This document shows, piece after piece, positions 1 to 41,704 of a stretch of 41,704 nucleotides of DNA. Both the position numbers and the translations under genes were made by a program. The number at the start of each line of letters is the position of its first letter. The stretch's first letter is position 1. This stretch comes from Bacillota bacterium (GTDB lineage: Bacteria > Bacillota > UBA5301): assembly GCA_012735535.1 (NCBI GenBank), contig JAAYHC010000045.1, forward strand, positions 1 to 41,704. The letters run 5' to 3'. Below the pieces are notes generated by a model that was given only the letters and a program-made list of their open reading frames with translations, made no database searches and was not told the DNA's origin.

Positions 1-55
1 AGGACGCCGCCCTCTCACGGCGGTAACAGGGGTTCGAATCCCCTAGGGGCTACCA
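1..55 (+). tRNA. tRNA-Glu (anticodon CTC), 5' end cut off by the window
   Basis: The anticodon arm is a CCGCC/GGCGG stem around a seven-base loop whose centre reads CTC, which decodes GAG (Glu). The T arm (AGGGG, TTCGAAT loop, CCCCT) and the acceptor 3' strand with an encoded CCA (53-55) are intact. The acceptor 5' strand, D arm and first bases lie outside the window. A rho-independent terminator follows 12 bases later, so this is the last gene of its transcript. tRNA 3' ends are common phage integration sites, which matters because a lysis-like cassette lies next to it. Confidence 0.93.
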
Positions 56-67
56 AAACAAGCTTGT

Positions 68-104
68 CCTCTTTCGCACTGTGCCGAAAGAGGCTTTTTG
101 TTTT
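68..104 (+). terminator. Rho-independent terminator of tRNA-Glu
   Basis: A 9 bp perfect stem (68-76 with 85-93) with an 8-base loop is followed by a T-rich tract at 95-105. It ends the tRNA-Glu transcript before the minus-strand genes begin. Confidence 0.9.
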
Positions 105-120
105 TCTGCGATCCACTGAG

Positions 121-543
121 TTATTTCACTCCGCGCACAAAGCGCATTTTCGGTATGAACTCAAAGCGGACAATCTCGGCACCTTCCGCCCAGCTTGGCC
201 GAGCAGCATCTAACGTGCGATCATAGAAATGATAGATCCCCGGGATCGGATTGAACTTCTCCGGTGCATAATAGACTGCCTGAGCAATACCGAGGGCGGT
301 ACGCCACGCCGCACCCGTTGGTTGCAGCACGCGTTCAAAATTCGGGTCATCCTGGTTCCAGCTGCTGAACTGAAAAGGCTTGGTGACTACCTCTTCATAC
401 GTAGCGCCAAACCGCCCCTTCGCTTGGACCCGGTTGCGAATCACCCAGGCGACATAGAGTTGTGTTTCGAGGTTTTCCCCGCGGGCCTCGCCATAAATGG
501 TTCGTGCTAAAAATTCGATCTCTTTATCGACAAAGTCGGACAT
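121..543 (-). CDS. SleB-family cell wall hydrolase (Hydrolase_2), endolysin-like
   Basis: A 140-residue protein made almost entirely of the SleB/CwlJ catalytic domain (spore cortex-lytic or phage endolysin family). The family core LARTIYGEARGE lies at about residues 12-23 and contains the glutamate usually taken as catalytic. It is followed by VAWVIRNRV and the FSSWN segment. There is no signal peptide and no peptidoglycan-binding domain, unlike typical SleB of spores. It is the last gene of a three-gene minus-strand cassette behind a coiled-coil membrane protein and a holin-like protein, which suggests holin-dependent release. ATG start. A paralogue, about 60% identical by eye, sits at 2278-2691. 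Spore-related use cannot be excluded. Confidence 0.85.
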   Translation of the reverse strand: MSDFVDKEIEFLARTIYGEARGENLETQLYVAWVIRNRVQAKGRFGATYEEVVTKPFQFSSWNQDDPNFERVLQPTGAAWRTALGIAQAVYYAPEKFNPIPGIYHFYDRTLDAARPSWAEGAEIVRFEFIPKMRFVRGVK

Positions 544-575
544 GATAATCTGCCCCCGCCAATAGCGTCAGTAGG

Positions 576-1115
576 TCAAAAATGATAATTCAGAGTCGCT
601 ACAAAGCCATAACTGTCAGATAGCGACATTACACCGGCCGAAATCGAAACTTTACTGCTCTTCAACAGGTTATTGATAATCTTTTGCTGTTCTTCGATGA
701 GCCTTTGCAAGCGTTGATTGGATGCGATCAAGGCCGCCAGATCGGCCTCAGCCTCCTCGTACAGCCTTTTGTATTCCTGAGCGATTTGGCTCATCTCGGA
801 GTAGTACTGTAGCAACTGGTCGAACTCGTCTCCTGGCTCAACCGCCTGAACCGGACCTGTAACCAGCAGCATGATCACGAGCAGGAGCACAGGCAGTTTG
901 TCGAGCCACTCCGCCAACCTATCACTGATTTTCCGCCGCTTTTTCTGCCGCTCGACAATCTCATCCAAACTTTCTCTTTCCTCTTGGACCTCGCGGTCGA
1001 TCCGGTCGCTAATCTCTCGCCATAGGTTTACCACAGGATTTTTCCAAAACAGCCAGGCCACCACGGCCGCTATTAACGCCAGCACAAACCAGCCAACCTT
1101 TTTCAGCCAGGTCAT
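576..1115 (-). CDS. Two-hydrophobic-segment coiled-coil membrane protein, spanin-like position
   Basis: I do not recognise the family. ATG at 1115 overlaps the stop of the holin-like gene (ATGA) and has GAAGGTG upstream, so translation is coupled. The 179 residues read as: hydrophobic segment at about 6-24; highly charged helical segment at about 30-72; second hydrophobic segment at about 75-90 ending VQA-VE like a signal peptidase site; coiled-coil-like helix at about 95-150; and an amphipathic C-terminus ending NYHF. The terminal aromatic residue resembles outer-membrane beta-strand ends. Position between a holin-like gene and an endolysin-like gene suggests a lysis accessory (spanin) role. 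That function is inferred from context only. Confidence 0.6.
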   Translation of the reverse strand: MTWLKKVGWFVLALIAAVVAWLFWKNPVVNLWREISDRIDREVQEERESLDEIVERQKKRRKISDRLAEWLDKLPVLLLVIMLLVTGPVQAVEPGDEFDQLLQYYSEMSQIAQEYKRLYEEAEADLAALIASNQRLQRLIEEQQKIINNLLKSSKVSISAGVMSLSDSYGFVATLNYHF

Positions 1116-1360
1116 CTTAACACCTTCTTTTGCGCGACATTGGCCCCGAGATAGGTCAGAGCGATCCAACGCGATAGGTCAACCCAATCCGAACTATTCA
1201 GTTTGCCTAAAAACAAACTCACCGTCCCAATCAGCAGAATCACCGCGCAAATCAGAAACTTGCGACTGGCGTACTTGCTATCCGCAAAATCCTTTTCACT
1301 CTGCATTTCATATTGATCACCATCAGGACCGGCCGTACAGGAGCAGACCTTTTCCTCCAT
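1112..1360 (-). CDS. Small two-segment membrane protein, holin-like
   Basis: 82 residues, ATG at 1360 behind a strong GGAGGGAG site; longer upstream starts lack one. The N-terminus is polar with a CSC motif (cytosolic Cys pair). Two hydrophobic segments follow at about 34-52 and 60-75, and the protein ends with a short basic tail. The second segment carries a W...TYLGANVAQK pattern that I associate with small phage membrane proteins of the holin type. It is the first gene of a cassette followed by a coiled-coil membrane protein and a signal-less SleB hydrolase, the order expected for a holin/accessory/endolysin lysis module. The holin call rests on size, topology and context. Confidence 0.55.
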   Translation of the reverse strand: MEEKVCSCTAGPDGDQYEMQSEKDFADSKYASRKFLICAVILLIGTVSLFLGKLNSSDWVDLSRWIALTYLGANVAQKKVLR

Positions 1361-1381
1361 CACGCTCCCTCCTCTGGATTC

Positions 1382-1411
1382 ATCATATGAAGCACGCTGC
1401 TGTGATGACAA
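1382..1411 (-). promoter_or_regulatory. Candidate sigma-A promoter of the lysis-like cassette
   Basis: On the minus strand TTGTCA (1411-1406) and TATGAT (1387-1382) are separated by 18 bases, 22 bases upstream of the holin-like ATG. It lies just past the cytochrome terminator, so the cassette appears to be transcribed on its own. Confidence 0.5.
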
Positions 1412-1417
1412 AAGCAC

Positions 1418-1445
1418 AAAAAACGCCTACAGCAAACTGTAGGCG
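1418..1445 (-). terminator. Rho-independent terminator after the cytochrome gene
   Basis: A perfect 9 bp stem (1424-1432 with 1437-1445) with a 4-base loop is followed on the minus strand by six T residues (1423-1418). It lies 27 bases past the cytochrome stop codon and separates it from the lysis-like cassette. Confidence 0.92.
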
Positions 1446-1472
1446 TGAAGGGTTAGCAGATTATACAATTAA

Positions 1473-1841
1473 CTATTTCGCGTAAACAACACCAAAGACG
1501 CCGGTAGTTAAGTCGATCTGATGACAGCTTTGGCAGTTATTGTCCGGATTGGAAGTGAAGTGGTTGTCGCCTTCTTTGTAATGCCCTTTGTGCAAGATCG
1601 GACCAAAAGCTAATTTCCCGGTTTTATGACACCGCAGGCAGTCCTCGTAGAGTGAGTCAGCGTTGACCGGCGGATGATTGGGGTAGTTCACCTCAACCTC
1701 AGCCGCCAGACTCCATTTGTCTCCAACCGCGTGACAATTGGCCGTGCCGCATCCCTTGCCTTCGTTGGCTGCTGCCACCACCAGACTGCATGACAGACAA
1801 ATAAGTGCCAATGCCGTGAGAGCTAAGAACCATTTGCGAAT
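1473..1841 (-). CDS. Exported triheme c-type cytochrome, probable AUU start
   Basis: A small class III/c7-like cytochrome. It has one CX4CH motif (residues 31-37) and two CXXCH motifs (CLRCH, CQSCH), with extra His residues (NHPP, LHKGH, NHF) that could be distal ligands. The only conventional start in frame (TTG at 1811) would cut the signal peptide and lose its positive N-terminus. Ten codons upstream an ATT at 1841 lies 7 bases behind GGAGGG and gives IRKWF, a hydrophobic core and VAAA-NEG, a complete Sec signal peptide of about 25 residues. I therefore prefer ATT. An in-line ATG at 1849 is in another frame. The protein probably carries electrons outside the cytoplasmic membrane; its partner is unknown. 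Confidence 0.75.
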   Translation of the reverse strand: MRKWFLALTALALICLSCSLVVAAANEGKGCGTANCHAVGDKWSLAAEVEVNYPNHPPVNADSLYEDCLRCHKTGKLAFGPILHKGHYKEGDNHFTSNPDNNCQSCHQIDLTTGVFGVVYAK

Positions 1842-1907
1842 AAGACATCCCTCCAGTTTTGTGAAATAATTCTCAGTTATTATATGCCTTATGCGCCATT
1901 ATATACC

Positions 1908-2255
1908 TTACTCGTACAACGGTTCGATCTGCTCAGCCATCACCTTGATCACGTAGTAACTGCGGTTGCCCGCAAAAGTTTCGTATTCGTCAAAGATCGG
2001 CGGGGAGATAAGCTTAAAGAATTTCTTGCTCGTCGTGCGCACTATACAGCCCTCGCTAATCGGGACAGTGCTTGGCACTTCGACAAATCCGATTTCAGCG
2101 CCGGAAGGCTCGATCAACCATAATTTGTAAATCGCAAATTTTGCCTCGAGCGCTTTTCTCGCTTCGGCTTGTTTGGCCTCCGGGGTTTTGAGCAAGTTTT
2201 CTTTGATATTGCCGGTGATGTTTTCCGCTATCTTCTTCTCGATGAATTTACTCAT
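1908..2255 (-). CDS. Hypothetical protein, charged helical N-terminus
   Basis: No family recognised. 115 residues with ATG at 2255 behind GGAGGAG. Residues 1-45 are Lys/Glu/Ala-rich and predicted helical. The remainder looks like a small mixed alpha/beta domain (segments KLWLIEPSGAEIGFVEVP and YYVIKVMAEQIEPLYE). No signal peptide, membrane segment or metal motif is visible. It lies 22 bases after the second SleB gene and 66 bases before the cytochrome start, so it may be co-transcribed with either. It could belong to the phage-like group, but nothing in the protein shows this. Confidence 0.65.
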   Translation of the reverse strand: MSKFIEKKIAENITGNIKENLLKTPEAKQAEARKALEAKFAIYKLWLIEPSGAEIGFVEVPSTVPISEGCIVRTTSKKFFKLISPPIFDEYETFAGNRSYYVIKVMAEQIEPLYE

Positions 2256-2277
2256 CTTCTCCTCCGCCTCGTTGTTA

Positions 2278-2691
2278 TTATTTCACCCGCCGCCGGACAA
2301 AGCGCATATTCGGAATAAAGTTAAATCGCAGGATCTGACCGCCTTTGGCCCACGCGGGCGGGTTCTTGTCCAAAGATCGGGCATAGAAATAATAGACGTC
2401 CGGCAGTGGATTATGCATTTCGTCCGCGTAGAAAACCGCCTGGGCAATACCCAAACAACTCCGCCAAGCCGCGCCTTGCGGGTTTTGAACCTCGGCGTAA
2501 TTCGGGTCGGTGGGGTTCCAACAGCTAAATTCATTAGGCGCTGTCACTACTTCTTGATAAGTATACCCAAATAGCCCTTCGGCTCGGACACGATTCCGGA
2601 TCACCCAGGCCACATACAGCTGTGTTTCTAAGTTTTCCCCGCGCGCTTCCCCATAAATGGTACGGGCCAAGTACTCGATCTCTTGTTGCAC
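2278..2691 (-). CDS. SleB-family cell wall hydrolase, second paralogue
   Basis: A second signal-less SleB/Hydrolase_2 catalytic domain of about 137 residues. It shares the LARTIYGEARGENLETQLYV stretch exactly with the copy at 121-543 and keeps the FSCWN segment and the FIPNMRFVR C-terminus. The two differ mainly in the middle third. The chosen GTG at 2691 sits 8 bases behind AAAGGGG; a GTG at 2700 overlaps that site and is less likely. This copy has no holin-like partner beside it; the next gene downstream is the unknown 115-residue protein. The pair most likely arose by tandem duplication with later insertion or retention of the genes between them. Confidence 0.83.
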   Translation of the reverse strand: MQQEIEYLARTIYGEARGENLETQLYVAWVIRNRVRAEGLFGYTYQEVVTAPNEFSCWNPTDPNYAEVQNPQGAAWRSCLGIAQAVFYADEMHNPLPDVYYFYARSLDKNPPAWAKGGQILRFNFIPNMRFVRRRVK

Positions 2692-2724
2692 ACAGAACAC
2701 CCCTTTCGGGGATATTCTATGCGG

Positions 2725-3849
2725 CTACCAGTCTTTCCGATATATTCTATATACCTTATAGAGCTTTCCGCCCGCCCTTAAGGCATCTTGCACCATCTTC
2801 GTGTTAAACTCATGTACCGTACCGCCCTCGCCATAGGTGTAGCCGAGTCGGCGGGCGGCACAGAAAGTATGATGATACAACGCTGCTGAAACGCCTTTGC
2901 GGTGCCAATCTTTGTCGGTCATCAAGATAAAGAGTCGCGCGCCGGTGATCTTGCGCCGATAGTATAAGAATTTGGCCCAGCCGAGCGGGAATAACCGGCC
3001 GCCCAGCTTAGCCAGTACTTGGTTATAGTCAGGCAGCGCCACCGCCACCCCAATCGGCTCACCTTGGTGGGTCCGGGCGATATGGATCAAGTCCGCAACG
3101 GCAATCGGGATCAACCGGTCGGCCTCGGCCTGGATCTCCTCGAGCGTCGGCGGAACCATATCCGGCCACTCCTCCGGCCAGGACTTGTCCAAGATCTTCT
3201 TAATGTCAACGAACTCATCGTGAATCCGTGATAGGTCGATAGGATCGACCCGAAAGCCGTAACGCTCCTTAACCACCTCGACCATCCGCCCATAGCGTTC
3301 CGGCACCTGGCTTAAATCATAATAAAAGGCGAAGCGATCAAAAAATTTTTCAAACCCATAGCGTTCAAAAAAATCCACATAATATCTGGGGTTATAGGAG
3401 TTCAGCAAGACTGGCGGACTATCAAATCCTTGCACCAACAGCCCACGGTAGTCATCGCCGTTAGACGGTGAGTGGGGACCGGTGACTCCGGTCATACCCC
3501 GTTCCTTGAGCCAGTCCACCGCCGCATCAAAGAGAGCCTTGGCAATCTCGTAATCCTCTTCGGCCTCAAAAAGGGAGATGTACCCTTCTTTGCGGCACTT
3601 TTGGGCATTGAGATTTTCGTCAATGCCTACGGCCAGGCGGCCGACGACCCGCCGGCCTTTCCAAGCAAGCAGATGAGCATGAGGTCCCAAGCGCAGCAAG
3701 ACATTAGTTTCGGGCCGCATATTTTGGCGCATCTCGCTGATCAGCGGAGGAACCCAGTAGGGGTCATGACGATATAACCGGTACGCTAGTTTGACGAAAC
3801 GCTCATGATCCAGACGACTACGTGCTTCGGTGACAATCACTGCTGCCAA
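2725..3849 (-). CDS. GNAT-superfamily acyltransferase-like protein
   Basis: 374 residues, TTG start behind GGCGGAG. The sequence resembles the long two-lobed GNAT-like proteins often labelled N-acetyltransferase. The N-terminal lobe contains YRHDPYWVPPL (about residues 27-37). The C-terminal lobe contains a probable acetyl-CoA loop, DKDWHRKGVSAALYH, near residue 310, followed by helix and strand. A conserved-looking TGPHSPSNGDD motif is near residue 122. The substrate cannot be read from sequence. It is separated from the SleB gene by 33 bases and from cheY by 114 bases. No signal peptide. Confidence 0.7.
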   Translation of the reverse strand: MAAVIVTEARSRLDHERFVKLAYRLYRHDPYWVPPLISEMRQNMRPETNVLLRLGPHAHLLAWKGRRVVGRLAVGIDENLNAQKCRKEGYISLFEAEEDYEIAKALFDAAVDWLKERGMTGVTGPHSPSNGDDYRGLLVQGFDSPPVLLNSYNPRYYVDFFERYGFEKFFDRFAFYYDLSQVPERYGRMVEVVKERYGFRVDPIDLSRIHDEFVDIKKILDKSWPEEWPDMVPPTLEEIQAEADRLIPIAVADLIHIARTHQGEPIGVAVALPDYNQVLAKLGGRLFPLGWAKFLYYRRKITGARLFILMTDKDWHRKGVSAALYHHTFCAARRLGYTYGEGGTVHEFNTKMVQDALRAGGKLYKVYRIYRKDW

Positions 3850-3963
3850 GTTGGTCTCCGCCTTTACAAAAAATATACACGTACTAATTAGCCCTCACCG
3901 CGCAAAATCCTCTCTTTACGCGGTTTGCACGGTCGGCTAAATAGCGGAGGCCTGTGCAGCAAG

Positions 3964-4335
3964 CTAGCAAACGCCAACACCTAGCAGTTTGTCGAAAGCA
4001 AGCGCTACTCGTTCATACTCAAAAGGCTTGACGATAAAGTCTTTGGCCCCTGAACGAATCGCATCTTTGATAAACTCGGTCTGTCCCATTGCTGAAACCA
4101 TGATAATTTTTGCGTTGGGATCAACACCGCAGATAACTTTAACAGCCTCAAGCCCGCCGAACTCCGGCATGGTGATATCCATCGTAACCACATCCGGCCG
4201 AAGCTTGAAGTAGAGATCAACTGCAGCATAGCCATTCTCGGCCTCTCCTACTACCGTGTGCCCGAGCGCTTCAACGAGGTCGGCGAGGGTTTTCCGCATA
4301 AATGGAGCATCATCGACTATCAGTACCGTAGCCAT
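3964..4335 (-). CDS. CheY-like single-domain response regulator
   Basis: A 123-residue receiver domain alone. It has the acidic pair D8-D9, phospho-acceptor D53 in VVTMD, S81 in place of the usual Ser/Thr, and K103 in the FIVKPF motif. All positions needed for phosphorylation and Mg binding are present. ATG at 4335 is 9 bases behind AAAGGG; GTG and TTG codons just upstream are weaker choices. No kinase, chemotaxis or flagellar gene is in the window, so it is an orphan here. It probably docks on a CheA-type kinase elsewhere. It ends with Cys, which is unusual but unremarkable. Confidence 0.92.
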   Translation of the reverse strand: MATVLIVDDAPFMRKTLADLVEALGHTVVGEAENGYAAVDLYFKLRPDVVTMDITMPEFGGLEAVKVICGVDPNAKIIMVSAMGQTEFIKDAIRSGAKDFIVKPFEYERVALAFDKLLGVGVC

Positions 4336-4417
4336 CACAATCAACCCTTTCTCGCGCTTGGTTGATATTGTTATTTCTGTCTATATTTTACAGCCGACCT
4401 AGCAGGGAATGCAAGTG

Positions 4418-4448
4418 GAAAAGCCTGTGGAATATGATCCGACAGGCT
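4418..4448 (-). terminator. Probable terminator of the secretin/subunit cluster
   Basis: On the minus strand AGCCTGT (4448-4442) pairs with ACAGGCT (4428-4422), followed by TTTT. It lies 39 bases past the stop of the barrel-fused secretin paralogue. The loop is 13 bases and the T tract short, so strength is moderate. Confidence 0.6.
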
Positions 4449-4486
4449 ACGGGAAAATCGCCGGTAATGCCGGAAAGACACTCTAA

Positions 4487-6082
4487 CTAGAAGCGGAGAG
4501 TGAAGCCGAAACTGACCACCGGCTTTTCCGATTCGGTATGCTGCACCGCAGTAAATACACCAAAGCTCTCGCTAAGTGACAAGGAAACCGTTAACTCATC
4601 GTAGTGGCGTTGTTGGTCGCGATAGTTGCGAGCCAGACCAACACTGAGCCGCTTACCTTCATAACTAATTCCGCAGTCCAGAAAGGTTGCATCATACCTT
4701 ACGGTCGCCTGACCTATCCGGATCGGCAAGAACTGTGCCGACAGGTATAAGTTCCCGAACAATCTGCTCTTTTCCCTAAATCCGAGGTTTAAACCAGGCT
4801 TGTTCGGATCAGCGGTATACAAGCGGCTGATGACAAATAAGTCGCCGACTGCTCGCCAGCCGAGATCAACAAAGGCGCTCTCCTCATCCGAGACGGCAAA
4901 GCCCACTTGCACTCTGGGCATAACATCGGTTTGCAGGGTCAAACCCCAGCCCTCATCAGCCAAGTTTTTCCTGAAAGCGATAACGGTACCTTCCTGCTCC
5001 TCTGCTTTGCCGCGCTGCGGAATGAAGAAAAGCTGATCAAAGCCATCGAACGAGCCGGCTATCTGCAGCGACCCCTCGGTTATATCCGCTGCAACATCGG
5101 CTTTCAGGCTGAAAACATAATAATCCGCGGCTTGACTTCTCCGAAAACCTAGTAGTGAGCGGTGCACCCGCTCAGAACCAACGCGAATGATCGCCAGCGG
5201 CTTTGACTCTCCGACCCGGAGATCAACGATTGTCTCAACCGCTTCTTTGCGCCCCTCCGCCGGATCGGTCGAAAACGATACCGCAGTTAGAATTGAATCG
5301 GCGCCTACCTGCAGCGGCAGCAGCTCTAATAATACCCGTGACGGAGAAACCGGGAGTTCGGCCATGACCAGCGAAAGGTGGGCCCGTTTGTAAGGGGCGG
5401 TTGAAATCACCGACCGATAATCAGCCCGTTCCGAGAAGGTAGCGGGCATTTGCGTCAACGGAAAATTGATGGTAAATACCTTGGGTTGCTCTTCATTGTC
5501 CGGAGCTATTTCCAAACCGAAGCCTTTGGCTTTTTCGGCGCTGATGCGGGTGAAGGTAAATTGATAAGTTATGGTGTCCTGGTGAACCGTTCTCAGCGCA
5601 GCCGTAACAGCCTGGTCAATCAGTTTCAAATCCTCCGGCAGTGCGGTGACGGTGATGAGGCCCCGTTCGTGATTGGCCTTGATATAGTTTTTGTACTGGC
5701 CCAACTGCTGCACAACCTGGTTAACTTCGGTCGGACGCACCCGATAAACTCTGGTTTCCGCCAAGACCGGGAAGGCCGGGTCTTTGGGGTTGCGCGCCGA
5801 AACTATGGCCAGCGAGTCGTCCACAATCTGAAATGCATAATCCGTTGGCGCAAGTAGCGAGCTCAAGATCTCCGCGAGCGAAGCCCCGGAAAACTGCGCC
5901 GTCACCGACCCGGTTATATTCTCTGGACGGATAATATTAACGCCGGTTATCAGCGACAACTCGTTTAACGCCTCGGCCAGCGGCGTTTCGTAAAACTGCA
6001 CGTCAATACCGATGGCTACGCCGGAAACGGTCAGCAGCAAACAAAGTGCGAGCAGAATCGGCGCGCTGATTCGGCTACTCAT
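4487..6082 (-). CDS. Secretin paralogue fused to a C-terminal beta-barrel-like domain
   Basis: 531 residues with a signal peptide (about 1-25). An STN/N-domain follows (VQFYETPLAEALNELSLITG, about 28-47) and a second N-domain near 105-165. A degenerate secretin-like middle ends in LRVGESKPLAIIRVG. From about residue 345 to the end there are alternating polar/aromatic strands ending FGFTLRF. The first 170 residues align with the neighbouring secretin by eye (FYET-L-EALNEL; R-ITV/VVITA-P). The last part looks like an outer-membrane barrel with a terminal Phe. The ATG overlaps the secretin stop by 8 bases, so the two are translationally coupled. It may be an outer-membrane partner or gate of the secretin. 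I know no named family with this layout. Confidence 0.7.
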   Translation of the reverse strand: MSSRISAPILLALCLLLTVSGVAIGIDVQFYETPLAEALNELSLITGVNIIRPENITGSVTAQFSGASLAEILSSLLAPTDYAFQIVDDSLAIVSARNPKDPAFPVLAETRVYRVRPTEVNQVVQQLGQYKNYIKANHERGLITVTALPEDLKLIDQAVTAALRTVHQDTITYQFTFTRISAEKAKGFGLEIAPDNEEQPKVFTINFPLTQMPATFSERADYRSVISTAPYKRAHLSLVMAELPVSPSRVLLELLPLQVGADSILTAVSFSTDPAEGRKEAVETIVDLRVGESKPLAIIRVGSERVHRSLLGFRRSQAADYYVFSLKADVAADITEGSLQIAGSFDGFDQLFFIPQRGKAEEQEGTVIAFRKNLADEGWGLTLQTDVMPRVQVGFAVSDEESAFVDLGWRAVGDLFVISRLYTADPNKPGLNLGFREKSRLFGNLYLSAQFLPIRIGQATVRYDATFLDCGISYEGKRLSVGLARNYRDQQRHYDELTVSLSLSESFGVFTAVQHTESEKPVVSFGFTLRF

Positions 6083-7283
6083 TGAAGTTCACAACCTCTT
6101 CCGCGCTCACGAAGACCATCAGCTTCCGCTCATCCTGGGAATCCAGGAACGAGCGAAACAGCCAACCGGCGATGGGTATACTGCCGAGAATCGGAATACG
6201 CGAATCGGTGTTCGCCTCGCTTAAGACCGTCAATCCGGAGATCATCGCCACTTCACCGGCTTCGACTTGCACGGTGGTTTGGAGCTCACTGTGGTAGACG
6301 GTCGGCTCTTTATCAGTCTTTGATAGATAGCTGATCTCCGGAACGATGCTCAGCATGATCTTTCCGTTATCCAAGATGGTCGGTGTTGCGGTCAACCGGA
6401 CTCCGGCCTCAATGCTCTTTAACTGTGTTGATGTTGAGTTGTCCGTCGTTTTGTACTCAACAATGCGCGTCTCCCCGGTAAAGAGAACCGCTTCCTTGCC
6501 GTCAGCCACGATTATGGTGGGATCTGCATGAATCTTGCCGGCTTTATCAGCTTGCAAAGCTTTGAATTTGCTAACCAAACTGCCGAACAAATCAGTCTGC
6601 AAACTCAAGGAATTGTCGGTCAGACCTAAAAAGGCCAGCCAGTTCGGGTTGATGCTCTGCCCCCGACGTACATCTAGTTCGAACTTGTCAAGCCCCCATT
6701 TTTTCAGCTCAGAGGTGGATATCTCCGTGACCAAAGCCTTGATCTTGACTTGGCGAACAACCGGCGGCCGATCGATTTCGGCGATAACCGCCATGATTTT
6801 GTCCAAGAGCTCCGGTGGTGCGGTGATCACGACCTGGTTGCCTTCGCGTGAATACTCGATATATTTTTCCGCATACGACGGCAGGATCGGAGCAAGATCC
6901 TTGGCTAGCAGATGGTTGAGCCTAATGACCCGCGATTCGGCCAGATTATGAAAGACTCGGTTTAGCGGGTCGGGTAGGCCAACTAAATAGTAACCCTCTC
7001 CGCGGGTAAAGGTATAGCCACCCGGCAGACACAGTAATCTGAGGGCCTCATCTAAGGGAACATCGTTCAAGTTCAAGGTGACCATACCGCTAACGGTATT
7101 GTCCATTAAGATGTTGACCCCGGATTGGAGGGCGAGTTCGTTGAGCGCCTCGCGGAGGTCGGTTTCATAAAACATCACCGATACCCGTGGCATCTCTTCT
7201 TGGGCCAGCACAGTTGGTAAGAGCCAAGAAAACATCGCTACCAGGCTTAGGAACACACAGACCACAATGCGTTTGCTGTTCAT
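6075..7283 (-). CDS. Secretin (GspD/PilQ superfamily), short form
   Basis: 402 residues with a signal peptide (about 1-27 ending VLA). An STN domain follows (FYETDLREALNELALQSG, near 40), then an N1-like domain (about 115-175) and the secretin core (about 180-398). The core has the classic VEAGEVAMISGL, RIPILGSIPIAGWLFR and KLMVFVSAE elements. Secretins form the ring channel of type II and III secretion and type IV pili in an outer membrane. This one is short, lacks extra N-domains, and has no pilotin-binding S domain visible. It lies 17 bases after the chaperone-like gene. No GspE/PilB ATPase or platform protein is nearby, so the classical systems are not supported by context. Confidence 0.88.
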   Translation of the reverse strand: MNSKRIVVCVFLSLVAMFSWLLPTVLAQEEMPRVSVMFYETDLREALNELALQSGVNILMDNTVSGMVTLNLNDVPLDEALRLLCLPGGYTFTRGEGYYLVGLPDPLNRVFHNLAESRVIRLNHLLAKDLAPILPSYAEKYIEYSREGNQVVITAPPELLDKIMAVIAEIDRPPVVRQVKIKALVTEISTSELKKWGLDKFELDVRRGQSINPNWLAFLGLTDNSLSLQTDLFGSLVSKFKALQADKAGKIHADPTIIVADGKEAVLFTGETRIVEYKTTDNSTSTQLKSIEAGVRLTATPTILDNGKIMLSIVPEISYLSKTDKEPTVYHSELQTTVQVEAGEVAMISGLTVLSEANTDSRIPILGSIPIAGWLFRSFLDSQDERKLMVFVSAEEVVNFNE

Positions 7284-7300
7284 GAGATCACCTCGGCTGA

Positions 7301-8836
7301 TTAATTGCCTTCCAGGGTTATCGGGATCTGGACTTTCTGAAAGCTTTTGCCATTATCAAGCAGCTCAATCTCCGCAGTATATTCTCCGGCATTCAACGCA
7401 CCAATATACTCGCCGACCAAAAAACTTTCGTCGCCGGGATAAAGTCGTTCGAGCTCCGCGTTTTTCAGGTCAGTGGTCAGAACTAAGCCATTATTAGCAT
7501 CGAGCAAGCTTAACTTCGCGCTAGGTAATATGTGTATGCGGCCATCGTTCAGGATATGCAGAGTAAAGGTGACTTTATTCTCATCCTGGTTGACCTCGAT
7601 CGACTCAGCCGAGAGACTTGGCGTTGTGCCCTTACTGACAATACAGATTACCGGGGTCAGCAGCTCTTCCACAACTTGCGTTAGTTCGGGGTCTCGATAG
7701 GCGGTCAGCCGTAGGTTCGCATAGTATCCACCTGGTTCGGCATCGGCCGGAACCTGCAGGGTCAGGATGAAGCGGCCCGGTTGCATCGGCGCCAGCCTGA
7801 TACTGTCGCCAATCCCGTAAACCTGCAGCCACTCGTGGGCCGAGTAGGCATAGCCAGGCTTGAACTCCGCCGGCGTCACCTTGACGTAGATCTGTTCTTG
7901 GGACGCGTTGAAGATTTCGATTGCCCCGGTCTGCCGCTTTTTGGGATCCAAAGAGGCTTCGATCCGTGCCGGTTTAACATTAATTATCGTCCCCACCGCA
8001 TCATCATGCGGGGGCTCGAAATCGCCCGGTTCGATGGTGACCGTTTCATTTAAGATGCTCTGTCCCCGCTCACCATACTTGAGGATGGCGCTGAAATAAT
8101 AGGTGCCCGGCGGCAAGTACCGCTCCGGATAGTTGGTGAACAAGACCTTTGCCCCCGGATAGATCCTGGTAACGTTGGTGTTATTAGTGTGGCCGGGCTG
8201 AGTCCGCAAATTCAGTCGTTCAATGAGGCTACGGTTTTCGCCGCGGATAGTCACCTCGACTTCGGCCTCAAAATCCACATGCGACGGGTTATTGACCTCG
8301 GCCGTGATCAGTTGACGGCCCTGCTCATCTTTCTCGAGTCGGAGAAAACTGAGTTCGCCGCGGACCGGCAATGAGGGGCCGATAACTCGCACAATCACGC
8401 GCACCGCATAGCGCACCTGAATAGCGACATGGCTCGTCCCCATCTCCGGCTCCGGCTCGACCATAATGGTGATGATATGGGAACCGCTGGCGCCGAAGGG
8501 CACGGTGATCGTGATCGGTACTTCCACACTTTGATTTGCCGGCACGGTCACCATTTCGGCCGGTAAGGAGACCCAAGTCACTTCCGGAAAGATGGCCGGA
8601 TCGGCTTCCAGAAAGACAAGATTGCCATGATAGGCTTGGGCCGGCTGATAAACTTGCAGCCGTACGTTCTCCTGCCGGCCTGACGGGCTAAGATATAAAT
8701 TGAAACGACCTGTCTCCCCCGGACGCAAATTTAAATCTACGGTGAGAGGTTGTACACCTATTGCAGAACAAAGCGCAGATGAGAAAGTAATAATTAGCAA
8801 TAATAACAGCGCACTTAGAATAATTTCCCGTTTCAA
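7301..8836 (-). CDS. Exported tandem Ig-fold chaperone-like protein (DUF916/PapD-like)
   Basis: 511 residues with a Sec signal peptide (about 1-25). The rest is all beta and internally duplicated in the order A-B-A-B. A modules (about 27-140 and 285-385) show the PapD/DUF916 pattern: L-PG-T near the start, W at mid-domain, VPA or APMQP, then a VP segment. B modules (about 150-275 and 395-508) share YPG...L-PGTY/L-AGEY and an end in EPG/LEG. This recalls the DUF916-DUF3324 pair of WxL-interacting proteins, here doubled, and also fimbrial chaperones. The start is TTG behind GGGGGG. No C-terminal membrane anchor is seen, so it is probably periplasmic. Function is inferred from the fold and neighbours. 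Confidence 0.65.
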   Translation of the reverse strand: MKREIILSALLLLLIITFSSALCSAIGVQPLTVDLNLRPGETGRFNLYLSPSGRQENVRLQVYQPAQAYHGNLVFLEADPAIFPEVTWVSLPAEMVTVPANQSVEVPITITVPFGASGSHIITIMVEPEPEMGTSHVAIQVRYAVRVIVRVIGPSLPVRGELSFLRLEKDEQGRQLITAEVNNPSHVDFEAEVEVTIRGENRSLIERLNLRTQPGHTNNTNVTRIYPGAKVLFTNYPERYLPPGTYYFSAILKYGERGQSILNETVTIEPGDFEPPHDDAVGTIINVKPARIEASLDPKKRQTGAIEIFNASQEQIYVKVTPAEFKPGYAYSAHEWLQVYGIGDSIRLAPMQPGRFILTLQVPADAEPGGYYANLRLTAYRDPELTQVVEELLTPVICIVSKGTTPSLSAESIEVNQDENKVTFTLHILNDGRIHILPSAKLSLLDANNGLVLTTDLKNAELERLYPGDESFLVGEYIGALNAGEYTAEIELLDNGKSFQKVQIPITLEGN

Positions 8837-8854
8837 TTACGACCCCCCAAGCTT

Positions 8855-8898
8855 AAAAAATAGAGAGTTGGCGGCGTGGTCCGTTCCGCCGCCAACTC
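8855..8898 (-). terminator. Strong hairpin terminator/attenuator inside the cluster
   Basis: A perfect 12 bp GC-rich stem (8865-8876 with 8887-8898) with a 10-base loop is followed on the minus strand by a T-rich tract (8860-8855). It lies between the second subunit gene and the chaperone-like gene, 8 bases past the subunit stop. It probably limits read-through so that subunits are made in excess over the assembly proteins. Confidence 0.85.
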
Positions 8899-8906
8899 GA
8901 GTAACA

Positions 8907-9623
8907 TTAGACCGCTGCTGAAACGGTCAAGGTAATTAAACCATTGTACTCGCCGGCAGCTTGACCGGAGATGGTGTCACGCGTTCCGGCAAAGCCGAAG
9001 ACCTGGAATGGATAAATGCCTTTGCCTTCGAGTTGTACTGATACTGTTTCAGGATGATCGTTTGTCGGCCAGATCTTATCCCAGGCCGCAAGGGCGCCCA
9101 AGGCTGCAGTTAATGCATCCTCCCATTCGGGAACCTCGAAATTGTCCCATCCGGTCCAGACAGGAGTATCACCGCTACCAAAGAAGCCAATGGGTCGGCA
9201 GGGCACGAGTTGCTCCGGCAACACCCCGAGAATCGGCCAAGTATCATCGTCATATCCTTTGGAGAAAAATGCCCAGTAGGTCGTCGGCAGGGTATAGTCG
9301 CCGTTGGTCAGAGGAGTTCCGTCAAAAGTCACGGTGACAGGGGCGTTGGTTTCAACAACGAAACAGTTGGTATCTTTGACCTTGTTTTCACCCGGAGCAC
9401 CCACAAACCAACCAAAATCCATCAATGGAGGAACATCTTTCCACCAGGTCCAGAAGAGAAAGCCTTTTTTAAACTCGAGCTTCTGTGCGACAACCTTGGC
9501 GTACGGACCGACAGTGGCAGTGACATCGATTTCTTTACTATCCCCGTTCGGGCCGGCCAGCGCAACCGAGGCCGCACCAAGAGTTAATATGCCGATCAAG
9601 ACCAGCGTGAAGATCTTTTTCAC
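8907..9623 (-). CDS. Secreted beta-rich subunit, larger paralogue
   Basis: 238 residues from GTG at 9623, placed 7 bases behind AGGAG; an upstream GTG at 9638 is too early. The signal peptide covers about 1-23. The mature start KEIDVTATVGPYAKVV and the end YNGLITLTVSAAV match the smaller neighbour (EIPVKAVVGKYAKVV; YLAKVTITVSAL). The middle is longer and Trp/Pro-rich, with about eight Trp. No cell-wall anchor or membrane segment is present. The alternating hydrophobic strands at each end suit a fimbrial-type or spore-coat-U-type sandwich subunit. I do not recognise an exact family. It is likely a tip, minor or adhesive subunit next to the smaller major one. Confidence 0.65.
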   Translation of the reverse strand: MKKIFTLVLIGILTLGAASVALAGPNGDSKEIDVTATVGPYAKVVAQKLEFKKGFLFWTWWKDVPPLMDFGWFVGAPGENKVKDTNCFVVETNAPVTVTFDGTPLTNGDYTLPTTYWAFFSKGYDDDTWPILGVLPEQLVPCRPIGFFGSGDTPVWTGWDNFEVPEWEDALTAALGALAAWDKIWPTNDHPETVSVQLEGKGIYPFQVFGFAGTRDTISGQAAGEYNGLITLTVSAAV

Positions 9624-9654
9624 AGTATCACTCCTCACAAATTAGAATTAAGCA

Positions 9655-10134
9655 TTAGAGAGCAGAAACAGTGATGGTCACTTTGGCCAAGTAATTACCG
9701 GCGGACTGGGCGGAAATGGCACCGAGTTTTGCCGTTCCAGAGAGGATGTACTTGCCATAAGCAGCTCCGGTCCTGGTGAACGAAGTGGACTGACCACCTT
9801 TGAACTTGTAGCCGCCAAAATCGTAATCAACCGCGATCGTATCATTGCCGCCGTTTAACGTTAATACGGTAGCACTCAGTTGCACGTCAATGGAGCAGTT
9901 CGATTCGATCTCAACATCAGTCTGGGCCTGATCAGTCTCGTTAGCCCGGCCTTCAAAGTTGAAACTCAGACCGCCGCACCCAAGCTCGACTACTTTCGCA
10001 TACTTACCGACAACGGCTTTAACCGGAATTTCAGCACTTACACCATTTTCCGGGTTACCTGCAGCGGCTAACGCAAACGCACCGAGGCCCAAAACCAAGG
10101 ACAACGCCAACACAACAACCATGATTTTTTTCAT
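9655..10134 (-). CDS. Secreted beta-rich subunit, pilin-like, probable major subunit
   Basis: 159 residues with a clear signal peptide (MKKIMVVVL...ALA, about 1-23). The mature part is beta-rich, with two Cys (CGG near 53 and NCS near 79) that could form a disulfide, and ends AGNYLAKVTITVSAL. It resembles fimbrial or spore-coat-U sandwich proteins in length and pattern. The ribosome site AAGGAGGT is the strongest in the cluster, fitting high expression. It lies 31 bases upstream of the larger paralogue, and a terminator follows the pair. No type IV prepilin cleavage motif is present, so export is by Sec. Function as a surface fibre subunit is an inference. Confidence 0.65.
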   Translation of the reverse strand: MKKIMVVVLALSLVLGLGAFALAAAGNPENGVSAEIPVKAVVGKYAKVVELGCGGLSFNFEGRANETDQAQTDVEIESNCSIDVQLSATVLTLNGGNDTIAVDYDFGGYKFKGGQSTSFTRTGAAYGKYILSGTAKLGAISAQSAGNYLAKVTITVSAL

Positions 10135-10238
10135 TAATGCATACCTCCTTAGATTTGTTGAATTGATCCGACTAAGGGAGTAAAGCCTAGTTTTTTGCTT
10201 CCACCTCCCTAACAGTGCTAGAGGTAAAGGCAGGCTCG

Positions 10239-11102
10239 TTAGTCCACAATGCTAAAGGAGACCGAGCCGCCGTCATAAACGCCGGCAAAATCATCCCATG
10301 TGCTCTGGAGAAGCATATAAACCGTGAACAAGGCCGAACCAGACTGCACGCCGCCGAGAATTACTCCGTCCTTGGTGAGCGGCACAAAGTCGCCATCGGG
10401 GTCAAGCGAGACCAGCAACTGCTCGAGCGGAATACGCCGGACCTCGTCAGACCGAGCGTCGGCAACCAAAGCCAGCGGCGTAGCATGCACTTTGAGCCGC
10501 CAGCCGGAATAGTTTGTCCTCACTTGGACGGTAATCGGTTCTTTGGCCGGATAGTAGCCTGGACCGGACATCGCCGCAAACTCGATCGGCGAACCGGTGA
10601 CCTGCAACTGATACAGTTTTGGCTGACAAAGCGTCAGGGTAATTGTCGGCCAATCACGCGAGGACGGAACCAACTCGATCCGGTACTCTCCGGCCGGTAA
10701 GTTCAGATCGCGCGGCAATTTTAGCCGGTACTCGGCGGTGGGATTGTCCGCGGCCAACTGAACCGGAAAATGCTTATTCAGTTGAAAAGCTTGTCGGTTG
10801 GTGCTGACTAAAAGAGATGCATCATGACCGGTCAAGTCGGTGATTCTGCTGAGCGATCCGACGTGGTAATTAACGCTGATCGACCGACCGGAAACCGCAG
10901 CAAAGACGATAACCGCCTCTTCCCGGTTCTGGTCGTAGCCGAGATCAATGCGCAGATCGGCGTTGCTAAAAGACCAGTCCCAGCGGGCATCTGAACCAAT
11001 AGCAGTGCCGGCCGGTACGGAAAATGATAAGACCGCCAACGGCACAACCAGCGCGAGTGCAATAATTCGGATGAATTGAACACTTGCTCTCCCCTGTAAC
11101 AT
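10239..11102 (-). CDS. Exported hypothetical beta-rich protein, first gene of the cluster
   Basis: 287 residues, ATG behind AGGGAAG. The signal peptide is about 1-36 with a long n-region (IRIIALALVVPLAVLSF core, ending GTA). The rest is predominantly beta. The segment LPAGEYRIELVPSS (about 148-161) resembles the PG-Y or AGEY strands of the chaperone-like protein. The C-terminus GGSVSFSIVD ends in a strand. No family recognised and no membrane anchor visible. It lies 104 bases upstream of the pilin-like gene on the same strand. It may be a second subunit, adhesin or assembly factor of the same system. Confidence 0.6.
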   Translation of the reverse strand: MLQGRASVQFIRIIALALVVPLAVLSFSVPAGTAIGSDARWDWSFSNADLRIDLGYDQNREEAVIVFAAVSGRSISVNYHVGSLSRITDLTGHDASLLVSTNRQAFQLNKHFPVQLAADNPTAEYRLKLPRDLNLPAGEYRIELVPSSRDWPTITLTLCQPKLYQLQVTGSPIEFAAMSGPGYYPAKEPITVQVRTNYSGWRLKVHATPLALVADARSDEVRRIPLEQLLVSLDPDGDFVPLTKDGVILGGVQSGSALFTVYMLLQSTWDDFAGVYDGGSVSFSIVD

Positions 11103-11276
11103 TCGTCCGCTTCCCTATCGCCCAGACTTTGAACCTATTATTACCAGTACTGCAAATGATATGCGCCTACGTCCGCTAATATATCCCGATGTGATGAAAA
11201 ATATTCCAGCTTTGGACAAGTTTTTATCGCGAGCTGATTTCGTGCCCATTTTCCTGGTTCAAGTCCGATTTTCTGT

Positions 11277-11305
11277 TTTACAAACCGCTTTTGATGTCCT
11301 ATAAT
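11277..11305 (+). promoter_or_regulatory. Sigma-A promoter of gdhA
   Basis: TTTACA (11277-11282) and a perfect TATAAT (11300-11305) are separated by 17 bases, and the ATG follows 25 bases downstream of the -10. This places transcription start near 11312. The same intergenic stretch must hold the promoter of the divergent secretin cluster, where I see no convincing consensus. Confidence 0.85.
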
Positions 11306-11329
11306 TGTTCAAATAGGGGTGATTTTGTA

Positions 11330-12616
11330 ATGGGAGAGGAAAAGTACAATCCATATTTAATCGCACAATCACAATTTGACAGCGTAGCTGAAATGATCGG
11401 GTTAGATCAGTCCACCCGCCAGCTGCTGCGTCAACCAAGCCGGGAGTTCCACTTCACCATCCCGGTGAAAATGGATGATGGGACCACCAAAGTCTTCAAC
11501 GCCTACCGGATCCAGCACAATGATGCGCGCGGACCGGCCAAAGGCGGGATTCGGTTTCATCCCGATGAGACCGTCGATACGATCAGAGCTCTCGCCATGT
11601 GGATGACTTGGAAGTGCGCGGTCGTCGATATTCCGCTCGGTGGCGGGAAAGGCGGCGTGATCTGTGATCCCCGGACCATGTCCCCGGGTGAACAGGAGAG
11701 GCTCTGCCGGGGCTATATCAGACAGCTGGCCAAGAATATCGGTCCGGTAGTTGATGTCCCGGCACCTGATGTCATGACCTGTCCCCAACACATGATGTGG
11801 ATGTTGGACGAGTACGAAGTGATCACCGGCGGCCATTATCCCGGCGTAATTACCGGAAAGCCGGTCGGAATGGGTGGTTCGCTCGGCCGCACCGAAGCGA
11901 CCGGTTACGGCGTCATTTACTGTTTACGCGAAGCCTTGAAGATCTTAAATATTGATATCGCCTCTACGACAGCCAGTATCCAAGGTTTCGGCAATGTGGC
12001 CGAACATGCCGCCCGGCTATATACCCAAATGGGCGGCACGGTAGTGGCGATTTCGCGCTGGGATAACGTAGAGAAAAAATCTTACACGATTTATTCGCCT
12101 AATGGTCTGGATCTTGACCGGTTTGCCTCCCTCAAAGAGCCCTGTGGCGCCATCGATAAAGCCAAGGCCCGGGCGTTTGGCTATGAGGTCTTAGACGGCG
12201 ATGCCTGGCTTGCCCAAGATGTGGACATCCTGTTGCCCTGTGCCCTGGAAAATCAATTAACTCCGGAGACCTTTGCCAAGGTCAGTCCGCGGGTCAAGGT
12301 GATCTGCGAAGGTGCCAACGGCCCGACAACCCCGGATTGCGACGAATTGATCAAAGCCAGAAACATCATGCTCATCCCTGACTTCCTTTGCAATGCCGGC
12401 GGGGTCACCTGCAGCTACTTTGAGCAAATACAGTCCAATACCAACAGCTATTGGTCGAAAGAAGAAGTTTTGAGCAAGCTGGATGCGAAAATGACGGCGG
12501 CCTTTAAGGATGTTTATGAACTAGCGGAAAAAGAAGGGCTCTATCTGCGCGACGCGGCCTATGTGATCGCGATTAAACGCGTCGCCGAGGCGGTGAAGCT
12601 GCGGGGCTGGGTCTAA
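11330..12616 (+). CDS. gdhA: Glutamate dehydrogenase (NAD(P)-dependent)
   Basis: 428 residues, matching the hexameric GDH family. It interconverts 2-oxoglutarate plus ammonia and glutamate. The N-terminal catalytic domain shows RGPAKGGIRFHP and the active-site stretch KCAVVDIPLGGGKGG with its lysines, then VPAPDV. The Rossmann domain has IQGFGNVAEHAA (GXGXXA type). The C-terminus contains CNAGGVTCSYFE. ATG at 11330 follows AGGGGTGA; an in-frame start at 11291 would lie inside the promoter and is rejected. It is the only complete plus-strand protein gene and converges on gltX-tRNA-Gln. Coenzyme choice cannot be told by eye. Its substrate is the product of the citrate operon at 28-32 kb. Confidence 0.97.
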   Translation: MGEEKYNPYLIAQSQFDSVAEMIGLDQSTRQLLRQPSREFHFTIPVKMDDGTTKVFNAYRIQHNDARGPAKGGIRFHPDETVDTIRALAMWMTWKCAVVDIPLGGGKGGVICDPRTMSPGEQERLCRGYIRQLAKNIGPVVDVPAPDVMTCPQHMMWMLDEYEVITGGHYPGVITGKPVGMGGSLGRTEATGYGVIYCLREALKILNIDIASTTASIQGFGNVAEHAARLYTQMGGTVVAISRWDNVEKKSYTIYSPNGLDLDRFASLKEPCGAIDKAKARAFGYEVLDGDAWLAQDVDILLPCALENQLTPETFAKVSPRVKVICEGANGPTTPDCDELIKARNIMLIPDFLCNAGGVTCSYFEQIQSNTNSYWSKEEVLSKLDAKMTAAFKDVYELAEKEGLYLRDAAYVIAIKRVAEAVKLRGWV

Positions 12617-12643
12617 ACCAGACAAATTCCCCGACGTAGACGA

Positions 12644-12673
12644 AAACCCCAAGCCAACGATGGCTTGGGGTTT
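12644..12673. terminator. Bidirectional terminator between gdhA and tRNA-Gln/gltX
   Basis: A perfect 13 bp stem (12644-12656 with 12661-12673) with a 4-base loop has AAACCCC at one end and GGGGTTT at the other. T runs leave the hairpin in both directions. It closes both the gdhA and the gltX-tRNA-Gln transcripts. Confidence 0.88.
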
Positions 12674-12689
12674 AATAATGCAATTAAAA

Positions 12690-12763
12690 TGGCTGGGGAG
12701 GAAGGACTCGAACCCTCGCTACCAGGGCCAGAACCTGGCGTCCTACCACTAGACGACTCCCCA
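12690..12763 (-). tRNA. tRNA-Gln (anticodon CTG)
   Basis: 74 bases on the minus strand with an encoded CCA (12692-12690). The acceptor TGGGGAG pairs with CTCCCCA. The anticodon stem CCAGG/CCTGG encloses TTCTGGC with anticodon CTG, which decodes CAG (Gln). The T arm GAGGG-TTCGAGT-CCTTC has one mismatch/wobble. It begins 45 bases past the gltX stop with no terminator between, so it appears co-transcribed with the synthetase that should charge it with glutamate before GatCAB action. Confidence 0.95.
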
Positions 12764-12808
12764 GCGACACCAGTTATTCTAACATATGCCGGCCCATTTG
12801 ACAATACC

Positions 12809-14278
12809 TTATTCCGCCAACAATTCTTTGGCCTTCGCCGCTCCGGCTCGCAAGCGCTTCAACACCTCATCCCGGCCGATCAAGAGCAAGGTTTCGTAAA
12901 TGCCCGGGCTGACCGCCCGTCCGGTAACCGCCGCCCTGACCGGATGAATCAGTTTTCCTAGCTTGACATCGAACTCCTCCATCAGCTTAGCGAACTCGGC
13001 TTCGAGCGCCGCTTGGGTGAACTCAGGCATACCTTCGAGATCAGCAGCCAAACGCTCGAGAACCTGCGGGGCCAACTCACTCCTCAGGTTTTTCAAAGCC
13101 TGCTCATCGTACTCGACATCCGTAAAGAAGTAGCTGGTAAGATCGGCGATCTCATTCAGCGTTTTCAGCCGTGTCTGCATCTCAGCGACAATCTTGGTCA
13201 GCCGCGCGAGTTCGGCCGGTGATAAATCCCGCGTGATCAACCCGGCCTGTTCCAAAAACGGCCGGCAGAGATCGGTTAAGCGCTCCACCGAGGTCTGGCG
13301 GATATAGACCCCGTTCATCCATTGCAGCTTCGCGTAGTCGAAGACTGCCGGGTTCTTGGAAACCCCGTCCAGGGTAAAGTACTCGATCAATTGCTCCTTG
13401 GTAAACAAGTTGTCCGTCGCGTTGTACGACCAGCCTAACAAGGCCAGATAGTTGAGCAGGGCTTCCGGGAGATAACCATCATCTTTGTACTGGATCACGG
13501 ACGTCGCCCCGTGGCGTTTGCTCAGTTTAGTCTTGTCCGGCCCTAAGATCATCGAGATATGGGCAAATTGGGGAACCTCCCAACCCAGCGCTTCATAGAG
13601 CTGGATCTGCTTGGGAGTATTCGAAAGATGATCCTCACCCCTGATCACATGGCTGATCTCCATGAGATGATCATCGACGACGACCGCGAAGTTGTAGGTC
13701 GGCATCCCATCCGATTTAACGATGACAAAATCATCGACGACCTCGTTTTCGAAGACGACCTTGCCGCGGACCAGATCATCGACGATCGTCCGGCCGACCT
13801 CCGCCGCTTTGAACCGGATGACCGGCACCCGGCCCTCGGCTTTGTAGCGCTCGACTTCGGCGGCCGAAAGACCCAAGCACTTGCGATCATACCGCGGAGC
13901 TTGTCCAGCCGCGAGCAGCTCCTTGCGGCGTTGATCCAACTCCTCGGGGCTGCAGTAGCAGTAATAGGCCCTGCCTTTATCGATCAGTTCTTGAGCATAC
14001 CGCCGGTAGATTTCGAGCCGCTCGGTCTGGTAATAAGGGCCATGGTCGCCATCTTTGCCCGGACCCTCATCCCAATCCAGCCCCAACCAGGTCAAGCCGT
14101 CAAAGATGGCTTGTACCGATTCTTCGGTCGACCGAACCAGATCGGTATCCTCGATCCTTAAAATAAAATCTCCTCCGTAATGGCGGGCGAACAACCAGTT
14201 AAAAAGAGCCGTTCGTGCACCACCGACATGCAAATAGCCGGTAGGGCTAGGAGCAAACCTGACGCGTACCCGCTGCAC
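12809..14278 (-). CDS. gltX: Glutamate--tRNA ligase, probably non-discriminating
   Basis: 489 residues, the usual bacterial GluRS length. The class I signatures are PSPTGYLHVGGA (HIGH type, about residues 9-20) and KLSKRHG (KMSKS type, near 255). The anticodon-binding helical domain fills the C-terminal third. It attaches glutamate to tRNA-Glu, and in organisms using GatCAB also to tRNA-Gln. No GlnRS is seen and gatCAB is in this window, so a non-discriminating enzyme is likely. GTG start at 14278 behind GAGGAGGT. tRNA-Gln(CTG) lies directly downstream in the same direction. No T-box is visible upstream. Confidence 0.97.
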   Translation of the reverse strand: MQRVRVRFAPSPTGYLHVGGARTALFNWLFARHYGGDFILRIEDTDLVRSTEESVQAIFDGLTWLGLDWDEGPGKDGDHGPYYQTERLEIYRRYAQELIDKGRAYYCYCSPEELDQRRKELLAAGQAPRYDRKCLGLSAAEVERYKAEGRVPVIRFKAAEVGRTIVDDLVRGKVVFENEVVDDFVIVKSDGMPTYNFAVVVDDHLMEISHVIRGEDHLSNTPKQIQLYEALGWEVPQFAHISMILGPDKTKLSKRHGATSVIQYKDDGYLPEALLNYLALLGWSYNATDNLFTKEQLIEYFTLDGVSKNPAVFDYAKLQWMNGVYIRQTSVERLTDLCRPFLEQAGLITRDLSPAELARLTKIVAEMQTRLKTLNEIADLTSYFFTDVEYDEQALKNLRSELAPQVLERLAADLEGMPEFTQAALEAEFAKLMEEFDVKLGKLIHPVRAAVTGRAVSPGIYETLLLIGRDEVLKRLRAGAAKAKELLAE

Positions 14279-14355
14279 ACAAACACCTCCTCGAAACGTA
14301 CCGTGAAGTGTTCAACATTCAAACCGCCTGCTCCTGCTCGCCGGGGTCCTAATAG

Positions 14356-14387
14356 CCAAAAAAGTGCGGATTCCGCACTCTTTTGGT
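14356..14387 (-). terminator. Rho-independent terminator after the small K/Q-rich gene
   Basis: On the minus strand AGTGCGG (14379-14373) pairs with CCGCACT (14369-14363) around a 3-base loop, followed by a T tract (14363-14358). It separates the small gene and the upstream salvage run from gltX. Confidence 0.82.
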
Positions 14388-14411
14388 CAACCTCTGCGCA
14401 TTCAAAAGCGG

Positions 14412-14570
14412 TTAGGATTTTTTCATTTTCTTCGGCTGTTTTAACTGTTTTTGCTGTTGCTTTTGTTGCGTGCCAAGTTCATTGGCAAACTCGTAGAACT
14501 CCTGAGTTTCTTGTTGCCCAGTGTTCTGTTGACCCTGTCTCTGCTGCTTTTTCTGGGCTTTCTTCGCCAT
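14412..14570 (-). CDS. Small Lys/Gln-rich protein, possibly spore-related
   Basis: 52 residues, ATG at 14570 with GGAGG ten bases upstream and a terminator just past its stop. The composition is extreme: about a third Gln and a quarter Lys, in runs such as QQKQQQKQLKQ. A single less biased segment (EFYEFANELG, about 28-37) lies in the middle. The layout loosely recalls gamma-type small acid-soluble spore proteins (EFASET...AQQ repeats), but the match is weak and the protein is basic. No membrane segment. The start, ribosome site and terminator make it a credible gene; the function is unknown. Confidence 0.6.
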   Translation of the reverse strand: MAKKAQKKQQRQGQQNTGQQETQEFYEFANELGTQQKQQQKQLKQPKKMKKS

Positions 14571-14598
14571 TTCTTAACGGCCTCCTTAAAGCGTAAGG

Positions 14599-14620
14599 GT
14601 GCTCTAGCGACTAGAGACAC
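14599..14620 (-). other. Small stem-loop upstream of the K/Q-rich gene
   Basis: GTGCTCTAG (14599-14607) pairs with CTAGAGACAC (14611-14620) with one bulged base. No T tract follows in either direction. It lies between the mtaD stop and the ribosome site of the small gene, so it may act as an mRNA stabiliser or processing hairpin. Confidence 0.35.
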
Positions 14621-14648
14621 TTATAGTCTGGCAGGCCCAGGAGTCCGT

Positions 14649-15953
14649 TTATACGCGAAACTTTGCGCTCCGTTTATTTACCTCTGCAAACAATTTTTCC
14701 TGATCAATCGTGGTCAGCTCCCCGCCATCGACCAGCACTTTGCCGGCAACCATCACCAACTCCACGTCACTGCCCTTGGCGGCATACACTAAGTTGGAGA
14801 CGTAGTCATGGACGGGCTGTAGGTGCGCTTTGCCGAAATCAACCACCTGCAAATCGGCTTGGTAACCGGGCTCGATGCAGCCGACCGGGGCAAGCAGTCC
14901 AAAGCCCTCCGGCACCGGATTGATCGCCCGTTGTAATAAGTAGCCGGCGGGAACGCTCTCCGGATTACCGGTCGAAACCTTCTGCAAATAGCCGGCCAAA
15001 CGCAGCTCCTCATACATGTCGAGCTTGTTGTTGCTGGCCGCCCCATCGGTGCCGATGCCGACTCGCACCCCGGCCTGACGCAAGGCATCAAGTCTGGCCA
15101 CCCCCGAGGCGAGCTTCATATTGCTCGCCGGACAGTGCGCCACCACCGCACCCGCCTCCGCCAGCAGTTCGATATCCTGATCGGACAAATGCACTCCGTG
15201 CGCAGCCAGAAGCGGCTGCTCGAGGAGTCCGGTCTCGGCCAGGATCTGGGTCGGCGTCTTCCCGTAACGGGCAAGCACGGTCTGATTTTCGGTCTGTGCC
15301 TCCGAAAGATGAATGTGGATACCAACCCCTAGCTCACCGGCTAACTCGGCCGTGTGTCTGAGCAGATCCGGAGTACAGGTATAGGTGCCATGCGGCGCAA
15401 GTAAGAAGCTGAGCCGTCCCTCCCCGGCACCATGGTACCGGTTATATAGGCTCACCGCTTCAGCCAAGCGCTCCTTGGCACTTTCCAGATCACCGAGAAA
15501 GCCACGGGCCAAATTGGCTCTGATCCCGCTCTCCAGGACCGCCTGCGCGATCTGGTCAACCCCCATGTACATATCGAAAAAGCAGGTCGTGCCGGAGAGC
15601 AGCATCTCGGCGATCGCCAGCAAGCTGCCCCAGTAATAGTCGTCGGCGCTTAGGCGCTCTTCGGCCGGGAAGATCTTTTCCGTCAGCCATCGCTCTAAAG
15701 GCAGATCCTCACCCAGCCCGCGCAGCAAGGTCATCGGGGCATGGGAGTGCAGATTGACGAAGCCCGGCAGCAAAACCTTGCCACGCCCGTCAATGACCCG
15801 CTCGGCATCGATCTCGGCCGGCAGGTCGCCGGAGGCAACCGCGCTGATCTCGGATCCTTCGACCACAACATAGCCACGCTCAATAACCTGCCAGCCACTA
15901 TCCGAGCCGATCTCCGGCGAGAGGATCGTGATATCGCGAAAAACCGTCCGCAT
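14649..15953 (-). CDS. mtaD: 5-methylthioadenosine/S-adenosylhomocysteine deaminase
   Basis: 434 residues of the amidohydrolase (TRZ/ATZ) family. Metal ligands are visible as HSH in VNLHSHAPM (about 63-71), HIHLSEAQ, and GTDGAASNNKLDMYEE (Asp of the active site). It deaminates MTA and SAH to the inosyl forms. Chosen ATG at 15953 lies 6 bases behind GGAGGT; an adjacent ATG at 15956 is almost on the ribosome site. It follows ahcY directly, with start and stop separated by two bases. Its context among mtnP, mtnA and ahcY supports S-adenosylmethionine by-product recycling. Confidence 0.93.
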   Translation of the reverse strand: MRTVFRDITILSPEIGSDSGWQVIERGYVVVEGSEISAVASGDLPAEIDAERVIDGRGKVLLPGFVNLHSHAPMTLLRGLGEDLPLERWLTEKIFPAEERLSADDYYWGSLLAIAEMLLSGTTCFFDMYMGVDQIAQAVLESGIRANLARGFLGDLESAKERLAEAVSLYNRYHGAGEGRLSFLLAPHGTYTCTPDLLRHTAELAGELGVGIHIHLSEAQTENQTVLARYGKTPTQILAETGLLEQPLLAAHGVHLSDQDIELLAEAGAVVAHCPASNMKLASGVARLDALRQAGVRVGIGTDGAASNNKLDMYEELRLAGYLQKVSTGNPESVPAGYLLQRAINPVPEGFGLLAPVGCIEPGYQADLQVVDFGKAHLQPVHDYVSNLVYAAKGSDVELVMVAGKVLVDGGELTTIDQEKLFAEVNKRSAKFRV

Positions 15954-15955
15954 CA

Positions 15956-17200
15956 TTACACCTCCCAACTGGCCAGGTATTTTTGCTGCTCCGGTGTGAG
16001 ATCATCAATGCTGACCCCCAGGGAAGCCAGTTTATGACGGGCGACCAGGGCATCAATCTCCGCCGGGATGCTGTAGACCTTAGGCGCCAGTTCTCTGTGG
16101 TGTTCCATGACGTACTTGACGGCCAAGGCTTGGATGGCAAAACTCAGGTCCATGATCTCGATCGGGTGCCCGTCGCCACAGGCTAAATTGACGAGGCGCC
16201 CCTCGCCGAGCACATTGATCTTGCGCCCGTCGGCCAAGGTATATTGGTCGATACCAGGTCGAACTTCGCGAACCGACTCGGCCAACTCAGCCAGCTCCCT
16301 CAGATTGATCTCGACGTTGAAATGACCGGCATTGGCGAGCACCACCCCATCTTTCATCACCTGAAAATGCTCTTTGGTGATGATATCTTTACAGCCGGTC
16401 GTGGTGACAAAGATATCTCCGACCGCAGCCGCTTCGCGCATCGGCAGCACCGTGTAGCCGTCACAATACGCCTCCAGCGCTTTGACCGGGTCAACCTCGG
16501 TGATAATCACCTTGGCCCCTAAGCCGCTCGCCCGCATGGCCACGCCTCGCCCACACCAGCCGTATCCGCTAACCACCACATTTTTGCCGGCGATGAGCAG
16601 ATTGGTCGTGCGCATGATGCCATCCCAGACCGACTGACCCGTACCGTAGCGATTATCAAAAAGATGTTTACAATACGCATCGTTGACCGCCATCATCGGG
16701 AAGCGTAAAACGCCGTCCCGCTCCATCGCCCGCAGCCGAATAATACCGGTGGTAGTCTCCTCACACCCGCCGAGCACCCCGGCGGCCAAGTCGCTGCGTT
16801 CGGTGTGGAGCAGGTTGACCAAATCCCCGCCATCATCAATGACCAGATCCGGGCCAAAATCTAGGGTTCGGTTGAGGTGTTCAAAATACTCGTCCTCGGT
16901 CGCCCCATGCCAAGCATAGACGGCCAATCCTTCTTCCGCCAAGGCGGCGGCGACGGCATCTTGGGTCGAAAGCGGATTGCTGCCGGTGACGGCGACCTGC
17001 GCGCCCAAAGCGGCCAGGGTCTTGGCCAGACAGGCCGTCTTCGCCTCCAAATGCACCGAAATGGCGATCTTTTTCCCGGCAAATGGCCGGGCATCCGCAA
17101 ACTCAGCAGCCAAGGCCCGCAGGATCGGCATGTTTTGCCAAGCCCATTCAATTTTCTGTTTGCCCAGCCCGGCTAGGCTGGGGTCTCTAATAATCGACAT
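15956..17200 (-). CDS. ahcY: S-adenosylhomocysteine (or S-inosylhomocysteine) hydrolase
   Basis: 414 residues, the short prokaryotic/archaeal form of AdoHcy hydrolase. It reversibly splits SAH to homocysteine and the nucleoside using bound NAD. The sequence shows SVHLEAKTACLAKTL, the DDGGDL substrate loop, NDAYCKHLFDNRYGTGQS, and the Rossmann stretch VVSGYGWCGRGVAMR (GXGXXG type). A conserved HFNVEI segment follows. ATG at 17200 is behind AAGGA. Because mtaD follows immediately, the true substrate could be S-inosylhomocysteine, as shown for the Methanocaldococcus enzyme. This is an inference; sequence by eye cannot separate the two. Confidence 0.94.
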   Translation of the reverse strand: MSIIRDPSLAGLGKQKIEWAWQNMPILRALAAEFADARPFAGKKIAISVHLEAKTACLAKTLAALGAQVAVTGSNPLSTQDAVAAALAEEGLAVYAWHGATEDEYFEHLNRTLDFGPDLVIDDGGDLVNLLHTERSDLAAGVLGGCEETTTGIIRLRAMERDGVLRFPMMAVNDAYCKHLFDNRYGTGQSVWDGIMRTTNLLIAGKNVVVSGYGWCGRGVAMRASGLGAKVIITEVDPVKALEAYCDGYTVLPMREAAAVGDIFVTTTGCKDIITKEHFQVMKDGVVLANAGHFNVEINLRELAELAESVREVRPGIDQYTLADGRKINVLGEGRLVNLACGDGHPIEIMDLSFAIQALAVKYVMEHHRELAPKVYSIPAEIDALVARHKLASLGVSIDDLTPEQQKYLASWEV

Positions 17201-17221
17201 CAACCGCCATCCTTCCCCAGA

Positions 17222-18271
17222 TTATTTCCGCAATGCGGCAGCAATACTATCCGTATAAGGTGGCCGCAAGACCCCGACCTCGGTGATGATTCCGGTGATG
17301 TAGCGATGCGGGGTGACATCGAAGGCCGGGTTGAGCACGGCTACATCCGCCGGTGCGATCTGGTGCCCAAAGAGGTGGGTCACCTCGCTGTGATGCCGCT
17401 CCTCAATGGGGATCTCGGCCCCGCTTTTCAGCGAGGCGTCGATCGTCGAACGCGGTGCGGCGATGTAAAAGGGGATGCCATGTTCTTTGGCCAAGATCGC
17501 GAGCCCATAGGTCCCGATCTTGTTCGCGGTATCGCCGTTGGCCGCGATCCGGTCCGCGCCGACCACTACCAATTGGACGCGTCCCTGCTGCATCACGTAA
17601 GCGGCCATATTATCGGTAATCAGGGTCACCGGGATCTGGTCCTGCTGCAGTTCCCAGGCGGTGAGCCTGGCACCCTGCAAAAAGGGACGGGTCTCATCAG
17701 CGTAAACCATGATTTCTTTGCCTTGCTCATGGGCAACCCGGATCACCGCTAAGGCGGTGCCATAATCCACCGTCGCCAAGGCCCCCGCGTTGCAATGGGT
17801 CAGAATCCCGGCACCCCGTGGGACCAGCTCCGCCCCATACTCGCCAATCTTACGGTTGGTCGCCACGTCTTCATCGGCGATGGCTTGGGCCTCTTGCTCC
17901 AAGCGTTGTTGCAGCTCCGACGGGCTCAGATCACGATTGGCTTCATAGACACGGCGCATCCGGTCGAGGGCCCAGAAGAGGTTGACGGCCGTTGGTCGGG
18001 TGGCAGCCAACACCTCAATAACCTTGTCCACATAAGCGTCAAGCTCCGCCGCCGGGCGCCCGGCCGCTACAAACTCGGCCAGACCGATCGCAACCCCATA
18101 GGCCGCGGCCGCCCCGATCGCCGGAGCCCCGCGCACGACCATCTCTTTGATCGCCGCCGCCACCTCGGTATAGCTACGACAAACGACAATCTCAGAGCTG
18201 ATCGGCAGTTTGCGCTGGTCGATGAGGCGCAATTCACCCGGCTGAAACTCCATCGTCATCACTCGTGCCAC
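17222..18271 (-). CDS. mtnA: S-methyl-5-thioribose-1-phosphate isomerase
   Basis: 349 residues of the eIF2B-like sugar-phosphate isomerase family. It converts methylthioribose-1-phosphate to methylthioribulose-1-phosphate in MTA salvage. Signatures are [13 protein letters not shown] (about 49-61), [17 protein letters not shown] with the catalytic Cys, and [20 protein letters not shown] with the catalytic Asp. The chosen GTG at 18271 is 7 bases behind GGAGGT; the ATG at 18277 overlaps that site. It acts right after MtnP, encoded upstream. Later steps of the pathway (mtnB/C/D or the aldolase shunt) are not in the window. Confidence 0.95.
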
Positions 18272-18288
18272 AAACATAACCTCCTAGA

Positions 18289-19074
18289 TTAAAACTGACC
18301 TAATTCTCGCGTCGCATGATGGCAGGCGCAGTCAGGATCTTCGCTCAGCCCACTGATCGCCCGCATCAATAACCGGCGGAGCTTTTCGGTATTCCGATCC
18401 ATGATCTCGACCACCTCGCGATGGGTCAGCGGATGGGGAGAGATCCCGGCCGCCCAATTGGTCACCATCGCCACCGTAGCGTAACACAGGCCGGCTTCGC
18501 GGGCCAGAACAACCTCCGGCACATTGGTCATCCCGACCAAATCCCCGCCCAAAACAGCATAGGCCTTGATCTCCGCCGGCGTCTCGTAGCGCGGTCCTTC
18601 GGTGCAGACATAAGTCCCCCGGGGAATCAGAGTAATCCCCGCCTCCTTGGCCGCAGCCAAGAGCACCGCGCGCACCCGTGGACAATACGGCTCGGTATAA
18701 TCCACATGGACAACCCCGGCCGGTCCGCCATCGTAAAAAGTATCCACTCGGTCTTTGGTAAAATCGATGAACTGGTCGAGCAAAACCATCTCGCCCGGGG
18801 GCATCTCTTGGTTGAGCGAGCCGACCGCTGCCGTGGCGATGACCTCGGTCACCCCGAGCATCTTCAAGCCCCAAATGTTGGCCCGGTAGTTAATCCGATG
18901 TGGCGGAACCGAGTGTCCGGAGCCATGGCGGGCTAAGAAAAACACTTCCTTATCCTCATACCGCCCCTGGAGATAGTTGATCGTACCATATGGGGTTACC
19001 AGTTCCGCTTCTTGTACATCCGTGAGGATCGCCGGGTCGTACACCCCTGTACCCCCGATAATGGCTATCCGCAA
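18289..19074 (-). CDS. mtnP: S-methyl-5'-thioadenosine phosphorylase
   Basis: 261 residues of the trimeric purine-nucleoside phosphorylase family. It cleaves MTA with phosphate to adenine and methylthioribose-1-phosphate, the MtnA substrate. Key stretches are IGGTGVYDP at the N-terminus (phosphate site), ARHGSGHSVPPHRINYRANIW, and GLKMLGVTEVIATAAVGSL. YVCTEGPRYETPAE and VGMTNVPEVVLAREAGLCYA follow near the base site. The start is TTG, 8 bases behind GGAGG. The enzyme could also act on inosine derivatives, which would fit the mtaD neighbour. Confidence 0.95.
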   Translation of the reverse strand: MRIAIIGGTGVYDPAILTDVQEAELVTPYGTINYLQGRYEDKEVFFLARHGSGHSVPPHRINYRANIWGLKMLGVTEVIATAAVGSLNQEMPPGEMVLLDQFIDFTKDRVDTFYDGGPAGVVHVDYTEPYCPRVRAVLLAAAKEAGITLIPRGTYVCTEGPRYETPAEIKAYAVLGGDLVGMTNVPEVVLAREAGLCYATVAMVTNWAAGISPHPLTHREVVEIMDRNTEKLRRLLMRAISGLSEDPDCACHHATRELGQF

Positions 19075-19086
19075 CCTGACCGCCTC

Positions 19087-20052
19087 CTAAATCATCAGTT
19101 TGCCGTCTTGCATGATCACCTGGCCATCGATCTCAATGGTAGCCTTCAGCATAATTCCATCAAGATGACTGGGCACAGAGGTATTGCCGCCGAAGGTCTT
19201 ATTATCGCCGATGGCGATGTGCGCAGTGCCCAAAACCTTCTCATCTTCGAGCGGGCTGCCGCACAGCTCGGCCTGGTCGTTGGTGCCGATGCCCAGTTCG
19301 GCGATGTTGCGCGCCGGTTGGCCGAAAGGCTTGATGATTTCGACGATCCGCCGTGCCCCTTCACCGCCGGTGATGTCGGTGACAAAACCGTCTTTCACAA
19401 TAAAGGTGATCGGATCATTGGTTAAGATCCCCGCGCCGGACATCGAGCCGTCGACGACGAACTTACCGTTGGCCGTGCCTTCAACCGGGGCGATAAAGGC
19501 CTCGCCCGCCGGGAAATTGCTAAATAGCCCCGGTTTGTTGACCAAGCCCGTATCCGGATGCCCGGTCCGTCCGGCGATGCTCAGCGTAATATCGGTGCCG
19601 GCCGGCGTGGTTACCCGTGCGGTCTTGCCCTTGGTCAGTATCTCGGCTAGCTTATTGCTCACCTCGGCAATCCGCTCATAATTGCCCTGGAGGGCACGGA
19701 CCAGCGTCTCCGGCAGGATGCCGGGCAAAGTGTAAATCCGCGCCCCGGCCTGATTAGCCTCCTTGCGGGCAGCGGTATGGGAGAGCGATTTGCTGGTTGG
19801 CGCGAGCACCACGGCTGCTTTTTTCATCGCCTCGGCGACCATCGCCGGCGGCTCGGCCCCGTGACTGGCCCGCGGCATGATTTCGACGATCGCCGCCTCG
19901 GCCCCTAAGTCCTTAGCGGCCTGCCACAGCAGTTCACCAACCGGGCGCAGCGGCTCGTCCGTGACTACGAGCACCTCCTCACCCTGCTTTACTCCCAAAC
20001 ACGTGGCCAGAATCCGGGCAGCATCCGCCCGGAGATCGGTTAAATCCTTCAT
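19087..20052 (-). CDS. M29-type aminopeptidase (thermophilic metalloprotease family)
   Basis: 321 residues similar to the AmpS/PepT M29 family and related proteins often labelled leucyl aminopeptidase. The C-terminal half carries the family pattern: ELGIGTN near 258, LGTAHIAIGDN near 279, and SVPSHLDGIMLK near 295, with acidic and His residues for a two-metal site. No signal peptide. ATG at 20052 lies 8 bases behind AAGGAG; a more upstream ATG at 20058 is too close. It sits 12 bases before mtnP and 22 bases after the GlcF-like gene. Its link to SAM salvage is not obvious. A ring-cleavage enzyme of the same superfamily is an alternative. Confidence 0.78.
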   Translation of the reverse strand: MKDLTDLRADAARILATCLGVKQGEEVLVVTDEPLRPVGELLWQAAKDLGAEAAIVEIMPRASHGAEPPAMVAEAMKKAAVVLAPTSKSLSHTAARKEANQAGARIYTLPGILPETLVRALQGNYERIAEVSNKLAEILTKGKTARVTTPAGTDITLSIAGRTGHPDTGLVNKPGLFSNFPAGEAFIAPVEGTANGKFVVDGSMSGAGILTNDPITFIVKDGFVTDITGGEGARRIVEIIKPFGQPARNIAELGIGTNDQAELCGSPLEDEKVLGTAHIAIGDNKTFGGNTSVPSHLDGIMLKATIEIDGQVIMQDGKLMI

Positions 20053-20074
20053 CACCATTTCTCCTTATCACAAA

Positions 20075-21247
20075 TTAATTTACAACTAATTCAGCTGCCA
20101 ACTCTGCGATATCGAGCACTCTGATGGCGGATTTGACATCCTGTAAACCAAAGGTCAACACTTGCCGGCATTCGCCGCAAGCCGTCACCACTGTCTCGAC
20201 ACCGCTGGCCTTGATCTGCTCGAGGCGAGCATGCCGAATACCCAAGGCCAACTCCTGGTCGATCATATGCAAACTGGCCCCGCCCCCGCAGCACAGACTG
20301 TCGGCACGATTGTTGGCGAGTTCTACAAATTCCAGTTCGGGAATGCTCTGTAAAATCCTCCGCGGCGGATCGTAGATCCCGAGGTGTCTCCCGAGATCAC
20401 AGGGATCATGATAGGTCGTCCGATGCGGATAGGGAGCAAACTGCAACCGCCCCTCGCGGACCAAATCAGCCAAGTATTCAGTGTAATGGACCAAGGTAAT
20501 CCCCAACTCACCTTGGTTATAGACCGGATAATCCTCATGCCAACTGGACAAGCAGGACGGGCAGAGAAAAACCAGCTTCTCGAGGCCTAACTCGCGGATC
20601 TTGGCGAGATTTTTCCGCGCCACCTCCCGCGAAACCGCGACTTCGCCGGCGGTGATCAAGGGGTGGCCGCAACAATACTCGTCAGCGCCGAGAAAATATG
20701 CTTTAATGCCGAGTTTCAGCATAATCTGGGCAAAGGCCAGCGGGATCGTCACCAGCAACGGGTAAAATGAGGCGACACAACCGACGAAAACTGCGATCTC
20801 GGGATCTTGCGGTCGGAGCACCTCCGGATATCCCGGTAAAGACAACGCCCAATAGCTGCGAACTTCATTGGGATTGGCGAAGATATTACCGTGCTCCTTG
20901 ATCCGCTGCTTCGTCGCCATGATCTGCTTGGGGACCGCCCCTCTTTTGGCCAACTGATGCTTGACCCCCTGCCACAGGTTCATCAGGTCCATATGGGCCG
21001 GGCAGACATCAACACAGCGGCGGCAATGGGTGCACTGCCAGAAACGCTCCGCAAACTCGGGCGGAATATTCGCAAACGGCGGATAGGAACTCAAGAGGTT
21101 CTGGAGTTGATAGACCTTATTGCGCGGAGTGGCGCTTTCACGACCGATCTTTTGGTAGACCGGACAAACCCGACGGCAGTACCCGCACTGGATACACGTA
21201 AAAGCCTCCGCATGTAATTTGGAAAACGAATAATCCTTGTTTTTCAC
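20075..21247 (-). CDS. GlcF/HdrD-like iron-sulfur CCG-domain protein
   Basis: 390 residues. Two ferredoxin-type [4Fe-4S] motifs lie near the N-terminus (CIQCGYCRRVCP and CTHCRRCVDVCP). Two CCG domains follow, containing DEYCCGHPL and DSLCCGGGAS. This is the iron-sulfur partner of GlcD-type FAD oxidases and is also related to heterodisulfide reductase HdrD/B. GTG start overlaps the flavoprotein stop by four bases, so a tight pair is encoded. It probably takes electrons from the flavin or a thiol/disulfide and passes them to a membrane or soluble carrier. The nearby lipoyl carrier suggests dihydrolipoyl as a possible substrate; lactate or glycolate is the conventional guess. Confidence 0.85.
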   Translation of the reverse strand: MKNKDYSFSKLHAEAFTCIQCGYCRRVCPVYQKIGRESATPRNKVYQLQNLLSSYPPFANIPPEFAERFWQCTHCRRCVDVCPAHMDLMNLWQGVKHQLAKRGAVPKQIMATKQRIKEHGNIFANPNEVRSYWALSLPGYPEVLRPQDPEIAVFVGCVASFYPLLVTIPLAFAQIMLKLGIKAYFLGADEYCCGHPLITAGEVAVSREVARKNLAKIRELGLEKLVFLCPSCLSSWHEDYPVYNQGELGITLVHYTEYLADLVREGRLQFAPYPHRTTYHDPCDLGRHLGIYDPPRRILQSIPELEFVELANNRADSLCCGGGASLHMIDQELALGIRHARLEQIKASGVETVVTACGECRQVLTFGLQDVKSAIRVLDIAELAAELVVN

Positions 21248-22701
21248 GACCGTGCCCTGCCTATACGGGTGATGAGTTTACGAAAACCCCTCGTTAGCAG
21301 CATTGCGGGAGAAAAAACGCTCGGCCTGAGCAGCTTGGTGGCTCGGTATGTTTTCCCCGGATTAAGGATCAGCTGTGGATCCAGCTTTTGCTTGCGTTCC
21401 CACATCGCCCGGCGCTCCCGTGCCGAATAGATATGGCGCAAATATGGCGTATTCCAGAGCCCAATCCCGACCGGCTTTCCCTCCGCTTTCAGCGCGATGT
21501 TGTACAGCGCGCTCACCAGGCTTAAATCCAGCAAATAACTGATCGTCCGCGCCTCATCCGACCAAAACATCGTTGTCACATAAACTTCTTTGCGATTAAT
21601 CAAATACCCGTAGGTGATCATCGGTTTCCGTTGGGCCGTCGCCAGCTGCTCGATCCCCCGCGTGTAATGGCTAATCATCGCCAGGGGCACAACCACCTCC
21701 GCGCCGAGAAGCGACGGGCCGGTGCGCTGGAGTCGGAAATTGTAGTAACGATCCTGCCAGAATTTTTCGGCCTGCCAGTTGGGGAGTTGCCTGACCCGAT
21801 ACTCCGATTTGAAGGCGCGCATCCGCTGAATTCCCAACTCGACATGGTCGAGCGAGCCAAAGAAACTGGCGACAAAGAAATTACTCGGCAGCATCGCGTC
21901 CCAATTGATCCGTTGTAGCTGCTGCCCGCCGGAGGTGGTCGAAACAAAGGTCACATTGTACGGGAGAAACGGCCCCCATAAATAGTTGGTCAAGAAATCC
22001 TGCAGCTCGGCTATGTCATGAAAGCCAAAGGCAATGTGGCCTTGGGCTTCCGGGCGGCGCAACAGCTCGATCTCCAACTGGGTCACAATACCTAAAGTGC
22101 CCTCGGAACCCAAAAACCACTCGATCGGCAACTCTGAATTGTCACGAGTTAGCCACTCAATCCTGCCGCCGGGCAAGACGACCTCCAAGCCACGGACCTG
22201 TTCGAGCAGGTTGCCGTGAAGCAACGCGCCGTACCCGCGTCCGCCGTTATTGAACCAACCGCCAATCGTCCCGCCCGGTGCGCTCGACGGAAAAGTCGCC
22301 AAGGTCCAGCCCCGCATTTCGGCTTGTTGGATGAGATCATAAATGATCGTCCCTGCTCCAACCCTGACTGTGCCCGCCGTCAGATCCCATGGGCCAATCG
22401 TATTTAACCAGCTGAGATCGCAGACAACCCCGCCCTTGGCCGGAACACTCTGAAATAACGAAGTAGAGCCGGCACCACGCGGGGTTACCGGGATCCGCTC
22501 TTCCTCAGCCCAGGCCAAAAGCAACGCAACATCCTCACGGCTGTGCGGCAGAACGACCAGATCCGGCACAGTCTTTAACCAATCACCGGTCAGAAAACCT
22601 TCGACCGGCGACATATCGTGCGAATAAGCCAGGCGCTCATAGAGTGAGTCCGTGGCTAATTCACGCAGCTGAGCTGGGAGTTTGGTAAGTAGCTCCGACA
22701 C
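21244..22701 (-). CDS. GlcD-like FAD-binding oxidoreductase
   Basis: 485 residues of the FAD-linked oxidase family (PCMH FAD domain then FAD-oxidase C-terminal domain). The FAD stretch has VVLPHSREDVALLLAWA, PVTPRGAGSTSLF and APGGTIGGWFNNGGRGYG. The C-terminus has PQLILNPGKTYR. These enzymes oxidise 2-hydroxyacids, D-lactate, glycolate or alkyl-glycerol compounds. GTG start behind GGAGGAT, two bases past the lipoyl-carrier gene. With the iron-sulfur gene downstream it forms a GlcDF-type pair. The substrate is not readable from sequence. Confidence 0.85.
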   Translation of the reverse strand: MSELLTKLPAQLRELATDSLYERLAYSHDMSPVEGFLTGDWLKTVPDLVVLPHSREDVALLLAWAEEERIPVTPRGAGSTSLFQSVPAKGGVVCDLSWLNTIGPWDLTAGTVRVGAGTIIYDLIQQAEMRGWTLATFPSSAPGGTIGGWFNNGGRGYGALLHGNLLEQVRGLEVVLPGGRIEWLTRDNSELPIEWFLGSEGTLGIVTQLEIELLRRPEAQGHIAFGFHDIAELQDFLTNYLWGPFLPYNVTFVSTTSGGQQLQRINWDAMLPSNFFVASFFGSLDHVELGIQRMRAFKSEYRVRQLPNWQAEKFWQDRYYNFRLQRTGPSLLGAEVVVPLAMISHYTRGIEQLATAQRKPMITYGYLINRKEVYVTTMFWSDEARTISYLLDLSLVSALYNIALKAEGKPVGIGLWNTPYLRHIYSARERRAMWERKQKLDPQLILNPGKTYRATKLLRPSVFSPAMLLTRGFRKLITRIGRARS

Positions 22702-22703
22702 TC

Positions 22704-23132
22704 TTATCCTCCATGTTTGGCGATTTCACCTGCCAGCCAATCCGCCGCCGCTTGACCGCTCATCAGCCGCGCCAACACCCTCTCTAAGGGCTCGGAGAGT
22801 TCGATCTCGATCACCCAGCCTTGGCCGTACGGGTCCTGGTTAACCAAGGCCGGATACTCGGTCAACATCGCGTTAACGGCGCTAATCTTGCCGGCAGCCG
22901 GCGGCTTCACCCACCCCACCCACTTAGCCGATTGGTAAGAAAAGATCGGCACATTAGGGTCGGTTCGATCGCCTAATCCCGGTAACTTGACAAAAGTCAG
23001 GGTGCTGGCCATTTTCTGTGTAAAATCGGTCAGGCCCATCTGTACATGGTTCCGGTTCACAACCCGGACCCAAGCATGATCAGTAGTATAATACAAATCA
23101 TCCGGACAGTTGTAGCCCTGCACGACCGCCAC
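22704..23132 (-). CDS. GcvH-like lipoyl carrier protein
   Basis: 142 residues with the glycine-cleavage H-protein fold. HAWVRV and the Lys-bearing hairpin SYQSAKWVGWVKPPAAG replace the usual ESVKAVSDIYAPVSG, and NQDPYGQGWVIEI keeps the late GW motif. The lipoyl-lysine is therefore kept while the residues around it depart from the glycine system. It lies between a lipoate ligase and a GlcD/GlcF pair, with no gcvT or gcvP in the window. The start is uncertain: GTG at 23132 overlaps the ligase stop, and TTG at 23138 is possible. It recalls lipoate-binding proteins of sulfur-oxidising Hdr-like systems, so a non-glycine role is plausible. Confidence 0.8.
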   Translation of the reverse strand: MAVVQGYNCPDDLYYTTDHAWVRVVNRNHVQMGLTDFTQKMASTLTFVKLPGLGDRTDPNVPIFSYQSAKWVGWVKPPAAGKISAVNAMLTEYPALVNQDPYGQGWVIEIELSEPLERVLARLMSGQAAADWLAGEIAKHGG

Positions 23133-24028
23133 TAACAATAACCACCCTTCCCAACCACAATTCTAGTATATGACTCGTGCTGCCTGACACCGACAACCTC
23201 CCACCACAGACCGCTCCGACAGGTGGAAAGGTAATCGACATGCACAGCTTCGGTAATCTTAAAACTGCCGATGCGCCGTCTACCGGTTGTCTGTTGGCCC
23301 GCCGGCCGGGACCACGTTTGCATGCTCCGGCCGACCTCATCCAGCTTAGCGGCAAGCTCGGCATCGATCGCGGCCGGAACCAAATCTCCCAAGACCTCTG
23401 CATAGCGCCTGCCGATCGCGGTGACAACCTGGGCGTAATCGAGGTTCAAGCCATCGGGCGGCCCGACGAGCCGCCGCACCTCTTCGCCGATCACTTGGGT
23501 CCAGAGCGGCGAATGACAGCGCAAGCCGGCGAGAAAGCCCGGGGCGTCAAACCGGGCGAGGACATTCCCCGAAATCACCACCGCCGGACCGATTTCCCCC
23601 GCCCCATTGCCGGATATTTTTCGCCCGGCCAGACAAATATCGGCGATCGGCTGATACACTGCAGGGATTCCGAGATCCTGCAGGGCCAGAGTCACCGGAA
23701 CGAGGAAACGCCGGTAAAATGCGGCCCGGTTCAGCGTGAAAAAACGGCTGGTGCGCGGCATAATCACCTGGTAAAAAAACTGACCGGGATGGAGATAAAC
23801 CAAGCCTCCGCCCAGCTGGCGCTGGATTACCGGGATTTGTTTCGTCTCACAATACTCCTGGTCCAACAGTTCGGCAGCATTTTGGTGATAGCCGAGGCAA
23901 TAAAATGGACGGTCCGGCTCACAAAAGACAACCGCGCTCCTTGCAAGCAAAGCCAGAGCCGTGTAGACCGCCTGTGTTTGCCACCAGGGAATCCGGCCTA
24001 AATTGTATATTGCAAAAGAATCGTTCAC
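23132..24028 (-). CDS. Lipoate--protein ligase family protein
   Basis: 298 residues of the LplA/LipM biotin-lipoate A/B ligase fold. RQLGGGLVYLHPGQFFYQVI carries the RR-GGG-VYH type signature in altered form. AGRKISGNGAGEIG holds the conserved Lys of the K-SGNA motif. GTG at 24028 is just past the aminotransferase stop; a longer reading frame runs into that gene without a ribosome site. It is adjacent to the GcvH-like gene, which is probably its substrate. It should attach lipoate or octanoate to that lysine. No LipA sulfur-insertion enzyme is in the window. Confidence 0.83.
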   Translation of the reverse strand: MNDSFAIYNLGRIPWWQTQAVYTALALLARSAVVFCEPDRPFYCLGYHQNAAELLDQEYCETKQIPVIQRQLGGGLVYLHPGQFFYQVIMPRTSRFFTLNRAAFYRRFLVPVTLALQDLGIPAVYQPIADICLAGRKISGNGAGEIGPAVVISGNVLARFDAPGFLAGLRCHSPLWTQVIGEEVRRLVGPPDGLNLDYAQVVTAIGRRYAEVLGDLVPAAIDAELAAKLDEVGRSMQTWSRPAGQQTTGRRRIGSFKITEAVHVDYLSTCRSGLWWEVVGVRQHESYTRIVVGKGGYC

Positions 24029-24032
24029 CTGA

Positions 24033-25211
24033 TTACCTGCGGGCGATGAACTCGGCGATGCGCCGACACCCCTCGATGATGTCACTTTCTGCGGTAGCAT
24101 ATGATAAGCGGAAATAACCTGGGGCGCCAAAAGCTTCGCCGGGAACCGCTGCCACCAGCTGTTCGCTCAATAACTGTGCGCAAAACTCTTCGGAAGTAGT
24201 GTAACCCGGAGTCTGCCGCAGATCGATGAATAAATAGAAAGCGCCCTGCGGCAATATCAGTGAAAATCCCTTGACCCGGGCTAATTGCTCAAACATCAGA
24301 TCGCGGCGCCGGCGGAAAGCCGCTTGCATCATGGCCAGCTCCGGAATATCCTGGGTTAGTCCGGCCAAAGCCGCGTACTGAGAAATCGACGAAGGATTGG
24401 AGGTGGAATGGCTCTGCAGATCGGTCATGGCCTTGATAATTGGGGCCGGCCCGGCAGCCCAGCCCAACCGCCATCCGGTCATGCTGAAACTCTTTGAGAC
24501 CCCGCCGATCGTGATCGTCCGCTCCCTGATCTCCGGCGACAAGGCGGCGATACAGGTGTGGGCACCATCATAGACCAGATCGTCGTAGATTTCATCGGAA
24601 ACCAAGAGCAAGTTATAGTTGACCGCCAACTGTCCCAGGGCCTGCAAATAATCGCGGGGGTACACCGCTCCCGTCGGATTATTCGGCGAATTGACAATGA
24701 TCGCCTTGGTTCGCTTGGTGATGGCCGCCTCGACCGCCGCCAGGGTGGGCACAAAACCGGTTTCGATCCCCCCCTCGACAATTACCGGAATCCCCCCGGC
24801 CAATTTGACCATCTCCGGATAGCTGACCCAGTAGGGGCTGAAGATAATGACCTCATCACCGGGGTTGAGAATGACTTGGCATAAATTGTACAGTTCTTGC
24901 TTGCCCCCAGCACCGATGATGATCTCGGCGGGTTCGTAATCGACTTGGTAGTTGCGGCGGAAACGGTCGGCCACCGCCCGGCGTAACTCGGGGATGCCGG
25001 GAGTAGCCGTATATTTGGTCTTACCCGAACGCATGGCTACCTCGGCCGCGGCGATAATCTGCGGCGGAGTGGGAAAATCCGGCTCACCGGTGGCAAAACT
25101 CAGTACCGGTTTACCTTGACTTTGCAGCTCCTTGGCCAAAGCATTAATGCGCAAAGTTGCCGACGGGGCGAGTTGAGCCATCCGAGCTGCCATTAACTTT
25201 TGGTAGTCCAT
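24033..25211 (-). CDS. Class I pyridoxal-phosphate aminotransferase, aspartate-type
   Basis: 392 residues of the class I/II aminotransferase subfamily of AspC/AspB. The PLP-lysine motif GGVSKSFSMTGWRLG lies near residue 230. Binding-site signatures are GEPDFPTP, TATPGIPELRRAVA, NSPNNPTGAVY and SDEIYDDL. The enzyme transfers amino groups between aspartate, aromatic amino acids or similar and 2-oxoglutarate. ATG at 25211 is behind GGAGGT. It sits 23 bases downstream of the glycosylase gene and 4 bases before the lipoate ligase. The exact substrate cannot be fixed here; aspartate is the default call. Confidence 0.92.
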   Translation of the reverse strand: MDYQKLMAARMAQLAPSATLRINALAKELQSQGKPVLSFATGEPDFPTPPQIIAAAEVAMRSGKTKYTATPGIPELRRAVADRFRRNYQVDYEPAEIIIGAGGKQELYNLCQVILNPGDEVIIFSPYWVSYPEMVKLAGGIPVIVEGGIETGFVPTLAAVEAAITKRTKAIIVNSPNNPTGAVYPRDYLQALGQLAVNYNLLLVSDEIYDDLVYDGAHTCIAALSPEIRERTITIGGVSKSFSMTGWRLGWAAGPAPIIKAMTDLQSHSTSNPSSISQYAALAGLTQDIPELAMMQAAFRRRRDLMFEQLARVKGFSLILPQGAFYLFIDLRQTPGYTTSEEFCAQLLSEQLVAAVPGEAFGAPGYFRLSYATAESDIIEGCRRIAEFIARR

Positions 25212-25234
25212 GCTAATAATTACCTCCAAGGTTG

Positions 25235-25921
25235 TTAACTTTCCACAGTTGACTTTTCATTTCCTGCCGGCTGATAGCGGCACCGGACCAGCAGCGGACA
25301 CTCGACACACAGCGGCTGTTTGGCCCGGCAATAGCGGTTGCCGACCGCGACAATGAGAGCGTGATACTCGTTGTAAAGCTGCACATCTGGCGGCAGATGA
25401 TCCATGAAATAGGCCCGCAGCGTTTCATACTCGATCCCTTCCGGATGTATGCCTAGCCGTGCCCAGATCCGCTTGGTATAAGCATCAACAACAAAAGTTG
25501 GCAGGCCACCGGCATACAGCAGGATGCTGTCAACGGTCTCCGGGCCCAAGCCCCAAATGCCGAGCAACTCGGCCCGCAGTTCAGACAAGGGGCGGCGAAA
25601 GAGCGCGGTGAGATCGCCCTGGTACTTGTCGAGTAAATGGCGACAGAAGGCCTGCAATTTACGGCGTTTCTGCCGATAGTACAGGGTGGGGCGGATGGCC
25701 TCCTCGATCACCTCATCCGGTGCGGTCAGCAGCGCTACCGGATCTAGAAGGTCCTTTTCTTTGAGGTTAGCGATGGCAATTTCGACATTGCGCCAGGCCA
25801 CCGATTGGGTCAGTATCGCCCCAACGATCACTTCAAATGGCATTTCCGCCGGCCACCAATGGCGCGGTCCGAAATGGTCGAACATCAATTGGTAAATATG
25901 TAGCAGATCCTCTCGACTCAT
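25235..25921 (-). CDS. HhH-GPD DNA glycosylase, endonuclease III-related (MagIII-like)
   Basis: 228 residues in the helix-hairpin-helix/Gly-Pro-Asp superfamily. LGIWGLGPETVDSILLYA is the HhH segment, with Glu where EndoIII has its Schiff-base Lys, so it is likely monofunctional without AP lyase activity. FVVDAYTKRI holds the catalytic Asp. The [4Fe-4S] cluster Cys spacing CX6CX2CX5C lies at the C-terminus (CRAKQPLCVECPLLVRC). This matches the COG2231 group that includes MagIII 3-methyladenine glycosylase of Helicobacter. ATG at 25921 has no clear ribosome site. It begins a new transcript past the terminator at 25934. Confidence 0.85.
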   Translation of the reverse strand: MSREDLLHIYQLMFDHFGPRHWWPAEMPFEVIVGAILTQSVAWRNVEIAIANLKEKDLLDPVALLTAPDEVIEEAIRPTLYYRQKRRKLQAFCRHLLDKYQGDLTALFRRPLSELRAELLGIWGLGPETVDSILLYAGGLPTFVVDAYTKRIWARLGIHPEGIEYETLRAYFMDHLPPDVQLYNEYHALIVAVGNRYCRAKQPLCVECPLLVRCRYQPAGNEKSTVES

Positions 25922-25933
25922 CGTGAAAATGAC

Positions 25934-25963
25934 AAAAAAGGCACCCTATGATCACGAGCGCCT
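25934..25963 (-). terminator. Terminator closing the citrate/PaaK operon
   Basis: On the minus strand AGGCGCTC (25963-25956) pairs with GGGTGCCT (25946-25939) using two wobble pairs, followed by six T residues (25939-25934). It lies 20 bases past the ACT protein stop. Confidence 0.75.
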
Positions 25964-25982
25964 GTTGTCAGCGATTAAGCAA

Positions 25983-26414
25983 TTATAATGTATATAATTT
26001 CTCGGCCGGGATGACGTTGATACCCGCCGCGTGTAAAATCTGCTTAGCCTCAGCCGGCTCGCTCACCCGGAAAATCACCAGCGCATCCTCGGAAGCCTTC
26101 GCGACAAAGGCGTACATGTACTCGACATTTATCCCCTTGGCCTCCAAGACCTCCAAGACGAAACCGAGTCCGCCGGGCTTGTCAGGGACCTCTACCGCGA
26201 TAACCTCCGTCTCGCTGGCCGAAAACCCGTGTTGGACCAGGGTTTCAACCGCTTTGGCCGGGTCGTTCACGATTAAGCGCAGAATGCCGTAATCACTTGT
26301 ATCAGCCACCGATAGCGCCCGAATGTTGATCCCGGCCGCCCCCAACAGTTTACTGACCTCAGCCAACCGTCCGGCTTTGTTCTCCAGAAATACCGAGACC
26401 TGCCGTACACTCAT
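25983..26414 (-). CDS. Tandem ACT-domain protein
   Basis: 143 residues that form two ACT (small-molecule binding) domains: about 1-70 starting RQVSVFLENKAGRLAEV, and about 72-140 starting VIAVEVPDKPGGLGFVLE. ACT domains bind amino acids and regulate enzymes. Stand-alone tandem ACT proteins are regularly found beside phenylacetate-CoA ligase in anaerobes. Here it lies 4 bases after paaK, which fits that link. ATG behind AAGGAGGG. It probably senses an aromatic amino acid or related metabolite. The terminator that follows ends the operon. Confidence 0.9.
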   Translation of the reverse strand: MSVRQVSVFLENKAGRLAEVSKLLGAAGINIRALSVADTSDYGILRLIVNDPAKAVETLVQHGFSASETEVIAVEVPDKPGGLGFVLEVLEAKGINVEYMYAFVAKASEDALVIFRVSEPAEAKQILHAAGINVIPAEKLYTL

Positions 26415-26418
26415 CTGC

Positions 26419-27726
26419 TTAGCCCTCCTTTGAAGTGGTATACAGGCTGCGTTTATCGACCACGCGCTGAGCTTTTCCGGCGCCCCGCGGAATGGTTTGC
26501 GGTTCCACCAACTTGATCCGCAGGTGCAGACCTAAGGTGCTTTGGATCGCCTGGTCAATTCGCTTGCTCAGGCTCTCAAGGCGGCGAACCTCGTCCAGAG
26601 CGATGGTTGACGGTACTTCCACCCATAGTTCGGCATCATCCAAGGCTCCTTTGCGGTCGACCACCAACTGGTAGTTGGGTTCGATCCCTTCGATCGAAAG
26701 CAGAACCGCTTCGATCTGCGAGGGGAAGACGTTCACACCGCGGATGATGAGCATGTCGTCCGTCCGCCCCATGACTTTGGACATCCGCCGGAAGATCAAA
26801 CCACACGAACAAGGTTCCGCCGTTAACTTGGTAATATCACCGGTACGGTAGCGCACCAGCGGCAAAGCTTGCTTGGTAACCGTGGTAATCACTAATTCGC
26901 CGGGTTCGCCGTCCGGTAATTGTTCGCCGGTCTCCGGGTCGATAATTTCGCAAATAAAGTGGTCTTCATAGAGGTGCAAGCCGTCTTGACAGGTACATTC
27001 GCAGGCCACACCCGGCCCCATAATCTCACTGAGGCCATAGATATCAATCGCCTTGAGATGTAATCGGGCCTCGATCTGGCGCCGCATTTCCTCCGTCCAC
27101 GGCTCGGCACCGAAGATACCTACCCGCAGCTTGAGTACGGCCGGATCAATCCCCATCTGCTCCAAGGTCTCGGCGATGTATAAAGCATACGAGGGGGTGC
27201 AGGCGAGCACCGTCGAGCCGAAGTCTTGCATCAGCTGAACCTGCTTGGCCGTATTGCCACCTGAGATCGGAATGACCGAGGCCCCGATCCGCTCGGCGCC
27301 ATAGTGCATTCCCAGTCCCCCGGTGAAGAGCCCGTAACCGTAGGCCACTTGAATCACATCATCAGACCCAACCCCCGCATATGTAAGGGCCCGGGCGGCC
27401 AACTCCGCCCAAATCTCGATGTCATCTTTGGTATACCCCACCACAGTGGGACGGCCCGTGGTGCCGGAAGAAGCATGGATCCGCACCACTTGTTTCATAT
27501 CAACGGCAAAGAGCCCAAACGGGTAATTATCCCGCAAATCGGCCTTGGTGGTAAAAGGCAGTTTAGTTAAGTCGGCGATCCCGGTGATGCTTTCCGGTCG
27601 CACTCCGCTCGCATCCAGGGCTTGCCGGTAAAAGGGCACACTTTGATAAACGCGATTGACCATGTTCACCAAACGAGCAGACTGAACGTGCTCCAGTTCG
27701 GCCCGGTTACGGATTACAGACTCCAC
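26419..27726 (-). CDS. paaK: Phenylacetate--CoA ligase
   Basis: 435 residues of the AMP-forming ligase PaaK family. It activates aryl acetates to CoA thioesters with ATP. The nucleotide loop [16 protein letters not shown] lies at about 82-97. The acyl-adenylate motif [11 protein letters not shown] is near 235, [10 protein letters not shown] is near 300, and the C-terminal domain holds the GAGKAQRV lysine. A Cys cluster (ACECTCQDG, then EPCSCG) matches PaaK proteins. GTG at 27726 behind GGGAGGAGAG. In amino-acid-fermenting anaerobes it works with IorAB or other ferredoxin oxidoreductases; none are in this window. Confidence 0.94.
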
Positions 27727-27752
27727 TACTCTCTCCTCCCTACTCTCGCCAT

Positions 27753-28457
27753 CTATAGCTGGGTGATCAACTTGAAGACATCGGCTAAAGCGCCTCGGTA
27801 ATCAGGGGACAGACCGGTCTCCGGCCGGTCGACAAGATAATCTTCGACCAAGAAGGTCTTCATCCCTAGTTTGGCAGCGACCAAATCTTCGTAAGGATCA
27901 TTACCGACCATTAGGCACTCGGCCGCATTATACCCGGTCTTCTCCAAGATTTCTTCGTAATAAGCTACTTGAGGTTTACAATAATGCATGATTTCGTACG
28001 TCGTGACCAGGTCAAAAGGATGGTCGTCAATCCCGATCCAGCGCATTCGCTCCCGCACCGCCGCGGTTGGAAAAACCGGGTTGGTCGCGATCACCAAACC
28101 GAAGCCGCGTTTAGCCGCTGCCTCGACGATCTCACGGCTCAGCGGAGTGGGATTGGCGTATAGAACCAGTTCGGGAAATTTATGCGCATAAAAATCATCT
28201 AAGACCGGCATCAGCACCTCTTGCGGCACACCGACCCGAGCCAGGAAATCGTTCCAAAAGACCTCCTCATTGGTCAAGTGCGGATTGGTATTCTCAATCA
28301 TCACATAGGTCGAGGCCATGAGATCCTGGACGAATTTGTTCGGATCGGTCAAATGGGCCACGCTTTGGCCGATCGCTTTGAGGTACTGACGTAAAAAGTC
28401 ATCGGTATCTAACGGAAGTAGCGTTCCGTCAAGGTCAAATAGTATCGCCTTGATCAA
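27753..28457 (-). CDS. HAD-family hydrolase
   Basis: 234 residues of the haloacid dehalogenase phosphatase superfamily. Motif I is FDLDGTLLP near the N-terminus with the nucleophile Asp. Motif II is ATNP. Motif III is the Lys of YCKPQ. Motif IV is VGNDPYED. An alpha-helical cap is inserted after motif I. TTG at 28457 is 6 bases behind AGGAGG; longer reading frames run into the isocitrate dehydrogenase gene. The position between isocitrate dehydrogenase and paaK gives no clear substrate. A phosphoglycolate- or sugar-phosphate-type phosphatase is possible. Confidence 0.87.
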
Positions 28458-28467
28458 GACAATCCTC

Positions 28468-29475
28468 CTATAAGTTCTGCACAACCGCCTTGGTAAAATC
28501 GGTCGTTGTTGCGGTGCCGCCCAAATCCGGGGTCACCCATTTGCCCTCGCTGATAACCGCGGTAACCGCCTGATGCACGCGTGCCGCTTCCGCGGTATAA
28601 CCAAGATGTTCGAGCATCAGCGCGGCCGAAAGGATTAGCGCGGTCGGATTAGCGATATTTTGACCGGCAATCTGGGGCGCCGAACCGTGCACAGCCTCAA
28701 AAACCGCAGCATCATCGCCAAGGTTAGCGCCGGGGGCCACACCTAACCCACCAACCAAACCGGCACATAGATCTGAAATGATGTCGCCGAAGAGGTTCGG
28801 CAAGACCAATACGTCGAACTCGGTCGGATCCACGACCAAGCGCAAGCTCAAGGCATCGACGATAACTTCATCATATGCGATCTCCGGATAATTGGCCGCC
28901 ACCTCGCGGACCGCCTCAAGGAAAAGGCCGTCGGTGAGCTTCAAGATATTGGCTTTATGACCGGCGGTCACCCTGCGCCGTCCGGTCTGACGGGCAAACT
29001 CGAAAGCCCGCTGCGCAATGCGGCGGCTGGCCTTTCTGGTGATGAGGCGAATGCTCTCCGCGGCATCCTCGCCGATCATGTGCTCGATGCCGGCATAGAG
29101 GCATTCGGTGTTTTCGCGAAAAATAACCAGGTCAACCCCGGTATACCGGGAGTTGATCCCGGCCATCGTCTTTGCGGGGCGCACATTGGCGTACAAATCT
29201 AAAGCCTTGCGGATCCCAACATTCACGCTGCGGAACCCGGTGCCGACCGGAGTAGTAACCGGTCCTTTCAAAGCAACCTTGTTCCGCTTGATCGACTCAA
29301 GGGTTTCCTCCGGCAACGGGGTGCCGTATTTCTCCACCGCGCCGGCGCCGGCAATCGCCTCCTCCCACTCAAAGCCAAGCTTGAGGGCGTCAATAACCTG
29401 GCGGGCCGCCCCGGCAACCTCCGGGCCAATCCCGTCACCGGGAATCAAGGTAATCTTCCGTACTTCGCCAGCCAT
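28468..29475 (-). CDS. NAD-type isocitrate dehydrogenase (IDH/IPMDH/homoisocitrate family)
   Basis: 335 residues of the beta-decarboxylating dehydrogenase family. GDGIGPEV is at the N-terminus, SVNVGIRKALDLYANVRPAK carries substrate-binding Arg residues, and DLVIFRENTECLYAG and AVFEAVHGSAPQIAGQ (nucleotide loop) follow. The NVGIRK form fits isocitrate dehydrogenase better than isopropylmalate dehydrogenase. ATG at 29475 has GGAGG just upstream. Operon position after an aconitase pair and a Re-citrate-synthase-like gene supports oxidation of isocitrate to 2-oxoglutarate. Homoisocitrate is the alternative if the first enzyme makes homocitrate. Confidence 0.87.
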   Translation of the reverse strand: MAGEVRKITLIPGDGIGPEVAGAARQVIDALKLGFEWEEAIAGAGAVEKYGTPLPEETLESIKRNKVALKGPVTTPVGTGFRSVNVGIRKALDLYANVRPAKTMAGINSRYTGVDLVIFRENTECLYAGIEHMIGEDAAESIRLITRKASRRIAQRAFEFARQTGRRRVTAGHKANILKLTDGLFLEAVREVAANYPEIAYDEVIVDALSLRLVVDPTEFDVLVLPNLFGDIISDLCAGLVGGLGVAPGANLGDDAAVFEAVHGSAPQIAGQNIANPTALILSAALMLEHLGYTAEAARVHQAVTAVISEGKWVTPDLGGTATTTDFTKAVVQNL

Positions 29476-29476
29476 C

Positions 29477-29980
29477 TTAATCCTCCAATGCAAATCCTTT
29501 ATGCTTACGAATATGGCTAGCCAGACCGCCATCGTTAAGAATTCTAATCATCACTTCGGGTAGCGGTTTGGCGGTAATCTCCACCCCGGTGGTCAAATTG
29601 GTGACCTTGCCGGTGCCCAGATTAACCTCCAGCTCATCACCGTCCGAGATTGCGCTGGTATCGACCTCAACGACCGGCAAGCCGGTATTAATTGCATTCC
29701 GGTAAAAGATGCGCGCGAAGGAGCTGGCGATCACCGCGGAGATATTCGCGTGAATGATCGCTAGCGGCGCCTGTTCCCGACTGGAGCCACAGCCGAAGTT
29801 CCGCCCGGCCACGATGAAATCGCCCGGTTCGACTTTGTTGTAAAAGTCGGGATCCAAGTCTTCCATCACGTGCTTGGCGAGCTCTTTCATATCCAAAGTC
29901 TTGAACTTGTATTTCCCGGAAATGATGTAGTCGGTATTAACATCATCGCCGAAGCGATGGGCTTTTCCACGCAAAATCAT
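29477..29980 (-). CDS. Aconitase/isopropylmalate isomerase family, small subunit
   Basis: 167 residues of the LeuD/HacB swivel domain. The start MILRGKAHRFGDDVNTDYI and the active-site GCGSSREQAP (about 68-77) are typical. It completes the active site of the large subunit encoded 10 bases upstream. ATG at 29980 behind GAGGTG; the long upstream reading frame overlaps the large-subunit gene and is not real. In this operon it most likely isomerises citrate to isocitrate (aconitase) rather than isopropylmalate, since no leuA or leuB is nearby. Confidence 0.92.
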   Translation of the reverse strand: MILRGKAHRFGDDVNTDYIISGKYKFKTLDMKELAKHVMEDLDPDFYNKVEPGDFIVAGRNFGCGSSREQAPLAIIHANISAVIASSFARIFYRNAINTGLPVVEVDTSAISDGDELEVNLGTGKVTNLTTGVEITAKPLPEVMIRILNDGGLASHIRKHKGFALED

Positions 29981-29990
29981 CGTGTGCACC

Positions 29991-31250
29991 TCACTTTGTA
30001 AAATAGACTCGCGGATCAGCGATCTCGCCGGCGATGGCCGAAGCAGCCACCGTAGCCGGGGATGCCAAATAGATAAAGGCATTGCTGTTACCCATCCGGC
30101 CTTTAAAGTTCCGGTTCGCCGTGGAGATGACGTTCTCCCCGTCCGAGGGTACACCATTATGCGTCCCGACACAGGGACCGCAGCCGGGGGTGACCACCGC
30201 CGCGCCTGCCTCGACCAGAGTACTGATGATCCCCTCTTTGATCGCCTCCAGCAAGACCGTCCGCGAGGCCGGGGCCACAATCAGCCGCACATTGGGATGG
30301 ATCTTGCGGCCGGCCAGTATTGAGGCAGCAATCCGCAAGTCCTCCAACCGGCCGTTGGTACAGGTACCGATTACCGCCTGCTGAATCGGGGTTCCGGCAA
30401 CTTCGGAGATCGGCGAGACATTGTCCACCGTATGTGGTTTGGCCACTTGCGGTTCAAGATTGGAGACATCATAACGCAGGACTTGATGATAAACGGCATC
30501 AGGGTCAGGCCAGACCGGATTCCAATCGGTACGCCCATGGGCGGCCAGCCATTCCTTGAGTTTGTCATCGGGCTCCATTAAGCCTGCTTTAGCCCCCATC
30601 TCGATAGCCATATTCGAAACCGTCATCCGGGCATCCACGCTCAGTGCGGAGATAGCTTCGCCAGCATACTCGGCCGCTTTATAGGTTGCGCCATCGGCAG
30701 TAACCTGACCGATCAAGTATAGGATCAGGTCTTTGGCGAAAACTCCGGGCGGCAAAACACCATTGCATTCAAAACGAATCGTTTCCGGGACTTTGAACCA
30801 CAACTTGCCGGTAGCCATGGCCGCGGCTAAGTCGGTAGAACCAACCCCGGTCGAAAAGGCATTGAGCGCTCCGTAGGTACAAGTGTGCGAATCGGCGCCG
30901 ATGACCAAATCACCGGCACCCACATGTCCCCGCTCCGGCATGAGTTGGTGGCACACGCCTTCCCCGATGTCATACAGGGTGATTCCCTGCTCACCGGAGA
31001 ACTCGCGCATCAGCTTATGCAGGGCGGAAACCCCCTCATTGGGGCTAGGCGCACTATGGTCAATGACCATGGCCACTTTGGCCGGGTCAAAGACCTTGTC
31101 TACCTCCATCTCCCGAAAAGCTTTAATCGCCAAGGGAGAGGTCCCATCCTGACCCATTACATAGTCAACCTTGGCTAATACAATGTCACCTGCGGCAGCA
31201 TCACAGCCGCTGTGCGCAGAGAGAATCTTCTCAATGATTGTCTTGCCCAT
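29991..31250 (-). CDS. Aconitase/isopropylmalate isomerase family, large subunit
   Basis: 419 residues, the LeuC/HacA-type two-subunit form. Three Cys for the [4Fe-4S] cluster are seen in IGTCTNG (near 290) and in PGCGPCVG (near 350). VIGADSHTCTYGALNAFSTG and FKGRMGNSNAFIYLASP are family signatures. It pairs with the small subunit downstream. A context of Re-citrate-synthase-like and isocitrate dehydrogenase genes points to the citrate-to-isocitrate reaction. ATG at 31250. Homoaconitase or isopropylmalate isomerase are the alternative substrates. Confidence 0.92.
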   Translation of the reverse strand: MGKTIIEKILSAHSGCDAAAGDIVLAKVDYVMGQDGTSPLAIKAFREMEVDKVFDPAKVAMVIDHSAPSPNEGVSALHKLMREFSGEQGITLYDIGEGVCHQLMPERGHVGAGDLVIGADSHTCTYGALNAFSTGVGSTDLAAAMATGKLWFKVPETIRFECNGVLPPGVFAKDLILYLIGQVTADGATYKAAEYAGEAISALSVDARMTVSNMAIEMGAKAGLMEPDDKLKEWLAAHGRTDWNPVWPDPDAVYHQVLRYDVSNLEPQVAKPHTVDNVSPISEVAGTPIQQAVIGTCTNGRLEDLRIAASILAGRKIHPNVRLIVAPASRTVLLEAIKEGIISTLVEAGAAVVTPGCGPCVGTHNGVPSDGENVISTANRNFKGRMGNSNAFIYLASPATVAASAIAGEIADPRVYFTK

Positions 31251-31292
31251 GTATCCTACTCCTTCTATCCTGAATGGTCTCGCCGGTATTGG

Positions 31293-32573
31293 TTACGGAG
31301 TTACGGTGAGGATCAGCCGTACTTCCTCAGGGTAATTGGCAATCAGCCAGATTTCATCCGGAGTGAGCTCCATCTGGTTGTGATGCCAAGCGTATTGCAC
31401 CAAGCGCAGCGTCTCGCGCGGATCTTCGACCTCAATGCCCAGCTCGTCAAGGACATAGAGTAAGCCTTTGAGCCCGCCGTATTCACCGGTGGTAATTACC
31501 CGGCCAATGCGCTTAAACTCGACCTCCCCGATCCCAAGTTCTTCCGGGCCATAAAGTTCGTAGTTATTGCGGTCTTTGAGCATGCCGTCCGCATGAATGC
31601 CTGATTCATGCGCGAACGCATTGGCTCCCACCCCGACCTGGTTAATCGGGATCGGCTGCCCAAATGCCCGCGCCACATAGTTGCAGATCTTCCAAGCCAT
31701 CTTGAGGTCGACCCGCGGATCAAGGAGCCCCGAGTTGCGTAAACCACGCGACTTGGTCAGAGCTAAGATGACCGAAACCAGATCGGCATTACCGGCGCGC
31801 TCACCCATACCGTTAACCGTGGTATTGATGTAAGCATCCACACCGGCCTCAATGGCGCCCATCGCCCCCTCAACCGAGTTGGCCACCGCATACCCAAGAT
31901 CGTTGTGGCAGTGCAATTCGATCGGCAGCTGCACTTCTTTGGCCAGCCGATAAACGGAATCATAGATCGAAATTGTCCGGTCGTACCCCAACGTATCACA
32001 GTATCTGATCCGCGTAGCCCCGGCTTTTTTGGCCGCCAAGGCAAACTCGATCAGATAGTCTTCATCGTAGCGCTCATCGGTTCGTGAAGCATCCTCGGCA
32101 TTGACCCCGATGATCTCAACCCCGCGCTCTTTGGCCAGGCTGACCGCCTCAACCATCATATTGATGACGTCGGAGCGGGTCATTCTCCCGCCGAACTTAC
32201 CTTTGGTCATAATCTCGGAAACAGAAATGGAAAGATTGAGGTTTTTCAGTCTGGTCAGCTCCAGGGCTTGCTCAACATCTTCGGCTTTAGCCCGGGTCCA
32301 GCCGGATAAGATAATCGGTGAGAGTAAGCCTTTCTCTTGCAGGCGCAGATTGGCCTCGATGTAGTTCTTTTCGTGCTCTAATGCGGGAAAACCGATCTCA
32401 CTCTGATAAATCCCCATTTGATTGAGGTAGATGTTGACCATGGTTTTCTGCAGCTTAGACAGGCTAATGCGTGCAGTTTGCACACCATCACGGTTGGTGA
32501 CATCCATTATATATATGCGGTTTTTAGGCTGTTCAACTTCGTACCGCAAACCAGTGGTTTTTGCCTCTTCCAT
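31293..32573 (-). CDS. Re-citrate synthase-like / homocitrate synthase family enzyme
   Basis: 426 residues of the HMG-CoA lyase-like TIM-barrel family. The N-terminal metal/substrate motif is DVTNRDGVQTARI. HCHNDLGYAVANS has the metal His pair. INTTVNGMGERAGNADL follows, then a C-terminal accessory part with HESGIHADGML. The family holds homocitrate, citramalate and isopropylmalate synthases and the Re-citrate synthase of Clostridium kluyveri. With aconitase and isocitrate dehydrogenase directly downstream, condensation of oxaloacetate and acetyl-CoA to citrate is the best guess. ATG at 32573 follows GGGGGTGAG; upstream starts overlap the promoter. No Si-citrate synthase is seen here. Confidence 0.85.
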   Translation of the reverse strand: MEEAKTTGLRYEVEQPKNRIYIMDVTNRDGVQTARISLSKLQKTMVNIYLNQMGIYQSEIGFPALEHEKNYIEANLRLQEKGLLSPIILSGWTRAKAEDVEQALELTRLKNLNLSISVSEIMTKGKFGGRMTRSDVINMMVEAVSLAKERGVEIIGVNAEDASRTDERYDEDYLIEFALAAKKAGATRIRYCDTLGYDRTISIYDSVYRLAKEVQLPIELHCHNDLGYAVANSVEGAMGAIEAGVDAYINTTVNGMGERAGNADLVSVILALTKSRGLRNSGLLDPRVDLKMAWKICNYVARAFGQPIPINQVGVGANAFAHESGIHADGMLKDRNNYELYGPEELGIGEVEFKRIGRVITTGEYGGLKGLLYVLDELGIEVEDPRETLRLVQYAWHHNQMELTPDEIWLIANYPEEVRLILTVTP

Positions 32574-32601
32574 TAGACTCACCCCCCAGGAATTTAGAGA
32601 T

Positions 32602-32630
32602 ATACTACCATTAAAGGCAGGCTCTGTCAA
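32602..32630 (-). promoter_or_regulatory. Sigma-A promoter of the citrate operon
   Basis: TTGACA (32630-32625) and TAGTAT (32607-32602) are separated by 17 bases on the minus strand, 28 bases upstream of the Re-citrate-synthase ATG. The -35 box begins 5 bases past the terminator hairpin of the preceding gene. Confidence 0.85.
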
Positions 32631-32635
32631 TGTAA

Positions 32636-32660
32636 AGGACCACCCATTCCGGGTGGTCCT
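32636..32660 (-). terminator. Hairpin terminator after the SIMPL gene
   Basis: A perfect 10 bp stem (32636-32645 with 32651-32660) with a 5-base loop lies 22 bases past the SIMPL stop. The T tract is short (TTTACATT), so it may be weak or aided by other factors. Confidence 0.6.
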
Positions 32661-32682
32661 ACGAGGCTAAAACAATATTTTA

Positions 32683-33384
32683 TTATTTGATCGCATAGGT
32701 CACGTGTGCGGTTACACTAATCTGCTTTTCACGCGTTGAGGTATCGTAGATACCGCTACTGGAAACCATGGTCGAAAGCGGTTCGGTAATCTGAAAGACC
32801 CCGGAGCGCATACTGAGCACTTTGCCCAATTGGAGGTCGGTGTTGGCCAACATATTCAAGGCCCGCTCCTCCGCATTGGCCGTGGCGTTGGCAAGCAGAT
32901 CTTTTTTCAGGTCGTCCAGTTTGGAGTAAAAATACTCGAGGGTGGAATTTTCAATGGTGATGCCCTGATCAACCAGTTTTACAGGGTGCAGCGCCCACCC
33001 CTCGACCTTGTCGATCTCGGTCGAGATCAGATAAACGGTCTGTTCCAAATTGTAACCTTGGAAACCTTGCTGTCCGTAGTCTTTATAAGCATTGATCGGC
33101 TTAATGGTGATCTCATCCGGTGAGACCCCGTTGCTGGTGAATTCCCGGAGCAATTTTTGCGTCTTCTCTTCCAGTAGTCGATAGCCCAGGGCCAGCTCAT
33201 CCCGGCCAACCGATTCGCGCATCGTCACCGTCCATTTGACCGTGTCGCAAATAAAGTTTTGGCTGGCGCTGCCGGTGACGCTAATAGTGTGCTCACCCTG
33301 GCGGCTCAAGTAAAAGAAGGCTCCTAAAATCGTGGCGGAAATGGTCATCGCAACTGCAAAGATTACTGCTGACTTGTGTTTCAT
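32683..33384 (-). CDS. SIMPL-domain (DUF541) exported or membrane-anchored protein
   Basis: 233 residues. A short basic start (MKHK) and a hydrophobic segment (about 5-26) form an uncleaved anchor or signal peptide. The SIMPL domain follows: HTISVTGSASQNFICDTVKWTVTM, then QGYNLEQTVYLIS and a final KQISVTAHVTYAIK strand. SIMPL proteins are periplasmic or envelope proteins of unclear role, some linked to oxidative stress. ATG at 33384 behind AAAGGGGG; the longer reading frame has no ribosome site. It lies between the gatB terminator and the citrate promoter, so it is probably a single-gene unit. Confidence 0.85.
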   Translation of the reverse strand: MKHKSAVIFAVAMTISATILGAFFYLSRQGEHTISVTGSASQNFICDTVKWTVTMRESVGRDELALGYRLLEEKTQKLLREFTSNGVSPDEITIKPINAYKDYGQQGFQGYNLEQTVYLISTEIDKVEGWALHPVKLVDQGITIENSTLEYFYSKLDDLKKDLLANATANAEERALNMLANTDLQLGKVLSMRSGVFQITEPLSTMVSSSGIYDTSTREKQISVTAHVTYAIK

Positions 33385-33477
33385 TGGCTTGTCCCCCTTT
33401 AGCACCATTATATCATGAACCGGTCGGAACTCTATGGTGAACCAAGCTAACAATATTTCCCTAGCCGCCAACGGCAG

Positions 33478-33505
33478 AAAAAAAGGAGCCGGCAGACAGC
33501 TCCTT
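33478..33505 (-). terminator. Rho-independent terminator after gatB
   Basis: On the minus strand AAGGAGC (33505-33499) pairs with GCTCCTT (33489-33483) around a 9-base loop and is followed by a run of T residues (33484-33478). It lies 20 bases past the gatB stop. Confidence 0.88.
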
Positions 33506-33524
33506 GACAATAATTACCGTTTTC

Positions 33525-34970
33525 TTACGACAACTGCTTGCGCAACAGCTCGTTGACCAGCTTGGGATTGGCCCGACCTTTAGTCTCTTTCATTACTTGG
33601 CCGACCAAAAAGCCGAGAGCTTTGTCTTTACCGTTGCGGTAGTCCTCCACCGAAGCAGGGTTAGCGGCAATTACCGCCGCGACGATCTTCTCAAGCTCGG
33701 CGGTATCACTGATCTGCGCCAGCCCTTTCTCCTGGACGATCAGCTCAGGATCCTTGCCGGTGGCGAAAACTTCCTCCAAAACGCTCTTGGCCGCGGTTCC
33801 GCTGATTGTACCGTTGTCGACCAATGTGAGCAGCTTGGCCAAGAGTTCGGGAGTCACCTTGCAATCTTCGATCTCCTGGCCGGAGGTCTTGAGCAACCTG
33901 GTCAGCTCACCCATCATCCAGTTGCTGACGGTCTTCGGATCGTTGTACAAAGCCACGGTAGCTTCGAAGAAGTCAGCCTGAGCTTTGGTGGCGATGATTA
34001 AATTGGCATCATACTCCGGCAACCCATACTCGCGGACAAAGCGCTCAAATTTGGCCGGCGGCAACTCCGGCAATCTGGCCCTGACCTCCTCAATCCATTC
34101 CGGGCTGACGATGAGCGGTACCAGATCCGGGTCCGGGAAGTAGCGGTAATCGTCGGCCTGTTCTTTAGTCCGCATCGAGTGGGTCTTCCCCGTGGTTTCA
34201 TCCCAGTGCCGCGTCTCCTGAATAATCGGTTCCCCTTTATCCAAAAGCCTGGCCTGGCGCTGCTGCTCATACTCCAAAGCCTTCTGCACCGCCCGGAAAG
34301 AGTTGAGGTTTTTCAGTTCGACCTTGGTCCCGAATTCCGTCGAACCGACCGGGCGCAGCGAGATGTTGGCGTCGCAGCGTAACGAGCCTTCCTCCATCTT
34401 ACAATCGGAGACCCCGGTATACTGGAGAATTGATTTTAAGGTGGTGAGATAGGCGTAGGCCTCTTCGGGCGAACGCATATCCGGCTCGGAGACGATCTCG
34501 ATCAACGGGATACCGCCGCGGTTAAAGTCTTCGAGGGAATAATCCGAACCCAAGATATTGTCTCCCGAGTGGACGCTCTTGCCCGCTTCTTCTTCGAGGT
34601 GGATCCGGTTAATCCCGATATCCTTGGTCACCCCGTTGACATGGATGGTCACCTTACCATTCTTACAGAGCGGGAAGTCAAACTGGGAGCACTGGTAGGC
34701 TTTGGGCAAATCCGGATAAAAATAGTGTTTGCGATCGAACTTGCTATACTCCTGAATCTCGCAGTTCAAAGCCAAACCGGCTTCAATCGCGTAATCCACC
34801 GCTTTTTTATTTAATACCGGCAGAGCCCCCGGCATCCCGAGGCAAACCGGGCAGGTTTGACCGTTCGGGTCGGCGCCGAATTTGGTTGAACAACCGCAAA
34901 AAAGTTTCGAATCGGTCCGTAACTCGGCATGAACCTCCAAACCGATGACGGTTTCATACTTTTGGCTCAT
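33525..34970 (-). CDS. gatB: Asp/Glu-tRNA amidotransferase subunit B
   Basis: 481 residues, standard GatB length. It binds misacylated tRNA and catalyses kinase/transamidation with ammonia from GatA. The N-terminal stretch [12 protein letters not shown] and FCGCSTKFG...TCPVCLG (zinc Cys) is typical. HLEEEAGKS and [17 protein letters not shown] follow, then a helical and YqeY-like C-terminal domain ending in GKANPKL-type sequence ([12 protein letters not shown]). ATG overlaps the gatA stop (TAATG). It is the last gene before a terminator. Confidence 0.97.
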
Positions 34971-36451
34971 TAGGCTACACCACCTTTCTCCGGCAGCTCA
35001 GGTTTTCTCTGGCGGGCATCGACCAGCTTCTCCACCGTATAGGCAACCTGTAAAACCCGGCCTTCGCCAAAGGCCGGTCCCATAATCTGCAGACCATAAG
35101 GCAAGCCTTCTTTAGTATAACCGCCGGGGACCGAGATCGCCGGGATCGCCGCCAGATTGGCCGGAATTGTGAACAGATCCGACAAGGCCAAGGCCACGGG
35201 GTCCTTACTCTTCTCCCCCATCTTGTAGGCCGGCGTCGGCGTGGTCGAAGAGATCAAGACATCGCACTGCTCAAACGCCCGCTCAAAGTCTCGGACGATT
35301 AGGGTACGCACCTGCATCGCCTTGCGATAATAAACATCATAATTGCCGGTAATCAGAGCGTATGTTCCCAGCAAAATCCGGCGCTTAACCATCAAACCAA
35401 AAGCTTCGCCGCGGGTATGCTTGTACATGGTCTGCACATCGGGGGCCGTGGAGCTCCGATACCCGAAACGAACCCCGTCATACCGGGCCAGGTTCGAACT
35501 GCATTCGGCCGAAGCAACCAGATAATACACAGCCTCCGTGGCTTGGGCATGAGGCAATGACACCTCCACTACCTGGGCGCCGGCTGCCTCCAGCTGCTTA
35601 ACCGTGGCGAAAATCCCCTCTTTAATCTCCGGATCCAGCCCTTCGGCGAAGAACTCCTGGGGCAGTCCGATGCGCAAACCGCGCACATCATCCTTCAGAA
35701 AGCTGGTGTAATCAGGCACTTCCCTCTTGACCGTAGTCGAATCACCGGGATCATGGCCGGCGATCGCATTCAAGACCAGCGCCGCATCGGTAACCGTTTT
35801 GGTAATCGGCCCGATATGGTCGAGCGAGGAAGCGAAGGGGACTACTCCGCTACGGGAAACCCGGCCATAGGTCGGTTTCAGGCCAACCACCCCGCAGAAA
35901 GCGGCCGGTTGCCTGATTGAACCGCCGGTATCGGTACCCAAAGCGAAAATAGCCTCTCCGGCAGCAACAGCCGCCGCCGAACCGCCGCTGGAGCCTCCCG
36001 GCACCCGTTCGAGATCCCAAGGATTGTGGGTGGGGAAAAATGCACTGGTTTCGGTGGATGAGCCCATCGCAAACTCATCCATATTGTGTTTGCCGATCAG
36101 CGGCGACATCTGATGCATTAGCTTTTGATAGACGGTACAGTCAAACGGCGGGACATAGTGCTCCAACATCTTTGAAGCGCAGGTTGTCCGCACCCCGGTT
36201 GTACTAAAGTTATCTTTCAAACCCATGGGGATACCGGCCAAGGGCGGTAGCTCTTCACCCCGTTGCAGCCGGCTATCGACAGCCCTAGCCATCGCCCGAG
36301 CCAGTTCAGGGGTGGTGGTCAGGTAGGCTTTGACTACCGGGTCCACACTTTCCACCCGCTTCAAGACCGCTTCAGTAACCTCGACGGCACTGACTTCCCG
36401 GCGGCGCAGCATCTCCCCGAGCTCATGGGCGGTACGATCAAATAAACTCAT
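34970..36451 (-). CDS. gatA: Asp/Glu-tRNA amidotransferase subunit A
   Basis: 493 residues of the amidase-signature family. It hydrolyses glutamine to supply ammonia for converting Glu-tRNA(Gln) to Gln-tRNA(Gln). The catalytic triad is visible as Lys in PMGLKDNFS (near 80), and Ser-cisSer in the signature [14 protein letters not shown] and [25 protein letters not shown]-like sequence ([10 protein letters not shown]) precedes it. ATG at 36451 behind AGGAGGAG. It forms GatCAB with its neighbours on both sides. Confidence 0.97.
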
Positions 36452-36465
36452 TTGTGACTCCTCCT

Positions 36466-38786
<2,321 letters not shown>

Positions 38787-39350
38787 CTATTTAGCCGTCG
38801 CAAAATCCGAAAAGATCTCCGGCTTATGGATCACATCGATGCTGGTTAACGGCCAATACCGCATTAGCGCTCGGCCTTCGATGAGTTTCTTGGGGATATA
38901 ACCGACCCCAAAATACCGACTATCCTGGCTGTTGTTCCGATTATCCCCTAAAACAAAGACCGTACCTTCGGGAACCACAAAGGGACCGAACCGCTCATTG
39001 ATCGGTTCGGAGATATAGTCTTCCTCCAAGGGGCGCCCGTTGAGATAAACCTTGCCGTTTTCGATCATAATCTCGTCACCGGGAATGCCGATAACCCTTT
39101 TAATAAATCGGTACTTGGGGTTTGCCGGGTACTTGAAAACGATAATCTCGCCCCGTTTCGGCTCGGAAAATCGGTAAGTGAGTTTATCAACGATTAACCG
39201 TTCGCCATCATGCAACGTCGGTACCATACTGGCGCCGTCAACCACATAGGAGCGACCGATAAAAGTCATGATGAAGAGAGCCAGTAAGATGGCGATAACA
39301 ATTGATTCGACATACTCCATGACCACCGATTTTTCCCCAACCTTACCCAT
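38787..39350 (-). CDS. lepB: Signal peptidase I
   Basis: 187 residues with one N-terminal membrane segment (about 14-32). The catalytic Ser is S41 in DGASMVPTL. The catalytic Lys is K84 in RFIKRVIGIPGDE, and GDNRNNSQDSR is the conserved box E. It cleaves signal peptides outside the membrane, including presumably those of the secreted subunits at 8.9-11.1 kb. ATG at 39350 is 7 bases behind AAAGGGG; an upstream start at 39386 would have no site. Co-directional with ligA (12 bases) and the pyrophosphatase. Confidence 0.96.
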   Translation of the reverse strand: MGKVGEKSVVMEYVESIVIAILLALFIMTFIGRSYVVDGASMVPTLHDGERLIVDKLTYRFSEPKRGEIIVFKYPANPKYRFIKRVIGIPGDEIMIENGKVYLNGRPLEEDYISEPINERFGPFVVPEGTVFVLGDNRNNSQDSRYFGVGYIPKKLIEGRALMRYWPLTSIDVIHKPEIFSDFATAK

Positions 39351-39387
39351 TTTGTGTCCCCTTTCAGTCTCCGTTTTCTGCACCATG

Positions 39388-41052
39388 CTACAGCTCGACC
39401 TCCTGGATGGCCCGGCCTAAAGGCGGGATAACCTGTTTTTTGCGTGATAGGACACCAGGCAGAAAGACGCGATTGCCGCTCACGGCATAGCCAAACGCCT
39501 TTTCGACCACATGGATCATTGATCCGACCACCAACAACTCGCTACCATGGCGAATCAGATCGGTAACCATTAAGATAAACAAGTCTAGACGGTTATTCTG
39601 TCGGTAGCCTTCCATTTCCTCCAAAAGTTCCTCGCTCCGCTGGAGAAAACGGTCGAGGTTGGCGGTTTCCACCTGGGCCACCCCAACTTGGACGCCGCCG
39701 CCGAACGAAAAGACCTTCAGATCACCGGTGATAATCTCTCTGGCCGCGAGATTTTCGGCATCAGTCCCGGCCGCGAACAATTCTTGCCCAAAAGCTGCGA
39801 CATCGTCAATCCCGGCAATCTCGGCGAGCATCGCCGCCATCGCCCGATCCTTCTCGGCGGTCGTCGGTGATCTAAATAAGAGTGTATCGCTGATAATCGC
39901 CGAGAGCAAGAGGCCGGCCAACTCCGGGGTTAGTGCCACCCCCTCCTGCTTAAAGGAGTCGGCGACCAAGGTCGCGGTACTACCCACCGGCTCATTACGC
40001 ACATAAATCGGGTTAACCGTCTGCACATCGCCCAGCCGGTGATGGTCGATCACCTCACACACCTCCGCATCCTCGAGCCCCGGAACGGATTGGCTGAGCT
40101 CATTGTGGTCGACGAGGATCACCTTCTTCGCCGGGCCGGCCAAGAGATTGCCCCGCCCGATCATCCCTAATAGCTTGCCGTCGGCATCAACTACCGGATA
40201 ATTACGGTGTTTATACCGGAGCATCCGCTCTCTAACCTCGTCTAACAGATCATGCGGCCCAAAAGTCAGCACCTTCCGGTTCATCGTCGTACTGACCGGC
40301 AAGCTCATCGTAATCCGCCGGGCGACGGTATACGTATCAAGCGGCGAAGAGATCACGCAGACATCGGCAGCGATGGCCCGCTCTAAAATGCGTGCGGAAA
40401 CGGGAAACCCGCCGGTGACCACGATACAGGCGCACCCGGCCTCAATCGCCGCTTCCTGCGCATTCTCCCGGTCACCGATGAGCAAAATGTCGCCTTTGGC
40501 AAAGTATTCCTTCATGCTCTCGGGACTCATCGCTCCGATGAGCAAACGGCCGGGCAACAACTTCGACGACTGAGGCATTGGCGTCAGCAATCGCCCCTGG
40601 ACGGCCAGGACCACATTGTCAACCTGGATCGGGTTTTGATCCAACGAAAGCTGCTCCTCGGCGAAATACTTTTTGGCCACATCGCCAACGGTCACGATCC
40701 CCACGACGCGTCGCTCCGCATCGACCACCGGTATCGACCGGAGATCCTGCTCCTTTATCAGCCGACCGATCTCAATCAACGGGGTCTCGGGTGAAACGCT
40801 GGTGATCTCGGTTTGCATCACATCTATGACGCGCCCCCGAAGATCCGGAACCAACTCCGGTGGTTCAAAGCCGAAGCGCTCCAAGACGTACTCGGTTTCC
40901 GCATTTAACTGACCCAAACGCCCGGGAACTGCGCGGAGCGGCTCCCCGCTACGGGACCAGAGTTCATTTTTCAGTCTGCTATAGGCAATCGCCGATACGA
41001 CCGAATCGGTATCGGGATTTTTATGTCCAATCACCCAAACCTGATTACCCAC
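39388..41052 (-). CDS. ppaC: Mn-dependent inorganic pyrophosphatase with CBS-DRTGG-CBS regulator
   Basis: 554 residues from GTG at 41052 (AAGGAGG six bases upstream). A family II pyrophosphatase (DHH superfamily) split by a regulatory insert. The N-terminal DHH part is GHKNPDTDS. The insert runs CBS (about 75-130), DRTGG-like domain (about 145-255), CBS (about 258-302). The DHH core then resumes (LVDHNE, VIDHHRLGDV), and a DHHA2 domain ends the protein. It hydrolyses pyrophosphate; known relatives are inhibited by AMP/ADP and activated by ATP and diadenosine polyphosphates. This domain order is typical of clostridial and related anaerobe enzymes. Confidence 0.94.
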   Translation of the reverse strand: MGNQVWVIGHKNPDTDSVVSAIAYSRLKNELWSRSGEPLRAVPGRLGQLNAETEYVLERFGFEPPELVPDLRGRVIDVMQTEITSVSPETPLIEIGRLIKEQDLRSIPVVDAERRVVGIVTVGDVAKKYFAEEQLSLDQNPIQVDNVVLAVQGRLLTPMPQSSKLLPGRLLIGAMSPESMKEYFAKGDILLIGDRENAQEAAIEAGCACIVVTGGFPVSARILERAIAADVCVISSPLDTYTVARRITMSLPVSTTMNRKVLTFGPHDLLDEVRERMLRYKHRNYPVVDADGKLLGMIGRGNLLAGPAKKVILVDHNELSQSVPGLEDAEVCEVIDHHRLGDVQTVNPIYVRNEPVGSTATLVADSFKQEGVALTPELAGLLLSAIISDTLLFRSPTTAEKDRAMAAMLAEIAGIDDVAAFGQELFAAGTDAENLAAREIITGDLKVFSFGGGVQVGVAQVETANLDRFLQRSEELLEEMEGYRQNNRLDLFILMVTDLIRHGSELLVVGSMIHVVEKAFGYAVSGNRVFLPGVLSRKKQVIPPLGRAIQEVEL

Positions 41053-41077
41053 AACAAGCCTCCTTAACAAAGCATCC

Positions 41078-41704
41078 CTATTGTACGATGGTCAAGGGAG
41101 CCATACTCGCCAATAGCTGCTTGACACCCTCACCCGGAAAAGCAACAACCAAAATGGCATCAGCCCCTTCGCCTTTAACGCTGACAATCGTCCCGGTGCC
41201 GAACTTCGCATGGGCGACCTTCACCCCGGCCCTAACTGAGCGGTATCCGCCTGCTGCGGCCGGGCCGCGGCCCGCTCGGCCGGCGCTGCGGCAAAAGCAC
41301 CGCGCGCGCTCATAGGCTTGATCTCCTCTTTCAGTTCGGCCGGAATCTCCTCGATAAAGCGCGACGGTAGCCGAGTGTCGGTGAGCCCGAAGATGGTGCG
41401 CCTAGCCGCACTGGTCAGGTATAGACGCTCTTTGGCGCGGGTGATCCCGACATAACAGAGGCGGCGCTCCTCTTCGAGTTGGTCCATTTCCCAGACCGAG
41501 CGCGAATGGGGGAAAATCCCTTCTTCCAGGCCGACCAGAAAGACCACCGGAAACTCGAGCCCTTTGGCGCTGTGCAGAGTCATCAGCGTAACCAGATCGC
41601 TATTACCTTCATAAGTATCGATATCCGAGAGCAAAGCCAACTGCTCTAAAAAGAGCCCAACCCCTTCCCCCGGTAGTTCACGATCATACTGCTGGGTGGC
41701 GGAG
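41078..41704 (-). pseudogene. pcrA: UvrD/PcrA helicase 3' part, apparent one-base frameshift
   Basis: The 5' part is cut off by the window. The main frame (41704 to 41221) holds helicase motifs [45 protein letters not shown] and [10 protein letters not shown], then an Ala-rich linker, and stops at [13 protein letters not shown] second frame then continues [20 protein letters not shown]...LLASMAPLTIVQ with stop at 41078, the normal PcrA C-terminal Tudor-like domain. Adding one G to the GGGG run (plus strand CCCC at 41224-41227) joins them as [13 protein letters not shown]. This may be a sequencing or assembly error or a real recent mutation. PcrA is usually essential, so an error is more likely. 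Confidence 0.85.

Follow-up and report, generated by a model that had tools for sequence, protein, structure and literature searches.

In known systems a secretin forms the outer pore of a machine driven by an ATPase, normally together with an inner-membrane assembly platform; pilins of the chaperone-usher fold are known as the cargo of ushers, and PapD lends a strand to pilins. We know of no precedent for the polymerization of subunits at a secretin. Donor-strand fibres built without an usher do have precedents: the archaeal threads of Saci_0406 and type V pili (PMC9715654), TasA (PMC9674648) and TapA (PMC10151520). The window analysed here (the whole stretch of Bacillota DNA, 41,704 nucleotides long) carries between positions 4487 and 11102 a cassette that looks like an undescribed route to surface fibres, and our search of the open-access literature turned up no earlier description of it. 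Sec-exported, pilin-like subunits, held by a chaperone, would probably leave the cell through a secretin, linked by donor strands into fibres and with no need of a secretion ATPase, a route that we call a chaperone-secretin pathway. On balance, and a little less firmly, we also lean towards a class of such systems that crosses phyla, in which pilins of the chaperone-usher type would polymerize through donor-strand exchange and be extruded by way of a secretin in place of an usher, with no inner-membrane ATPase, the minimal form having three genes.

The six co-directional genes of the initial annotation, g1 to g6, are all present among the ORF calls at these coordinates, on the minus strand. 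Gaps of 104, 31, 70, 17 and -8 bp from g1 to g6 indicate a single operon; promoter and terminator scans gave no greater signal than in shuffles, and an Rfam scan of the whole window found tRNAs only. No usher or ATPase gene adjoins g1-g6. Neighbouring genes are housekeeping genes, and the next gene after the cassette, across a gap of 142 bp, encodes a CheY-like response regulator (3964..4344, minus strand; Response_reg 1.4e-26) that is not counted as part of it.

Two genes encode paralogous secreted subunits, as had been proposed: g2 (9655..10134, minus strand; 159 aa) and g3 (8907..9623, minus strand) belong to one subunit family by pairwise comparison, and the subunit sequences carry the plain Sec-type signals that had been claimed, with AxA-like ends and no prepilin motif G-x4-E. 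The g3 sequence starts VTATVGPYAKV and ends QAAGEYNGLITLTVSAAV; its ORF is listed from 9638, and the GTG at 9623, preceded by GAGGAG, is a better choice of start codon and gives a protein beginning MKKIFTLVLIG. There is a match of g2 to DUF4402 at 4.3e-5, slightly below the gathering score, and none of g1-g3 to a WxL domain. Because a PDB sequence search with the subunit profile returned nothing significant, the structure of g2 was predicted, from an alignment of 18 rows only; the AF2 model has a pLDDT of 87.0. Its best Foldseek matches are CfaB, CS17, CsuA/B, the PapG pilin domain and FimF/G, and all 11 matches to the subunit model at E<=0.001 across the whole PDB are chaperone-usher pilins, with moderate TM-scores of 0.42-0.51. 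The predicted fold is closest to fibre-forming proteins of that kind rather than unrelated to them, and each subunit appears to be an incomplete Ig fold resembling a chaperone-usher pilin. Residues 32-45 of g2 (VSAEIPVKAVVGKY; 10000..10041, minus strand), ahead of the first modelled strand (residues 46-51), are a strand-like alternating sequence that is unpaired in the model and is a candidate N-terminal donor strand. An N-terminal motif occurs in 70% of the family's subunits versus 4-6% of controls, and a C-terminal motif is also strongly enriched over controls, enrichments that are only illustrative since the regular expression was composed post hoc with the sequences already seen. The first gene, g1 (10239..11102, minus strand; 287 aa), encodes an exported beta protein that has no Pfam or NCBIfam match, whose family is conserved among cassettes of the window's type and whose C-terminus (AGVYDGGSVSFSIVD) fits the subunit pattern AGxYxGxIxFT; it is a candidate two-domain tip or initiating subunit.

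Such proteins might instead be secreted through the secretin without forming a fibre, the Ig protein acting as chaperone of a few soluble or surface-attached beta proteins (coat or matrix) that are exported singly, much like type II secretion substrates except that no ATPase takes part. The diversity of the subunits (mean column identity 22%), the two-domain structure of some, the fact that no fibre has been seen and the passage of folded proteins for which secretins are best known would all suit this explanation. We nevertheless consider it unlikely: the subunits have the particular fold of chaperone-usher pilins, the unpaired N-terminal segment is conserved, and cassettes usually carry at least two related subunits plus a longer adhesin-like protein with the same C-terminal domain. 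Together these features are the composition of a fibre, the reading that we prefer.

The Ig-fold chaperone-like protein, which had been described as duplicated, is encoded by g4 (7301..8836, minus strand; 511 aa, four Ig domains). Its halves are homologous (hhalign 99.6%, E 1.9e-24) and, judged from sequence, it is a two-Ig unit duplicated in tandem; the AF2 model (pLDDT 89.6) has confident Ig folds and ends in a beta strand, with no C-terminal transmembrane helix. Pfam gives no match of g4 to PapD_N or PapD_C at E up to 1. The g4 profile matches the solved WxLIP structure 9i1y (E 1.5e-6), and in a DUF916-DUF3324 test g4 matched WxLIP_PGBD at 1.6e-4, under the cut-off. Foldseek matched the g4 model to WxLIP and to the CfaA chaperone (9.7e-9, target TM 0.57), with WxLIP and other Ig proteins outranking CfaA. 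In sequence the Ig protein is a relative of WxLIP, in fold it appears to be one of CfaA as well, and it is not recognised as PapD. No relatives of g4 were found in viral contigs, nor any of the Gammaproteobacterial chaperone in plasmids. Residues 136-154 (containing IQVRYAVRVIVRV; 8375..8431, minus strand) make up the final strand of Ig domain 1, a candidate for the strand donated to subunits: R142 and A144 are at least 90% conserved in A8, Arg142 being nearly invariant, VRYAI is retained in Gammaproteobacteria (L144), and the strand containing Arg142 aligns with NRIAYNL of WxLIP, a protein predicted to donate one strand that completes the WxL sandwich (PMC10599100).

Among proteins of known structure, WxLIP alone is convincingly related to the Ig protein in sequence. 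It binds WxL and has been proposed to bind peptidoglycan (PMC10599100), which would agree with g4 being a wall or surface anchor that, much as WxLIP does with WxL proteins, tethers subunits to the outer membrane or to peptidoglycan before or after their export through the secretin. We hold this to be decidedly improbable, as g4 lacks the C-terminal transmembrane helix and any WxL domain, is paired near-obligately with a secretin in diderms only, and has pilin-fold partners that suit a donor-strand chaperone, the role favoured here. Anchor and chaperone roles are mutually compatible.

The short secretin of the initial annotation is a true one: g5 (6075..7283, minus strand; 402 aa) has a minimal N0-N1-secretin layout, with Pfam matches to STN (1.6e-9), Secretin_N (5.7e-8) and Secretin (8.7e-34) and PDB profile matches to GspD, PilQ and pIV (7ofh). 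In a tree that included cassette secretins of Gammaproteobacteria, Omnitrophota, Atribacterota and Desulfobacterales, 28 of 28 cassette secretins form one branch apart from PilQ-like and CpaC-like secretins (SH-aLRT 97). The PHROG of M13 pIV, which has the same layout, is matched along the whole length of g5 (4.8e-45), as it might be if g5 were the pIV secretin of a filamentous (inovirus-like) prophage remnant and the other genes hitch-hikers. That origin deserves scarcely any credence: g1-g4 match no PHROG, the neighbours are of the housekeeping kind, no family other than those of the cassette goes beyond scattered occurrence around 46 loci, and the synteny of the whole cassette is conserved long-term across phyla. 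A phage remnant was rejected on this conserved synteny.

The last gene, g6 (4487..6082, minus strand; 531 aa), had been called a secretin paralogue with a barrel end. It starts with an STN/N0 domain (7.6e-7), and the HMM of the cassette secretin recognises it (6.5e-29), which bears out the relationship in part only, as it has no match to the Secretin domain; its profile has no significant PDB sequence match. The beta-rich C-terminal part, a putative barrel, ends in SFGFTLRF, a Phe-terminated C-terminus of outer-membrane type; Phe, Trp or Tyr is terminal in 23/48 g6 proteins and 14/15 c3-type proteins versus 45/545 in the background. Rather than the barrel/secretin hybrid that had been suggested, the cassette is better described as having a full secretin, g5, and a separate, apparently accessory outer-membrane protein, g6, to which the N0 domain and outer-membrane-type end belong.

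The absence of usher and ATPase genes noticed beside the cassette was examined in whole genomes too. Usher PF00577 was found in 0/38 Bacillota cassette genomes and 0/5 from other groups, the E. coli control being positive, and a CpaF-type ATPase, sought with a profile from the two CpaF proteins of the window's genome, is absent from every cassette locus. Both the T2SSE ATPase (PF00437) and the T2SSF platform (PF00482) are missing from 4/38 Bacillota cassette genomes, two of which are single-contig, and three of the four (G157, G216 and G373) have no secretin other than that of the cassette. In the genomes surveyed the clusters are therefore never accompanied by a FimD-type usher, nor always by a gspE/pilB ATPase; the cassette has the anatomy described above, nearly always with a dedicated secretin, and is independent of a T2SS/T4P ATPase or platform. 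T2SSE ATPases are present in the other 34/38 Bacillota cassette genomes and in 8/8 others, so that it is only for the genomes without them that cooperation in trans can be excluded.

The genome of the window holds T4P and two Tad systems, each with its own secretins, and one cassette locus (L014) adjoins type IV pilin genes. These observations, together with the frequency of T2SSE, could be accommodated if the cassette secretin were an extra channel for T4P, Tad or T2SS and the Ig protein and subunits their accessory or adhesin proteins. The chance of this is slim, given the four genomes that lack ATPase and platform, the three in which no other secretin exists, the Sec rather than prepilin signals and the distinct secretin clade; a T4P/T2SS accessory was rejected on the genomes without ATPase and platform.

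The suspicion that related clusters exist in other genomes proved justified: 37/40 loci found through the Ig protein have the same secretin of about 400 aa, co-oriented and no more than 4.6 kb away, an arrangement expected by chance for about 0.6% of genes, and this synteny in dozens of genomes indicates linkage far beyond chance. In Gammaproteobacteria the cassette consists of three genes only, encoding subunit, chaperone and secretin; in the three-gene set L179 these proteins have 142, 283 and 386 aa, respectively. Omp85 is present in 38/38 Bacillota cassette genomes versus 102/399 sampled across the phylum, and the pairing of Ig protein and secretin occurs in diderms only; a diderm system was thus correctly suspected, but it is not restricted to Firmicutes.

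In the proposed chaperone-secretin pathway, g2, g3 and g1 cross the inner membrane on ordinary Sec signals, as their sequences show. In the periplasm, g4 would hold each subunit by lending it a strand, probably the one around Arg142; PapD treats pilins in this way, and WxLIP is predicted to treat WxL likewise. Fold, conservation and linkage all point to this holding. Chaperoned subunits would arrive at the periplasmic N0-N1 vestibule of g5, which would substitute for the usher, and the following subunit would displace the chaperone strand with its N-terminal segment. The energy of donor-strand exchange may then drive the growing fibre out through the secretin, free of ATP, with g1 or a long adhesin-type subunit at its tip. 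The outer-membrane accessory protein g6, or c3 in other lineages, may anchor or gate the secretin.

If this is true, a secretin can operate with chaperone-held subunits alone, in the absence of both ATPase and usher, one more fibre route across the outer membrane joins those known, and diderm Firmicutes, which are central to the debate on outer-membrane loss, have their own surface machine. With its three genes, the Gammaproteobacterial version allows the question to be tested directly. The link between Ig protein and WxLIP may hint at a common ancestor of Gram-positive WxL and chaperone-type systems.

Compared with known systems, the cassette resembles T2SS, T4P and Tad in its secretin, which has N0, N1 and secretin domains and is distant kin of PilQ and GspD, but the locus, like the four whole genomes, has no GspE/PilB ATPase or GspF/PilC platform, the subunits have no prepilin-type signals and the secretin clade is separate. 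Its secretin has the minimal layout of M13 pIV, about 400 aa long, and among PHROGs matches the pIV family best, from end to end; unlike pIV, it is part of a conserved chromosomal surface-protein cassette, in which no pI/Zot-type partner or coat genes were noticed. As in the WxL/WxLIP (DUF916-DUF3324) clusters of Gram-positives, an Ig protein, significantly related by sequence and fold, is clustered with secreted beta proteins of both small and large size, whereas a C-terminal transmembrane helix is present in WxLIP, which acts on a monoderm surface, and the cassette has four Ig domains, no membrane helix, an outer membrane and a secretin. Archaeal threads, TasA/TapA and type V pili are comparable in that donor strands join their pilin-like subunits and no usher is involved, but threads and TasA belong to cells without an outer membrane; to our knowledge, none of these fibres has been described as using a secretin. 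Type V pili are built from lipidated precursors (PMC9715654). The chaperone-usher systems (CFA/I-type alternate, archaic Csu/CupE) share the subunit fold, the N-terminal donor-strand-like segment, the C-terminal AGxYxGxxxxTV strand, several subunits accompanied by one that is longer and adhesin-like, a periplasmic chaperone-like protein of Ig fold, and freedom from an ATPase requirement; in the cassette, in contrast, a secretin stands in place of the usher (present in 0/43 genomes), and the Bacillota chaperone, not recognised as PapD by sequence, is duplicated to four Ig domains.

The six co-directional genes that the initial annotation had proposed are six consecutive genes on the - strand of the window (11102 to 4487; source genome 1.94 Mb, 98% complete), with intergenic gaps of 104, 31, 70, 17 and -8 bp: g1, an exported beta protein of 287 aa without a domain match; the subunits g2 (159 aa, slightly below the DUF4402 threshold) and g3 (about 238 aa, counted from the GTG at 9623, without a domain match); g4, the Ig protein (511 aa), with weak NPCBM_assoc, WxLIP_PGBD and FixG_C matches; g5, a secretin of 402 aa with STN, Secretin_N and Secretin domains; and g6, a putative accessory protein of 531 aa whose only domain is STN. 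A CheY-like regulator is the next gene after g6. This genome encodes three further secretins, of which two belong to Tad loci and one to a T4P operon, and each of these is accompanied by its own machine; no secretion machine adjoins g5. The surroundings of the cassette in the window are ordinary housekeeping genes and not a mobile island; a methylthioadenosine/adenosylhomocysteine salvage row (deaminase-like, ahcY, mtnA, MTAP) followed by glycolate-oxidase-like genes occupies 14649-22704.

Subunits, Ig protein and secretin are co-inherited. Syntenic loci were recovered among 60 relatives with g4 as query, and a g4 profile matches in 74 of 399 genomes of the phylum, full-length in about half. 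Retrieval of the neighbourhoods of these matches and clustering of their proteins place a secretin of ~400 aa on the same strand, at most 4.6 kb away, at 37 of the 40 loci with a long Ig protein (chance expectation about 0.6% per locus, assuming about one secretin per Mb); the three exceptions are L055 and L085, where a contig end is close, and L074, where 4-8 kb of sequence is available. Most often the subunit gene or genes come first, followed by those for the Ig protein, the secretin and an outer-membrane-type protein, in that order; the alternative is subunit, secretin, g6, (regulator), g1, subunit, Ig protein. When named genomes were scanned with the N-terminal region of the cassette secretin, 54 loci were returned, from Bacillota (Limnochordia, Halanaerobiales and many Bacillota MAGs) and from Atribacterota, Omnitrophota, Desulfobacterales and Gammaproteobacteria, and the Ig protein adjoins the secretin at most of those with a long enough contig. 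The chaperone is present in 4/19 genomes of the Gammaproteobacterial group, adjacent to the secretin in all four loci (L144, L178, L179, L180); a subunit is visible in all but L180, which abuts a contig end and has the chaperone as its first gene. L179 consists of nothing but the three genes (142, 283 and 386 aa).

Several loci depart from the usual form. L083 (4470-12911) and L084 (5865-14359) hold tandem cassettes (subunit, Ig protein and secretin, twice) with a shorter second secretin, which look like duplication followed by divergence. In Atribacterota, L141 (4867-7934) encodes a cassette-type secretin, then a second secretin-like protein of 611 aa, with an exported protein the size of one Ig domain upstream of the secretin; no full Ig chaperone was found on this short contig. 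In the GC-rich genome G373 an antisense ORF of 1173 aa spans the Ig protein and secretin genes (L181:3787-7308), and gene calling by longest ORF would overlook the cassette in this genome. Regulators accompany some cassettes: a BTAD/SARP-like one (cluster c6), inside the cassette or adjoining it, at 7 loci, and a sigma-54-type activator (c7), adjoining it, at another 7 (examples of these regulators: L013:3808-5010 and L016:11388-12542). On the flanks of L144 and L178 lie an NtrC-like regulator and a histidine kinase. Control of the fibre by sigma-54 or by a two-component system is possible.

The kinship of the subunits with fibre proteins is supported by the predicted fold of g2, that of a chaperone-usher pilin: 11/11 PDB matches of its AF2 model (pLDDT 87.0, from an 18-row alignment) at E<=0.001 are such pilins (TM 0.42-0.51), with CfaB, CS17, CsuA/B, the PapG pilin domain and a FimD-tip complex subunit among the structural matches. 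Low in the full list of matches stands 7pnb, a subunit of the archaeal thread, a fibre of donor-strand type that does without an usher. In the model, residues 25-45 of g2, ahead of the first modelled strand, are strand-like yet unpaired; a motif covering this segment, its regular expression written post hoc, occurs in 70% of subunits vs 4-6% of controls. The g2, g3 and g1 families have in common the C-terminal strand AGxYxGxIxxTVS, and the subunit signals are Sec-type. In a cassette lineage other than that of the window, long proteins of 400-700 aa share a C-terminal domain with the neighbouring short subunit (one cluster), as would, by analogy, a tip adhesin.

The AF2 model of g4 (pLDDT 89.6) has four Ig domains, a two-Ig unit copied in tandem. 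WxLIP is its sole convincing sequence relative with known structure (1.5e-6) and follows long Ig-repeat proteins in the Foldseek ranking (245 residues, TM of target 0.57-0.62), where the CfaA chaperone also appears; g4 has no match to PapD families. The final strand of Ig domain 1 carries the nearly invariant Arg142 (VRYAV), which is kept in Gammaproteobacteria; PapD has a Lys at the corresponding position, a parallel that is a lead only. A published prediction (PMC10599100) has WxLIP supplying a strand that enters WxL and completes its sandwich, so that the WxLIP and chaperone readings of g4 converge on the same act. Half-length relatives of g4 (two Ig domains, 266-307 aa) adjoin small exported subunits at L067 (1233-5525), L068 (3258-8211) and L070 (4402-8712), together with an exported protein of 719-1113 aa with SdrD_B/carboxypeptidase-regulatory domains that is neither a secretin nor a recognised usher; these loci may represent another way in which this chaperone family operates at the outer membrane.

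A tree was built from 28 cassette secretins and 18 non-cassette secretins of their genomes; all 28 lie on one side of a single branch (SH-aLRT 97), with those from distant phyla inside it; that of L144 has a long branch and its exact placement is unsure. The closest solved structures to g5 are GspD and PilQ, and its best full-length family match is PHROG 1012 (phage pIV; 4.8e-45), which has the same domain layout. The C-terminal residue is Phe, Trp or Tyr in 23/48 g6 proteins and 14/15 proteins of c3 vs a background of 45/545, and c26, like c3 a g6 counterpart in other cassettes, is likewise far above background. Outer-membrane barrels also end in these residues.

The expectation of a diderm host without an usher is borne out: Omp85 is encoded in 38/38 cassette genomes vs 102/399 of the phylum sample (hypergeometric P 7e-26; 7e-17 by genus; relatedness ignored), and an usher in 0/38 Bacillota and 0/5 non-Bacillota cassette genomes. 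No cassette locus matches a CpaF-type ATPase profile built from the two CpaF proteins of the window's genome. T2SSE ATPases occur in 34/38 cassette genomes, so the clusters do not always come with one; G157, G216, G310 and G373 lack T2SSE and also the platform protein T2SSF. G310 and G373 are single contigs (99% and 96% complete), and in G157, G216 and G373 the cassette secretin is the sole one genome-wide. In these four genomes the cassette does not depend on a T2SS/T4P ATPase or platform; as T2SSE is present in 8/8 non-Bacillota cassette genomes, this independence is demonstrated within Bacillota only.

An earlier description of such a system was not found in open-access full text; a 2016 survey of diderm secretion systems leaves out chaperone-usher systems and says that novel systems may remain (PMC4793230). 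In the chaperone-secretin pathway that we propose, the Ig protein would lend a strand to the subunits, which would polymerise through donor-strand exchange and leave through the secretin; g1 or the long subunit would occupy the tip, and g6 or c3 would anchor or gate. The chaperone-usher pathway requires no periplasmic ATP, and the lack of an ATPase is therefore what the model expects. The cassette falls outside T2SS, T4P and Tad, since it has none of the ATPase, platform and prepilin signals that belong to these. Without an usher, and without a PapD chaperone by sequence, it stands outside the chaperone-usher class, yet it would work alike.
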